DNA of 64,000 bases from Selaginella tamariscina. Its lineage: Eukaryota > Streptophyta > Lycopodiopsida > Selaginellales > Selaginellaceae. Below are positions 1-64,000 of the stretch, one piece after another. The DNA is taken from contig PUQB01000001.1 of NCBI GenBank assembly GCA_003024785.1, forward strand, positions 186,001 through 250,000, in the 5' to 3' direction. The translations under genes were made by a program, and so were the position numbers. The notes below the pieces were generated by a model that did no database searches, had not been told where the DNA came from, and saw only the letters and a program-made list of their open reading frames with translations. Position 1 is the first letter of the stretch; every line of letters begins with the position of its first letter.

Positions 1-80
1 CTGTATCCGGAATCCTGTAGGAAAGTCCTGCAACCCATATCCTGTATCCGGAATCCTGTATTCTGTATCGGGTCGTGACA
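1..80 (-). repeat. Terminal part of the 3' LTR of the chromovirus
   Basis: These 80 bases match 5596-5675 with only a few substitutions. On the element's strand the LTR begins TGTCACGACC, and on the plus strand it ends ...GTGACA at position 80. The rest of this LTR lies outside the window. The LTR is built from short repeats of ATCCTGTAGG and TATCCGGAATCC. Confidence 0.9.
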
Positions 81-95
81 GCACCTCCTCCCTAA
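81..95 (-). other. Polypurine tract of the chromovirus
   Basis: On the minus strand the sequence AGGGAGGAGGTGC directly precedes the LTR start TGTCACGACC. A purine run at this place primes plus-strand DNA synthesis in LTR retroelements, and its position fixes the LTR boundary at 80/81. Confidence 0.75.
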
Positions 96-1640
96 AGACG
101 AGTTCCACGAGTCTTGGGACCTGGTTTAGCAGGATAATGCCGATGGAAGGCAGCAACCTTGGAAGAAGCATGGAGTAAGTTGGATGCAGGTTCCCAAGTG
201 CGATCAGTAGGCAGGTACCCTTTCCAATCCACCAAGTATTGGAGTTGGTGACGATGAAGACGAGAGTCAAGGATGGCTGCAACTTCGTACTCAGGTTCAG
301 TGTCAATGACCACAGGAGGGGGAGGAGAAGAAACACGACCGGGAAGAGAAGAAGGATGATACGGCTCCAACAAGAGGTGTGAAACACAGGATGAAGTTTC
401 ACCGTGGATGGTAACTTGAGTCGGAAAGCTACAATCGTTGAAAATCCAACTTAGAAGAAGGCCTGTTGGTGCGAATGTGTCGACGAAGAAGCCACACGAG
501 ATCACCAATCTTGTATGCAGGTGCCGGCTGACGGTGAGCATCAGCATGATGCTTGTATCGTTCCTGTGCCTGTGAAGATGAACCTGGAGATCATCCTGTA
601 CCTGCCGAAGATGCTGAAGACGATCCTGTACTGCAGGAGCGGAAGAAGGAGAAGCGGGAGGAGCAAAGTCAAAACGTGGATGGTGGCCTGTAAGAGCAAA
701 GAAAGGTGTCTGTCCTGTAGATGCGTGATGGAGTTGTTGTAGGCAAACTCCGCCATTGGAAGAAGGTCCAACCAGTTGTCCTGCTGGTAACTGATGAAGC
801 AACGAAGATACTGTTCTAAGGTCTGAATTGTGCGTTCGGACTGCCCATCGGTTTGTGGGTGATATCCTGAAGAAAGATCCGCTTTAACCTGTAGACTCCG
901 AAGAAGCTCTCGCCAAAACTTGGACATGAATTGTGGACCTCGATCGGAAACAATGCTCTCAGGAAGACCATGATGTCGGAACACCTCGGGATCACCAACT
1001 CGGCAGTTGTCTGACCTGTAGCTGTCTTGTTGCAGGGTAGGAAATGAGCCTGCTTGGTGAAACGGTCAACCACCACAAGAACTGCATCAAATCCACGAGA
1101 AGGAGGAAGATCTGTGAGGAAATCCATAGAAATGGATCTCCAAGGAGCAGACGGAACAGGAAGAGGACGAAGAAGACCAGAGGGTGCATGATGAGGCATC
1201 TTCGACCTGCTACAAGTGTCACAACTCCGTACAAACCTCTCCACAAAACCTCGCAACCCAGGCCACCAATAGTTGCGAGTCACCAACTCCACTGTCTTGG
1301 CCACACCAAAATGTCCTGTAGCCGGGGTATCATGACAATCCTGTACCACACGAGTCCTGGAAATACCAACAGGAACGTACAGGAGACCTTCCCGGTACAG
1401 GAGTCCATCCTGTATGGTGAACAGGTTGTAGTCTGGACGGGAACTGGAGGAAGAGGAACTTGCAACGTCAGGATGAATGTGTGAGAACACATTCTTTGCC
1501 AAGTCGTCTGTAGCCAACTGCGAACGGACGTCCTGTAGGAGTGTTGAATTTGCTGGAGCCTGATGAACCTGCAGTGCCGCAAGCCGGAAACGATCAGGAC
1601 CCAACAACACTTGCCTTTGACAGTCAAATGCAGGATCGCC
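92..1640 (-). pseudogene. Chromovirus integrase with C-terminal chromodomain (frameshifted)
   Basis: Reading from 1640 down, the integrase zinc-binding region is followed by the catalytic core: DFLTDLPPSRGFDAVLVVVD, then after a frame change near 980 SDRGPQF and a GYHPQTDGQSER block that are characteristic of the Ty3/gypsy core. Further frame changes occur around 540-800. The C-terminus (about 92-300) reads as a chromodomain, with YLVDWKGY followed by TWEP, the usual aromatic-rich signature. Chromodomains in this position are thought to steer integration towards marked chromatin. The breaks mean that no full-length protein is readable as assembled. Confidence 0.9.
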
Positions 1641-1679
1641 CGGGCTTGGTGCAAGGTAAGAGCGCCTAGACAATGCGTC

Positions 1680-2980
<1,301 letters not shown>

Positions 2981-2982
2981 CC

Positions 2983-3600
2983 TTAAAGTCGTGGTACTTG
3001 GATGGTAGGGAAGAAGGAGGAGAAGGAGAAGGAGGGAGAGAAAAAAGGAGAGTCGGATACAGGAAAGGTAGAAGAGGACGTAGGAGTTACTTGAAAGGCA
3101 AAAAGGTGGAAAGGAGCAGGATCAGTGGCGAGTTCATGCATGGTAGTGGTAAGAACTCGGAGAGGAGAAGGAGGGAGCTGTGACTGAAAAAGAGGAAGGA
3201 TCTTGGGGGGGAACAGAAGCAGGGTAACAGAAAGAGGCAGGATTGGAAAAAACCTGTGTGGGTGTTGATGAGTGTACAGGATTGGAAGAATCCTGTACAG
3301 GAGTCCGTGGTTGCGCAGGAGTGGGAAAAGCCTGCGAATGTGCTGACGAATCAACAGGAGGTGGATCCTGTTGAGGAGGAACCTTCGACACTGATACAGG
3401 ATTGGAAGAACCCTGTACAGGACACCGCAAACTTACAGGAGTGGAGAGAGCCTGCGGATGTGCTGAGGAACTGACATGAGGTGAATCCTGTCGAGGAGGA
3501 GTCTTCAACACTGGTACAGGAACAGGCACGGTCAATCCTGTAGCTTGTACTGCCTCAGATACTAAGGATGTATCCTGCACACAGGAAGGTACAGGATTGA
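2983..3600 (-). repeat. Proline/serine-rich linker between protease and RT, with 120-bp tandem repeats
   Basis: Minus-strand translation gives a low-complexity stretch rich in Pro, Ser, Val and Gln. The underlying DNA repeats with an exact period of 120 bases: the word ACAGGATTGGAAGAA..CCTGTACAGGA occurs at 3276 and 3396, and a third, partial start is at 3516. 120 bases equal 40 codons, so the repeat keeps frame. This looks like an expandable disordered spacer in the polyprotein. Confidence 0.75.
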
Positions 3601-3712
3601 TCCTAGCTGTCGGAGAGGAAAACGTGAGCGTCCTAGACCTCCAGTCGATCTGCGGATTTGCAACAAACGAACCATGGCATGCCCAAAATGATGGGAGTCG
3701 ACCGAGTCTTGA

Positions 3713-4015
3713 TCAAGTTGAAGGAAATTGAACAGTTGAATGTGCCATACTGCAGGAGAGAGGTTCGGTAGCATGGGTAACTGCGCCAGAAGCAATCAGA
3801 CGCCCATCGGCCACCTCTACAGGAACTGCACGCTTCAACTTCACCACCGAAATGCCATGTTGAGTTGCAAACGTGTCATCCATGAAGCATGCATTTGCAC
3901 CAGTGTCTAACAAGGCAAACTCCATGAGCTCTCGATTATTAAGATGAATGTGTACAGGAAACTTAAGTGATGGGATGGTATGAGCAGCACCAATGGAGCC
4001 TGCACCTACGTCCAA
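3713..4015 (-). pseudogene. Chromovirus aspartic protease
   Basis: The minus-strand frame contains FALLDTGANACFMDDTFA, with the DTGA catalytic triad of retropepsins, followed by a hydrophobic stretch and a VADGR-like segment expected of the flap region. It lies between the gag zinc knuckle (higher coordinates) and the RT, as in other gypsy elements. Its role is cleavage of the Gag-Pol polyprotein. Confidence 0.88.
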
Positions 4016-4026
4016 CTTCGCGGCTC

Positions 4027-5001
4027 CTAGACGAAGTGGACATTGGAGTTTTCCGACTGAACTTCAGCTTCAACTTCACGCGTCTTGAAGTTCCTGGCTT
4101 TAATAGGACAATCTGCCACCTTGTGTCCTGCTCCACCACAATACAAGCACAGGTTCTCACTGCGACGACGTTGCTTCTCAGCAGCGGAAAGAGAGCCACG
4201 CTTGGATTTCTCAACCTCCATAGGAACTACTCCAGAAGGTGGTGCAGGAACATGTACCACAGCTGCAGGATTGGTTTGCAGGAACTGCTGACGGGATCTT
4301 TCCTGACGACGCTCGAACAAACGGTTGTCGCAACGAACAGCTTGTTGCATGATCTCCGCTAATGTTTGGGCATCCGGTAACGTAAGGAGAAGGTCCTTCA
4401 CGTCATCCCTCAACCCAAAACGGAAGTGTTCGATCAATGCAGTCTCGTCCCATGGAATGTTCGTGCAAAGTTGCTGAAATTCGGATGCATAGACGGAAGC
4501 TGGTCGGGATCCTTGAGTGAGCTTCCGTAACTTCGTGCATGCAGAACGGTACTTATCAGGATCTCCAAAACAGGCTTCAAAGGCAGCCACGAAACCTTCA
4601 AAGTCTTCCATCAATGGGTCGTCACGCTCCAGCAAGGGGCAACCCAAGCCCGTGGAGATCCACTTAGTAAGGATGCCAAAAGACCACCTTTTGAGCATCA
4701 GTCGAGTAGCGCCGTGGTTGCATACGGATCAAGAGCCGGATCTGATTCAGGAAACCTTGGAAATCGGCACGATTGCCACTGAACTTCTCTGGCATGCTAA
4801 CCTTCGGCTCCGAAGAAAAGTTCGATGAAGAGGGAACCACCGATGCCTGGAGAGAGCCTGCGCAGCAGCCTTGGAGGATGCATCAGCAGCTGCATGTGCC
4901 GCATTGGTGGAACCTTGCAGGTCGGTGACCACTTGGCGCAAAGTGGCCAGCTCATGAAGTAACATTTGGTGCTCGCGTTGAAAGCGCTCAAAATCAGCCA
5001 T
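4027..5001 (-). pseudogene. Chromovirus gag with CCHC zinc knuckle (one frameshift)
   Basis: The start is taken at 5001 (MADFERFQREH), the first Met after the leader. An N-terminal coiled-coil-like segment is followed, after a frame change near 4700-4750, by a gag core (4698-4300) that includes an FEACFGDPDK motif typical of plant gypsy capsids. The zinc knuckle reads CLYCGGAGHKVADC, a C-X2-C-X4-H-X4-C pattern. Gag packages the element RNA. The single break makes the frame discontinuous as assembled. Confidence 0.88.
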
Positions 5002-5675
5002 GATCTAGGAAAGAAAAAGGAGGAAAATGAAGGAAAAGAATCAAGAAAAAGGTAGCTGGAAAACGGAGAATATGAAGCAGTTACTATCAAACTGTCAAGC
5101 CACGATCCAGGAACCAGGAAGAGAGCAGGATTCCAAGAACAGAAGGCTTGACTCAGGAACAGGACCGAGAGCAGGACGGAACTAGGAATAGGAACAGGAC
5201 GGATCCAGGAGCAAGACAGGATCAGGATAGGATCCGGGAGCAAGACAGGATCCAGGAGCAGGACAGGGAACAAGAGCGAGACAGGAGCAACAGGACAGGA
5301 AAAGACAAGAACAAGACAAGACAAGATTGATCATAGTAAGACTAGGTGTTGATAGTAACTGATTGTACAACAATTAGGTCAGCTTTTATGCTCACAACTC
5401 CAAGAGCTAATCTAGGCATGAGTGCTAAAAGTGGTTGCATGCATGCAAAAGTGACTGCATGCATGCAGAGGCTAAGATGAGTCCACATGTCCCTTATCCT
5501 CTAGGCATATCCTGTGGCATATCCTGTAGGAATATCCTGCAACTGAATCCTGTGTCCGGAATCCTAGTAGGAATATCCTGTAGGAAAGTCTTATCCTGTA
5601 TCCGGAATCCTGTAGGAAAGTCCTGCAACCCATATCCTGTATCTGGAAACCTGTATTCTGTATCGGGTCGTGACA
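5002..5675 (-). repeat. Chromovirus leader and 5' LTR
   Basis: The outer LTR end at 5675 (GGTCGTGACA) matches position 80. The inner LTR boundary is uncertain; a plausible TG start lies near 5346. The leader between the LTR and gag (about 5100-5330) is a degenerate array of CAGGATC, CAGGAGCA and ACAGGA words. No tRNA-complementary primer-binding site could be assigned. Confidence 0.7.
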
Positions 5676-5699
5676 CAACCTTTGAAACATGGCTGAAGC

Positions 5700-6048
5700 G
5701 TTGTAAAGTCTGAACGGCATAACTCTGAAGGCGTAAGCACCCCAATCCGTGATGAATGCAGTTTTGGCTTGGTCATCTGCTGCGATCGTCACCTGGTTGC
5801 TGGTTGTATCCACTGAAGCCATCCATGAACGAGTACATCTCATGGCCCACTACGTCTTCTAGGATGGCCTCTGTGAATGGGATAGAGAATGGGTCCTTCT
5901 CCATGGCGACATTCAGCTGTCGGTAATCTATGCAAATCCTCAACCGGCCGTTCTTCTTTGGTACGATCACAATTGGTGACAGCCACTCCGGGTTCTTGAT
6001 GGGGTAGACGAAGTCCGCTTCAAGCCACTTGTCGATCTCCTGTTTCAC
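5700..6048 (-). pseudogene. Reverse transcriptase fragment interrupted by the chromovirus
   Basis: The fragment covers the fingers and early palm: IVPKKNGRLRICIDYRQLN, a MYSFMDGFSGYNQ block holding the first catalytic Asp, then, after a frame change, YAFRVMPFRLYNASAMFQRL just before the break. The catalytic YxDD is missing because the nested LTR begins at 5675. The clean cut inside a conserved domain demonstrates nesting. Confidence 0.9.
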
Positions 6049-6547
6049 TTTTCAAGCGTAGCTTGGGTTGATGCAGTAGCGTTGTTGCCGATTGGGTCGA
6101 GTGTTGCATTTTAGTTTAATTCGATGCTGGCACAACTTCGGCAGTACTCCCCTTAGGTTGTGATAGGTCCAGGCGAATACCTCCTTGTATCTACGGAGAC
6201 AGTCGGTAATCTGCTCTCCTAGCTGTGCTCCGATGTGAGCATTAACATTTACTAGTCAGGGATCTTCGTCGGTGCCTATGTTGACCTGCTTGACCGCTGC
6301 TTCAAGAGTTATGTTCCACCCATACATTGGCTTGCTACGGTACTCTTCCTGGGCCGATGGGGCTATACTCCGCATTTCCTTCCACAGAACATGCCACCTC
6401 AGGATTTGAGCTTCTGGAGTGTCTGCTCCGGTTTTTAACCGAGTCATTAGGTACGTAGCGACTGACTCTCGTACTTCCTGTCAAGGATCCACCTCTCCTA
6501 TGATGAATAGCTCTGGCAAACAAGCTAGGATGGCCGCTTCTTCCTCA

Positions 6548-7015
6548 TCATCCAACCCCTCTCCCCAGTTTGGGAGATGGTATTTCTGGGGTCGGGATTT
6601 CGAGGGTGGCGCCGGAACTTGTTTTGCAGTAACGGATACGACCCCCTCCTTGACGGGAAACCGAATTCTGCTTCTCCCAATCGTGTTGTACCCTTGCGCC
6701 CCGGAGCCACGGCTGGCCCATGAGTAAGTCGAACCCTCCTTTTGCGTGCATGTCGAGGATGACCACGTTTATCAGGAACTTGATGCTCTGAATCCTGATG
6801 CTTACCTCCCTCATGATGCCCTTAGGGACCACCTTGGCTTGGTTTGCCATGCGTATGAGGAAGGGTGAGGGCTCCGGGGGTGGCATCCCCCGTTGTTGAT
6901 GGAGTTCTGTGGACATGATATTTACACCTGATCCCCCATCTATGATCACTTTGTGGACTGTGCGGCCTACCATTTGGACAGGTATGGCCGATACATCATC
7001 CACAAAGTCTACCAC
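6548..7015 (-). pseudogene. Retropepsin-like protease domain of the second gypsy element
   Basis: The frame contains IDGGSGVNIM, in which DGGS stands at the place of the catalytic DTGA/DSGA triad, and FDLLMGQPWLRGARVQHDW, a block common to gypsy proteases with long linkers. It lies upstream of the RT of the same element on the minus strand. The degenerate active-site reading (DGGS) is seen in some plant gypsy elements, so it need not be a mutation. Confidence 0.75.
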
Positions 7016-7408
7016 TATTGTTGCGACCCTTGGGCGCGACTATGGGCCCGTGCAGTTCTCTGGTGAGGACTTCATACAGCCTTGGGGATAACCGTAGCAA
7101 TTCTCCTAAAGTTACCGACACCTGGGTTTCTCACATCTTTCCAGCGAGGGCCTTGTGCATCCCCATTGTGCCCTTGGCCTTTGCGCCCTGTGCCAGTCTC
7201 ACCTGTTCTGCAGCCGCTTCCACTTCAGCACGTCCTTGCTCCCACTGAGCTGGTTTCCCAAGTTCGGCTGCCACTTCCTCCTCACTAGACTCCCCGTTGT
7301 CTTCTTCCTTCAAGTCAACTGGTCGTCTTGTCTGTTGGGCTTGTGACCTCATGATTGCCCCACATTGCAGTTCGAGGGGTGACGTTTCTACATGGTGGGC
7401 CTGTGGTG

Positions 7409-8306
7409 TTAGATAACTTAACAACAACCAAACAATTTTTTAATCTATTACAGCGTGCTGTAAATATCATGTGTAATTACGTTGTAGCTATGTAACCGTT
7501 AAATTATATTGATGAATTGATTCATATACAAGTCTCTAGGTATATAAGAAAGAAAATGGTATATGCATTTGTTCAAAAGTTCCACAACTAATGGCTTTTC
7601 ATGAATGTACGGAAACAAACCTAAGCATAAAACATAAATATAAAATAACAACTTGAATTGTTAATAAGCGAATCAAAATTAAAAAATAACCAAAACAGAG
7701 CATAAACCTAGCACACCGCCTATGATCATGCTTGCTCAAATAAATACACACCAGCTTCTCCTTCAACAATTTCCTTCTCCTTGGTTTTTAGTTGCTTTCC
7801 CATGTCTATCATCCAAGCTTTCGAGCTTTCGAGCTCCTTCTCTACGTCTGTCTCGTAATCCTCCTGCAAACCAATAACCGCTTCATTAGCAAAGTGATAG
7901 CCAACATTATCTTCATCAGTTTCGAGGCCCTTCTCTATGTCTAGCTCATAACACTCTTGCAGATCAGCAACGGCTTGATTACCAATGTGATAGCCAACAT
8001 TGTCCGCGTTGTCTTCGTGTGCAGCCATCCTAACTTTCTTGACTTGGAGCTCCTTTTGTATGTCTAGCTTGTAATTCTCCTGCATACCAATACCAATAGC
8101 GGCTTGATTACCAACATTGTCCATGATGTCTTCATATGCAACCATCCTAGCTTTCTCGATTTTGAGCCCCTTCTCTATGTCTGCCTCATAATTCTCCCGC
8201 ATATCAAAAACAGCTTCATTACCAATGTGATAGTCAACATTGGCCATGCTAGGATTCTTGTTGTTGAGCTCAAACTGCTCAAACGGATTAGGAGTCGTGA
8301 AACCTA
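7409..8306. repeat. Direct duplication, left copy (partner 11114-11989)
   Basis: Starting at TTAGATAACTTAACAAC, this segment matches 11114-11989 over about 880 bases in the same orientation. The differences are one 17-bp indel and scattered single-base deletions in the right copy. The shared part includes the 3' end of the repeat-containing gene and its downstream flank. The left boundary coincides with the end of the second gypsy element. Confidence 0.9.
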
Positions 8307-9480
8307 GGTTAATATATGAGCCTTGCAGATTAAACATTTCACTATAATTGGGGTCATATAAGGGCACCTCCACATCTCCCACATCATAGCTAGACCCAAC
8401 GTTCTTATCTGCGAATGCACTAGAAGGACCACCCAAATCTATGCTAACATGTGTGTTGACCTCACAGTCTTTCTCATCAAATCCGTTAGCATCATTACTC
8501 GTACACACATTGCCCAGTTGGAATTTGATTATCTTGGTTAAATATTGGCCGTAGTAGAAGCTCGTTTGTGCTCCCGATCGAACTCTCCCACATTGAATAT
8601 TCATAACTTTACTCAAGTGGCCTGCCCAATCAAGAGTTGCATTGTTATCCCACACATACTTTGCTGCATTAAATAGGCGTTCCCCTACATACATGTCATT
8701 CACCCTCGGATGGAAGCGATTGTTGAGGAATCTCACAAGCACTTAAAAAGAGTTGTCAACTATGTTTTTGATTTTATAGCCATTCTTTTCCCGACTGCAA
8801 AAATGAAATTATATCTATAATTTATAGATTTGGTCATCTCCATAGTATACTTGCTATTATAAATATATATATATATATGTTGTGTGTTATTCTTTGTACT
8901 GAAGGAAACATGTCACATAAGGGAAAATAATAATAATGATACAATTAAATGTATTGATCCTTAGATAGCGATACACAATATACAAACATATTGTACATAA
9001 TATATATACAAGACATACTGTATATAAAACTCATAATTACAAACATCGAGATCATACCTTACAATTTCTACCATCATCAATGAATGTGGTGCTCAGTTTA
9101 TCTGGAGCTACTGCAGGAGCGCTGGCAACCCGCTCTAGTTGACAAGGATTAGGAAGACCGAAGATGTCATATATACGCCCTGGATCAAGGGAAATTTCAC
9201 GACCTTTAGCAAAGCCAATGCGCTTATCTTTGTCATAGCTCTGAAGAAAGCCTTGAACAGAGGTATATCTGGGTCATCGGGAATATCCATGCACACCATG
9301 CTCCACAATCCGCAAGTTAAAAGAAGAACATGCATATCAATCGAGTTCTCATCTTGAGTATTGTAGTCGCAACTCTTCATCCTCTTAAAATTTATATTAG
9401 GAATCTCCTGGGAGGATACATCCCTCCGCTTATACCCATAATCCCTACTAATCACCGAGATCCTCTCACTAATATTTCCC
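7726..9480 (-). pseudogene. Unrecognised two-exon gene with ~40-residue internal repeats (broken)
   Basis: Exon 1 (about 9480-9058) reads DNEN..DMHVLLLTCGLWSM and, after a frame change near 9230, a region ending DDGRNCK before a GTATGA donor. Exon 2 begins after a TTTTGCAG acceptor near 8800 and runs to 7726. An in-frame TAA at 8743-8745 lies just before VLVRFLNNRFHP. The C-terminal half has four imperfect repeats of about 40 residues with the theme QE.YE.DIEKGLE, then DNVGYHIGNQAV; they are acidic and probably helical. I do not recognise the family. The stop, the frame change and a truncated second copy suggest a decayed, possibly transposon-borne gene. Confidence 0.55.
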
Positions 9481-11113
9481 TTTTGTTGTCAAACCTAGGA
9501 TAGTCCATCTAGTTATATATGTTAAATTTCAAGTGATTTGGATCAAAGAATATTTGCACGCGTGAAATCCATATATATAAATACATCTATGTTATGCTTT
9601 AGGTTCCATTATTATATTTATATTAATAAATATCCCAAATTAAATGGTTTATTACATTCTATTGATTATATATTATAACACATTCACATATTATAATTAC
9701 GTAATATCTACATAATAATAATAATATCATAGTTAATAACAACAAACGAGCTTATTAGGAGTTAATAAATTTAAATGTTCTTTTGCAAGTCTAAAATGCG
9801 TTAAATAAATAACTTTAGTATATGTGCATGTTTATATATAAAGATACTATGCTACACCATTACACATTCGATTGATTTATTTTCTTATAAATCTTTAGAC
9901 ATTGAAATATATAAATATTAATTTATAAATGGATTTAATTTTACAAGAAATTACTTTAAAATTTTCAAACTTTGTATCTATATGAGATTTATATAAAACA
10001 CACACATAGAATTAGCATTGAATTAGTTTCGATGAACATCGATATTTCATGTGAAAATGTGAAATATCACAAGGTACTCTTATTATTGGTGAGAAGGCTT
10101 TAGTGTATAATATTATATATCATCATCTTGACAGAATGAAAATCCAATAATTAAAATAAAGATTTAAGAATATGTGATGTATGTTTTTTAGACTTTTTTT
10201 TTTTATTTTTTTTTTGTTCTTTTACCATTATTCATGAATGTAGGTGTGTATATATCTATATAAATAAATATTTCTCTAATATGCTTAAATATTAATCTTT
10301 TTTATGCTCGATGTTATAAGCTTATTAATTTACATGTTTACAATCACGGTTTAAAGAGATGTTGTACAACTTAAATTATTTATCAAATAACATTTATTTG
10401 TTTTTTATTTATTTATGCATATATATAAAGGAGAGAGATCTCGAGCCTTATTTTAATAAATCATAAACTTAATATTCTATTCATATTGTATACATTTGGT
10501 TTTCATTCTAATTTATTAAAAAGTTTGTATAACGTTTTTAATCTTTGCACTTTTGTTATATTATGTGTAATGTTTTAAATAATAAATAATATAAAGATTT
10601 AATAAATATCATAGTTTAATTTTAATTTATTGTTTATAAATGTTGCCATTTTATTTCTTATATAGATAGGGATTAAAAAAGATTAATAGTGCATAAATAA
10701 TGAGGTAAAGGTTGTATAGTTCCAATGACAAATGAGGCAATGCGAGGACAAATGTATAATAAATGTGTAAACAAGACATGGTCTCTTAAACGAAAAGAGT
10801 TAACATGCATAATACATGTTAAATTCATTGCGGTGGATGCGTAGAAGTGTTGAAAGTGTCGTAATCAACAACGTTACAAGAAAAACATGTATTCTAAGGT
10901 TAAAGGAATGTAGTATTTCCTTTGCATTAAAGACAATTAATCATGTAATTATTTTCCTTAAACATAACAATATTTCTATAATAAAGATTAGTTAATTATT
11001 AATAAAAATGTGAATTAAATAATTAAAATTGTTAATTATTAAGAATTGGGACTATAAATATTTTTGTTTATAATTTAGTTTTGTTTTAGGGTGATTATAA
11101 AGTCATATTCGTT
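9481..11113. other. AT-rich spacer containing a dispersed repeat
   Basis: No convincing coding sequence was found on either strand. The stretch 10236-10565 recurs, with small indels, at 27668-27965 (shared words include TTATAAGCTTATTAATTTACAT and AAAAAGTTTGTATAACG). The rest is low-complexity A/T with short TATATA tracts. Confidence 0.7.
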
Positions 11114-11989
11114 TTAGATAACTTAACAACAACCAAACAATTTTTTAATCTATTACAGCGTGCTGTAAATATCATGTGTAATTACGTTGTAGCTATGTAA
11201 CCGTTAAATTATATTGATGAATTGATTCATATACAAGAAAGAAAATGGTATATGCATTTGTTCAAAAGTTCCACAACTAATGGCTTTTCATGAATGTACG
11301 GAAACAAACCTAAGCATAAAACATAAATATAAAATAACAACTTGAATTGTTAATAAGCGAATCAAAATTAAAAAATAACCAAAACAGAGCATAACCTAGC
11401 ACACCGCTATGATCATGCTTGCTCAAATAAATACACACAGCTTCTCCTTCAACAATTTCCTTCTCCTTGGTTTTTAGTTGCTTTCCCATGTCTATCATCC
11501 AAGCTTTCGAGCTTTCGAGCTCCTTCTCTACGTCTGTCTCGTAATCCTCTTGCAAACCAATAACCGCTTCATTAGCAAAGTGATAGCCAACATTATCTTC
11601 ATCAGTTTCGAGGCCCTTCTCTATGTCTAGCTCATAACACTCTTGCAGATCAACAACGGCTTGATTACCAATGTGATAGCCAACATTGTCCGCGTTGTCT
11701 TCGTGTGCAGCCATCCTAACTTTCTTGACTTGGAGCTCCTTTTGTATGTCTAGCTTGTAATTCTCCTGCATACCAATACCAATAGCGGCTTGATTCCAAC
11801 ATTGTCCATGATGTCTTCATATGCAACCATCCTAGCTTCTCGATTTTGAGCCCCTTCTCTATGTCTGTCTCATAATTCTCCGCATATCAAAAACAGCTTC
11901 ATTACCAATGTGATAGTCAACATTGGCGATGCTAAGATTCTTGTTGTTGAGCTCAAACTGCTCAAATGGATTAGGAGTCGTGAAACCTA
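11114..11989 (-). pseudogene. Truncated second copy of the repeat-containing gene
   Basis: This copy repeats the 3' flank and C-terminal repeats of the 7726 gene, but with many one-base deletions that break the frame (open only at 11310-11771). The homology stops at GAAACCTA (11989). The same point in the other copy is followed by unrelated sequence, so the duplication ends inside the coding region. Confidence 0.8.
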
Positions 11990-12117
11990 CCGTAGGCAGC
12001 GTCTCCCCTAACAAGTGATGCGCAGAACTGGTTACCACCCAACTTGTCCTCTAGCCTCACCCCAAGAACCGCTTTGTGATTCCTTGAAGCCGCAGACTAT
12101 AGCAAACGTCCCTCTCA
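11990..12117. other. Unassigned segment between duplications
   Basis: It is GC-richer than its surroundings. One minus-strand frame reads LEDKLGGNQFCASLVRGDAA, which looks coding but which I do not recognise. It is flanked by the end of the 11114 duplication and a CA/TA microsatellite. Confidence 0.35.
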
Positions 12118-13064
12118 CAACACACACACACACACACATATATATAATATAATGAAATTAAACGTGTGTGTGTGTGTGTTGAGAGAGAGAGAGAGAGAGA
12201 TGGTTCTTACAGGCCTTTTAAACGTGTGCAATTGCCCAGCTCGGTGAGAATGTTGCCATAGAAATTGTTCACTCTCTTTAGTCTCTGTAGCACAAGAGAC
12301 ACCCATCCAACACAAGGGTCCACATCTGTTGCTTCCCAGTTGCGCAGCACCTTATTCACGGAGCATTCAGATTTTTCTTGAATGATAGAAGTGCTTCTCC
12401 TAAACATCTCTCACATAATCAAATGCGTGTGCTTGGAGAGAGAGAGAGAAAGAGAGAGATACCATTAGGAGACAGAGCATTCACATATATTGAGACTCCA
12501 AGCAGCAAAAGGTACACTTGAAAGATTGACATGGTAACAGTTTCTTAAAATGTAAGAAATCTATTCATTGGAAGTCTTTGGGAGCTTACATGAAAGCAAT
12601 AGCGAGAATCATATGGTTTTGACGAGTTTAAGGTCCCCTGAAACACAAAAACATATAGCTAGTGCAAAGAACAAACAAATAACAATAGAGTATGTTTGAA
12701 GGTTTATTTGTAAAGCGCCTGGCCGACGTAAATGTGATTCAAATGCAATCCAGGTGAAAGTGTATTTGATAAGAGCAGAAAGAAAAAAGAGCTTTGGATA
12801 TGAATGTGTCTAGTATACTATACAATGCTTAATGTATTATACGTTATGTGAATATTCTACTTTTTCCAATACGTACATTATTTTAGTCATTTAATTAAAC
12901 TATATGGTTATGGATAATCAGAATTAAGCATTTGTACAATTGACTGATGGAGCATGCATATCTAGGAGAGAGATTAACTTGTTGTTAATTATTAAATAAT
13001 CAAAATGCTATTTACACATCAGCGTTTATGAAGTGACGTGGAACGGACAATGATTGCTTCATAA
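12118..13064 (-). pseudogene. Second copy of the LRR receptor 5' end, internally deleted
   Basis: It is homologous to 28130-29243. It keeps the signal-peptide exon, the LRR N-terminal exon and one LRR exon, but lacks the sequence corresponding to about 28214-28436. As a result the N-terminal exon runs straight into the LRR exon (NNFYGNILTELGNCTRL) without an intron. The deletion joints are not at splice sites, so this is a genomic deletion rather than a retrocopy. The copy is cut at 13064 by the Mutator-like element and resumes at 21928. Confidence 0.85.
13056..13064. repeat. Target-site duplication, left (GCTTCATAA)
   Basis: The 9 bases GCTTCATAA directly left of the element are repeated at 21928-21936. 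The related uninterrupted locus at 29235-29243 has a single GCTTCATAA in the same flanking context. Nine bases is the classical length for Mutator-like elements. Confidence 0.93.
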
Positions 13065-13205
13065 GGGTTTGACATTTCCTCAAGCGCAGTTTGTAGAGCG
13101 TACGGATTTCCGTCATACCGAAATATTCCATTCCATACAGAATATTCGTTTTTGTATAAAGAATATTCTGGTGCGGCGGGGGGCAATCATGGCGGCACGG
13201 TAATG
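13065..13205. repeat. Left terminal/subterminal inverted repeat of the Mutator-like element
   Basis: It contains TCAAGCGCAG about 20 bases from the tip, CATACAGAATATTCG, and GAATATTCTGGTGCGGC (13161-13177). Each has an inverted counterpart near the right end. The spacing differs from the right arm by about 80 bases. Confidence 0.7.
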
Positions 13206-13372
13206 GTGTCAAAGTTTCACAAATTTGGGGGTTAATCTGACATATATATTTATATATTTATATTTATATTTATGTTTTTATTTTTTTAATATTTATATTT
13301 ATAACTATAATTATATTTTTATATAAATACCGCATCAAACTAAATAAAAATTACAATAAAAACATAACTCAA

Positions 13373-16300
13373 TCATGAAGACTCGTTTCCACCAGCCAGT
13401 GCCTCGTCGTTAATGAATGCATTGTTACGGTGTCGTGAACGTTTCTCCAAAATCTGTCTGTCGTAAACTTCGAACTCTTCAACCATTTTCTTTGCCATCT
13501 GATTAGCGTAGTCTGGTAGAACAATACTGAAAACATATTAAAGTTTAAAACCAAAGAAATGATAAAACAAATCTCACTCATCATCTGATGACTCGTATGA
13601 TCTCTCTTCTGCTGACTCATCTGATGACTCGTCGTTGTGCTCCACGGACTTCTCCGTAACAACATCCTCGTCGTTTCGAGAAGGCGGATCCTGGTCTCCA
13701 TCGTTGTCGCTAGCCAAAGGCAAATCCTGTGCTTCTGTTTCCATGGCCCTCTTCCACTCATCAAAAGGAGTAATCATGGAAACAACTTGATCATCCCCAC
13801 CACCTTCAGCTGCTGTAACACTTGGAATGACCTTCCTGAAGACATCTCTGGCTGCTAAAACCAGATCCTTGTTGATGTCGATTCCATAACCATGTCTCCC
13901 TGTGTGAAAAGCTGCAAGAATACTAGCACCGGTTCCCACTGTTAGATCCACGACAGTTCCACCAGGCTTTGTGAGCTTCTCCACTAGCATCGCAAACAAC
14001 TTGGGAGATTTCGGGCCAATTGAAATCCTGAAAGTTACAATATTAGAACATGAAAATAACAAACAACATTATACCATGGGAGCTGGAAATCTTCTGGCTC
14101 ATCAAAAAGAAGAGTGTAGCGAGTGTCCAAGATCTCCTTGTTCTTGGCAACCTTAGAGTAGGGGGAACCAAAAATACACATGGCAATGATGCTTTCCTGA
14201 AAAAACAAACATTAAAAAATGACATTCTCAAAAAGAAGAATTACCTTTCTAGAGAAACGGTATCCCCATGACTTTGTCGTGTGCACATAACTCATCTGCA
14301 GAAACTTTAGCTTGCAAGTGTTTCTTCAAAGCTGGAACATCATCCGGTAGCACAAACACTACCACATGGCCAGCTCTGTCTAATATCCCGAAAGCAAGGT
14401 TCACCAAGTTCTTCAGCAAAGCATCCGAGAACTTCGTGTATTGATCCACCATCCCGCCTGCCTCAGCAACGCATCCGTAGGCGGGTCGATGACAACGAGA
14501 TCAACAGCTCCCTGGATGCATTTTGGTGGAGGCTTCGCACCAAACACATGAATAGTCCAACTTGACTTGTGACTCACGATCCAATCCTCAAGCTCCTTCA
14601 ATCCCGACGGAAAAGGCCTTCCGGCTTTGAAGTACTGGACTGCAAGGTTCTCTGAATCTGCATGAATGATTTCCCAGCTTCCATTTCCCTTCTCAGGCAT
14701 CACCATCCTCAACATATCATCTTCTTCCAATCCAGCCGAGATGAAGGATGGGGCTGAAGAAGAAGCCTGTCCCTTGCTGACCTTGCTCGCCGATCTAGCA
14801 TACCTGATATCCATCTTCACATGGAGCTTCCTTGCAGCACTGTCGTTCTTCCATAATAGCTCTCGCCATCATCCTTGTGTATCTTATAGCTGGCCATCTC
14901 CCATTCGGGACAGTCACCAGGAAGGAAATCCAGCCAGAAAGGACAGTGTTCCACTTCGTAATCACTGATATCACGTAACAACCGGCTCCACATGCTAGAA
15001 TCCTTGGTAACATCCATCCACTCTTTGAAATCTTCAGGGAGTGCATCGTTTTTCCATTTTAAAAACCTGTAAAAATAGATAAAAATCTGTAAAGAAACAA
15101 AAAAAAAGACTTGCCTGAATGCCATTCTTTTTGCAGATTTTTCCAGCTCAAATAGTCGAGAAGGTGGAATTGTCGCACCGAACTCCTTGTTCTCGAGCAT
15201 GTTCTGGTACATATCCAACTTAATTTCATTGTGCATCTTCGTATACCATGCCATGAACTCCTCTACATGCTCGACCAAAAGCTCTTTAGCTGCCTCGCGA
15301 CCTGGCACGATAAAACGAATAAAAATGAAAAATATAAATATTAAATTACCTGGAACCAGTAAGTAAAGATGTGCAAAAACTTGATGAAGTCCTTGTCAGG
15401 CCAGCCGGTGACACCTTCCTTCTTGTCTTTCTCCGTCATGTTCACCAGCTTCTCAAGAACGCCACGTTCTTGAATGTGCACAAGCTTCCCAAGGATATCA
15501 ACCTTGACGTTGGAAGGAAGCTGGGACTTCGCGAGCATTTGAAGCTTCTCCAGAGTTATTTGCTTCGTTGATGGTTTGATAGTGATATCTGTGATCGCCT
15601 TGAACCAATCTTCGCACCGCCGGATCAGCAATGGTGAGGAATTTGTTCATCCGAACTGTGAATGTCTTGTAAACGCTGGAGAGGATCTGAGATTCTGTCT
15701 GGTTTGGTTTTCTGTTCGCAAGTTTTGTAGCGATTTGTCACTTCAGTTGATTCTGCAAAAGAAACCGAAAATCAAAAAACAATCAAAAGAAGAAGAAAAG
15801 ATTACCTCCAAAAAATCTTCACCAATGTCGTCTTTGGATACTCGTACCAAACGTCTTCTTTTCTGTTCGATCTCCACACTTCCACAGCTTTTCTATCTTC
15901 CTCCGGCATCCCGCGAAGAACATGATCGGTAGAAAGATCTGCAGACTTCACACAACAATTCCGCAAGAACTGCAAGGTGTGAATGATTGTTGTAGGAACC
16001 ACACGAGCAGTTGCTCTGCAAAACAAAACAACATTTATTTAGTATTTAAATAATGAAACAAACAAGTCACTTACTCATTCAACCGATTGCAAGCAGCGAT
16101 TAGTCTCTTCTCCTCTTGCACTGTGGATGCTATGAGTGTTGCACGTACACGCAAAGTCCATTTCAAACCTGGCTCTTCAGCAAGCAAAGTGTTCAAAGCA
16201 ACCCGACGATGATTCCCATCCCACACCAGAAACTTTGCATCTTTCAGAAATCGATACCACGCAGAAAATGCTGGCTTATGCAAATCCGCTTCAAACTCTC

Positions 16301-16990
16301 TATCGACCTGTGCTTCTGACTCATTCCAGCTTCGGCGTTCGTCTGCACTCAGCTGTGGTCCGAAAGATAAGGTGAACACTGACGTCTCCTGGTAAAATCC
16401 TTCAGCTCTAATCCATCCAACAAGGTCTTTCACGCCGTCCTTAGTGACATTCCTCAAACGTTGGTGTGGGAGCAACCTGTGAACCGGGATACGCGGAGGC
16501 TCACCAAGCTCAACTGGAACGTAGTGGTCTCGTCCTTGTAGCGATGTGTCAATATCCGTGTCATACCGAATAACAAGATCCCGAAGAAGCTTGGATGGAG
16601 CCTCAAGTGTCAGCCGCTCCGGAATTGCATATGATTCGGCAACATCCTCAGGAGCATCCAGTTTCCTCTTCTTATTGAACATTTTACTACCAAGATCAAT
16701 GTCCGGTACTTCCTCTGCATTACCGTGTTCTGCAGAGCTTCCTGCGATCTCCCTATTTCTAGGCATCCATTCACTCACCACAGCATGTTCATCAATGACT
16801 TGCGAACTATCCACAGGTTCATTGTTCGTCGGCATCATTTTTCGCGCTGCAGTTGTTGCTTGGCGCCTCGGCCTCCTTTCTTGCCACGAGGTTTTGGAGC
16901 CATATCTGCAAGAGCTTCTTGGACGATATGTTCCTGAAGTGTCAAAGTCTTGTATTTATCTCGCAGTCTCTTACTCTGCCTTTGCCTCAT
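13373..16990 (-). CDS. ParB-like domain fused to N4/N6-type DNA methyltransferase
   Basis: Exons by splice sites: 16075-16838 (or from 16990), 15806-16015, 15350-15752, 15115-15301 (GC donor), 14245-15066, 14075-14196, 13578-14027 and 13373-13526, ending TGA at 13373. The N-terminal exon has VPVHRLLPHQRLRN, then KFLVWDGNHRRVAL, the pattern of the ParB/Srx fold, whose G-x-R/H-R motif binds nucleotide. The C-terminal part has DLVVIDPPT (motif IV, usually DPPY/F/W) about 150 codons before a SAM-binding block, KPGGTVVDLTVGTGAS and GRHGYGIDIN. Motif IV before motif I is the beta-class order. The tail is acidic and serine-rich. A basic 52-codon frame (16990) ends at an ATGA overlap with the 16838 start, so one lost A may separate them. 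Frame changes occur near 15640, 14830, 14450 and 14275. It probably modifies adenine or cytosine in DNA; the target is unknown. Confidence 0.75.
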
Positions 16991-16991
16991 T

Positions 16992-17746
16992 CTGCAATTA
17001 CAACAACTGATAAGAGTGTGTGTGTGAGTTGTTTTAATTTATGGACACATTTACTATATATGTATACCTATCAATATATATAGACACACACGCACACACA
17101 CACATATTTATACATGTGTAATGTTGTTTGTGTGTGTGCTCACTATATAATGTTCCTTGTGTATGTGTGTAATGTTGCTTATGTGTGTGTGTGTGCAATG
17201 TTGTTTGTGTTTTGTGATGTGTCTGTGTGAGAGAATATGGGTATATTCATATCTCTTCACATGTATATACAGACGAAAAAGCATCATCTCATATATACAA
17301 GTCTTAATTCATATACTTATACATATATATATATGTCTTTTTAAGTATGTATTTAAATATATATATTTATATATACACACACATGTATACAAGTCTAATG
17401 TTGTATAATCATAATGTGGTACGTGTGTAAAATGTTATTTATGTGTGTGCGCAAACAAACAAACAAACACACACACACACACACACGGATTTTCCTGCCC
17501 GAATTGGGCAGGAAATCCTGCCGCGATGGTGCGGCCGCCGCACCATCCAGGCGGCAGAAATTTTGCCCAATTTGGCAGGAAATGTGTGTGTGTGTGTGAG
17601 TGTGTTTGCCAAATCGGCAATAACTCATGCCGTCGGAGGTGTGTGTGTGTGTGCACGCGCGTGCGTTTGTGAATAGAGAGAAATCCTACTGAATTTGCAC
17701 ATACATGCACAGAAATTACTATACACATATATAAGATTTTACCTGT
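16992..17746 (-). other. Probable 5' intron of the methyltransferase gene, with microsatellites
   Basis: A possible first exon ends ATGGCTACAG/GTAAAA at 17747 and the next acceptor (TTGCAG) lies at 16992. Joining them gives ATG GCT ACA GAA TGA, so that exon would be 5' untranslated or carry a short upstream frame. The interval holds GT/CA runs and the large hairpin described separately. Confidence 0.45.
17449..17612. repeat. Long foldback hairpin flanked by complementary CA and GT tracts
   Basis: The core is GATGGTGCGG-CCG-CCGCACCATC (17525-17547), extended by CCTGCCGC/GCGGCAG and then TTTCCTGCCC...GGGCAAAATTT-type arms. A second perfect 10-bp palindrome (17491-17515) lies within the left arm. 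The outer arms are (CA)n on the left and (GT)n on the right, so the whole ~160 bases can fold back. It may be a MITE-like insertion or a captured terminal repeat: the GTGCGGC word also occurs near both ends of the enclosing element. Confidence 0.8.
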
Positions 17747-17749
17747 AGC

Positions 17750-18396
17750 CATGTCGCCGTGACGCTCACACTAGCCTCTTGTCGCCGCAAATGGAGAACA
17801 AGAACCCGCAAAAAAAAGAACAAAAGTGCCCTCTCTCACAATGGAGAATGGAGAAGAAGAATGGGCGCCCTAAACCTTTACCCTAAAATCTAACACTTAA
17901 CCCTTTGACCCTTAACTATAAAACTGTGTTTAATCAAACCATACAACAGTATATACAATACTTGCGATAAATAACGTACTATATAAAAGGATACAAATAC
18001 AAACACATATTTAAGTAAAAATTTGTATGTTAAAAAACATATTATTATATAATTAAATAAATATTCGTGTAAAAATATGTATTTATAATGTCTACATTAG
18101 ATAAAATACTGGATCAAATAACTATATAATTATAATAAATAAATTAACAGAATATAAACAAGTCATAAATAAATATGTCAGATGAATGTAGATTAGACAC
18201 ACATTTATTTAAAAGACAATAAAGATTGCTCTATCTCTACGTGAAGTGCTATACTATATTAGCATCTAAGATCTATACGTTTCCTTGAATTAAATATTCG
18301 CCCACGTTGAGTCATGATTGTAATATCCGATATTTACCAAAAGATGATTAAGTAATGCTGTTGTTTTTTGTCACGTTTGTGGTAACTGCTTGCAAA
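17750..18396. promoter_or_regulatory. Divergent intergenic region of the Mutator-like element
   Basis: It lies between the 5' end of the minus-strand methyltransferase gene and the start of the plus-strand transposase. It is AT-rich, with TATAAAA-like runs (TATATAAAAGG near 17981) and no other open frame. By position it should contain both promoters, which would allow co-regulation of the two genes. This is inference; no specific binding site is recognised. Confidence 0.5.
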
Positions 18397-21300
18397 ATGG
18401 CCAGGATTGTTTACGGCAATTTGGATCACGATGTTCCTGTGATAGATGGTGTTGGAATCATTCTTACTAATCAGATTAGAACGTTCTTTGGCATTTTTGA
18501 TTGGCAAAGTGTTCGTCTTTTTAAACTTCTTCATGGGCAATCTGCTTTAGAGATCGAAATAAACGAGGACCAAGATGGAGGGAAGGATAATCCAGGATAT
18601 GTTTTGTTACCGGATGAAGGACCATTGTTTAAGCTTGTCGTTGCTTCTGACTCTGAATACTCAACGTTGAAGGACCTTTTCACTTCTAATACCTGCAAAA
18701 AGGGAAGAATTCTTATCGAGGGTTCCACGATCATTCATACAAATGAATTGCCTGTTGCGTATGATGGGGATGTCATTTTTGAGCTCCCTCCTTCCGAATA
18801 CAAATACAAAGGAATGAATCGGAAAGAGGATGGACATACCTGGACAGCAGGAACGACCAGCAACTGGAATTTTCAAGCGAGGGTGTCCAGGAGCAAATGT
18901 GTTGGGAGCCTTTGCTGTATCAACCCGGACTGCCCTGCTTCTAAGGCAGGATTTCCGAACTGCACTAAATGGAAAGGATGTATTGTTTCCCCACCTTCAA
19001 TCGACAAACTGGCAAAAGGATTGACATGTTTTTTCTGTAAAGAAAATCCATTGTGCCTTGAAGTTTGTCATGCTGTGGCGTTTTGCGTTTTCCCAGACGA
19101 CATAACCAAGACTAGATTGTTTATCCACCAGGGAAAACATTCACATCCAGTGGGTGATGGTGTTTCTGCATCGAACAAAGAAGAAATGCATATGGCGGTC
19201 CAGAATGCAACAGAAAGAACTCCCAGAGCTAGTCCAAGAGTCATCGAAATGGCAGCATGTAAAGATGCTATCTTTGGTTTCCTATTAGATAATTCTGAGC
19301 CTGGAAGTTGGGATAAGCTCATGGATCATTTGCAGCCATTATCAAACAATCGAAGGTACAATTAGAGTTTTACTTTGTGCTGAGCATTCTTTGATAATAC
19401 CTTTGATGCAGAGTTCGTCAATGGGTAGCGTCCGCAAAGAGAACTGCTGCTGAAATGCCAGAGAATATTGATGGATTATTGGAGCTGAAACGAAGGTTGT
19501 CTATCCCATTCATCCACGTGATTCACTATCCTGGGATGAATTTCGTGGTTCAGACGACCAGGCATTAGTTTTTAAGATGACGGTTTCAGGGCCAGGTTCT
19601 GGAATCGATTATGTAAGGATGTGCCAACCTCCTCTTGGCCCTTTGCAGAAGAGTTGGGTTCTACTATCACACACACACACGTGTTGATAAGTGGATCACT
19701 CTGGCATTGCATGTTTACGACCCAAAGTAAGATGTTATCTTTTTGTTGTTTGCTTAACTCTTTGATTATTTTATAGTGTGCGATTATCCACCATTGCTTA
19801 TGGTGACATGAAGAGACAAACGGCTGGAGCTGTGGAGAAGTTTTTTCGTGCTATGTTGGATGTCTGTTCCGAGAAGGGAATCTACAATGTGCAGTTCGCT
19901 GGGTTTATGTCCGATGAAGCAGGAGCGATCTGGCAAGCAATCAGGAATGTGTTCTTTAATGGCCAAGAAATTCCTGGACGTGAACGGAGCTGTATCTTTC
20001 ACTATGAACAAGCCATACAACGTGTGACAAGGAAGTGGGTCCCTCTTGAACATCAACAACAACATCTTCAACTTTTGAGATCATGGCCAACAGCCACATC
20101 AACAACTGATCGTGAAGAAATTGAAAATAATCTTTTCCGCTTTTGGAATGAAAATGTGAAGGATGTTGGAGTTATGCAGACGTGGTTTTCATGGTGGGAA
20201 AGACAGAAGAATCATATTTCAAATGTTGTTCTTGAAAGCATGCCGGAGAATGCTGCAAGGGTTGTGCCCATGACAAACCAGTCGGAGTCTGTTCACGGAA
20301 GATGGAGGAGGGCTAGAGATTCAAAATACATTTCATTGTACCAAGCTACAATCCACGACCTGACTGAATCAGTGCGACAATGTGCTCTTGTGAAGGCTTT
20401 TAGAGATGGAAGGTATAGTGGTTCCGGGCCGACTTCAGAGGAGCTCTCAGCAAGGTTCGAGAGAAGAATGTCAAATGCTAACTCAACAACACCTACAGCA
20501 AAGGTTATCATCGACTTAGTTGAAGATGTTGCTCCATCAAGCATGCAGGATACTGCTTTTGTGGCTGCCACGAATGTTGAACATCGCACTGTGCAAAGAA
20601 ATATGGGGTCAGAGGTTATTCCAACACAGTGTAGACGAAAGCGACGGTTGGATTTTCCTGTTGCAGAAGAACATGAAGAATATGTTCTAGTTGAAGAACA
20701 AGATGTTACACCTGGACAATGGGCGATTAGAAGATGTGGTGAAAGAAGTTCTGTGAAATGTCTGGCAGGCTTTCCCTCTTCAGGAGGTCAGTGGAGTGCT
20801 TGTGACAAAAAGATCAGTCCTAGTGGTAATCGAGTGGCTGCTCCTTGTTTTTTTGGAAGGATCAGATACAATGACAAAGAAACTGGTGAAGAATGTTTTC
20901 GCTCACAAATGATGTATTTTTGTCCAACAAACATGCTTTGCAGCAGACATCCAAGACCAACTATTGTTTCTCCGCCAGCTTCTACCTCGGTTTGGAAAGT
21001 TCAAGTGGGCACGAAGCTGATAGCAGTGGAGATCAATGATTTTGGCAAGATCAGGTTTTATGCTAGTTGGGCTTCCTTCAGCTCATGCAGGAGTGCCAGG
21101 TTTTTCAACACCTCATGTTCCTTTAGTTCCTGTTGGAGTCACTGGATTTTCAACACCCCTGCACAATTTCGTGGACCTCTTGTTCACAAGTGGTCATGCA
21201 ACAAGAACACCTTTAGGGATGTCTAAGAAACAACAAGTAAGTTTTGAAGCATGTTTGACGTTGGGAGCATATGTCGCAGAAGTTGACGTGGTTGATCCTC

Positions 21301-21563
21301 CAACATGCATTCGCTTCAGAGTATGTGACAACGACCATACATCTGCTTGGGTTGTCATTTGCAGCGCACCATCTTGTTCATGCTCGGAGTTCTGCAATGG
21401 TCGTCAGTGGGTGCCTTGCAAACATATGTATTTTGTTTACAAGCGTGTACTGGGAGCTGATCCTAGAGTTGTCAAGCATTTGCAACGTCGTACACTTGCA
21501 CCCCGTGAACTAAGTTCTTTATTGATGTTACCAAGGAACCTCCATCCTCCACCATCTATTTAG
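18397..21563 (+). CDS. MULE transposase with WRKY/GCM1-like and SWIM zinc domains
   Basis: The start is taken at 18397 (AAAATGGCC context) rather than the Met at 18355. Exon 1 runs to about 19356 (donor GTACAA), exon 2 about 19414-19725, and exon 3 begins near 19778. Exon 1 has a cysteine-rich region (CVGSLCCINPDCPASKAGF ... CFFCKENPLC) ending in GKHSHPV, the C...H-x-H layout of WRKY-GCM1-type DNA-binding zinc domains. The catalytic part includes DKWITLALHVYD and GFMSDEAGAIWQAI followed by CIFHYEQA, matching the MULE DDE core and its C..H pair. The C-terminus has CSCSEFCNGRQWVPCKH, a SWIM finger (C-x-C-xn-C-x-H), and stops at 21563. Frame changes lie near 19550, 19660 and 21050-21100. Confidence 0.9.
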
Positions 21564-21729
21564 TGTGTTTGGTTTATTTTCAAACAGCTTCGGTTTTATA
21601 TTTGTTATTTCAAACTTATAATTTCCAATATAAATTTTAATGGTAATTTTATGCTTAGCATATTTTTAAGTAATTTAACATATATTTCCTTTAAATACAA
21701 CAAAAATATACTACCATATTTTGTATGCG

Positions 21730-21927
21730 GCTGCCGCACTAGAATATTCTACAATATTTTTGAAAATTTTGAAAGGTCCAATTGTGTACACTTGGCAGTA
21801 TGAAAAATTTCCGTACAGAATATTCGAGGATATCTAGATAAAAATCGTATGGAATAACAGAATATTCAAGAATATTTGCAAATCTTAGTCAAGCTCGTTG
21901 ACCTGCGCTCGAATTTCGCTGTGCCCC
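21730..21927. repeat. Right terminal/subterminal inverted repeat of the Mutator-like element
   Basis: Read inverted from 21927, the sequence gives GGGGCACAGCGAAATTCGAGCGCAG and, further in, GAATATTCTAGTGCGGC, mirroring the left arm. The arm also has several AGAATATTC words not present on the left. Confidence 0.7.
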
Positions 21928-21936
21928 GCTTCATAA
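21928..21936. repeat. Target-site duplication, right (GCTTCATAA)
   Basis: A perfect copy of 13056-13064. Directly after it the sequence continues as AATATTATTACGTATGG, exactly as at the unoccupied relative (29235 onward). Confidence 0.93.
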
Positions 21937-22870
21937 ATATTATTACGTATGGCTGTACGGAAACTAAAACTCCGTTTACACTGGTTTAGTTTAAACACTT
22001 AAACATTTTAATGTGTCAGATAATAAATAGTCAAAACACGAGTTTAAAAGTTGTCATCCGTGTGTATGCACACAAAAATATATATTAATCAGCTTATTCA
22101 TTTGATAAAATTTTATTTAATTAATTTGTGCTTCTTGTACAGTATTATCACCCACAAAGACAATTAGTTGGATTTGTTCATATCGGGTTGCATCAGTTGC
22201 ATCAACGCAATCTGCATGAAAACCTTTAATATGATAACTCTTATATTTTTATACAAAATACATAAAAAGCTTTAACATAATAACTTTCATATTTTGTACA
22301 AAATAAAAGAGCATTTCCAAGCAAACGTCTGAGACAAAAAGCAAAAATAAGTATCTAAATTGAGTAAAATAAATGAGAACAAAAGCAAACATATGGAAAA
22401 AAAGAAAAATAAATATCTAATTTAAATAAAATAAATGAAAATAAATGCTTACTGCGCTGGAGACTAGGTTTATTAACCTTAATGATTTAGTTTTGCACTT
22501 TATAAAGATCAAGAACAAATTTAAACGTTTTCAGATTTGAAAGTCAAAATGAAACAACATTTTAAAAAAAAAGAGAACATCATACTTGTTCGAAAAAAGG
22601 AAGAAAGGAGAATCTTTCACCTTCTTTCTTTATAATAAGAAACATATTTGTCTATTATTGTTGTGCAATAATAAGATATCTATATATATATAAATATGCA
22701 AATCTCACTTCCTTCCCACTCAGTTTACAATGACAATTCTCTCAAAACAAAAAAGCTGTATGAGGTTTATTATTCAAGTTGTATATATTTATACATAGTA
22801 GTTTACCTCGTGATGTATATATTTATACATAGTAGTTTACCTCATAATCTATACCACGTACATGTGTATG
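21937..22870. repeat. Continuation of the segmental duplication (partner 29244-29870)
   Basis: This is the right half of the copy split by the Mutator-like element. It matches 29244-29870 with moderate divergence to about 22590. From about 22600 it instead resembles the F-box array spacer (31780-31940: AGAATCTTTCACCTTCTTTC, AATAATAAGATAT, TATATTTATACAT). No gene is seen. Confidence 0.8.
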
Positions 22871-23849
22871 CTACGTTACGCCCAACACTTTGGCTTTCGT
22901 TTCGCAATCGCAAGTTCTTAATAATAAATTATATATATTTATAATATATGTAATTTATTATTACAGGCCCGTGGCGTGTGACCGTCCTATACCATCTCCG
23001 CCCTTGTGATTACATTGCCTCAGTAGTCCCACAGTCTCTACCTTAATTAATTTTATCTTCCTTAATTAATTCTATCCATTATTTCTTTAGTTAATTTCAT
23101 TTCTTCTTGAATTGATCATATTCTCGTCCCTCAGTTGGGGTTGCAGACTCCGATCCCTACTCCTGTGCCAGACCTTCCCCTTCCGGACAGCTGTAAAACC
23201 AAACTCGAATGGGGTACCAACTGTGAACCAAACTTGGACAAGATTTTGTTTGGCAAGATTTTTGAGTTATTAAAGCTTTAAAGCTAAAAGGTGTGGCACC
23301 ACAACAGCCATAAAAGATTATATTGTAAGTGTGTGCATAGGTGAAATTGTATAAATGTGTGATTTTCTAATTACTGTGGTACCATAATATGTACATGCAA
23401 ACATACACAAGATTATATATATATATTATCTGAGAAAGATAAATAAAATAAAAAAAAAGAAATAGATTAAATTTTTTTGAAAAAAAAATACAATATGAAA
23501 CAAAATAAGAGATCTTGAAGAGACTTTTGAATATGAAGAAAGAGCATATTCCTGTAACTTAAGGATATTTTGGTCTTGTTTTTCAAGGGATTCAACAAGC
23601 TCAGACCAGTCTTCCTTGTAATTTGGATAAAGCTCCAAATGAAATATCTACTGGGAGCGAGAATCTCTGAAGCGACCGTGAGAAGCATATTCAAGGAAAG
23701 TGCAACAATTGATGAGTCCTTCCATGTGTTCAAGACTTCCAACACACTCTCCTCAACTCTTGGCAGGAAATGGTAAGTAGCTATGCAGGAAGAGATCAAC
23801 TCGCATATCAACTGCAACCTTGGAATGTAAGTGCATAGTCAGAGAAGGC
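22871..23849 (-). other. Mixed segment with an unrecognised minus-strand exon-like frame
   Basis: 22970-23260 is GC-richer sequence with no recognisable product. At 23817-23520 the minus strand reads EESVLEVLNTWKDSSIVALS and, after a frame change, LYPNYKEDWSELVESLEKQD. The composition looks like helical-repeat coding sequence, but I cannot assign a family. It could be a further captured gene fragment. Confidence 0.35.
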
Positions 23850-25095
23850 ACACCGCTACAACAGGCCTCGCAGTTTTTCACAACAACAGGGAATTGACTT
23901 CAACGACAGTTTTTCTCCAGTGGCCAGGCTAACCTCACTACGTCTTGTCCTCGCCATGGCAGTAGCTCTCGACTTGGAGGTCCACCAAATAGACGTACTA
24001 AAGACAGCTTTTCTTCATGGTATACTCGAGGAAGAAGTTTACATATGCCAACCATCAGTATCTGCCGTCTAAGCAAGGCAATCTATGTCTCCTCGAGCGT
24101 GGTACAAGACGATCGAACAAATTCTTTCGCGATGAAGGTTTCATAAGGTCCAATGCCGACTGAAATGTTTACGTCAACATCGCGACCAGCTCGTGATCAT
24201 TGTTCTATATGTGGATGACATGTTATAGCTACTTGAAGGGATGGCAAGCATGCTCCAAACAAAGAATAGTTTGGCTCGTCGTTTCAAAATGACAGATCTT
24301 GGGCATTTTCTAGGCATTCGTGTGGATAGGAACAGACATAAGAGAACCATAACAATGTCTCAGACACAGCAGGTTGAGGCTCTTCTCAAGAAACACAGCA
24401 TGGAGGCAATCAAGGGAATGTCAACACTAGCAACGGCAGGCAGCTGACCAGCAAAATGAGTCCAAGTACTCCAGAAGCAGACAAGAGCATCGTTGGCACC
24501 TGATGGTGTGTACTCGTCCCGACATAGCAAATTGCAGTCGAGTTGTAAAGCGGATCCTATGATACCTCGATGCTACTCGCCATCTTGGTTTGCAGTATTC
24601 AGGCAGCTCTTGGCGAGAAGTCAACAGCCTTGTGGGCTTTGCTCATGCAGACTATGCATGCGACTTGAATGAGTGCAAGTCACGCACTAAGTTCTGCTTC
24701 ATGCTGCAAGGGGGAGCAATATCATGGTGCAACAGGAAGCAACGAGCAATAGCAGTGCGTAGCTGTGAAGCAAAGTATATGGCGCTATGCTTAACAGCAA
24801 AGGAAGCAATTTGGCTTCGCAGAATGATGAAGGACGTGGGAGAAGAGCAGAAGCAAGCTACTGTGGTACTCAACCACAACCGAGCAGCAGTGGCATTGGT
24901 ACAGAACCCAACGAATTTTTTAAAGGCCAAGCACATACAAACACAGTAACAACACCCGTGAGAAAGTCACAACAGAAAAACTTGATGTCAAACACCTCGG
25001 CTCGCAGCAGACACCTTCACCAAACCGCTCGCCAAAAGTCGTTTCCAGGAATATGTGGAGGAGCTGGGAGTGAAATTTATAGGGAGGGAAATTGA
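23850..25095 (+). mobile_element. Ty1/copia pol fragment (RT and RNase H), frameshifted
   Basis: The plus strand reads GIDFNDSFSPVARLTSLRLV, then a variant of the DVKTAFLHG block, then LGHFLGIRVDRN, and the copia RNase H signature GFAHADYACDLNECKSRTKF, SCEAKYMAL and a TFTKPL-like end. Gag, integrase and LTRs are absent and several frame changes are present, so this is a decayed 3' pol fragment. It is unrelated to the gypsy elements at the left of the window. Confidence 0.9.
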
Positions 25096-26123
25096 CATAT
25101 TCCAAAGATATACTTTCAACACCATATACTAGTGTGTGACTTGAGCCTAATTCTACACGTACACACACGCACATATAAATACATGATCTTATATTCTGCA
25201 TATATTAATAGTGAAATGATTTAAGAAATATGTTAGGCAGTTATGATTGGTCATATAGTTAAACTATGTGTAATTTTTAATAAATAAATATTTTTTCACT
25301 TCATTTTTTGAGATCAAAAGATATTAATAATAATTTAACTTTTATAAATATACATATTATAAATAGAATTCAAAATACGTATCAAACATGGAGCTTTGAA
25401 CAAGCTGTTTCATTTCTCATAGCTATAATAAGTTATTAAGTATATAGCTAACTAATATATATAACAATATGTAATTAATTTTTAAACCTATATTTATAAT
25501 ATGCATATGAAACATAAAGCATAACTAAAAATTTAAAAATAATATTCAATCTTAACCTTATTTAAGTATATTATTTATATATTATTATTTTTATTTAAGT
25601 ATATTATTTTTTTTTAACATTTAACACTTAATAAACTTTAATTATTTTATTTGTAATAAATATATTATGATTTGAAAATATATTTTTAGTTAATATTGTT
25701 ATTTTAAAAATTAAAATATTACGATTAAAGTTTTTCAAGGGTATATATGTAAATTTAAAACTCTTAGAATTGCTTATATATATATATTTATATATGAAAA
25801 TTTCAGGGTATAAATGTAATTTTACCTTAAATAAAATATTAATAAAATTATAAAATAAATTATAAATCAATAGATAATGCAATTTTGATGTGAAAAAACA
25901 AACCTCCACCACATATTGTTTGCAATAAACACGTATATATTAATGTATGCATATAGATTTTACTGGTACATACATATACATACGCTTATATATATATATA
26001 TATGTGTGTGTGTGCTCAAACAGTTTCTAGAATATTAATGCATTATATGAATTTTTTGAGTATATAATGTATGTATGCACATATATATCATATAAGTAAT
26101 ATCTGTAAATATGAAATATTAAC
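25096..26123. other. AT-rich spacer without recognisable genes
   Basis: Very A/T-rich, with TATATA runs and a short TG run near 26000. No exon-like segment was seen on either strand, and in particular none continuing the TPR gene that ends at 26124. Confidence 0.7.
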
Positions 26124-27106
26124 GGACCGATGACAATCAATGAGGTCATGCCACAGCTCGAGCTCCTCAAATAGCTTCAATGCTTCTCCAAGCATACCAA
26201 ACGAAACTGCCCATTGTCTGAACAAAATCAATACACATGTTTCAGAAAAGTTGATCTTAAGAGGTGTGTGTGTATATAGCATTGCGCGCGTAACTAACTA
26301 CCTCAGCAGCGATTGAAAACAACGAAAAGACACAAAGAAGGAATGGTCCATCCTTTGAAAGACAGGTATTTTCTCTCCTCGAATGTCTGAAACCTTAATG
26401 AAAACATCAGTAATCAATAAATGTAACACACACACACACGCACGCACACGCATATGCATATTAAATACATACAATGTTACACATGCTGCTAAGAACTTAC
26501 AATAGTTTCCATCAACGTAAACGCTCTTTCACGTGTAGCAGCACGAGATTTTTCCCATTCCACCCGAAGAAGTTGACACCAACATTTAACCTGTAGATAA
26601 AATTGTACACAGAGGGATGTAAATTAAACCATTAGTGAAAAGACCAACTACAAATAAGTTAAGCTGTATGTAATTAAGTAAAATACGTACTTCTGAGTTC
26701 ATCTTCTGAGCTTGCCTTCTTCACATCTACGCAACGAGCAAGAAGAACTTTTTGATGAAGAAATTCCCGCGCTTAGTACTCTCCAGCCTCGGATGCAAAA
26801 GAACATCACTGAACAATAGCAAACATTATTAAAATTTGTATATACAACACACACACACACACACACAGAGATATATATATATATATATATATATAATGAA
26901 ATTAAACAATCCTTTATACCTTTCATTTCCATCACTGGATTCGTCACCGTTTTGTAGGACCTCAAGCTCTGATTCATCTTTCAGAACCATCTGTGCCATT
27001 GGTTCAACCTGAAAACTAACCTAAGCATTTGCATTACACACACGGCCTGCGCGCACACACACACATATGAACGTACAGTATGTACAAACACATATAGGTT
27101 AATACG

Positions 27107-27157
<51 letters not shown>

Positions 27158-27375
27158 GTATATAGCTTGCCTTCAACTTACTTGATATTGCCTACGATAT
27201 CCTATTGCACCTTCGACAGCAGTACAATAACAAAAGTTGAGATAATACATAGAATTATAAATATATGTAATATTACATAAGACTGACCCTTTGCTGGGCA
27301 AAGAGAGCACGAGAAGACCACCAAACACGCGTCGAAGGCTCTTTACTCGATTTGATAGCTTCAATCATATGTGTA

Positions 27376-27436
<61 letters not shown>

Positions 27437-27576
27437 ACCTGAGGATATGCACATTTTCCAGTCATATCACATCCATCGATCATGAGTTCCTTGCGAGCCC
27501 ATGTATCCCATGCTTTCTCCATTGCAGGACAACAGAGACCACGCTCGTTGGGAAAGCAGGAAAGGTTGCTTGAGGC
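26124..27576 (-). pseudogene. Internal exons of a TTC27-like TPR protein
   Basis: Eight exons with canonical splice sites, in order: 27439-27576, ~27288-27360, ~27182-27212, 26920-27008, 26691-26808, 26501-26590, 26302-26386 and 26124-26217. Readable blocks include RVWWSSRALFAQQR, LARCVDVKKAS, VKCWCQLLRVEWEKSRAATR and FGMLGEALKLFEELELWHDL. The last is a TPR-like helix pair resembling the LGxxxEALxIFExLExW region of TTC27 (tetratricopeptide repeat protein 27). Family proteins are far longer; the N-terminus and most of the TPR C-terminus are missing on both sides. It therefore looks like a captured internal fragment, not a working gene. The family assignment rests on remembered motifs. Confidence 0.65.
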
Positions 27577-27667
27577 CTGCAAGAACATTATAGCCTAATT
27601 AAGAATACTCATTATACACACATACAAACATTTTCTAGAAATGCTTATAAGTCTATGCATGCATCAT

Positions 27668-27965
27668 GAATGTATGTGTTTATATATCTATATAAATCAA
27701 TATTTCTCTAATATGCTTAACTATTAATCTGTTTTATGCTCAATGTTATAAGCTTATTAATTTACATATTACAATAGTGGTTTAAAGAGATGTACAACTT
27801 AAATTATTTATCAAATAAAATTTATTTATTTTTTATTTATATATGAAATGAGAGAGATCTCAAGCGTTATTTTAATAAACCATAAAGTTAATATTCTATT
27901 CATATTGTATATTAAAAAGTTTGTATAACGTTTTTAATCTTTGTATTTTAATCATAGAATGTGTA
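27668..27965. repeat. Dispersed repeat (partner 10236-10565)
   Basis: It shares about 300 bases with 10236-10565 in the same orientation, with several indels. In this copy it lies between the TTC27-like fragment and the LRR receptor fragment. Confidence 0.8.
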
Positions 27966-27980
27966 TATATCCAGACTTAC

Positions 27981-28099
27981 AAAATCTTTAGATTTGACAG
28001 CTCCCCAAATTCCTGTGGAATTGTTCCACCAAGAAAATTAATCTTCAGGTACCTGGTATAACAAGTAGCAGTTTGAACTCTGTGTGTGTGTGTGTGAGT

Positions 28100-28148
<49 letters not shown>

Positions 28149-28684
28149 TTCTTACAGGCCTCTTAAACGTGTGCAATTGCCCAGCTCGGTGAGAATGCTG
28201 CCATAGAAATTGTTATGATGTAGAGATCTGAAGAAGATCATACAAAATTCAACTTCCATATAAAACACAACAAATTATTTAACATTTACAATTTGTTTAG
28301 CTTCCCCAGTCTAGGGGACAGAGTTACAACAAGTTTACGAAATGGAAGATTCCTGCACAACAATATACATACATAGATATATACACATATGTACATGTGT
28401 ATGTGTATGTTGGCCTATATGTTACTTACAAGCTTTCACTCTCTTTCGTCTCTGGATCACAAGAGACACCCATCCAACAACATGTTTCTTCCCAGTTGCG
28501 CAGCACCTTATTCACGGAGCCATTCAGATTTTTCTTGAATGATAGAAGGGCTTTCCTAAACATCTCTCACATAATCAAATGCGTGTGCTTGGAGAGAGAG
28601 AGAGAGAGAGATACCATTAGGAGACAGAGCATTCACATATATTGAGACTCCAAGCAGCAAAATGTACACTTGAAAGATTGACAT
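27981..28684 (-). pseudogene. 5' half of an LRR receptor gene (signal peptide, LRRNT, three LRRs)
   Basis: Exons: 28615-28684 (start at 28684, hydrophobic signal peptide MSIFQVYILLLGVSIYVNA), 28430-28565 (LRR N-terminal domain, ALLSFKKNLNG ... NWEETCCWMGVSCDPET with its paired cysteines), ~28290-28352, 28156-28227 and 27981-28052. The last two are exactly 72 bases, the 24-codon module of plant LRR exons (NNFYGSILTELGNCTRLRGL; GGTIPQEFGELSNLKIL). An additional exon at about 28750-28791 may belong to the 5' end. No further LRRs, membrane span or kinase follow, so the gene is truncated after the third LRR. A second copy lies at 12118-13064. Confidence 0.85.
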
Positions 28685-29870
28685 GGTCTAACAGTTTCTT
28701 AAAATGTAAGAAATCTGTTTATTGGAAGTCTTTGGGAGCTTACCTGAAAGCAATAGCGAGAATCATTGGTTTGACGAGTTTAAGGTCCCCTGAAACACAC
28801 AAAAACATATAGCTAGTGCAAAGAACAACAAATAACAATAGAGTATGTTTGAAGGTTTATTTGTAAAGCTCCTTGGCCGACGTAAATGTGATTCAAACGC
28901 AATCCAGGTGAAAGTGTATTTGATTAGAGCAGAAAGAAAAAAAGCGCTTTGGATATGAATGTGTATACTATACGATGCTTAATGTATTATACGTTATGTG
29001 AATATTCTACTTTTTTCAAAGTCGACCAGGTAAATCCAGTCAGTACGTACATTATTTTAGTCATTAATTAAACTATATGGTTATGGATAATAATCAGAAT
29101 TAAGCATTTGTACAATTGACTGATGGAGCGTACATATCTAGGGAGAGAGATTAACTTGTTGTTAATTATTAAATAATCAAAATGTTATGTACACGTCAGC
29201 GTTTATGAAGTGACAAGTGGAACGGACAACGATTGCTTCATAAATATTATTACGTATGGCTGTACGGAAACTAAAACTCCGTTTACACTGGTTTAGTTTA
29301 AACACTTAAACATTTTAATGTGTCAGATAATAAATAATCAAAACACGAGTTTAAAAGTTGTCATCCGTGTGTATGCACACAAGGTGTGTTTGTCTATATT
29401 TTATTAAATAATATATATTAATAACTATATATTATTCATTTGATAAGAATTTTTATTTAATTAATTTGTGCTTCTTGCACAATATTATTACCTACGGAGA
29501 CGACTAGTTAGATTTGTTTGTATCCGGTTGGATGTTGCAACATCAGTTGCATCAACGCAATCTCGTGAAAACCTTTAACATAATAACTTTTATACTTTGC
29601 ATAAAATATATTAAAAACTTTAACATAACAATTCTTATATTTTGTACAAAATACAAGAGCATTTCCAAGCAAACGTTTGGGATAAAAAAAGAAAATAAGT
29701 ATTTAACTTGAGTAAAATAAATAAAAGTAAATGCTTATTGCATTGGGGACTCGGTTTATTAGCTTTAATGATTTAGTTTTGCACCTTTAAAAAATCAAGA
29801 ACAAATTCAAACATTTTCAAATTTGAAATTCAAAATAAAATAACATTTTAAAGAAAGAAGAGAACATCGT
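28130..29870. repeat. Segmental duplication, uninterrupted copy
   Basis: It is homologous to 12178-13064 plus 21928-22590. It covers part of the LRR receptor fragment, its upstream region and about 630 bases beyond the insertion point. It keeps about 220 bases (28214-28436) that were deleted in the other copy. Confidence 0.88.
29235..29243. other. Related empty site for the Mutator-like element
   Basis: A single GCTTCATAA in the context CGATT-GCTTCATAA-ATATTATTACG. The other copy has the same left context at 13051-13064 and the same right context at 21928 onward, separated by 8.9 kb. This shows the pre-insertion sequence. Confidence 0.93.
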
Positions 29871-30689
29871 ACCTGCTTGTGTAAACTGTATCTCTAATAA
29901 GGTTTTTTTAACAGGCCTTATTAAGTAAAAGTGAATTCTATGTAAAAATAAAATACATAACAATTGAACTTGGACTTTCAGTGACGTGTTCGATTTCAAT
30001 TTCATGGTTACTATTATAAACTTCAAGTCTATTATTTTTTTGGTGTTAACTTTGATGCCAATGTTCACCTGCAGTGACAAAAAAACACAAAAATAAAATT
30101 ATACTAAAGTTATTATTTATTAATTTAAATTTTCGATCGGAACATCACCTAAAGCCCACCATGTGATTTCTTTTTTTAAAATGAAATAAAATTTGTTTTT
30201 ATTAGTAAATTTAAAAATTAAAATTGAAAAAATGTATCATCCCTCCATCTGGTTTTTTGCTGACGTAATTGCCTTGTGGAAGGTTAATTCTATATCTGCA
30301 ACATATATATAAATACAAAAATATTCAAAAAACAAAGCAAATTGAGGAACAGAAAAAAAATGAAACAACAGATTCTATATGTTCAAAATGTTTACAAGAC
30401 TTTTTATTTTTATTATTCTACTTAGCTACAATCAAAAATCACTTCATCATCAAATTGCCTATAACAAGTCCCAAAATATAGACATTTCCAATCACCCCAT
30501 GGACGTTTCACCCGGGACACAAACCCTAATCGCCAACGGTTTCGTAAACAAAAAAACAACACCTTTTGCAACTGGATATGGTCCATCTCTAGTATATTCT
30601 TTTATTGCCTTGTCAAGACCTTGTGACAAGGCAGTGGCACCCACCAATGGAAATCTCAAGCATTGCAGCAGATAAAAATAGAATTAACT
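29871..30689 (+). other. Spacer with one small unassigned open frame
   Basis: Mostly A/T-rich. A 98-codon plus-strand frame (30379-30675) begins with a hydrophobic segment (LFIFIILLSY) that could be a signal peptide and continues with a polar tail ending LKHCSR. It resembles no peptide-hormone precursor that I know. Whether it is expressed is unclear. Confidence 0.3.
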
Positions 30690-31133
30690 TCCATTTTCCT
30701 CTTGTACCTGGAGGAAAACAAAAAACACATTAAATTATATTAAACGGGACACTTGTAGAATGGGCCCCTGTTAGGACATACATACAAAATCGAAGGGAAA
30801 TTAATATTTCCTTTAATTTCAAAAGGGTTTTTGGATATAATTTTTTAATTTTTCAATTAACATGTACTAAAACTCATTCACATATGCATTTAAATAAAAA
30901 AACATAATAATTCAAAAATGCATTAACCCTGAAGAAATTTACATTTTAATTAACATGAATAATCACGTTTAATTTTATTTTCCTTGCTATGTCATAACAA
31001 AATACATGTTAAATCCCTCCTAAATCACTATTGGAATTAAGGGGGCCCCATTGTGCAAACTAGAAATCTAATCCAGCGCCATGGCCAAGTATAAATGAAA
31101 TTAAATGAATCATTTACAGTTTCATCACAGAGC

Positions 31134-31163
31134 AACAACCCTAGCCCAATTGGGGCCACGTGT
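31134..31163 (-). promoter_or_regulatory. Promoter module of the partial F-box unit
   Basis: It has the same AACCCTAG / CCCAATTGGG / CACGTG cluster as the complete units, but no F-box gene follows. It may be an orphan promoter. Confidence 0.5.
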
Positions 31164-32509
31164 TAGAGAGCGATTCGGTAAATCTTACACCTTTCAACGA
31201 CTGTAGTTATAATAACGGCTTTATTTAAGAAATGGTATTTAAGTTTTATTGAACTTGTACATGTTTATTATGTGTTAAACTTACTTGTCATAGGATTTAT
31301 CTTACTATGAATGCTATGAATAATGTCTGCCTTAATGTGTATAAATTATATTTGAGACATAATAAATATTAATAATAATTGATTTTAAAATATAAATATA
31401 GATATACATATCTAAAATAATTAAAATCTATTTTTAATTAATCTTATTTATAATTTTAAATGTATTCAAAATAAAGAAATGTATGTAATATACATCACAT
31501 TGCTCTTGTACATTTGTTGTAGTAAAAAAACGTTCGTTCTGTTTAAAGGTATAGGTACAGACCCGCTGAACTCACACATAAGGCCGGGAGGCCGGGTGAG
31601 AGACGTTAAACAAAACTTATCTTATCATGCACAACACATAAATATATATACACGCTATTTAATGCATAATAAAACCCATTTTTCAGTGGCAATGAAGTCA
31701 ACCAGATGGTCAAACTTACTTGTTGACACGTCCTTGAGACGTGCGTTCTTCATCCCTGTCCTACCCGTAGTGAAAAAAAAGAGAATCTTTCACCTTCTTT
31801 CTTACAATAAGAAAGGACATGTTTTATATTGTTCCTTGTCTGTTGTTGTGTAATAATAAGATATTTATTATACATATAAAATATACAAATCTCTTTTCTA
31901 AATTGTATATATTTATACATCGTAATTTACCTCATAATCTGTAATTGAAAAAGAATACATTACAGAATATTTAGGTTCTTCAGAGCTGTGTTACTCCTTA
32001 AGAAGAGAGGCAAAAAGATTATTTAATTAAGAGTTGTTCGATAAGAAGCTAAACACTTGCAAAGTAACTTACCATCTAATGTGGGTGTGTGTATTTATGT
32101 ATCTTTCCAACTACAAGAGGACATTGAAAAAGAAGAAGAAGAGACACTGATGTGAACTGAGCTACCACCGGAAATACAATTGAACCTTTCCCTGTGCCGC
32201 TTTCTAACAATATTTCAGGCCTGGTCCAAGTCCGATATACACATATAAAACCTTAACATGTGTGTGACCTTAAACACGCACATGCATGTATTTATATATT
32301 TATGCAGTGCAGTGCAGTGGAGAACCAAGGCAAGTGCTATGTAAACATTGCTCGTGCCACATGTATTTATGCAGTGCAATGGAGGACCAAGACAAGTGTT
32401 GTGTAACCACATTTGATTGCTAAGTTTTATATATATATATAGATAGATAGATACCATGCGCTCGTGTGTGCTTTAATACATTTATTCCAGGAAGATTTGA
32501 AACATGGAG

Positions 32510-33782
32510 TTAAAGAGCTGAAAGCTCAAAAGGATATGTAGCATAAACATTCAATCCCCCGGGGAGCATCTCCCATTTGTCAGCAAACAATCGTAAGCGT
32601 ATGAAGGGATTAGTTCGTCAAAGGAAATGCATACGTCCCCATCGTTTCCAGAAGAAACATGCCCTGTATCCTCAATGTCTTCTGATTTTTCTGGAAGCAA
32701 GTGCAGAGGCAAGGTTGACACACAGCTCCACTCCTTGTCTTTCTCTTTAAACTCCTGTATAGCGATTGTCCTCCTGGGTTCACCATTTACGTTTTGCAGG
32801 TTTTGCAGGTGCAACAGCAAGAGCTTTCCTGCATACCAAAGCAACTATGGATCTATTCACATTGTGGTGAGCATTTCCTACCTGCAGAGACCACCAGCCT
32901 AGTTCGTCACCACGTCGCATCCTACAGAGTTGAGAGGGAGAGGTGCTTACTTCATTCAGCACATCCATGGAGTACAACGTAACATCTATAAAATCGGGCT
33001 CTGCAAGGAAAACAAGGTAGAGCCGCGTAGAGCCGCAGCACACTTGGAGCCTGTGTCACTCGTTCCGCACAGCACATACTCTCCTTCTGGTAGCTCCAAA
33101 GATTTGGTCACCCATCTTCCGTTATTGAATGGTATACTTGCACTTCCCTCTTTATTTCCCAATTTCACTTAGCCATGCTAATAATAAAAAACAATACAGA
33201 CCTGCCTAGAGTGCCACACACACACATGCTATAGGATAGCACGTACCTTCTATGAACACAATAACGTAGGAGGAATCATCCAAAATGTCCATCCCAGCAA
33301 ATAGTAAATGATGACAGGATGGCCTGTTCGGCAAGTGGATAGAGCGGCCTTGTGACACGAGGGTGACCCAAAGTCCTTTTATTGCACTAAAGCACGTAAG
33401 TGTACCCTTTGATGACACAATGAAGCTGGTCCGGGAGTCACAGTTCCATGAAGGTTGAAGCCATGCTTGCTTTGCCTTGCTGTATATAACCGGTGCCTTG
33501 TCACTCGCAATTATTAATAGCACTTTTGGGCGTTCCGCTGATTTATTACCCTACATAAATGCATAATGTGTGTGTGTACACAAAAAGGTAAGGTATATTG
33601 TACCTGAAATAGCCTTCACACCAGGACTTACATACCGCTCGAAAACGAAACACAATGTACGGATAGGAAGGTAATACAAAAGGTTGAGCTGAATTTCCGA
33701 AGGTAACTCAGCCCAAAATGGCTGGATCCAGTACTACTAAATTCTTCTTGCACTTCTTATCAATGTATCCATCCCATTCCAT
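32510..33782 (-). pseudogene. F-box gene, array copy 1
   Basis: Same exon plan as copy 2. The F-box exon is shifted by an extra T (CATTTTGGGC, about 33715), giving an early stop. The third exon has lost a base near 33015, so FFLAEPDF reads differently. Two bases are missing near 32590 in the last exon. Exon 2 (KSAERPKVLLIIASDKAPV) is open here, unlike in copies 2 and 3. The function assigned to the family is substrate recruitment to SCF ubiquitin ligases. Confidence 0.8.
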
Positions 33783-33960
33783 CTTCCTTTTGCACCTGGA
33801 GGAAAAACAAAAACACACGTTAAATTATATTAAACATAGATTTGCAAGTCTTTAAAGAGATTGTATGAATGCGCTTTACAAATAAGAAAAGAGAGAAATC
33901 TAATCCAGCGCCATGGCCAAGAATGAAATTGAACGAATCTTTTACATCTTCATCACAGAG

Positions 33961-33991
33961 CAACAACCCTAGCCCAATTGGGGCCACGTGT
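33961..33991 (-). promoter_or_regulatory. Promoter module of F-box copy 1
   Basis: A telo-box-like AACCCTAG, a CCCAATTGGG palindrome with a site II-like TGGGCT on the minus strand, and a G-box CACGTG fall within 31 bases, upstream of the gene and its 5' UTR intron. Confidence 0.6.
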
Positions 33992-35453
33992 CAGAGACGG
34001 ATTCGGTAAATCTTACACCTTCTAACGAGGACAAGTATACGTTGTGTGTGTGTGTGTGTGTGTGCGTGCAAACCTGTGTGTCGGAGCTTTTTCCATACTT
34101 GAAGAAAGCCCTAATAACCTTTTATTTCCTAAGAATATAGTGGCTTTATTTAAGAAATGGTATTTAAGTTTTATTGAACTTGTACATGTTTATTTATTTA
34201 AATCATGTGTTAAACTTTTTTGTCATAGGATTTACCATTTAAATTCTTATTATGAATGCTTCATTATTAAAATTTTAATATGAATATATGTTTGCCTTAA
34301 TGTATTAATAATAATTTGATTTTAAAATATATATATAAATACATATCTAAAATAATTAAAAATCTATTTATAATTAATCACATGTTGTTTATAATATAAT
34401 TTTGTTCAAAATAAAGAAATATATGTAATATATGCAAAGGTATTCTCAAGCTAATATGTTACATCACAATGCTCTTGTTGTAGTAAAAAAACGTTCATTC
34501 TCTTGAAAGGTATAGGTACAGACCCGCTGACTCACCGGCTGGGAGACGTTAAACACATAATATAAACAACACATGCACAAACACATAAATATATATACAC
34601 TCTATTTAATGCATAATAAAACCCATTTTTCAGTGGCAATGAAGCTACTCACTGAGAAAGGGAAGATATTACCTTTTCTAATAATTATCCAGCTTTTCTG
34701 AATTTTGGAAAATTAAGAGAACTAAGAAAAAAAAGAATCTTTCGTTCTATTGTTTCTTGTTTGTTGTTGTGCAATAATAAGATATCTACTATACATATAC
34801 AAAATATACAAATCTCTCTTCCAAATTGTATATATTTATACATCGTAATTTACCTTATAATCTGTACCGCGTACATATAAATTGAAAAAGAATACATTAC
34901 AGAATATTTGGGTTCTTCAGAGCTGTGGTTGCTCCTTAAGAAGAGAGGCAAAAAGATTATTAATTAAGAGTTGTTCGATAAGAAGCCAAACACTTGCAAA
35001 GTAACTTACCATCTAATGTGGGTGTGTGTATTTATGTATTTTTCCAAGTACAAGAGGAAGAGGAACGGGATGGATACATTGAAAAGAAGAAGAAGAGACA
35101 CTGATGTGAACTGAGCTACCACCGGAAATTCAATTGAACCTTTCCCTGTGCCGCTTTCTAACAATATTTCAGGCCTGGTCCAAGTCCGATATACACATAT
35201 AAAACCTTAACATGTGTGTGACCTTAACACGCACATGCATGTATTTATGCAGTGCAGTGCAGTGGAGAACCAAGGCAAGTGCTATGTAAACATTGCTCGT
35301 GCCACATGTATTTATGCAGTGCGATGGAGGACCAAGACAAGTGTTGTGTAACCACATTTGATTGCTAAGTTCTATATATATAGATAATAGATAGATACCA
35401 TGCGCTCGTGTGTGCTTTAATACATTTATTCCAGGAAGATTTGAAACATGGAG

Positions 35454-36728
35454 TTAAAGAGCTGAAAGCTCAAAAGGATATGTAGCATAAACATCCAATC
35501 CCCCGGGGAGCATCTCCCATTTGTCAGCAAACATATCGTAAGCGTATGAAGGGATTAGTTCGTCAAAGGAAATGCATACGTCCCCATCGTTTCCAGAAGA
35601 AACATGCCCTGTATCCTCAATGTCTTCTGATTTTTCTGGAAGCAAGTGCAGAGGCAAGGTTGACACACAGCTCCACTCCTTGTCTTTCTCTTTAAACTCC
35701 TGTATAGCGATTGTCCTCCTGGGTTCACCATTTACGTTTTGCAGGTTTTGCAGGTGCAACAGCAAGAGCTTTCCTGCATACCAAAGCAACTATGGATCTA
35801 TTCACATTGTGGTGAGCATTTCCTACCTGCAGAGACCACCAGCCTAGGTTCGTCACCACGTCGCATCCTACAGAGTTGAGAGGGAGAGGTGCTTACTTCA
35901 TTCAGCACATCCATGGAGTACAACGTAACATCTATAAAATCGGGCTCTGCAAGGAAGAACAAGGTAGAGCCGCGTAGAGCCGCAGCACACTTGGAGCCTG
36001 TGTCACTCGTTCCGCACAGCACATACTCTCCTTCTGGTAGCTCCAAAGATTTGGTCACCCATCTTCCCGTTATGAATGGTATACTTGCACTTCCCTCTTT
36101 ATTTCCCCAATTTCACTTAGCCATGCTAATAATAAAAACAATACAGACCTGCCTAGAGTGCCACACACACACATGCTATAGGATAGCACGTACCTTCTAT
36201 GAACACAATAACGTAGGAGGAATCATCCAAAATGTCCATCCCAGCAAATAGTAAATGATGACAGGATGGCCTGTTCGGCAAGTGGATAGAGCGGCCTTGT
36301 GACACGAGGGTGACCCAAAGTCCTTTTATTGCACTAAAGCACGTAAGTGTACCCTTTGATGACACAATGAAGCTGGTCCGGGAGTCACAGTTCCATGAAG
36401 GTTGAAGCCATGCTTGCTTTGCCTTGCTGTATATAACCGGTGCCTTGTCACTCGCAATTATTATATAGCACTTTTGGGCGTTCCGCTGATTTATTACCCT
36501 ACATAAATGCATAATGTGTGTGTGTACACAAATAAGGTAAGGTATATTGTACCTGAAATAGCCTTCACACCAGGACTTACATACCGCTCGAAAACGACAC
36601 AATGTACGGATAGGAAGGTAATACAAAAGGTTGAGCTGAATTTCCGAAGGTAACTCAGCCCAAATGGCTGGATCCAGTACTACTAAATTCTTCTTGCACT
36701 TCTTATCAATGTATCCATCCCATTCCAT
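35454..36728 (-). pseudogene. F-box gene, array copy 2 (best preserved)
   Basis: The start is at 36728 (MEWDGYIDKKCKK) in an exon after a 5' UTR intron (acceptor TTTCCTCCAG). The F-box reads WAELPSEIQLNLLYYLPIRT and continues to CRFRAVCKSW, which should bind SKP1 in an SCF ubiquitin ligase. Later exons encode IVSSKGTLTCFSAIKG, GEYVLCGTSDTGSKCAAALR and IAIQEFKEKDKEWSCVSTLP, a beta-rich kelch-like or F-box-associated region for substrate binding. The stop is TAA at 35454. Two lesions are seen: one extra base in exon 2 (about 36465) and one missing base at the start of exon 3 (about 36075). These may be assembly errors. Confidence 0.85.
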
Positions 36729-36907
36729 CTTCCTTTTGCACCTGGAGGAAAAACAAAAACACACGTTAAATTATATTAAACATAGATTTGCAAGTCTTTA
36801 AAGAGATTGTATGAATGCGCTTTACAAATAAGAAAAGAGAGAAATCTAATCCAGCGCCATGGCCAAGAATGAAATTGAACGAATCTTTTACATCTTCATC
36901 ACAGAGC

Positions 36908-36938
36908 AACAACCCTAGCCCAATTGGGGCCACGTGTC
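36908..36938 (-). promoter_or_regulatory. Promoter module of F-box copy 2
   Basis: The same three-part cluster as in copy 1, identical in sequence, about 180 bases upstream of the start codon and upstream of the 5' UTR intron. Confidence 0.6.
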
Positions 36939-38404
36939 AGAGACGGATTCGGTAAATCTTACACCTTCTAACGAGGACAAGTATACGTTTGTGTGTGTGT
37001 GTGTGTGTGCGTGCAAACCTGTGTGTCGGAGCTTTTTCCATACTTGAAGAAAGCCCTAATAACCTTTTATTTCCTAAGAATATAGTGGCTTTATTTAAGA
37101 AATGGTATTTAAGTTTATTGAACTTGTACATGTTTATTTATTTAAATCATGTGTTAAACTTTTTTGTCATAGGATTTACCATTTAAATTCTTATTATGAA
37201 TGCTTCATTATTAAAATTTTAATATGAATATATGTTTGCCTTAATGTATTAATAATAATTTGATTTTAAAATATAATATATAAATATACATATCTAAAAT
37301 AATTAAAAATCTATTTATAATTAATCACATGTTGTTTATAATATAATTTTGTTCAAAATAAAGAAATATATGTAATATATGCAAAGGTATTCTCAAGCTA
37401 ATATGTTACATCACAATGCTCTTGTTGTAGTAAAAAAACGTTCATTCTCTTGAAAGGTATAGGTACAGACCCGCTGACTCACCGGCTGGGAGACGTTAAA
37501 CACATAATATAAACAACACATGCACAAACACATAAATATATATACACTCTATTTAATGCATAATAAAACCCATTTTTCAGTGGCAATGAAGCTACTCACT
37601 GAGAAAGGGAAGATATTACCTTTTCTAATAATTATCCAGCTTTTCTGAATTTTGGAAAATTAAGAGAACTAAGAAAAAAAGAGAATCTTTCGTTCTATTG
37701 TTTCTTGTTTGTTGTTGTGCAATAATAAGATATCTACTATACATATACAAAATATACAAATCTCTCTTCCAAATTGTATATATTTATACATCGTAATTTA
37801 CCTTATAATCTGTACCGCGTACATATAAATTGAAAAAGAATACATTACAGAATATTTGGGTTCTTCAGAGCTGTGGTTGCTCCTTAAGAAGAGAGGCAAA
37901 AAGATTATTTAATTAAGAGTTGTTCGATAAGAAGCCAAACACTTGCAAAGTAACTTACCATCTAATGTGGGTGTGTGTATTTATGTATTTTTCCAAGTAC
38001 AAGAGGAAGAGGGAACGGGATGGATACATTGAAAAGAAGAAGAAGAGACACTGATGTGAACTGAGCTACCACCGGAAATTCAATTGAACCTTTCCCTGTG
38101 CCGCTTTCTAACAATATTTCAGGCCTGGTCCAAGTCCGATATACACATATAAAACCTTAACATGTGTGTGACCTTAACACGCACATGCATGTATTTATGC
38201 AGTGCAGTGCAGTGGAGAACCAAGGCAAGTGCTATGTAAACATTGCTCGTGCCACATGTATTTATGCAGTGCGATGGAGGACCAAGACAAGTGTTGTGTA
38301 ACCACATTTGATTGCTAAGTTCTATATATATAGATAGATAGATAGATACCATGCGCTCGTGTGTGCTTTAATACATTTATTCCAGGAAGATTTGAAACAT
38401 GGAG

Positions 38405-39671
38405 TTAAAGAGCTGAAAGCTCAAAAGGATATGTAGCATAAACATCCAATCCCCCGGGAGCATCTCCCATTTGTCAGCAAACATATCGTAAGCGTATGAA
38501 GGGATTAGTTCGTCAAAGGAAATGCATACGTCCCCATCGTTTCCAGAAGAAACATGCCCTGTATCCTCAATGTCTTCTGATTTTTCTGGAAGCAAGTGCA
38601 GAGGCAAGGTTGACACACAGCTCCACTCCTTGTCTTTCTCTTTAAACTCCTGTATAGCGATTGTCCTCCTGGGTTCACCATTTACGTTTTGCAGGTTTTG
38701 CAGGTGCAACAGCAAGAGCTTTCCTGCATACCAAAGCAACTATGATCTATTCACATTGTGGTGAGCATTTCCTACCTGCACAGACCACCAGCCTAGGTTC
38801 GTCACCACGTCGCATCCTACAGAGTTGAGAGGGAGAGGTGCTTACTTCATTCAGCACATCCATGGAGTACAACGTAACATCTATAAAATCGGGCTCTGCA
38901 AGGAAGAACAAGGTAGAGCCGCGTAGAGCCGCAGCACACTTGGAGCCTGTGTCACTCGTTCCGCACAGCACATACTCTCCTTCTGGTAGCTCCAAAGATT
39001 TGGTCACCCATCTTCCCGTTATTGAATGGTATACTTGCACTTCCCTCTTTATTTCCCCAATTCACTTACCATGCTAATAATAAAAACATACAGACCTGCC
39101 TAGAGTGCCACACACACACATGCTATAGGATAGCACGTACCTTCTATGAACACAATAACGTAGGAGGAATCATCCAAAATGTCCATCCCAGCAATAGCAA
39201 ATGATGACAGGATGGTCTGTTCGGCAAGTGGATAGAGCGGCCTTGTGACACGAGGTGACCCAAAGTCCTTTTATTGCACTAAAGCACGTAAGTGTACCCT
39301 TTGATGACACAATGAAGCTGGTCCGGGAGTCACAGTTCCATGAAGGTTGAAGCCATGCTTGCTTTGCCTTGCTGTATATAACCGGTGCCTTGTCACTCGC
39401 AATTATTATATAGCACTTTTGGGCGTTCCGCTGATTTATTACCCTACATAAATGCATAATGTGTGTGTGTACACAAATAAGGTAAGGTATAGTTACTGAA
39501 ATAGCCTTCACACCAGGACTTACATACCGCTCGAAAACGACACAATGTACGGATAGGAAGGTAATATAAAAGGTTGAGCTGAATTTCCGAAGGTAACTCA
39601 GCCCAAATGACTGGATCCAGTACTACTAATTCTTCTTGCACTTCTTATCAATGTATCCATTCCCATTCCAT
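38405..39671 (-). pseudogene. F-box gene, array copy 3
   Basis: It is nearly identical to copy 2. The F-box exon carries VLDPVIWAELPSE (Ala to Val). A G is lost in exon 2 (CACGAGGTGACC, about 39255), shifting the frame, but the start of exon 3, broken in copy 2, reads through here (YHSITGRWVTKSLEL). The last exon ends differently because one G is missing from the CCCCCGGGG run. Confidence 0.8.
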
Positions 39672-39848
39672 CTTCCTTTTGCACCTGGAGGAAAAACAAA
39701 AACACACGTTAATTATATTAAACATAGATTTGCAAGTCTTTAAAGAGATTGTATGAATGCGCTTTACAAATAAGAAAAGAGAGAAATTAATCCAGCGCCA
39801 TGGCCAAGAATGAAATTGAACGAATCTTTTACATCTTCATCACAGAGC

Positions 39849-39878
39849 AACAACCCTAGCCCAATTGGGCCACGTGTC
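39849..39878 (-). promoter_or_regulatory. Promoter module of F-box copy 3
   Basis: The same cluster with one G missing from the palindrome (CCCAATTGGGC). The telo-box-like motif and G-box are intact. Confidence 0.55.
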
Positions 39879-41312
39879 AGAGACGGATTCGGTAAATCTT
39901 ACCTTCTAACGAGGACAAGTATACGTTTGTGTGTGTGTGTGTGTGCGTGCAACCTGTGTCGGAGCTTTTTCCATACTTGAAGAAAGCCCTAATAACCTTT
40001 ATTTCCTAAGAATATAGTGGCTTTATTTAAGAAATGGTATTTAAGTTTTATTGAACTTGTACATGTTTATTTATTTAAATCATGTGTTAAACTTTTTGTC
40101 ATAGGATTTACCATTTAAATTCTTATTATGAATGCTTCATTATTAAAATTTTAAATGATGAATATATGTTTGCCTTAATGTATTAATATAATTTGATTTT
40201 AAATATAATAATAAATATACATATCTAAATAATTAAAAATCTATTTATAATTAATCACATGTTGTTTATAATATAATTTGTTCAAAATAAAGAAATATTG
40301 TAATATATGCAAAGGTATTCTCAGCTAATATTGTTACATCACAATGCTCTTGTTGTAGTAAAAAAAACGTTCTTCTCTTGAAAGGTATAGGTACGACCCG
40401 CTGACTCACCGGCTGGGAGACGTTAAACACATAATATAAACAACACATGCACAAACACATAAAATATATTACACTCTATTAATGCATAATAAAACCCATT
40501 TTTCAGTGGCAATGAAGCTACTCACTGAGAAGGAAGATATTACTTTTCTATAATTATCCAGCTTTTCTGAATTTTGGAAAATTAAGAGAACTAAGAAAAA
40601 AAGAGAATCTTTCGTTCTATTGTTTCTTGTTTGTTGTTGTGCAATAATAGATATCTACTATACATATACAAATATACAATCTCTCTTCCAAATTGTATAT
40701 ATATACATCGTAATTTACCTTATAATCTGTACCGCGTACATATAAATTGAAAAAGAATACATTACAGAATATTTGTTTCTTCAGAGCTGTGGTTGCTCCT
40801 TAAGAAGAGGGCAAAAGATTATTTATTAAGAGTTGTTCGATAAGAAGCCAACACTTGCAAAGTAACTTACCATCTAATGTGGGTGTGTGTATTATGTATT
40901 TTTCCAAGTACAAGAGGAAGAGGGAACGGGATGGATACATTGAAAGAAGAAGAAGAGACACTGATGTGAACTGAGCTACCACCGGAAATTCAATTGAACC
41001 TTTCCTGTGCCGCTTTCTAACAATATTTCAGGCCTGGTCCAAGTCCGATATACACATATAAAACCTTAACATGTGTGTGACCTTAACACGCACATGCATG
41101 TATTTATGCAGTGCAGTGCAGTGGAGAACCAAGGCAAGTGCTATGTAAACATTGCTCGTGCCACATGTATTTATGCAGTGCGATGGAGGACCAAGACAAG
41201 TGTTGTGTAACCACATTTGATTGCTAAGTTCTATATTATAGATAGATAGATAGATACCATGCGCTCGTGTGTGCTTTAATACATTTATTCCAGGAAGATT
41301 TGAAACATGGAG

Positions 41313-42568
41313 TTAAAGAGCTGAAAGCTCAAAAGGATATGTAGCATAAACATCCAATCCCCCGGGAGCATCTCCCATTTGTCAGCAAACATATCGTAAG
41401 CGTATGAAGGGATTAGTTCGTCAAAGGAAATGCATACGTCCCCATCGTTTCCAGAAGAAACATGCCCTGTATCCTCAATGTCTTCTGATTTTCTGGAAGC
41501 AAGTGCAGAGGCAAGGTTGACACACAGCTCCACTCCTTGTCTTTCTCTTTAAACTCCTGTATAGCGATTGTCCTCCTGGGTTCACCATTTACGTTTTGCA
41601 GGTTTGCAGGTGCACAGCAAGAGCTTTCCTGCATACCAAAGCAACTATGATCTATTCACATTGTGGTGAGCATTTCCTACCTGCAGAGACCACCAGCCTA
41701 GGTTCGTCACCACGTCAGCATCCTACAGAGTTGAGAGGGAGAGGTGCTTACTTCATTCAGCACATCCATGGAGTACAACGTAACATCTATAAAATCGGGC
41801 TCTGCAAGGAAGAACAAGGTAGAGCCGCGTAGAGCCGCGCACACTTGGAGCCTGTCACTCGTTCCGCACAATACTCTCTTCTGGTAGCTCCAAAGATTTG
41901 GTCACCCATCTTCCCGTTATTGAATGGTATACTTGCACTTCCCTCACTATTTCCCCATTTCACTTAGCCATGCTAATAATAAAAACAATACAGACCTGCC
42001 TAGAGTGCCACACACACACATACTATAGGATAGCACGTACCTTCTATGAACACAATAACGTAGGAGGAATCATCCAAAATGTCCATCCCAGCAAATAGCA
42101 AATGATGACAGGATGGTCTGTTCGGCAAGTGGATAGAGCGGCCTTGTGACACGAGGGTGACCCAAAGTCCTTTTATTGCACTAAAGCACGTAAGTGTACC
42201 CTTTGATGACACAATGAAGCTGGTCCGGGAGTCAGTTCCATGAAGGTTGAAGCCATGCTGCTTTGCCTTGCTGTATATAACCGGTGCCTTGTCACTCGCA
42301 ATATTTATAGCACTTTTGGGCGTTCCGCTGATTTATTACCCTACATAAATGCATAATGTGTGTGTGTACACAAATAAGGTAAGGTATATTGTACCTGAAA
42401 TAGCCTTCACACCAGGACTTACATACCGCTCGAAACGACACAATGTACGGATAGGAAGGTAATACAAAAGGTTGAGCTGAATTTCCGAAGGTAACTCAGC
42501 CCAAATGGCTGGATCCAGTACTACAAATTCTTCTTGCACTTCTTATCAATGTATCCATCCCATTCCAT
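41313..42568 (-). pseudogene. F-box gene, array copy 4
   Basis: This copy has the most single-base losses of the array, in exons, introns and spacer alike (for example in TTTTTCTGG, GTTTTGCAGG and CGAAAACGACAC contexts). The F-box and kelch-like segments are recognisable but broken in several places. An even spread of losses over coding and non-coding sequence points to consensus error at least as much as to decay. Confidence 0.78.
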
Positions 42569-42746
42569 CTTCCTTTTGCACCTGGAGGAAAAACAAAAAC
42601 ACACGTTAAATTATATTAAACATAGATTTGCAAGTCTTTAAAGAGATTGTATGAATGCGCTTTACAAATAAGAAAAGAGAGAAATCTAATCCAGCGCATG
42701 GCCAAGAATGAAATTGAACGAATCTTTTACATCTTCATCACAGAGC

Positions 42747-42776
42747 AACAACCCTAGCCCAATTGGGGCCACGTGT
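42747..42776 (-). promoter_or_regulatory. Promoter module of F-box copy 4
   Basis: The telo-box-like motif, CCCAATTGGG palindrome and G-box are all intact, even though the gene itself carries many single-base losses. Confidence 0.58.
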
Positions 42777-44230
42777 CAGAGACGGATTCGGTAAATCTTA
42801 CACCTTCTAACGAGGACAAGTATCGTTTGTTGTTGTGGTTGTGTGTGCGTGCAAACCTGTGTGTCGGAGCTTTTCCATACTTGAAGAAAGCCCTAATAAC
42901 CTTTTATTTCCTAAGAATATAGTGGCTTTATTTAAGAAATGGTATTTAAGTTTATTGAACTGTACATGTTTATTTATTTAAATCATGTGTTAAACTTTTT
43001 TGTCATAGGATTTACCATTTAAATTCTTATTATGAATGCTTCATTATTAAAATTTTAATATGAATATATGTTTGCCTTAATGTATTAATAATAATTTGAT
43101 TTTAAAATATATATATAAAATACATATCTAAAATAATTAAAAATCTATTTATAATTATCACATGTTGTTTATAATATAATTTTGTTCAAAATAAAGAAAA
43201 TATATGTAATATATGCAAAGGTATTCTCAAGCTAATATGTTACATCACAATGCTCTTGTTGTAGTAAAAAAACGTTCATTCTCTTGAAAGGTATAGGTAC
43301 AGACCCGCTGACTCACCGGCTGGGAGACGTTAAACACATAATATAAACAACACATGCACAAACACATAAATATATATACACTCTATTTAATGCATAATAA
43401 AACCCATTTTTCAGTGGCAATGAAGCTACTCACTGAGAAAGGGAAGATATTACCTTTTCTAATTATCCAGCTTTTCTGAATTTTGGAAAATTAAGAGAAC
43501 TAAGAAAAAAAGAGAATCTTTCGTTCTATTGTTTCTTGTTTGTTGTTGTGCAATAATAAGATATCTACTATACATATACAAAATATACAAATCTCTCTTC
43601 CAAATTGTATATATTTATACATCGTAATTTACCTTATAATCTGTACCGCGTACATATAAATTGAAAAAGAATACATTACAGAATATTTGGGTTCTTCAGA
43701 GCTGTGGTTGTCCTTAAGAAGAGAGGCAAAAAGATTTTTAATTAAGAGTTGTTCGATAAGAAGCCAAACACTTGCAAAGTAACTTACCATCTAATGTGGG
43801 GTGTGTATTATGTATTTTTCCAAGTACAAGAGGAAGAGGGAACGGGATGGATACATTGAAAAGAAGAAGAAGAGACACTGATGTGAACTGAGCTACCACC
43901 GGAAATTCAATTGAACCTTTCCCTGTGCCGCTTTCTAACAATATTTCAGGCCTGGTCCAAGTCCGATATACACATATAAAACCTTAACATGTGTGTGACC
44001 TTAACACGCACATGCATGTATTTATGCAGTGCAGTGCAGTGGAGAACCAAGGCAAGTGCTATGTAAACATTGCTCGTGCCACATGTATTTATGCAGTGCG
44101 ATGGAGGACCAAGACAAGTGTTGTGTAACCACATTTGATTGCTAAGTTCTATATATATAGATAGATAGATAGATACCATGCGCTCGTGTGTGCTTTAATA
44201 CATTTATTCAGGAAGATTTGAAACATGGAG

Positions 44231-45486
44231 TTAAAGAGCTGAAAGCTCAAAAGGATATGTAGCATAAACATCCAATCCCCCGGGAGCATCTCCCATTTGT
44301 CAGCAAACATATCGTAAGCGTATGAAGGATTAGTTCGTCAAAGGAAATGCATACGTCCCCATCGTTTCCAGAAGAAACATGCCCTGTATCCTCAATGTCT
44401 TCTGATTTTTCTGGAAGCAAGTGCAGAGGCAAGGTTGACACACAGCTCCACTCCTTGTCTTTCTCTTTAAACTCCTGTATAGCGATTGTCCTCCTGGGTT
44501 CACCATTTACGTTTTGCAGGTTTTGCAGGTGCAACAGCAAGAGCTTTCCTGCATACCAAAGCAACTATGGATCTATTCACATTGTGGTGAGCATTTCCTA
44601 CCTGCAGAGACCACCAGCCTAGGTTCGTCACCACGTCGCATCCTACAGAGTTGAGAGGGAGAGGTGCTTACTTCATTCAGCACATCCATGGAGTACAACG
44701 TAACATCTATAAAATCGGGCTCTGCAAGGAAGACAAGGTAGAGCCGCGTAGAGCCGCAGCACACTTGGAGCCTGTGTCACTCGTTCCGCACAGCACATAC
44801 TCTCCTTCTGGTAGCTCCAAAGATTTGGTCACCCATCTTCCCGTTATTGAATGGATACTTGCACTTCCCTCTTTATTTCCCCAATTTCACTTAGCCATGC
44901 TAAAATAAAAAACAATACAGACCTGCCTAGAGTGCCACACACACACATGCTAAGGATAGCACGTACCTTCTATGAACACAATAACGTAGGAGGAATCATC
45001 CAAAATGTCCTCCCCAGCAAATAGTAAATGATGACAGGATGGCCTGTTCGCAAGTGGATAGAGCGGCCTTGTGACACGAGGGTGACCCAAAGTCCTTTTA
45101 TTGCACTAAAGCACGTAAGTGTACCCTTCGATGACACAATGAAGCTGGTCCGGGAGTCACAGTTCCATGAAGGTTGAAGCCATGCTTGCTGCCTTGCTGT
45201 ATATAAGGGCGCCTTGTCACTCGCAACTATATAGCACTTTTGGGCGTTCCGCTGCTTTTATTGCCCTACATAAATGTATAATGTGCCTGTGTACACAAAT
45301 AAGGTATATTGTACCTGAAATAGCCTTCAACCAAGATTTACATACCGCTCGAAAACGACATAATGTATCAATAGGAAAGTAATACAAAAGTTGAGCTGAA
45401 TTTCCGAGGGTAACTCAGCCCAAATGGTTGATTCAGTACTACTAAATTCTTTTGCACTTCTTATCAATGTATCCATTCAATTCCAT
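44231..45486 (-). pseudogene. F-box gene, array copy 5 (most divergent exon 1)
   Basis: The last exons match the other copies, but exons 1 and 2 carry substitutions (MELNGYIDKK at the start, GGTTGATTCAG in place of GGCTGGATCCAG) as well as deletions. The upstream spacer diverges after about 45780 and the array ends near 45925. An edge copy escaping homogenisation would look like this. Confidence 0.78.
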
Positions 45487-45663
45487 CTTCCTTTGCACCT
45501 GGAGGAAAAACAAAAACACACGTAAAATTATATTAAACATAGATTTGCAAGTCTTTAAAGAAATTGTATGAATGGGCTTTCCAAATAAGAAAAGAGAGAA
45601 ATCTAATCCAGCGCCATGGCCAAGAATGAAATTGAACGAATCTTTTACAGCTTCATCACAGAG

Positions 45664-45693
45664 CAACAACCCTAGCCAATTGGGGCCACGTGT
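45664..45693 (-). promoter_or_regulatory. Promoter module of F-box copy 5
   Basis: It keeps AACCCTAG and CACGTG with one C missing from the palindrome, despite divergence of the surrounding spacer. Confidence 0.5.
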
Positions 45694-45925
45694 CAGAAAC
45701 GGATTCAGTAAATCTACTATACGTTTGTGTGTGTGTGCGCAACCTGTGTGTCGGAGCTTTTTCATACTTGAAGAAAGCTATAAATCTATTAAATCATGTG
45801 TTAAACCTTTTTGTCAATAGGATTTAAATTTAAATTCTTACTATAAATGCATTATTAAAATGTTAATAAAATTTTAATATGAATATATGTCTGCCTTAAT
45901 GTGTATAAATTATATTTGAGACATC

Positions 45926-46547
45926 ACTTCATGGAACGCCATTGCGTCCTACTGTTGTCAATCAAAGTAAGCTCGCTATTGTATTTTGTGTGCGCGCACG
46001 CTGAATCTTTACACACAGGAACCCGTGTGTAACACTGTATGCCTTGATAAAAAAAAAATATACTCTCTATAAGTAGCGAGTGCTTGTGGTTTTACATTAT
46101 TATTTAATTTAATTCATGGTTTGAATTTTAAATAATATGTATTGTCAAGTGTGAGTGCGAATGTTAATCTAAATAATGCAATCTAATAATATAATATATC
46201 TTAAATTGTAACACTTTATACATTATCATTAGCGATAAGCCTTGTCAAGTGCATATATATATATATATATATATAGGGGAGTAGGACATCACCAACTGCC
46301 ACATTTCGTAAACATTTTGATATGGTGTGTGAAATCCAAAACTCCAAATGATATGCCATATGTATGTATATACACGCATATATGTGTTCATATTCACATA
46401 CAGTTTGTGTGTGCGCGTGAATATGCGTAGAAGCATGAGAAATAGTTTGCAGTTAGAGCCACCGTACCCCTACTACGCTAGCAATGATGTTTTAAGTGAA
46501 ACTCTCTCTCAAATGCTTATGGTTTTAATAGATAGCATCCAGTATCC
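45926..46547. other. Spacer between the F-box array and the gene mosaic
   Basis: A/T-rich with a TA microsatellite (46253-46275) and a small stem, TTACACAC-AGGAACCC-GTGTGTAA (about 46010-46033). No coding sequence is supported. I looked for a Helitron 3' end (hairpin followed by CTRR) and found none convincing. Confidence 0.6.
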
Positions 46548-47974
46548 TTATATTTCCCACCATTTTGTAGACTCCATTTTCTTTGCCAATTCTTCTGCCA
46601 AAGACGCAAAGTTCTCTGCACCTTCTTGCATTTCCTCTGTCTTCCGGCTTATGTTCTGCAATATATCCACACACACACTATACATATAATATCTATCTAT
46701 CTATCTATCTATATAGACACACATACATACAGATATACATATACAATCATGGGTGTGTAATGTAATCACTCACCTGCAGTCTCTATTGCCGTTCCATAAG
46801 TCTGCCCCTCGCTTGTGCTGCAATGCTACTAGCCTCCTGCACATATACAATACTTAATACTTCTAACAGAAATTGTGTAACTAATTATATAATACTAGTT
46901 CTATGTTATAAATAATTATTTTGCCACTATATAAATTTAATACATGACAACGATATAAATGATTATAGTTACCCCTGATCTTGTGTGCCATAAGCTGCCT
47001 TAATTTCCTCAGCTGTTCGCACAGCCGGCATCCTAGTCTGGAAGACTCTTCAGAGGATCGAACTGTTACTGACTTAGCTGCAGGTTTGTAATCTGTCAAA
47101 AAAGCATATTCCTCTCTTTGTCCTCGTCCGTTTACCAGCTTTCTCTTACCTATACTAAAGATTGTATCGTGTATATAATAATGTTTTTTATCATGTATAC
47201 GTGTCTGTTGTCTGTTGTACGTGTGTGGATCATCTTCTCTCTCTCCCATATATAGGGTGTGCTCTCTACAGTGTGTGAGAACCATACATAAGCACGTTTA
47301 ACGATAACGTGTGCTGTATATACAGGTGTATACAGACGCGGATTGTAATATATATATACATAAGCACGTGTAGATTCAGATATGTTCGCTTCAGGTAATG
47401 TACCTTTATTACAACTGCTTCGGAGCTTCCTCATGACACCACCTTCTTGCTTGAGGTCGAGGAAGCGAAGGAGAGTGGCCGTCATCATCAATTTAAGGCT
47501 AGATTAATCTCATGAACCTGTAGTTCGAAAACAGCACTATACATCACACCAACTTATCTATTTATATTGACGACAACAAAATTTCGATCAATATTAATGT
47601 ATACCATAACTAATAAACTGTGCATAAAGTATACGTACTAAAATGCACGTACCAATATCTAATTCGGGTCCTGGAGATGGACTAGCATGCCTCTGACTGG
47701 TTTGCACAGCTCGGGGCTACTAGCAACAGCTTTTGCCTTGTGAAATGTACTAGAAGCTCCGTGTGCGATCTGCTTTGAGACAGCTTCGGAAGCTCAAGAG
47801 CACCGCCAAGAGTGCTTGATTTCTTTCATAACACCGATCCTGTATTTGACTTTGCTGCATATCACCAAAGACATGCAAATAAAACTAGAAGCATTGGTTG
47901 ATTATTGTACATAATTATCACAGGGTCTTGCTAAATCATAACTATTTATGATATGTGTCATGTGTGTGTCTCTC

Positions 47975-48022
<48 letters not shown>

Positions 48023-48656
48023 TACACGTTGTTTCATCTTGTTCATAATATCATAATCTTTGTAAACTGAGCGAGTGGATATACAATGTCTAAGCTGTAT
48101 TGCTATGCATTGTATGTTCAAAAGTCTCAATATGAATGTAGTTTGCAGACATGCGCAGAGAGGTTGGGGGGGGGCAATAGTTCTCAATCATAAAGCAAAG
48201 CATGGTTTAACTATTAACATACAATACATGTATACATAATACGATTGTCTACTGTATTACATATAAATATAAATATATATATAATATATATATATAACCC
48301 ACCTTTTTCCTCAAACATTTGCTTTAAGAGCAGCTTCTGTTGCTGCTGCAATATCTTATCATAAAGGAAAGGTAAGAATATGGCAACCTGCTACAAACAA
48401 TCAAAATTCAGATCCACACAAGCATATGTATATATGTGCAATGAACACAATTAATGTACTTGAGAGTAAAGGTTATTCAAGTTGTAAACTGAAATATTAC
48501 CTCATATCATTTTCATCTGCAACAATTGACATGAAGAGAAGCTCCCGATCAGCATCAATCTGTAAGCAAAATACCATTTGAAGTTCATCAAACTCAACAA
48601 TTATTTATGTTTTATGTAAAGACGTGCGCGCGAGTGTGTGTCTATATATATTATAT

Positions 48657-48688
<32 letters not shown>

Positions 48689-49639
48689 CACACACACACA
48701 TTAGAATAAGCAAAGACGTACTGCAGCAAGACGACCATTTGAAAAGTCTTAAAAAAGGTCGGGCTGCTTCCAAATTCCCATTGTAACAATCAGTTAGCGT
48801 TGTTACTTTCAGCACATCTAGCTCTGGTAAAGACCTGCCCACATAACAATGTAACATCAGTGATTAACACAATTTAAACACACAAACACGCACGCACAAA
48901 TACTCACCGAATTTCGACCTTTGCTGTATCATAGGAGAAGGATTCCAAAGCCACGAGTTTGGCTTTCAAACGTTGCTGCAAAGCAGCATGGTTTCTCAAC
49001 TCTTACTTTTCTTATTGTTGTATGCATTCCCTTCAAATAAACAGAGATGGCAAATTAGCACAAAAGACATAATATGTAACATCTACTACCTGTATTATAT
49101 GTTTTTATGAATACTTTGTGATGTGAACGTGTGTATGCGTCTGTGTTGTGCAAATCAGAGACGTATACACTATATGCATTTACATGTATAATTGTGTCTA
49201 TGCATGGGTTTATACAGACATGTATAACCCTCGCATTGAAACTTATGAAGCACATGTATACGCATACGAACACATCGTGTAAATATGTGTATGCTCAAGT
49301 GTCTCCATATCATACCTCTCTCAATACGAACGTACACGCATCTCTTTCACACATGACAAAAATATGTACATATATATACACATACAAAGATACCTGAAGG
49401 ACACAGGAGTTGGAATAGAGACGCAAGGAGCTTCAGAACAAAGTAACTAGAGGCTATCGACGCCCGGCCAATCATCATCCTCTTTTATATCCTCGTCTTC
49501 GTTCCTCGGTGAACGTGGCAGGTTCAATATGACTACCTGAATTGTCCGTTTCAATGACGGACACCACAAACGACTGCTTTGTGACTTTCTTCGTAGGTGT
49601 ATGAGCAAGTGCTCTCAGTGTATCCCCAAGAATCTGCCC

Positions 49640-49676
<37 letters not shown>

Positions 49677-52600
49677 ATATATATTATATAACATTATTAT
49701 ATATCTATGTATCTTTCGTTTTTTGTTTTCATCTATAATATACATATATATAAGAACACATGATGATTTCATATAAAATTTAGTGAATAAACATATAAAT
49801 CATATCAATCTACATACATCCACAAACTTATATGTGTGGCGCGTACTACAGAAACGATACTCGCTAAACAATTTATATGTATGTATTGGCGTTAAGAGTA
49901 TGAAAGTAATATTTAGTTGTATTAGTACAGAAATTATTATATTAATCGTAATATCATACATACATACATACATATAGATGTAACACTAACCGAGAAGATG
50001 TATTACCATTGGTTCCATCAAGAGCAGTAAACTAGCATCTTAGACAGCACAAAGAATATACTTGATGTAGCATACTCCTGTTTCCGTGGTGTAGTACTGG
50101 TGCTTGATTCATTTGAAGGCAGCTTCATTACACTAAATGACACAATACTTGCTGCAGCACCGCATTTCCCATGGAAACGGACCATGTTGGACTCTAAATC
50201 AAATATAGTAACCTGTACATAAAATCAAGTTAATTTATATCCCAGATTCCTCTTAAAAAACATACATTTATATAATATGTGTATGTATAGTTCAACTGGT
50301 GACATTAGAGAAGATTCCTCTTAAAAAACATACATTTATATAATATGTGTATGTTAAGTTCAACTGGTGATGAATCTTGATGTGTGTACGAAGAATTCGT
50401 GCGAATCGTGATCTTAAAATAGGGTAACCTTAATGAAAATTATGTATTATAATCGTGGAACTTGACCGCGCATAACTACCATAAACCTACGCAGTTAAAT
50501 TTCGTATCAAATACGCATTAATCTATAACAAATGCTTATAATATATATATAAACTAAATAAATGTTTAAGTACCATGCCAACGTCGTCCCCAATCGCAAT
50601 GCATGAAGTTTCATTCGCAATGTGTAAACTTGTGATCCCTGCTTGATGTAAATTTATGACTGCAAGACGTTGAAATCCAGGTGCATGTTGTACTTCTCTC
50701 TCTGCAAGTACCAAGCTTTTATATACATACATGTACACACACACAATTACTTGTTGATGGCTCGTTTTTGCTGATAAAATGGCAAGTTCCCTCCCTAGCT
50801 TCTGCGCATATTGAATACACAAAACCTGCACAAGAGAATGATCATTACATTATTGATAGCTTTTATTTTTAAGGTTATGCATCACTATTAATCCAATGAG
50901 ACCCAACAGTCTCACCAGACCAGATTAATACCAGTTGTGTTACAAAAGTCAATAGCACTGGTAGATGTTAATTCTGATTCGATCAGCCCCTGCACCTCCC
51001 ATTAGACATGAGCATAACAGTAATGCACGGTAGTATGACTATTATCGTAAGGTATAAACATTATATGATTATATAATACATGTATATTAGACCCTCATCC
51101 TCTTATTAACAATTTATAAAGTATAGATACGATTATTATAGTCTTACTGCAAAATAAAGACTGCCATATTATTAACACAATAATACTACTGTATTTACTG
51201 GCTTCCCAAATTTTGATTGATTAGGTGCTAGTATATGGATAATATGATATTACTTAATATGCTATTACATGTATAGTTTAGAGTTTACTCTGCTATTAAC
51301 AGTGGTGAGGAAGTATAAACAAGTCGTTGATGCATCCCAGACATTAACCAGCCCGTTCGCATGACCAGTAATATAAAGACTTGGTGCAACTCCTGCTAAC
51401 TGTGTTAGAGCTCAAAGTCCCACCGTTATGGGCCATCTTGTTCCTGATGGTAGTGCATGAGGCATATACCCCTTCAATACTCGAGGCATCTGAGTACAAT
51501 TCCCAATGTTAACAAGGACGTACAATATGCTAAGAAATATATTTAAAGGACACTCCATTTATACATTTACCATGTAATTTCATCTGAAAGAGTGATGTTT
51601 ACTTTTTCTGCATAAAACTAGCATAGTATACAATCGAGTTTGTTATATGTGTGATTATAAAATACACCAGGCCGAGAACATAAAATAGACCAGTAAAAAA
51701 CCTATACATTTTTTCTAAACGAACGTATATTGCTAAATAATGTAAGCCAAACATAAAACTTGTATCATGTTTCTACGTATACTTACAATCATTATATAGT
51801 AGTGCTAAAAAATCTCACATCTGACTATTTTTTAATAATGTAGTAAGTTACTTTACCATAGTTTTAATAATGTATTGATAAGATATATTGATAAAGATCA
51901 GTATATATGATTTCAAACGTGCTAATATCAATTAGCATAAACGGTAGATGATTATATAAACCATTATTATAAGTAGTACCATTGTATGATATTTACAAAT
52001 GACACTATAGATATATATTAGATTCATGAACCACTTACGTTTAAAATGTGAGCTTTGTTGTGGGACAACGACCAGCTTCGCGATTTTGACGTGTGAAAAT
52101 GTTAAAGGCAATTGGAAAGTGATTGGCTGGGGAGGACTTCGTTCACCGGAACTTAATGAGTCCTGAAGCAGAAAAATAAAAGTTAACTGATTAAAATTGT
52201 ATCTTTAATGATTGTTGTAATATTACGTGATTATTGGAGAAACCCTAGACACACGCACCCACACACAACCTGAATGCTGGTTTCCTCGTAAACATCAAGA
52301 CAACCCGGTGATGTAAGTAACAAAGCAGCTCCATTTAACACAAATACGTCTGCAAATGGTCCACGAATACGAAGTTGAGTCTGGGAATAAGGATCTACCA
52401 GGGACAGCACCTGGAACATTACTCGAGAAAATAAGTAAACATATATACAATTGCACACAAAAACAACGTGTAAACAACGCCAGCTATATACAATCCCAAC
52501 TATAAGTAGCTATATGCAATTCCAGCACATAAGTAGAGGGTTTACCGTCACAACTTCTGCCATTCCCATCTCTTGTCCTCCAAACACGTAAAGATATCCA

Positions 52601-53345
52601 CTTGGTCCTTTTTCACCTTTTCAGCCCATCACCATCTCGACTGGCATTCTCAATTCCTCTGATGATAAAGTAAGCTTGAGCGGTATGTTGCTTTCATTCT
52701 GCAAACATATTACAGAGTTAATAGCATATAATAATATATTTAGATTTCATTACAGCCTGTCTACTTGAGATAAAACACACACTAAGTAGTGAAAGTACTA
52801 GTATATTTTTGCTAATATTCCATCACGTGCACACACACAAAAAAGCAGCAGACAACATGCACACATACATACACCTTATAGTACCTCAAGTAAGCTAGAA
52901 AGATCCTGTTTTTCTGCCTTTGACTTCGCGTTGACGGGTAAGTTCCATAGCCAGATATCCCCATCTGTATAGCCAACTGCCACTACTGAACTTGATGGGC
53001 ATGCCCAGCAAGCACAGCAAGGCTCTTTTTCTTCTTCACCGTTACTTGCTGACGTGTGTTCCCCCGCAAGCTTTCTAAGTTGCTCTTCGTTTCCTCCACG
53101 AATTGCAAGCAGTTGGGCTTCGTGCAATCCCCATAGTATGATTATGCCATTACCGTAGACAAAGCAAACCCTGTATTACAGATGTAATCAAACATGCACA
53201 CATACAACAAAATTATATGTACACATACAAACACACACCTGCTATGAACAGCATCTGATTGAGGAAGAATGCTCACCACCGAAGGTGCATTTGCATCCTC
53301 GGAATCCACCAAACCACCTGTAGGCTGAAGATTAAAAAGATAACA
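46548..53345 (-). pseudogene. Tomosyn / lethal-giant-larvae-like WD40 protein, N-terminus missing
   Basis: Many short exons read 53345 to 46548. WD40 blocks include SVVSILPQSDAVHSR, VCFVYGNGIIILWGLHEAQ, SSSVVAVGYTDGDIWLWNLP, DPYSQTQLRIRGPFADVFVL, ALPSGTRWPIT with SLYITGHANGLVNVWDAST, and VTIFDLESNMVRFHGKCGAA. The C-terminal exon (46548-46655) is an R-SNARE-like coiled coil, ISRKTEEMQEGAENFASLAE, ending KWWEI-stop, as in plant tomosyns, which regulate SNARE assembly in exocytosis. The exon before it (46774-46836) has an in-frame TAG between MERQ and RLQ. Several frames are shifted. The first WD repeats are absent: TRA1 exons lie directly upstream on the same strand. Confidence 0.85.
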
Positions 53346-53481
53346 CAAACTCAGAAAATTGTATACGAATACCCACGCAATGTCATATGTGCAGGAAATA
53401 CTATTATACTATAACACATACACATCCTTATGAACGAATAATACATTTAAAGACACAAACTTGTTATATATGCGTACTTAC

Positions 53482-54000
53482 CAGACTTATTCTGAGACTG
53501 CTGTCTTTTTATTCCCAGGAAACTACCAAACCTGCAAGGTCAATTGCCAGTCGACGGTTTTCCATTGGCAGGTTGCTTGGGCGGCCCAATCGGCTTAAAG
53601 AGTTCACCATTATAAGCGTCTTTCATAACCATGTAGAGACAAGCAACAGAACATCATATATCTAACATGATGTACACAATGCGTTTGCTGTCTGTATATG
53701 TACATCATTTATGGTAAAAAATGCACACATGTACATGCTGCGGAACAGTAGAAAAGGCGTACAATGAGGTGAAAATGGAATGAGGTTGGCCCTCTTCTAC
53801 GAGTATTTTCTTGGTATAGCGTATATGGTCTCCCAATGGAAGACAACGTGGTAAAGCTGGCATTAATATGCTTTGCTAAAACTCTGTTCTCCCGTTGGCA
53901 CGTTCGCAAAAGTGATAAAAAAAACTGTATGAAAAGAAATAAAAGACAAAAAGTAAAAGAAGGTAATGTTATGCTCGTTGGAGTATTTAGTAACAAAAAC

Positions 54001-54078
<78 letters not shown>

Positions 54079-57000
54079 ACACCTGAAGGATTATCTTCTC
54101 AGGAGCTTGATAAGCGTCCAGAAAGCGGCATACGTTAACAAATGCCCATTGTTTGCTTGCACTCTCTTCGCGTTTAAGACGATTCAGCCGAATTTAATAA
54201 GCTCTTTGCGGTCTGAAACCAAGTCACTAGGAAGGTGATTAGCAACAGTGTTGCTAGTTGTAGAAGTTCTATCTTAATGGCTCCTAACCTGCATTTAGAG
54301 TCAATACAAAGAATCCATAGGTTCAGGAATTGTACAATAATCCCATTATCATAACAAATAAACAATACAATCTTAATCTAGTCTGTACAATAGGGTACTC
54401 GCAGCATAGCAATGCATGTATGTCCATTCGTGTGGTAGTATATACAGGAATGTATATAATGCATTATAGTACTGTAATGCAGTATCAGTATATACTGTGT
54501 CTGTGCACATTCAAAAATTATAATCTGAACTAAAGCAGACATACAGACTCTTAACTAATATCACACATATGACGCACACACACACGTACTTCCAAGAGGA
54601 TCAAGGAGCATTTCAACTATAGTTTTGATGATATGACTTCCTAGTTTTTCTCATTGTGAAGGAGTGAGTGAGCATGGGAAAATTAGCATCTGCATTGCTA
54701 CCACCAAAGACTCTTGCTTCAAAGCCTTGGTCTGAAATAATTGCAAAATAGCTGCAAACAACCTTCTTCTCTGCAGAAGAGTATCCTTTCCAACCTGGCA
54801 AACGTGGAACATCTCAGCAACATAATGTGTATATGTAGGTTCGTGGTTCTAATAAAAAAGATGAAAAATGTGTAATATGAGAGTACAGGTTTGTGCATAC
54901 AATTATATATGTTAAAACATATAAAGGTTATACAACATGTATAGAACTCCATAACGTGAGTGCATGTGAGATATGTACACAAACTTGTGAGAATACATAC
55001 ATATATCCAGCAAAACTGTGTACGTAATGAAATATGTACCTCAATCATGAAAAACTCCTTCAGGAACGTGTAATCACGAGTCCGCACAAGAAAAGATGGA
55101 AACATCTCAAAAAGAGTATCCACCTCCCCTCTATCGTGTCGCACTAATTCAGGAAGCATTTCACGAGCCTCTTACTCTCCTTCACCTGAAAAGTTCGAAA
55201 TAGAAAACATTATAAAATAATGATATATTAATGTATAATATATGCTTACACGTGTGTACGATCGCACATATTATGAGCTAATAGAATATATTAAAATATA
55301 CCACATCACATAATATGCAAAGTGAGACTTACTTGAACAAGAGTGAGGTCCTGTTCATTCTTCAGACGTTCATGTCTTGCCGGGGATTGCCAAAGCTTGA
55401 CTAGAGCCAGGTGAAGCCCAAGCATAGCAACCAAGGCAACGCCTTGAAACTGCTGAGGGTTTCTGTTACGGCACAGAACCTTCGAGTGCAGGGCTACTAC
55501 CACTTGGAGCTCCACAAACCGCAACATAAGCATGTGTATATATCTAACCATGTGATTTAAATATTCGGTAAACATGCAAACTTGTGTACAAGAATACAGT
55601 ACAAATATAGCATACATATAAATACATACATCTATAGTGTATATAGACAGTAAAGAACGTACTTTGAAGGTCAGTATCTTCAGTCGAGGTCGTTGTTGGG
55701 TGACTTCGCTTAACTGCTCTCTAAGTGTTGTCCTTCATCTGACTTTATTATGTCCAGAAACCTGCATACCCAGTAGACACTTAGTCTAATTATACATTTA
55801 ATATATTCCACAATATACGTATACGATAATATGGAAATAGACCTGTTTATGTATTTACTGACCGCTAAAATACGAAGGCTGAGCGAAACAGCTTCAACGC
55901 TATATCAATTCAGAAACTTCGTGATTGGTAGTTTATAGGTAGTTTATAGGGACTGTTTAGTTCACTGTAGACTTGTCCGTGAGGGAGAGCTTGTTCTAGC
56001 TGCATGGTTAAAACGAAAAGCTCGTCTAAAAATTTGCTTGCTGCTGAAGGGAGCAGATGAAACAGATCAACTATTGCTGACAAACACTAACAAGTTTGTT
56101 AATCGACAATACCTGTGTATGTGGATTGAGTATCATATGTGCGTATAATTATTGTAATTATACATCTACAATGCCCCACACATGTATATGTATGTGAATA
56201 TGCATACCTGCAGCAATCTTCGCTTCTTCACCAGGCTCCAATGACTTAATAGCGCCAGCAAGTTTCTCAGGCTGTAACCATTTCTGAAGGTGATCCATGA
56301 GCTTTCTGATTCTTCTTCTGGACTTTCAAGCATCTTTAGTCGTAGCCTTGAAATGACCCGACTGCTGTTGTGATGGTGCCCGACATTCCCTAACAATATA
56401 ACCAACCTTATTGTAATTATGACATTTTAGAGCTCCACCCTGCTTCTTGCGGCGGGGCTTTCTATGATGCATCATGCGGGGCTAAGGGTGGAGGGGGAGG
56501 GAGAGATGGTGAATATTGTATTGCTGGAATACAGTACATATGATATATTATTGGAAAAGTCCTCATGAGTTGTTTTACATTTTATATGCCTTCCATCTGC
56601 CTATACTAATAACTAATATGCAGTATAAGTATACTATGATAGATACCGCCTTCTTTCGCTACAGCAACAATCTCCGGTGTCCTACAAGTCAGAGACTTGA
56701 AGAACATCGCAATTATACGTGACCGGAGATCGGTGTACTGCTGAGTCTTGAACTCGGCTCATGCCATTGCCGTACAGAGAAGCTCGAGGCAGACTGTACG
56801 GAGGTTTGTTAGAGTGTTTGCCATCTTGGGACTCACTAACACCTGATAAGTACGTATAATATGTTATGATAGCATATAATAATTTATGATGGATTAAACA
56901 CACAGTATACGAACGACAAACATAGACAAATACATTCTATATATATATTACATTACCAGAGATAAAGCTATTAAAATACTCACATTTTCATCGGCTTCTG

Positions 57001-57775
57001 TAATTTGTAGAGCGTCCTCCAGAAGAGTTTGAAGTTCAGGCCCTAGGTGGACGTAGTGCCAGGCAGAAATTTAGAGCCATCACAGTCCCGACCAACAGTA
57101 ATAAGGAAACATTTATTTGCCGTATATTACACATGCAGTGAGATACGGCATCTTGCAGGGACACGTGATTGTGTGTGTAAGCGGTACGTGCGTGCGTGTG
57201 CGTCTGTATGTGTGTAATAACTACATGCATAAACATACCTGCTGCTCAACATGTTTAGTCCGGAGTGGACGAGCAATAAGCTGGTTAAGAAGAGGTTGAT
57301 GAAGCGGCTCAAGGAGCTCGGAGACCTCGCTTCCGGTACGGCTAGCCAAGAGTGACAGGCATTTCCGCACAGTATGTGTAGCATTGGGATTAAACAGCTC
57401 CGCAGCTAAAACATCCACAACCCCTTCTCATTGTGTGCTTCATCTACGTTGTTTACTACCCGCAAAACTTGCTGATTAATCTTTGTTAGTATGTATATCT
57501 TACAAATGTTACGCACTAATGATATGATCGGCTTGCATGTTGTGGAAGCTTCTTGAGTACGTAAACCAAAGCACGTAAAGCTTTGACTTGGAACATGCAC
57601 AAAGTGTCCACCGTAACCTAAACAGGACATGGTATAAACTTCTCTGCCGCTCTCTCTCTCTCTCTCACACACACATTCTTACTTTTCCAACCAAAACACC
57701 CAGACCCATGACACCCCCCATTGAGCCTGCTAAGCCTTGCCATAACAACAGTGAAGCAGCCTGGGCAGAGCGATT
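53482..57775 (-). pseudogene. TRA1/TRRAP HEAT-repeat exons (internal part)
   Basis: These exons run in protein order down the minus strand: a RLLHCCYG/GGVMGLG block (57775-57683), FQVKALRALVYVLKKLPQHA (about 57600-57530), VVNNVDEAHNE, SLLASRTGSEVSELLEPLHQ, GTVMALNFCLALRPP, a RTVCLELLCTAMA block with RTPEIVAVAKEGG, MDHLQKWLQPEKLAGAIKSL, FLDIIKSDEGQHL, LVKLWQSPARHERLKNEQDL, RTRDYTFLKEFFMIEV, RKELIKFGWNRLKREESASK with AYQAPEKII, and finally MENRRLAIDLAGLVVSWE near 53560. They match the HEAT region of TRA1/TRRAP, the activator-binding subunit of SAGA and NuA4 complexes. The family protein exceeds 3,500 residues; only a few hundred are present, with no FAT or kinase region. Frames are shifted in several exons. 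Confidence 0.85.
54003..54075. repeat. Compound (CT)n(CA)n microsatellite
   Basis: About 22 CT units followed by about 14 CA units, inside a TRA1 intron. The same CT-then-CA compound occurs at 59512-59586 and, in shorter form, at 57651-57673, 60422-60458 and (reverse order) 12160-12200 and 28083-28145. Confidence 0.9.
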
Positions 57776-58037
57776 CTGGAAAACCGCAAGTTTACATATT
57801 ATACTACAAATACAAACTAACGTGTCACCTGTAAATATGTTGAGACATGCTGCCTGTCCTCATTGGCAAGAACCACGACCAAAGCATCAAGGAAGATAAG
57901 AGGATCCCACAACACACAGTATGGTATACAGAGCATGGTATAAAACTGTTATCTTTATGGATCATGGCTGGCAACACTCTTCATACGATACACCACAACA
58001 CACACACACTAATAGAATTAAGTTTCATATTCAATCT

Positions 58038-59134
58038 GATTACTTGCCTTAAATGCCGTACGCTTCCGTGCAGAGTTCATGTACGGCCTAATCACCCTTC
58101 ATTCTGGGCTTCAACTTGATCCACAGTACCCAGCTTAATCTGGTAAGGCCTTAACTCAGACGTAAGTTCAATCACCTTTCTTATCATATACAAACAGAAA
58201 ACTATTTAATCGTGACAAAAATCAAATAGAATATAAATATATATGTCAGTTACTTAATACCTGAAAGATATGTAGTCCTGTTGGTTAGCAAACGTTTAGA
58301 GTCTGGCTTAGGTACTGGGAACAAATACTTCAGTATATTAGACGTTCTCTCTCCAAGTGTTTTGCAAAAGATAAGTGCTTGTGTGTGAGATCAGGATATT
58401 CTCCCAGCTAGTTCAGTATTACAAGTATCTACATTCTTATACACGTCCTAAATTTACGGGTATAATAGTTACAAGGATATATGTATGCACACACACCTGT
58501 TATATGTGTGTGTGTGTCACACAAAGAAGATACCTTGGCGGTAAAATTGTCAAGTACTAGGTGTGAGGCCCTTCTTGTCTTTAATGTCGTGTCTTGTGAC
58601 CTGTAACTCATGATGTGTATTACTAAAGCATAAAACACTCATGTATACTGGGCATAAGAGTTTAAGAGTTCAATAAAGAGTTAATTGATTACTCACCACG
58701 TTCATTAACCGAAATATGCAGTTGGACCATATGGTAGATGACATATTATTAACCCGTCCCCTATGCTCATGGACTAAGATTATATCAGTGAAATCGTGAG
58801 CACGACATGCTCCAATTATTTCTGAAATCACCTGAATAAAGAATGATGTTTAGCAAAATGGTATACATATAATACATGTATATTACATATGAAACTATAT
58901 TTAAATATACTACCTGTCCACCACGGTTAACCCGTTGTGCATTTGGAAGCACAAACTTCAATTCCTGTCCCACGCAAACACAAACAACACACACCCACAC
59001 GCGTGCGAAGGAGAAAAGTGTACCTTGACAAATTTCGTGAGCCGACTGCTGGGATCACGGGAAGTAGTAAGAAGAATCTTAGGATCTTTCTCTCCGGCAT
59101 ATGCATATTCAATCATCAGTATGAGTTGTTGGCT
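58038..59134 (-). pseudogene. IMP4: IMP4 (Brix-domain U3 snoRNP protein), N-terminus missing
   Basis: Exons 59024-59134, 58914-58964, 58697-58831, 58534-58600, 58261-~58368 and ~58038-58168. They read ILLTTSRDPSSRLTKFVK after a shift, ELKFVLPNAQRVNRGGQ, VISEIIGACRAHDFTDIILV with HEHRG, a TRHDIKDKKG and HLVLDNFTAK pair, LGERTSNILKYLFPVPKPDS, and LRPYQIKLGTVDQVEAQNE. This is the Brix-domain protein IMP4, needed for early 18S rRNA processing in the small-subunit processome. The N-terminal ~70 residues have no counterpart upstream; malectin exons come first. A segment after HEHRG is altered (RVNNMSSTIW) where the family is highly conserved, which indicates a local frameshift. Confidence 0.88.
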
Positions 59135-59508
59135 CTACAAACAAAAATCAGAGAAGTGCGTGCGTGTGACATGCACATACATGTTTGTGTGTTTTTGTTC
59201 CCTCCCTCCCTCCTCTCTCTCTCACACACACACGCACACACGCACACGCACACAGAGGGATGATACATGTGTATTTATAGATAGAACTAACCTACACACG
59301 CACAAGATACAAAACCCGATTGAAACCCTGATCATACCAGTACATATTACCTATAAGTCATATCTAAATATACAGTGTTATAGATAGCATATGCATAGTA
59401 ATATGAACAATGATAATACCAACTCCATTTACCACAAAGTCCCTGTATATTGCTGTACTTAGGCCCAAGTGTTATCAAGTCCATACCTGCATACATATAT
59501 AACACGTT

Positions 59509-59511
<3 letters not shown>

Positions 59512-59586
<75 letters not shown>
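59512..59586. repeat. Compound (CT)n(CA)n microsatellite
   Basis: About 24 CT units followed by about 14 CA units next to the third malectin exon, with the same arrangement as at 54003. Confidence 0.9.
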
Positions 59587-59591
<5 letters not shown>

Positions 59592-60148
59592 CATACCCAT
59601 CTACGGCAGTTAAGTTATTGATATACACATTGAAGATCCTCTGGTACGTTTTATCAAAATAGAGCTCCGCAAAATGCAGACGAATTAAGTACACAGAAGC
59701 CGGTTCCGTACACAGAAGCTGGGCTATATACAATGTAACACGACCGTACACGTGTTTATACACATACATTCACACACACATACATACATGGAACGTCTTT
59801 TGTGTCTGCACTCATGTCCTGTGTGGGACTACCAGAAGCAGCACCCTCGAGGAAGGATTGGTCCGTTGACCAGGGACGGCGCTGACTGTTGTTGGCTGCG
59901 CCACCGACATTGAGCCTGTACATTGTTTGGAGGGCCAAGTGGGTAAACCCGAAATTTGTCTGCCCTTGACCGACAAGAATAACATCATCCTCAAGTGCAT
60001 CCTCAGGCATGGACATTAGCTGTATTCCATTTACATATGTCAATGTCAAAAGAGTGCGTGCGTGCGTGTGTGACCAAATGAAATACAGTGTTTATGATAT
60101 ACATAGTAATACACACACACACACACGTATATATGCTATATATACACA

Positions 60149-60152
<4 letters not shown>

Positions 60153-60227
<75 letters not shown>

Positions 60228-60277
60228 ATATATAATTATATATATATATATATATATATTAGAGAGAGAGAGAGAGA
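60153..60277. repeat. Compound (CT)n(CTAT)n(TA)n(AG)n microsatellite
   Basis: A CT run, then CTAT tetramers, then a TA run, then AG repeats. The outer CT and AG arms are complementary, so the tract can form a hairpin with a TA-rich loop. Confidence 0.88.
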
Positions 60278-60422
60278 GGCGCGCGTGTTTGCGTCTTTTA
60301 ACTTGTTAACCTACACACTCTGTGTGTGTGTGTTGGGAGGGGATATATAAGAAAAAACAGCAAGAGCTATATGCATGGGTATCTGTCTGTGAGTCGTGGA
60401 AGGGGCTGTCATGTATACTCTC

Positions 60423-60458
<36 letters not shown>

Positions 60459-61012
60459 GTGTATATGCGTTTTAACTTGTTAACCTACACACGGTGTGTG
60501 TGTTGGGATATATAGAAAAACAGCAAGTCGTGGAAGGGGCTGGCATGTATATACTCTCTCTCTTTCTCTCTCTCTCTCTCCCCACATACCTGTGTAGCAT
60601 TCACGTATGCAAAGCTGCCGTCAAAGACAAGAACCAACTGAGGCCGGTCAACAAAGAGGGAATATTCCCCGAGATTCTATCGGATTCCAGGATCCGACAA
60701 GAACCGAGAAGTTAGCCTGAGCCGGATCGAACCCACCGGCGGAGACTGTCAACAGGGACAGCGGGAAAGCAAAAGAAATAAGCTCCCTCATCTGCACTCT
60801 GGCAGTGAGATATGGGATTTGAGAGGGAAGATTGGGATTCTGGGTGGATGTGTTAACTGAGATTCCTGCAAATGTGAATGTGGGATTGTCTGGGATTCAC
60901 CTTGCCATTATATGTTTTATTAAGCAACAAATATAACTTGAATATCCTGTGTCTAATAGACATTAATATATTATGTATATAACAATATTATATGCTCACC
61001 TGTAGCACTTAC

Positions 61013-61418
61013 CTCCAAGTTTGCCAAGGCGTTTGCGGTGCTTTATATCCCATATATATGGCTTGGGCCAGTGTGAGAATGAGTTCCGGTACAGCATTCG
61101 CCATGCTTGGCTCTAAAAACTCTGGGTTTAGCTGTCGATCCAGTACTCAAGCGTTCTATATCCTCGCTGAACGAGCTCGTCGTTGCCTATAAATAAGCTT
61201 AGCATGGAACTTATAAGTGCATGATAGTAAACAATAAAACAACATTAACACAACTTGTATATATGTAAGTATATTATACCTTTAAGAGCGAGACATAAAA
61301 GGCTTCATAAGTCGTGGTAAGTGGGGAAGAAGGGAACTTAAAGCTCCGCGATTAAATCTGTCATGTCTGTTCCACTCGGTCCCTCGATCGTTGCCAGTAG
61401 CATGTTAAGACATGGTTG
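61013..61418 (-). pseudogene. TRA1/TRRAP exons upstream of the mosaic
   Basis: Exon 61280-61418 reads, after a shift, SSLLPHLPRLMKPFMS; exon 61013-61186 reads GNDELVQRGYRTLEYWIDS and ends in a LGKLGG-like block before a GTAAGT donor. In TRA1 these precede the segment at 57775 by some hundreds of residues. The intervening exons are missing and the CrRLK1L-like and IMP4 pieces occupy the gap. A frame at 61777-61900 (FVTVAKFPQECERVLEE) may be one more TRA1 exon but is less certain. Confidence 0.8.
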
Positions 61419-61419
61419 C

Positions 61420-64000
61420 TACGGAAAAGAACATCGAACTTTCCCCAGTTAATGATCGAAACATAATCCTCATTAATCGCAGGTACCAATGCTTAATGTA
61501 CATTATATGAACAAGACTGTATTAGATGCTTAGAGTACTGTTGCTAGCATATGTATTGTATAATAAACAAGATAATAAACTGTCACTATAACCATGGCCT
61601 TTCTTATATGTAGTGATAGGATATAATAAACATTAAGTTAGATACAAAATGGATATATATTATAATGTAAATGCGCAGCTAGATCAGTACATTACGTAAT
61701 GGATACTGTAAATATAGCTAATCAAAACTAACCATTCCGATAAATACACACACACACACAAAAGTACGGATGTGTATCAATGGGTTTGTCGACTTCTACA
61801 GCGTTCTTCAAGAACACGCTCACACTCCTGCGGAAACTTTGCAACAGTTACAAAAAGATATCTGAAGAGTTTGTGTGTGTGTGTGTAGGAAATTAAGATA
61901 CTCTGATAGGGAAGATTACATTTATAATAACCCCTGAAATTTATCATATTTACATATATACCCTCGATTTCGATGCTGTCTCGCACTTCCGTGGCAAGGT
62001 GATGCCTATGTTGCATTGCTACACAAAAACAAGGCACAGAAAAGTAAGTGAAGAAAATAAATTTGTTTTTATGTATAAAATCGTGATTTTATGCCGAAAC
62101 TTGGTGTCCTTGACATTTTCAAAGCATGTTTTTATGTAGAAATAGACATTCTTAAGGAGAAATTCGCAGAAATAAACGAAAAATCGATGATTTCGTGCAG
62201 AAAAAAACTTGCGATCAGAGAGGGTTTTCAAAACCCTAAATGCTCTTGGATTATCATAGACTCTGACGTGTCAATAGACAAGTAAATATATAATCATTTT
62301 TATAATAAATTTATTAGTCCACTTAATAACATTTAAGGATTTTAAATTAACAGGTCCGAGGATGTGTGTTATTAAGTTAATTAATGATAATTTTAAGCTA
62401 GTTTAGATAATTTACCTTTTATTTAAAAAGCTATGTTGTAATCCTTAATAATTTACTAAATAATAAGATTTGTAAGTTTCCAAATCTTTACTGTACAAAT
62501 GTACAATTATGTCCGTTGAACAGTTAACGTTATAAAAAAACCTTAAATGTTCATATAAAATGTCATTTTGGGAGCCTAATGTGTTGTTTCAATGTTAATA
62601 ATATATTCATGTATATAAACATTTGTTCATGTACATTTATGTGTCAAAAAAAAAAGAGAGAATATTTACTTAAAATTAATTTTTAAATGAAATAAATTAA
62701 GTTTCATCCTTTTTCCATTTCTTGTTTAAACAAATTTTTATATTCTAGACCACTTATATGAAACCATTTTTGACTTTGTAAAACTTTCAAAAATTGGTTG
62801 TGCTTCATTCTTATAAAAGGCAATTGAGCCGTTGTCTTTGATATTGAAGAAGAGGTATAACCCACAATCTTCTAGAGCAATACATTATTTTTATTAACAA
62901 AATGAGATTTTGAGATCATCTATCATCTTCAGTATTGATGATGGAATATGCACATGATGAGACAAAATTTGTAACTTTACAAAAGTATGCATCATTCTTA
63001 GTATTTAAAGAGTGCATGGATTCAAAGAATTATAAATTTGTTAAGACAACAAAATTGATTCCTTTTCAAAGTATAATATTAAAAAATAATTAAACTTTAT
63101 AATTTTTTAGGACCACGATGATGTATAACCTTAAAAAGTTGTGAGTTACCTTTGGTACATCTCAAAAGGTTATAAATTTGATTTTCTTTTTAAAGGTACA
63201 ATTTTAATTTCAGAACACATGACTTTTTAAGCCATGCATCATGCGCATAATTTAGGGTAAGGTTAATATATACCTTGAAAAATAAATTGAATTTACAATT
63301 TTCTAATCTTCACACTTCGAACTTAGCTAAGGCAAAAAATTAATATGTATTTTAAAAAGAGAATTGTTAATTCAATTTCGTTTTTAAGTTATATCATTTT
63401 TAATATACAATATTAACTTACTCTAACTAGGTTTGAATTCATAATGACATGAAAGGGTCTCAATTAAATTTCTTTTTTAAATTATAAAATTAATTTTATT
63501 ATAACAAAATTCAAACTTGTAACCTTATAAGGTTATGTACCAAATAAACCTAGATGTGCATGCCCAAAAGGTTGCAAATTCAAATCATTTTTAAAGTTAC
63601 AATATTAATTTTGCCTTAGCAAGATTTGTTTAGGACATGTACCATTTTTAATGTCGATCATTCAAGAATTTAATTTCTTTTTCAAAGGTAATATTAACTT
63701 AGTTGATGCATATATGTATATAATTTCATAGGTTGACCAATTAATAAATTAAATTGTTTAAACTTCAGAAATTGGTTAACCAAATTGTTTAAACTTCTTT
63801 GGGCCATGCATGCATAGAAACACACACACATATAAGATTGTATATACCCACAACTTCACACACACACATATATAAGATTGTATAATACTCATAACTTTAA
63901 AAGGTTTTATATATGTTCAAGTGCATACACATGAGCATGTATGCATATACATCTGTATATGGACACACATATTATAACACAACATTAGTTAATTCAATTC
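61420..64000. other. AT-rich terminal stretch without supported genes
   Basis: Apart from a possible TRA1 exon near 61777-61900, no coding sequence is convincing. 63165-63700 has loosely repeated ~70-100 bp units built on AAAGGTT..AAATT..TTTTTAAAGGTACAATATTAA. 63820-63890 has two copies of CACACACATATAAGATTGTATA. The short frames at 62019-62285 have no recognisable motif. Confidence 0.6.

Follow-up and report, generated by a model that had tools for sequence, protein, structure and literature searches.

The window, a stretch of 64,000 nucleotides from Selaginella tamariscina, contains one insertion of 8,863 bp (positions 13065–21927), with GCTTCATAA on either side (13056–13064 and 21928–21936, by sequence match) and, at an empty duplicated segment within the same window, a single GCTTCATAA (29235–29243, by empty-site comparison). 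The left flank (12268–13064) matches 28435–29243 at 90% and the right flank (21928–22374) matches 29235–29722 at 83%; the two matches overlap at 29235–29243, which is the single-copy 9-bp target. The original prediction of one bounded element with a 9-bp duplication and an empty relative is confirmed by these flank matches and by GCTTCATAA at three places, and the same ends are found in 17 of the 20 copies that we fetched from the genome. The element had also been predicted to hold a transposase and, divergently, a multi-exon second gene, and both multi-exon genes, the second of which we call the ParB-methyltransferase, are indeed located inside it. Their two start codons bound a central intergenic region (16991–18396) that contains an inverted repeat (17464–17608). 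An Rfam search of the window gave no match.

Architecture and classification of the element

The transposase gene is read on the forward strand. Exon 1 (18397–19355) encodes a Cys/His-rich N-terminal part. In exon 2 (19412–19726), a CA-repeat expansion has destroyed the presumed first catalytic D, which other copies carry within VLLDHTH. Exon 3 (19777–21563), which gives the IS256 model match, contains SDEAGA (19910–19927), TNQSES (20273–20290) and a SWIM-like CxC...CxH (21375–21425). These motifs were seen by eye in copies of the family and, in part, in its sister families; we take VLLDHTH, SDEAGA and TNQSES to be the catalytic D, D and E, and CxC...CxH to be a SWIM-like finger.

Mutator and MULE target-site duplications span 8–11 bp, mostly 9, and the 9-bp duplication at the window element falls within this range. 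The original name of MULE is reasonable on the strength of the duplication, the motifs and a sub-cut-off IS256 match, but profile searches did not secure it: matches to the NCBIfam IS256 model lie far under its curated cut-off of 150, both for the window transposase ORF (28.5 bits, E 7.3e-7) and for the full-length transposase (27.1 bits, E 2e-6), and Pfam, MULE models included, returned no match for the transposase. A search of the transposase against 5.8 billion proteins, with 8,000 candidates scored, likewise gave no match at E ≤ 0.01. Typical TIR-MULEs carry long terminal inverted repeats of ~100 bp or more. Such repeats are absent here: the terminal 25 bp on the left (13065–13089, forward strand) and, inverted, on the right (21903–21927, reverse strand), both read by eye, match only over 10 bp, with TC(A/G)AGCGCAG common to the two ends at positions 16–25. 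In one sister family, L040, 13 of 20 bases match between the ends. Judged by its sequence, the element is MULE-like and not a TIR-MULE.

The ParB-methyltransferase gene is read on the reverse strand, and its exon lengths were compared with those of open copies. Exon 1 (16075–16990) encodes the ParB-like part, with WDGNHR at 16206–16223, and is followed by exon 2 (15806–16015), exon 3 (15350–15752, 2 bases short relative to open copies) and exon 4 (15115–15301), after which lies a GC-AG intron. Exon 5 (14245–15066, 10 bases short) carries motif IV of the methyltransferase, DPPT, at 14476–14487; exon 6 spans 14075–14196; exon 7 (13578–14027) carries the AdoMet-binding motif I, DLTVGTG, at 13928–13948 and the match to PF01555; and exon 8 spans 13373–13526. 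The predicted product is ~1,092 aa, and the ParB-methylase fusion proteins of phages and bacteria are shorter. In the window copy the gene is broken by one-base frame changes, some six or seven as judged by eye and from exon lengths relative to open copies.

Copies, sister families and selection

The ParB exon has at least 152 matches in the genome. All 20 copies fetched through it also contain transposase sequence, arranged in the same way; these copies were found via the ParB exon and the sister families via the methyltransferase, so the presence of that gene in them follows from how they were picked. Because of this, only counts that start from the transposase bear on co-occurrence. A divergent ParB exon lies within 12 kb in 81 of the 97 merged transposase loci listed, at 2.5–4.5 kb in 77 of the 81; the other 16 are without a listed ParB exon, both lists being confined to the best candidates. 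Exact duplications of 9–10 bp are present in 8 of the 17 copies with both ends located (window copy excluded, ends allowed to shift by up to 3 bases) and absent from the remaining 9. The expectation that both genes would recur together in many copies with 9-bp duplications is borne out by these counts, and a one-off capture, which had been named as a refuting outcome, is not what they describe, although a separate host gene may lie beyond the best candidates that the family search covered.

The family looks recently active by its sequence. Over 8,900 aligned bp, no substitution separates the copies L019 and L023, and a further six copies show 1–10 substitutions. The ParB-methyltransferase frame is open in 6 of the 20 fetched copies, broken in 5 and not assessable in 9, and the transposase frame is open in 1, broken in 13 and not assessable in 6; among these 20, with 9 and 6 not assessable for one gene, no copy open in both genes was identified. 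A 941-aa open frame in L018, considered as an intronless gene, was rejected as an N gap. We also rejected the idea that ParB matches of low protein identity represent divergent families, as two such copies are 94% (L026) and 96% (L027) identical in DNA and their low protein identity is due to indels and stops, not to distance. Older copies have an excess of C-to-T changes at CG and CHG; the family is therefore evidently still subject to host silencing.

The divergent two-gene layout recurs in L040 and L041, two distant sister families from the same genome. Local tblastn pieces of their transposases are 27–62% identical, and those of their ParB-methyltransferases are 24–44% identical, with the exception of a 36-residue piece at 78% in L041. 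For L040, AGTTGAGAG is a candidate target-site duplication, the best among many pairs considered. Between families A and B, silent sites of the motif-I and helical exons are saturated (pS 0.78–0.88), with a pN of 0.21, and the ParB-methyltransferase is, by this comparison, under purifying selection at the protein level. Beyond the genome, the read-through ParB-methyltransferase (residues 60–980) found nothing at E ≤ 0.01 among 5.8 billion proteins, with 8,000 candidates scored, and pattern searches gave 5 and 12 matches in viral contigs and 14 in genome contigs, none of them confirmed as homologues.

Predicted domains of the second protein and palindromes at the ends

Profile searches were proposed for both predicted domains, and the methyltransferase passed whereas the ParB fold stayed below significance. 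PF01555, the N6/N4 DNA-methyltransferase model with a curated cut-off of 26.7 bits, matches one piece of the window copy (27.2 bits), the spliced protein of copy L023 (34.0 bits, E 3.8e-8) and the sister families (39.7 and 39.8 bits). For the ParB part, the only profile match is to DndB, which is sub-threshold (E 0.0017, 17.9 bits, cut-off 29.1); hhalign to YbdM relatives was non-significant (probability 0.8, E 0.07); and the ParB pieces of the sister families gave no Pfam match. AlphaFold2 models built on single sequences (mean pLDDT 36, for the ParB part, and 32) are too poor to bear on the folds, and a search of phages with the family A ParB exon returned one record, at E 7. The active-site motif of ParB/sulfiredoxin-like proteins is DG(x)(H/R)R. 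A motif of this type is present in the ParB-like part as WDGNHR, which is invariant across the three-family alignment, and YbdM relatives carry DGFHR.

In beta-class amino DNA methyltransferases, motif IV, (D/N/S)PP(Y/F/W), lies ahead of motif I. The ParB-methyltransferase has this order, and motif I is kept by the window family and the sister families. By fold, as read from sequence, we class the protein as a beta-class amino DNA methyltransferase, a class assignment that carries no claim of activity. Judged by alignment, motif IV is without an aromatic residue in all three families examined: it is DPPT in 18 of 21 loci of the family and, at all 13 sister loci, which represent 10 distinct places, DLPN, whereas five aligned phage methylases, which are not shown to be ParB fusions, have the aromatic SPPY, DLPY or DPPY. 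Loss of this residue usually harms methyltransfer chemistry, and catalysis may have been lost in the transposon protein. The idea of an active enzyme gains from the profile match, which exceeds the cut-off, and is weakened by motif IV. Phage proteins gave no match to the methyltransferase exon of the window family; with the motif-I exon of family B, 1,062 phage records were returned at E ≤ 10, the best at 4e-5.

The palindrome GAATATTC is clustered at both ends of the window copy (13140–13147 and 13161–13168 on the left; 21742–21749, 21818–21825 and 21860–21867 on the right), with none inside. Across 19 related elements, it occurs 140 times in the ends and 0 times in the interiors. Its tandem form, GAATATTCNNGAATATTC, occurs at least 722 times genome-wide, compared with 0 for the reversed pattern, which served as a control together with seven other palindromes within the elements. 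One of these, CAAATTTG, likewise has 18 occurrences in the ends and 0 in the interiors, which we take to be one site common to related copies. Among the first 50 tandem sites listed, 24 have a listed gene match within 9.5 kb and 26 have none at that distance; three of these 26 were retrieved, and each matches ends of sister-family elements. Possible binders of the palindromes are the ParB-methyltransferase, the transposase and a host factor.

Possible role of the second gene and relation to known systems

We favor, with somewhat better than even confidence, a model in which this is a recently active two-gene DNA transposon of Mutator/IS256 type, represented in the window by a degraded copy, whose second gene provides an accessory protein acting at the palindromic ends. 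In this model, the ParB-like or helical part of the ParB-methyltransferase would recognize the ends, and the AdoMet-binding methyltransferase domain of the protein would mark or occupy them. Ends so marked or occupied could help or regulate transposition, or could delay host silencing. The presence of the pair in many copies, and in two or more distant sister families, suggests that the second protein helps these jumping genes to live or move; that the element marks itself is a hypothesis.

Other readings divide the labor differently. The transposase might be the sole binder of the GAATATTC arrays, while the ParB-methyltransferase would act elsewhere, for example on host chromatin or in the replication or repair of the excised element; we regard this as possible, though not the reading to prefer. 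Subterminal repeats bound by the transposase are a common design of plant DNA transposons, and between families A and B the D1 exon is 75.5% identical, compared with 49–70% for four exons of the second gene. The position of the ends, far from the central divergent promoters, is however compatible with binding by either protein.

Two readings of the methyltransferase domain are each rather doubtful. A working 6mA or 4mC methyltransferase might methylate the element that encodes it, giving new copies a mark of self or a way around silencing; the PF01555 score, purifying selection and a motif I that is kept in the sister families and matched by phage methylases are consistent with this, and the same proposal is printed for the Sola1 element of Ectocarpus (PMC12477816), but the non-aromatic motif IV of the family and its sisters, set against the aromatic phage motifs, speaks against it. 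Alternatively, the domain might be catalytically dead or altered and provide a transposition complex with a module for AdoMet-dependent DNA binding or with a scaffold. The retained AdoMet motif, the motif IV aromatic missing in three families and purifying selection would fit this version, although motif IV is assessed by alignment only, and an enzyme that departs from its canonical form may still be active.

A more elaborate version of end marking is unlikely in its full form. In it, the ParB-methyltransferase would load on GAATATTC arrays that are helically spaced, much as ParB loads on parS, and a domain that binds AdoMet but is catalytically altered would label the ends, pair them or shield them. 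The transposase would thereby be directed to the correct DNA, and new copies would evade silencing for long enough to multiply into hundreds. It is improbable that the arrays are heat-shock elements placing the transposon under stress control: AGAATATTCTAGAATATTCT does fit the consensus of contiguous alternating nGAAn units, but the position of the GAATATTC sites, beyond the 3' ends of both genes with none in the central divergent region, makes this unlikely. One-off capture of a host gene as pack-MULE-like cargo, for which the 16 transposase loci lacking a listed ParB exon might be cited, is rejected, with hardly any probability left to it, on the adjoining ParB exon at 81 of the 97 listed loci and the same pair in two sister families.

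The novelty claimed for this cargo holds for a land plant and for another transposase group, but the type of cargo has already been published for algal transposons (PMC12477816). As that source describes it, Sola1-1_Ec32 of the brown alga Ectocarpus is a 21.5-kb DNA transposon of the Sola1 superfamily with a gene opposite the transposase whose 1,104-aa product combines ParB-like and N4/N6 DNA-methyltransferase domains. Compared by description only, the layout is the same and the products are close in size (1,104 aa versus ~1,092 aa), whereas the Selaginella element is 8.9 kb long, Mutator/IS256-like and from a land plant, with 9-bp duplications and a high copy number. The same source cites transposons of green and red algae that carry similar proteins (Iyer et al. 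2011, Petroll et al. 2025, in PMC12477816). Phage and bacterial ParB-methylase fusions, such as Bce_0392 of Bacillus cereus, are described as likewise joining a ParB-like to an amino-methyltransferase domain and occurring in mobile elements (PMC5512222). LINE and DIRS retroelements with cytosine methyltransferases (DNMT) or Dam-like enzymes are also mobile and, by the account in PMC5890265, encode their own DNA-modifying enzyme, whereas the Selaginella element is a DNA transposon and its methyltransferase is of another kind. The rotifer and Marchantia 4mC enzymes are, again by description, bacterial-type amino-methyltransferases in eukaryotes, as here, but are presented as host enzymes of bacterial origin and not as transposon-borne (PMC8885841).

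New here, as far as the sequences go, are GAATATTC at both ends and absent inside, and a motif IV without its aromatic residue. The missing residue is a warning, and because of it methylation must not be assumed. With this work, transposon-borne ParB-methyltransferases are described beyond algae, in a land plant and beside a transposase of another group. The two genes are conserved as a pair across families saturated at silent sites, and we argue from this that the second one belongs to the strategy of transposition and is not passenger DNA. The palindrome defined at the element ends is a direct target for binding and methylation tests and, with a family that looks recently active, makes it testable in a plant why mobile elements encode enzymes that modify DNA, a long-standing question.

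Insertion site and gene content

Our results support the original prediction of a bounded element with a 9-bp duplication and an empty relative. The flanks of the 8,863-bp element (13065–21927), up to 13064 on the left and from 21928 on the right, both align to an unbroken segment at 28435–29722, with nine bases (29235–29243) common to both alignments; GCTTCATAA lies on each side of the insertion and occurs once at the empty site. The inverted repeats are short, since the ends share, as read from their sequences, a 10-bp inverted region at positions 16–25.

The two genes are divergent, and the central region between them spans about 1.4 kb. The transposase gene (18397–21563, forward strand) has three exons, and the ParB-methyltransferase gene (16990 down to 13373, reverse strand) has eight, with introns of 47–59 bp. 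The intron between its exons 4 and 5 (15067–15114, reverse strand) is of the GC-AG type, with GC in place of GT at its 5′ junction (AG|GCAAGT), and recurs in those copies where the splice pattern could be located. The central region also holds an inverted repeat (17464–17608), where several copies align both ways and lengths vary.

The transposase matches the NCBIfam IS256 model far under its curated cut-off (E = 7.3e-7 for the window copy, 2e-6 for the full-length protein), and the element proteins had no match among Pfam transposase families. The second protein had been predicted to join a ParB domain to a methyltransferase domain, and the latter assignment holds, with a match to PF01555 (N6_N4_Mtase) over cut-off. 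Profile searches did not establish the ParB assignment: the sole profile match of the N-terminal part was a weak one to DndB, hhalign against bacterial ParB-like YbdM relatives gave a probability of 0.8 and E = 0.07, and ParB pieces from two sister families (A and B) had no match to Pfam ParB models. This part is nonetheless probably ParB-like, judging by its WDGNHR motif, common to both sister families, and by analogy with the ParB-methyltransferase of the Ectocarpus transposon Sola1-1_Ec32 (PMC12477816).

Both genes are broken in the window copy. By eye, reading the methyltransferase gene requires some six or seven frame changes of one base each, and in the transposase an expanded CA repeat has removed the first catalytic aspartate. 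Elsewhere in the window, Ty3/gypsy-type polyprotein frames, broken up like those of the element, occupy 1–5675 (reverse strand), flanked by an 80-bp repeat (1–80 and 5596–5675, 97.5% identical). Segments 7406–8306 and 11111–11989 are duplicates (96.8%) with a reading frame containing internal repeats, and 31824–45715 is a tandem array of units of about 2.94 kb, 94–97% identical, with F-box-like reading frames.

Copies, recent activity and probable silencing

The co-occurrence of the two genes in many copies, also predicted, was confirmed in the genome of the window itself (300.7 Mb, 1,391 contigs). That genome also has at least 150 DYW deaminase family matches, which, together with very short introns and a PPR-like fragment noted below, suggest a land-plant host, with Selaginella the best fit. 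The ParB exon has at least 152 matches, and in each of the 20 copies fetched through it transposase sequence is present and arranged likewise; in L018, a 1.8-kb N gap separates the two genes. Among the matches listed, a divergent ParB exon lies within 12 kb of 81 of 97 merged transposase loci, at a spacing of 2.5–4.5 kb in 77 of these, and is absent beside the other 16. In the reverse direction, again among the matches listed, a transposase accompanies 81 of 124 merged ParB loci (built from 150 of the 152 ParB matches). C302 and C693 are without a transposase among the matches listed, but the copies fetched from them, L025 and L021, do contain it. For 17 of the 20 copies we could place both ends; with a tolerance of up to 3 bases in end position, an exact 9–10 bp duplication was found in eight of these as well as in the window, and not in the remaining nine. 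Copies L018 and L027, on different contigs, share the right flank CTATTATATGTGGTTT and differ in their left flanks, owing either to recombination among copies or to a join made in assembly.

Several copies are nearly identical. Relative to a reference copy, L019, there are no substitutions in L023 over 8,900 aligned bp, 1 in L011, 4 in L016, 5 in L013, 6 each in L014 and L022, and 10 in L012; the counts range from 14 to 527 in the window and the remaining 12 copies. Between L023 and L019 there remain 35 indel bases, of which the central low-complexity region accounts for 26; since single-base indels occur here unaccompanied by substitutions, we suspect assembly errors behind many of them. With splicing assigned by exact pattern, 11 copies could be scored for the ParB-methyltransferase, with an open frame in 6 (L016, L017, L018, L020, L022 and L023) and a broken one in 5, and 14 for the transposase, with an open frame in L013 and a broken one in 13; by this method, none of the 20 fetched copies scored as open in both genes. 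In the older copies L026 and L028, C-to-T changes are concentrated at CG and CHG (in L028, 76/494 CG, 87/621 CHG and 106/2,296 CHH sites), a pattern consistent with methylation of the family's cytosines by the host.

Sister families and end palindromes

At least 150 PF01555 matches over cut-off occur genome-wide, many belonging to other families. The two sister families were both found via their methyltransferase, and both carry the gene pair. The family B element L040 (570–8615) has a 9-bp duplication, AGTTGAGAG, picked as the best among candidate repeat pairs. In family A, L041 has the same divergent pair, and L039 is a rearranged locus with part of the transposase on the methyltransferase strand. 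Family B is very numerous: 103 of the 150 transposase matches listed are free of stops and share one score, and, again among the matches listed, a methyltransferase exon in divergent orientation lies no more than 12 kb from 93 of the 150 (median distance 4,169 bp). In local tblastn pieces, identity to the window family is 27–62% for the transposases and 24–44% for the ParB-methyltransferases, except for one 36-residue piece of L041 (4366–4470, forward strand), 78% identical to residues 861–896 of the window-family protein. Within L041, this piece and the element's own methyltransferase gene are on opposite strands, and the piece is perhaps a stray fragment of the window family, or an exchange; L041 also contains a PPR-like fragment. 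A comparison of A with B finds saturation at silent sites (pS 0.78–0.88) but lower pN: the motif-I and helical exons have 0.21, the ParB exon 0.31, the motif-IV exon 0.35 and a transposase exon 0.13. Selection has therefore maintained the second protein together with the transposase.

The ends of all three families carry the palindrome GAATATTC. In the window and all 17 copies with both ends, there are 2–4 sites in the left 400 bp, 3–5 in the right 400 bp and none in the interior; L040 has 3 and 3, with none in the interior, L039 has 3 and 2, and L041 has 2 and 1. When the ends of the window element and L040 were shuffled with dinucleotide content preserved, mean counts did not exceed 0.045 per 400 bp. 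In a comparison of eight similarly composed palindromes over 19 elements, GAATATTC has 140 end and 0 interior sites and CAAATTTG 18 end and 0 interior sites, with no more than 1 in all for the remaining six; as 18 of the 19 elements are one family, it is the families, not these counts, that are independent. Genome-wide, there are 722 occurrences of GAATATTC in tandem, spaced by 2 bp (about 0.3 expected, assuming 39% G+C), and 0 of the reversed pattern. Of the first 50 tandem sites listed, 24 are near listed element genes and 26 are not; three of the latter were fetched, and all match ends of sister-family elements.

Possible roles of the second protein

The palindromes look like candidate binding sites for an end-acting protein, a role we propose because they lie past the 3′ ends of both genes, far from the central region. 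We favour a mechanism in which the accessory protein would recognise the element ends and then modify, mark or occupy them; the gene pair, its conservation and the palindromes are observed, and both the identity of the binding protein and the effect of binding are here inferred from sequence. Alternatively, the transposase alone might bind the palindromes. Host heat-shock factor sites are a further but unlikely alternative, since the palindromes lie at the ends and none occurs in the central region.

Two other alternatives are that the second protein is a true methyltransferase or a catalytically altered scaffold. By pattern search, motif I is present in 16 of 21 window-family loci (20 copies and the window) and in all 13 loci L029–L041, which represent 10 distinct places. 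At motif IV, five phage enzymes align as SPPY, DLPY, DPPY, DPPY and DPPY, the window family as DPPT, and families A and B as DLPN. The pattern search found DPPT in 18 of the 21 loci, DSPT in L028, no match in two, and DLPN in 13 of 13. Because motif IV is non-canonical, published proposals of self-methylation should be tested rather than assumed.

The text of PMC12477816, which describes the algal case, cites Iyer 2011 and Petroll 2025 for similar proteins in green and red algal transposons, and our search of open-licence papers recognised no land-plant case of a transposon-borne ParB-methyltransferase; we therefore judge the element to be a new form of a known system. What is new relative to known cases is the host group, another transposase group, the high copy number and the sister families, together with the end palindromes and the non-canonical motif IV.
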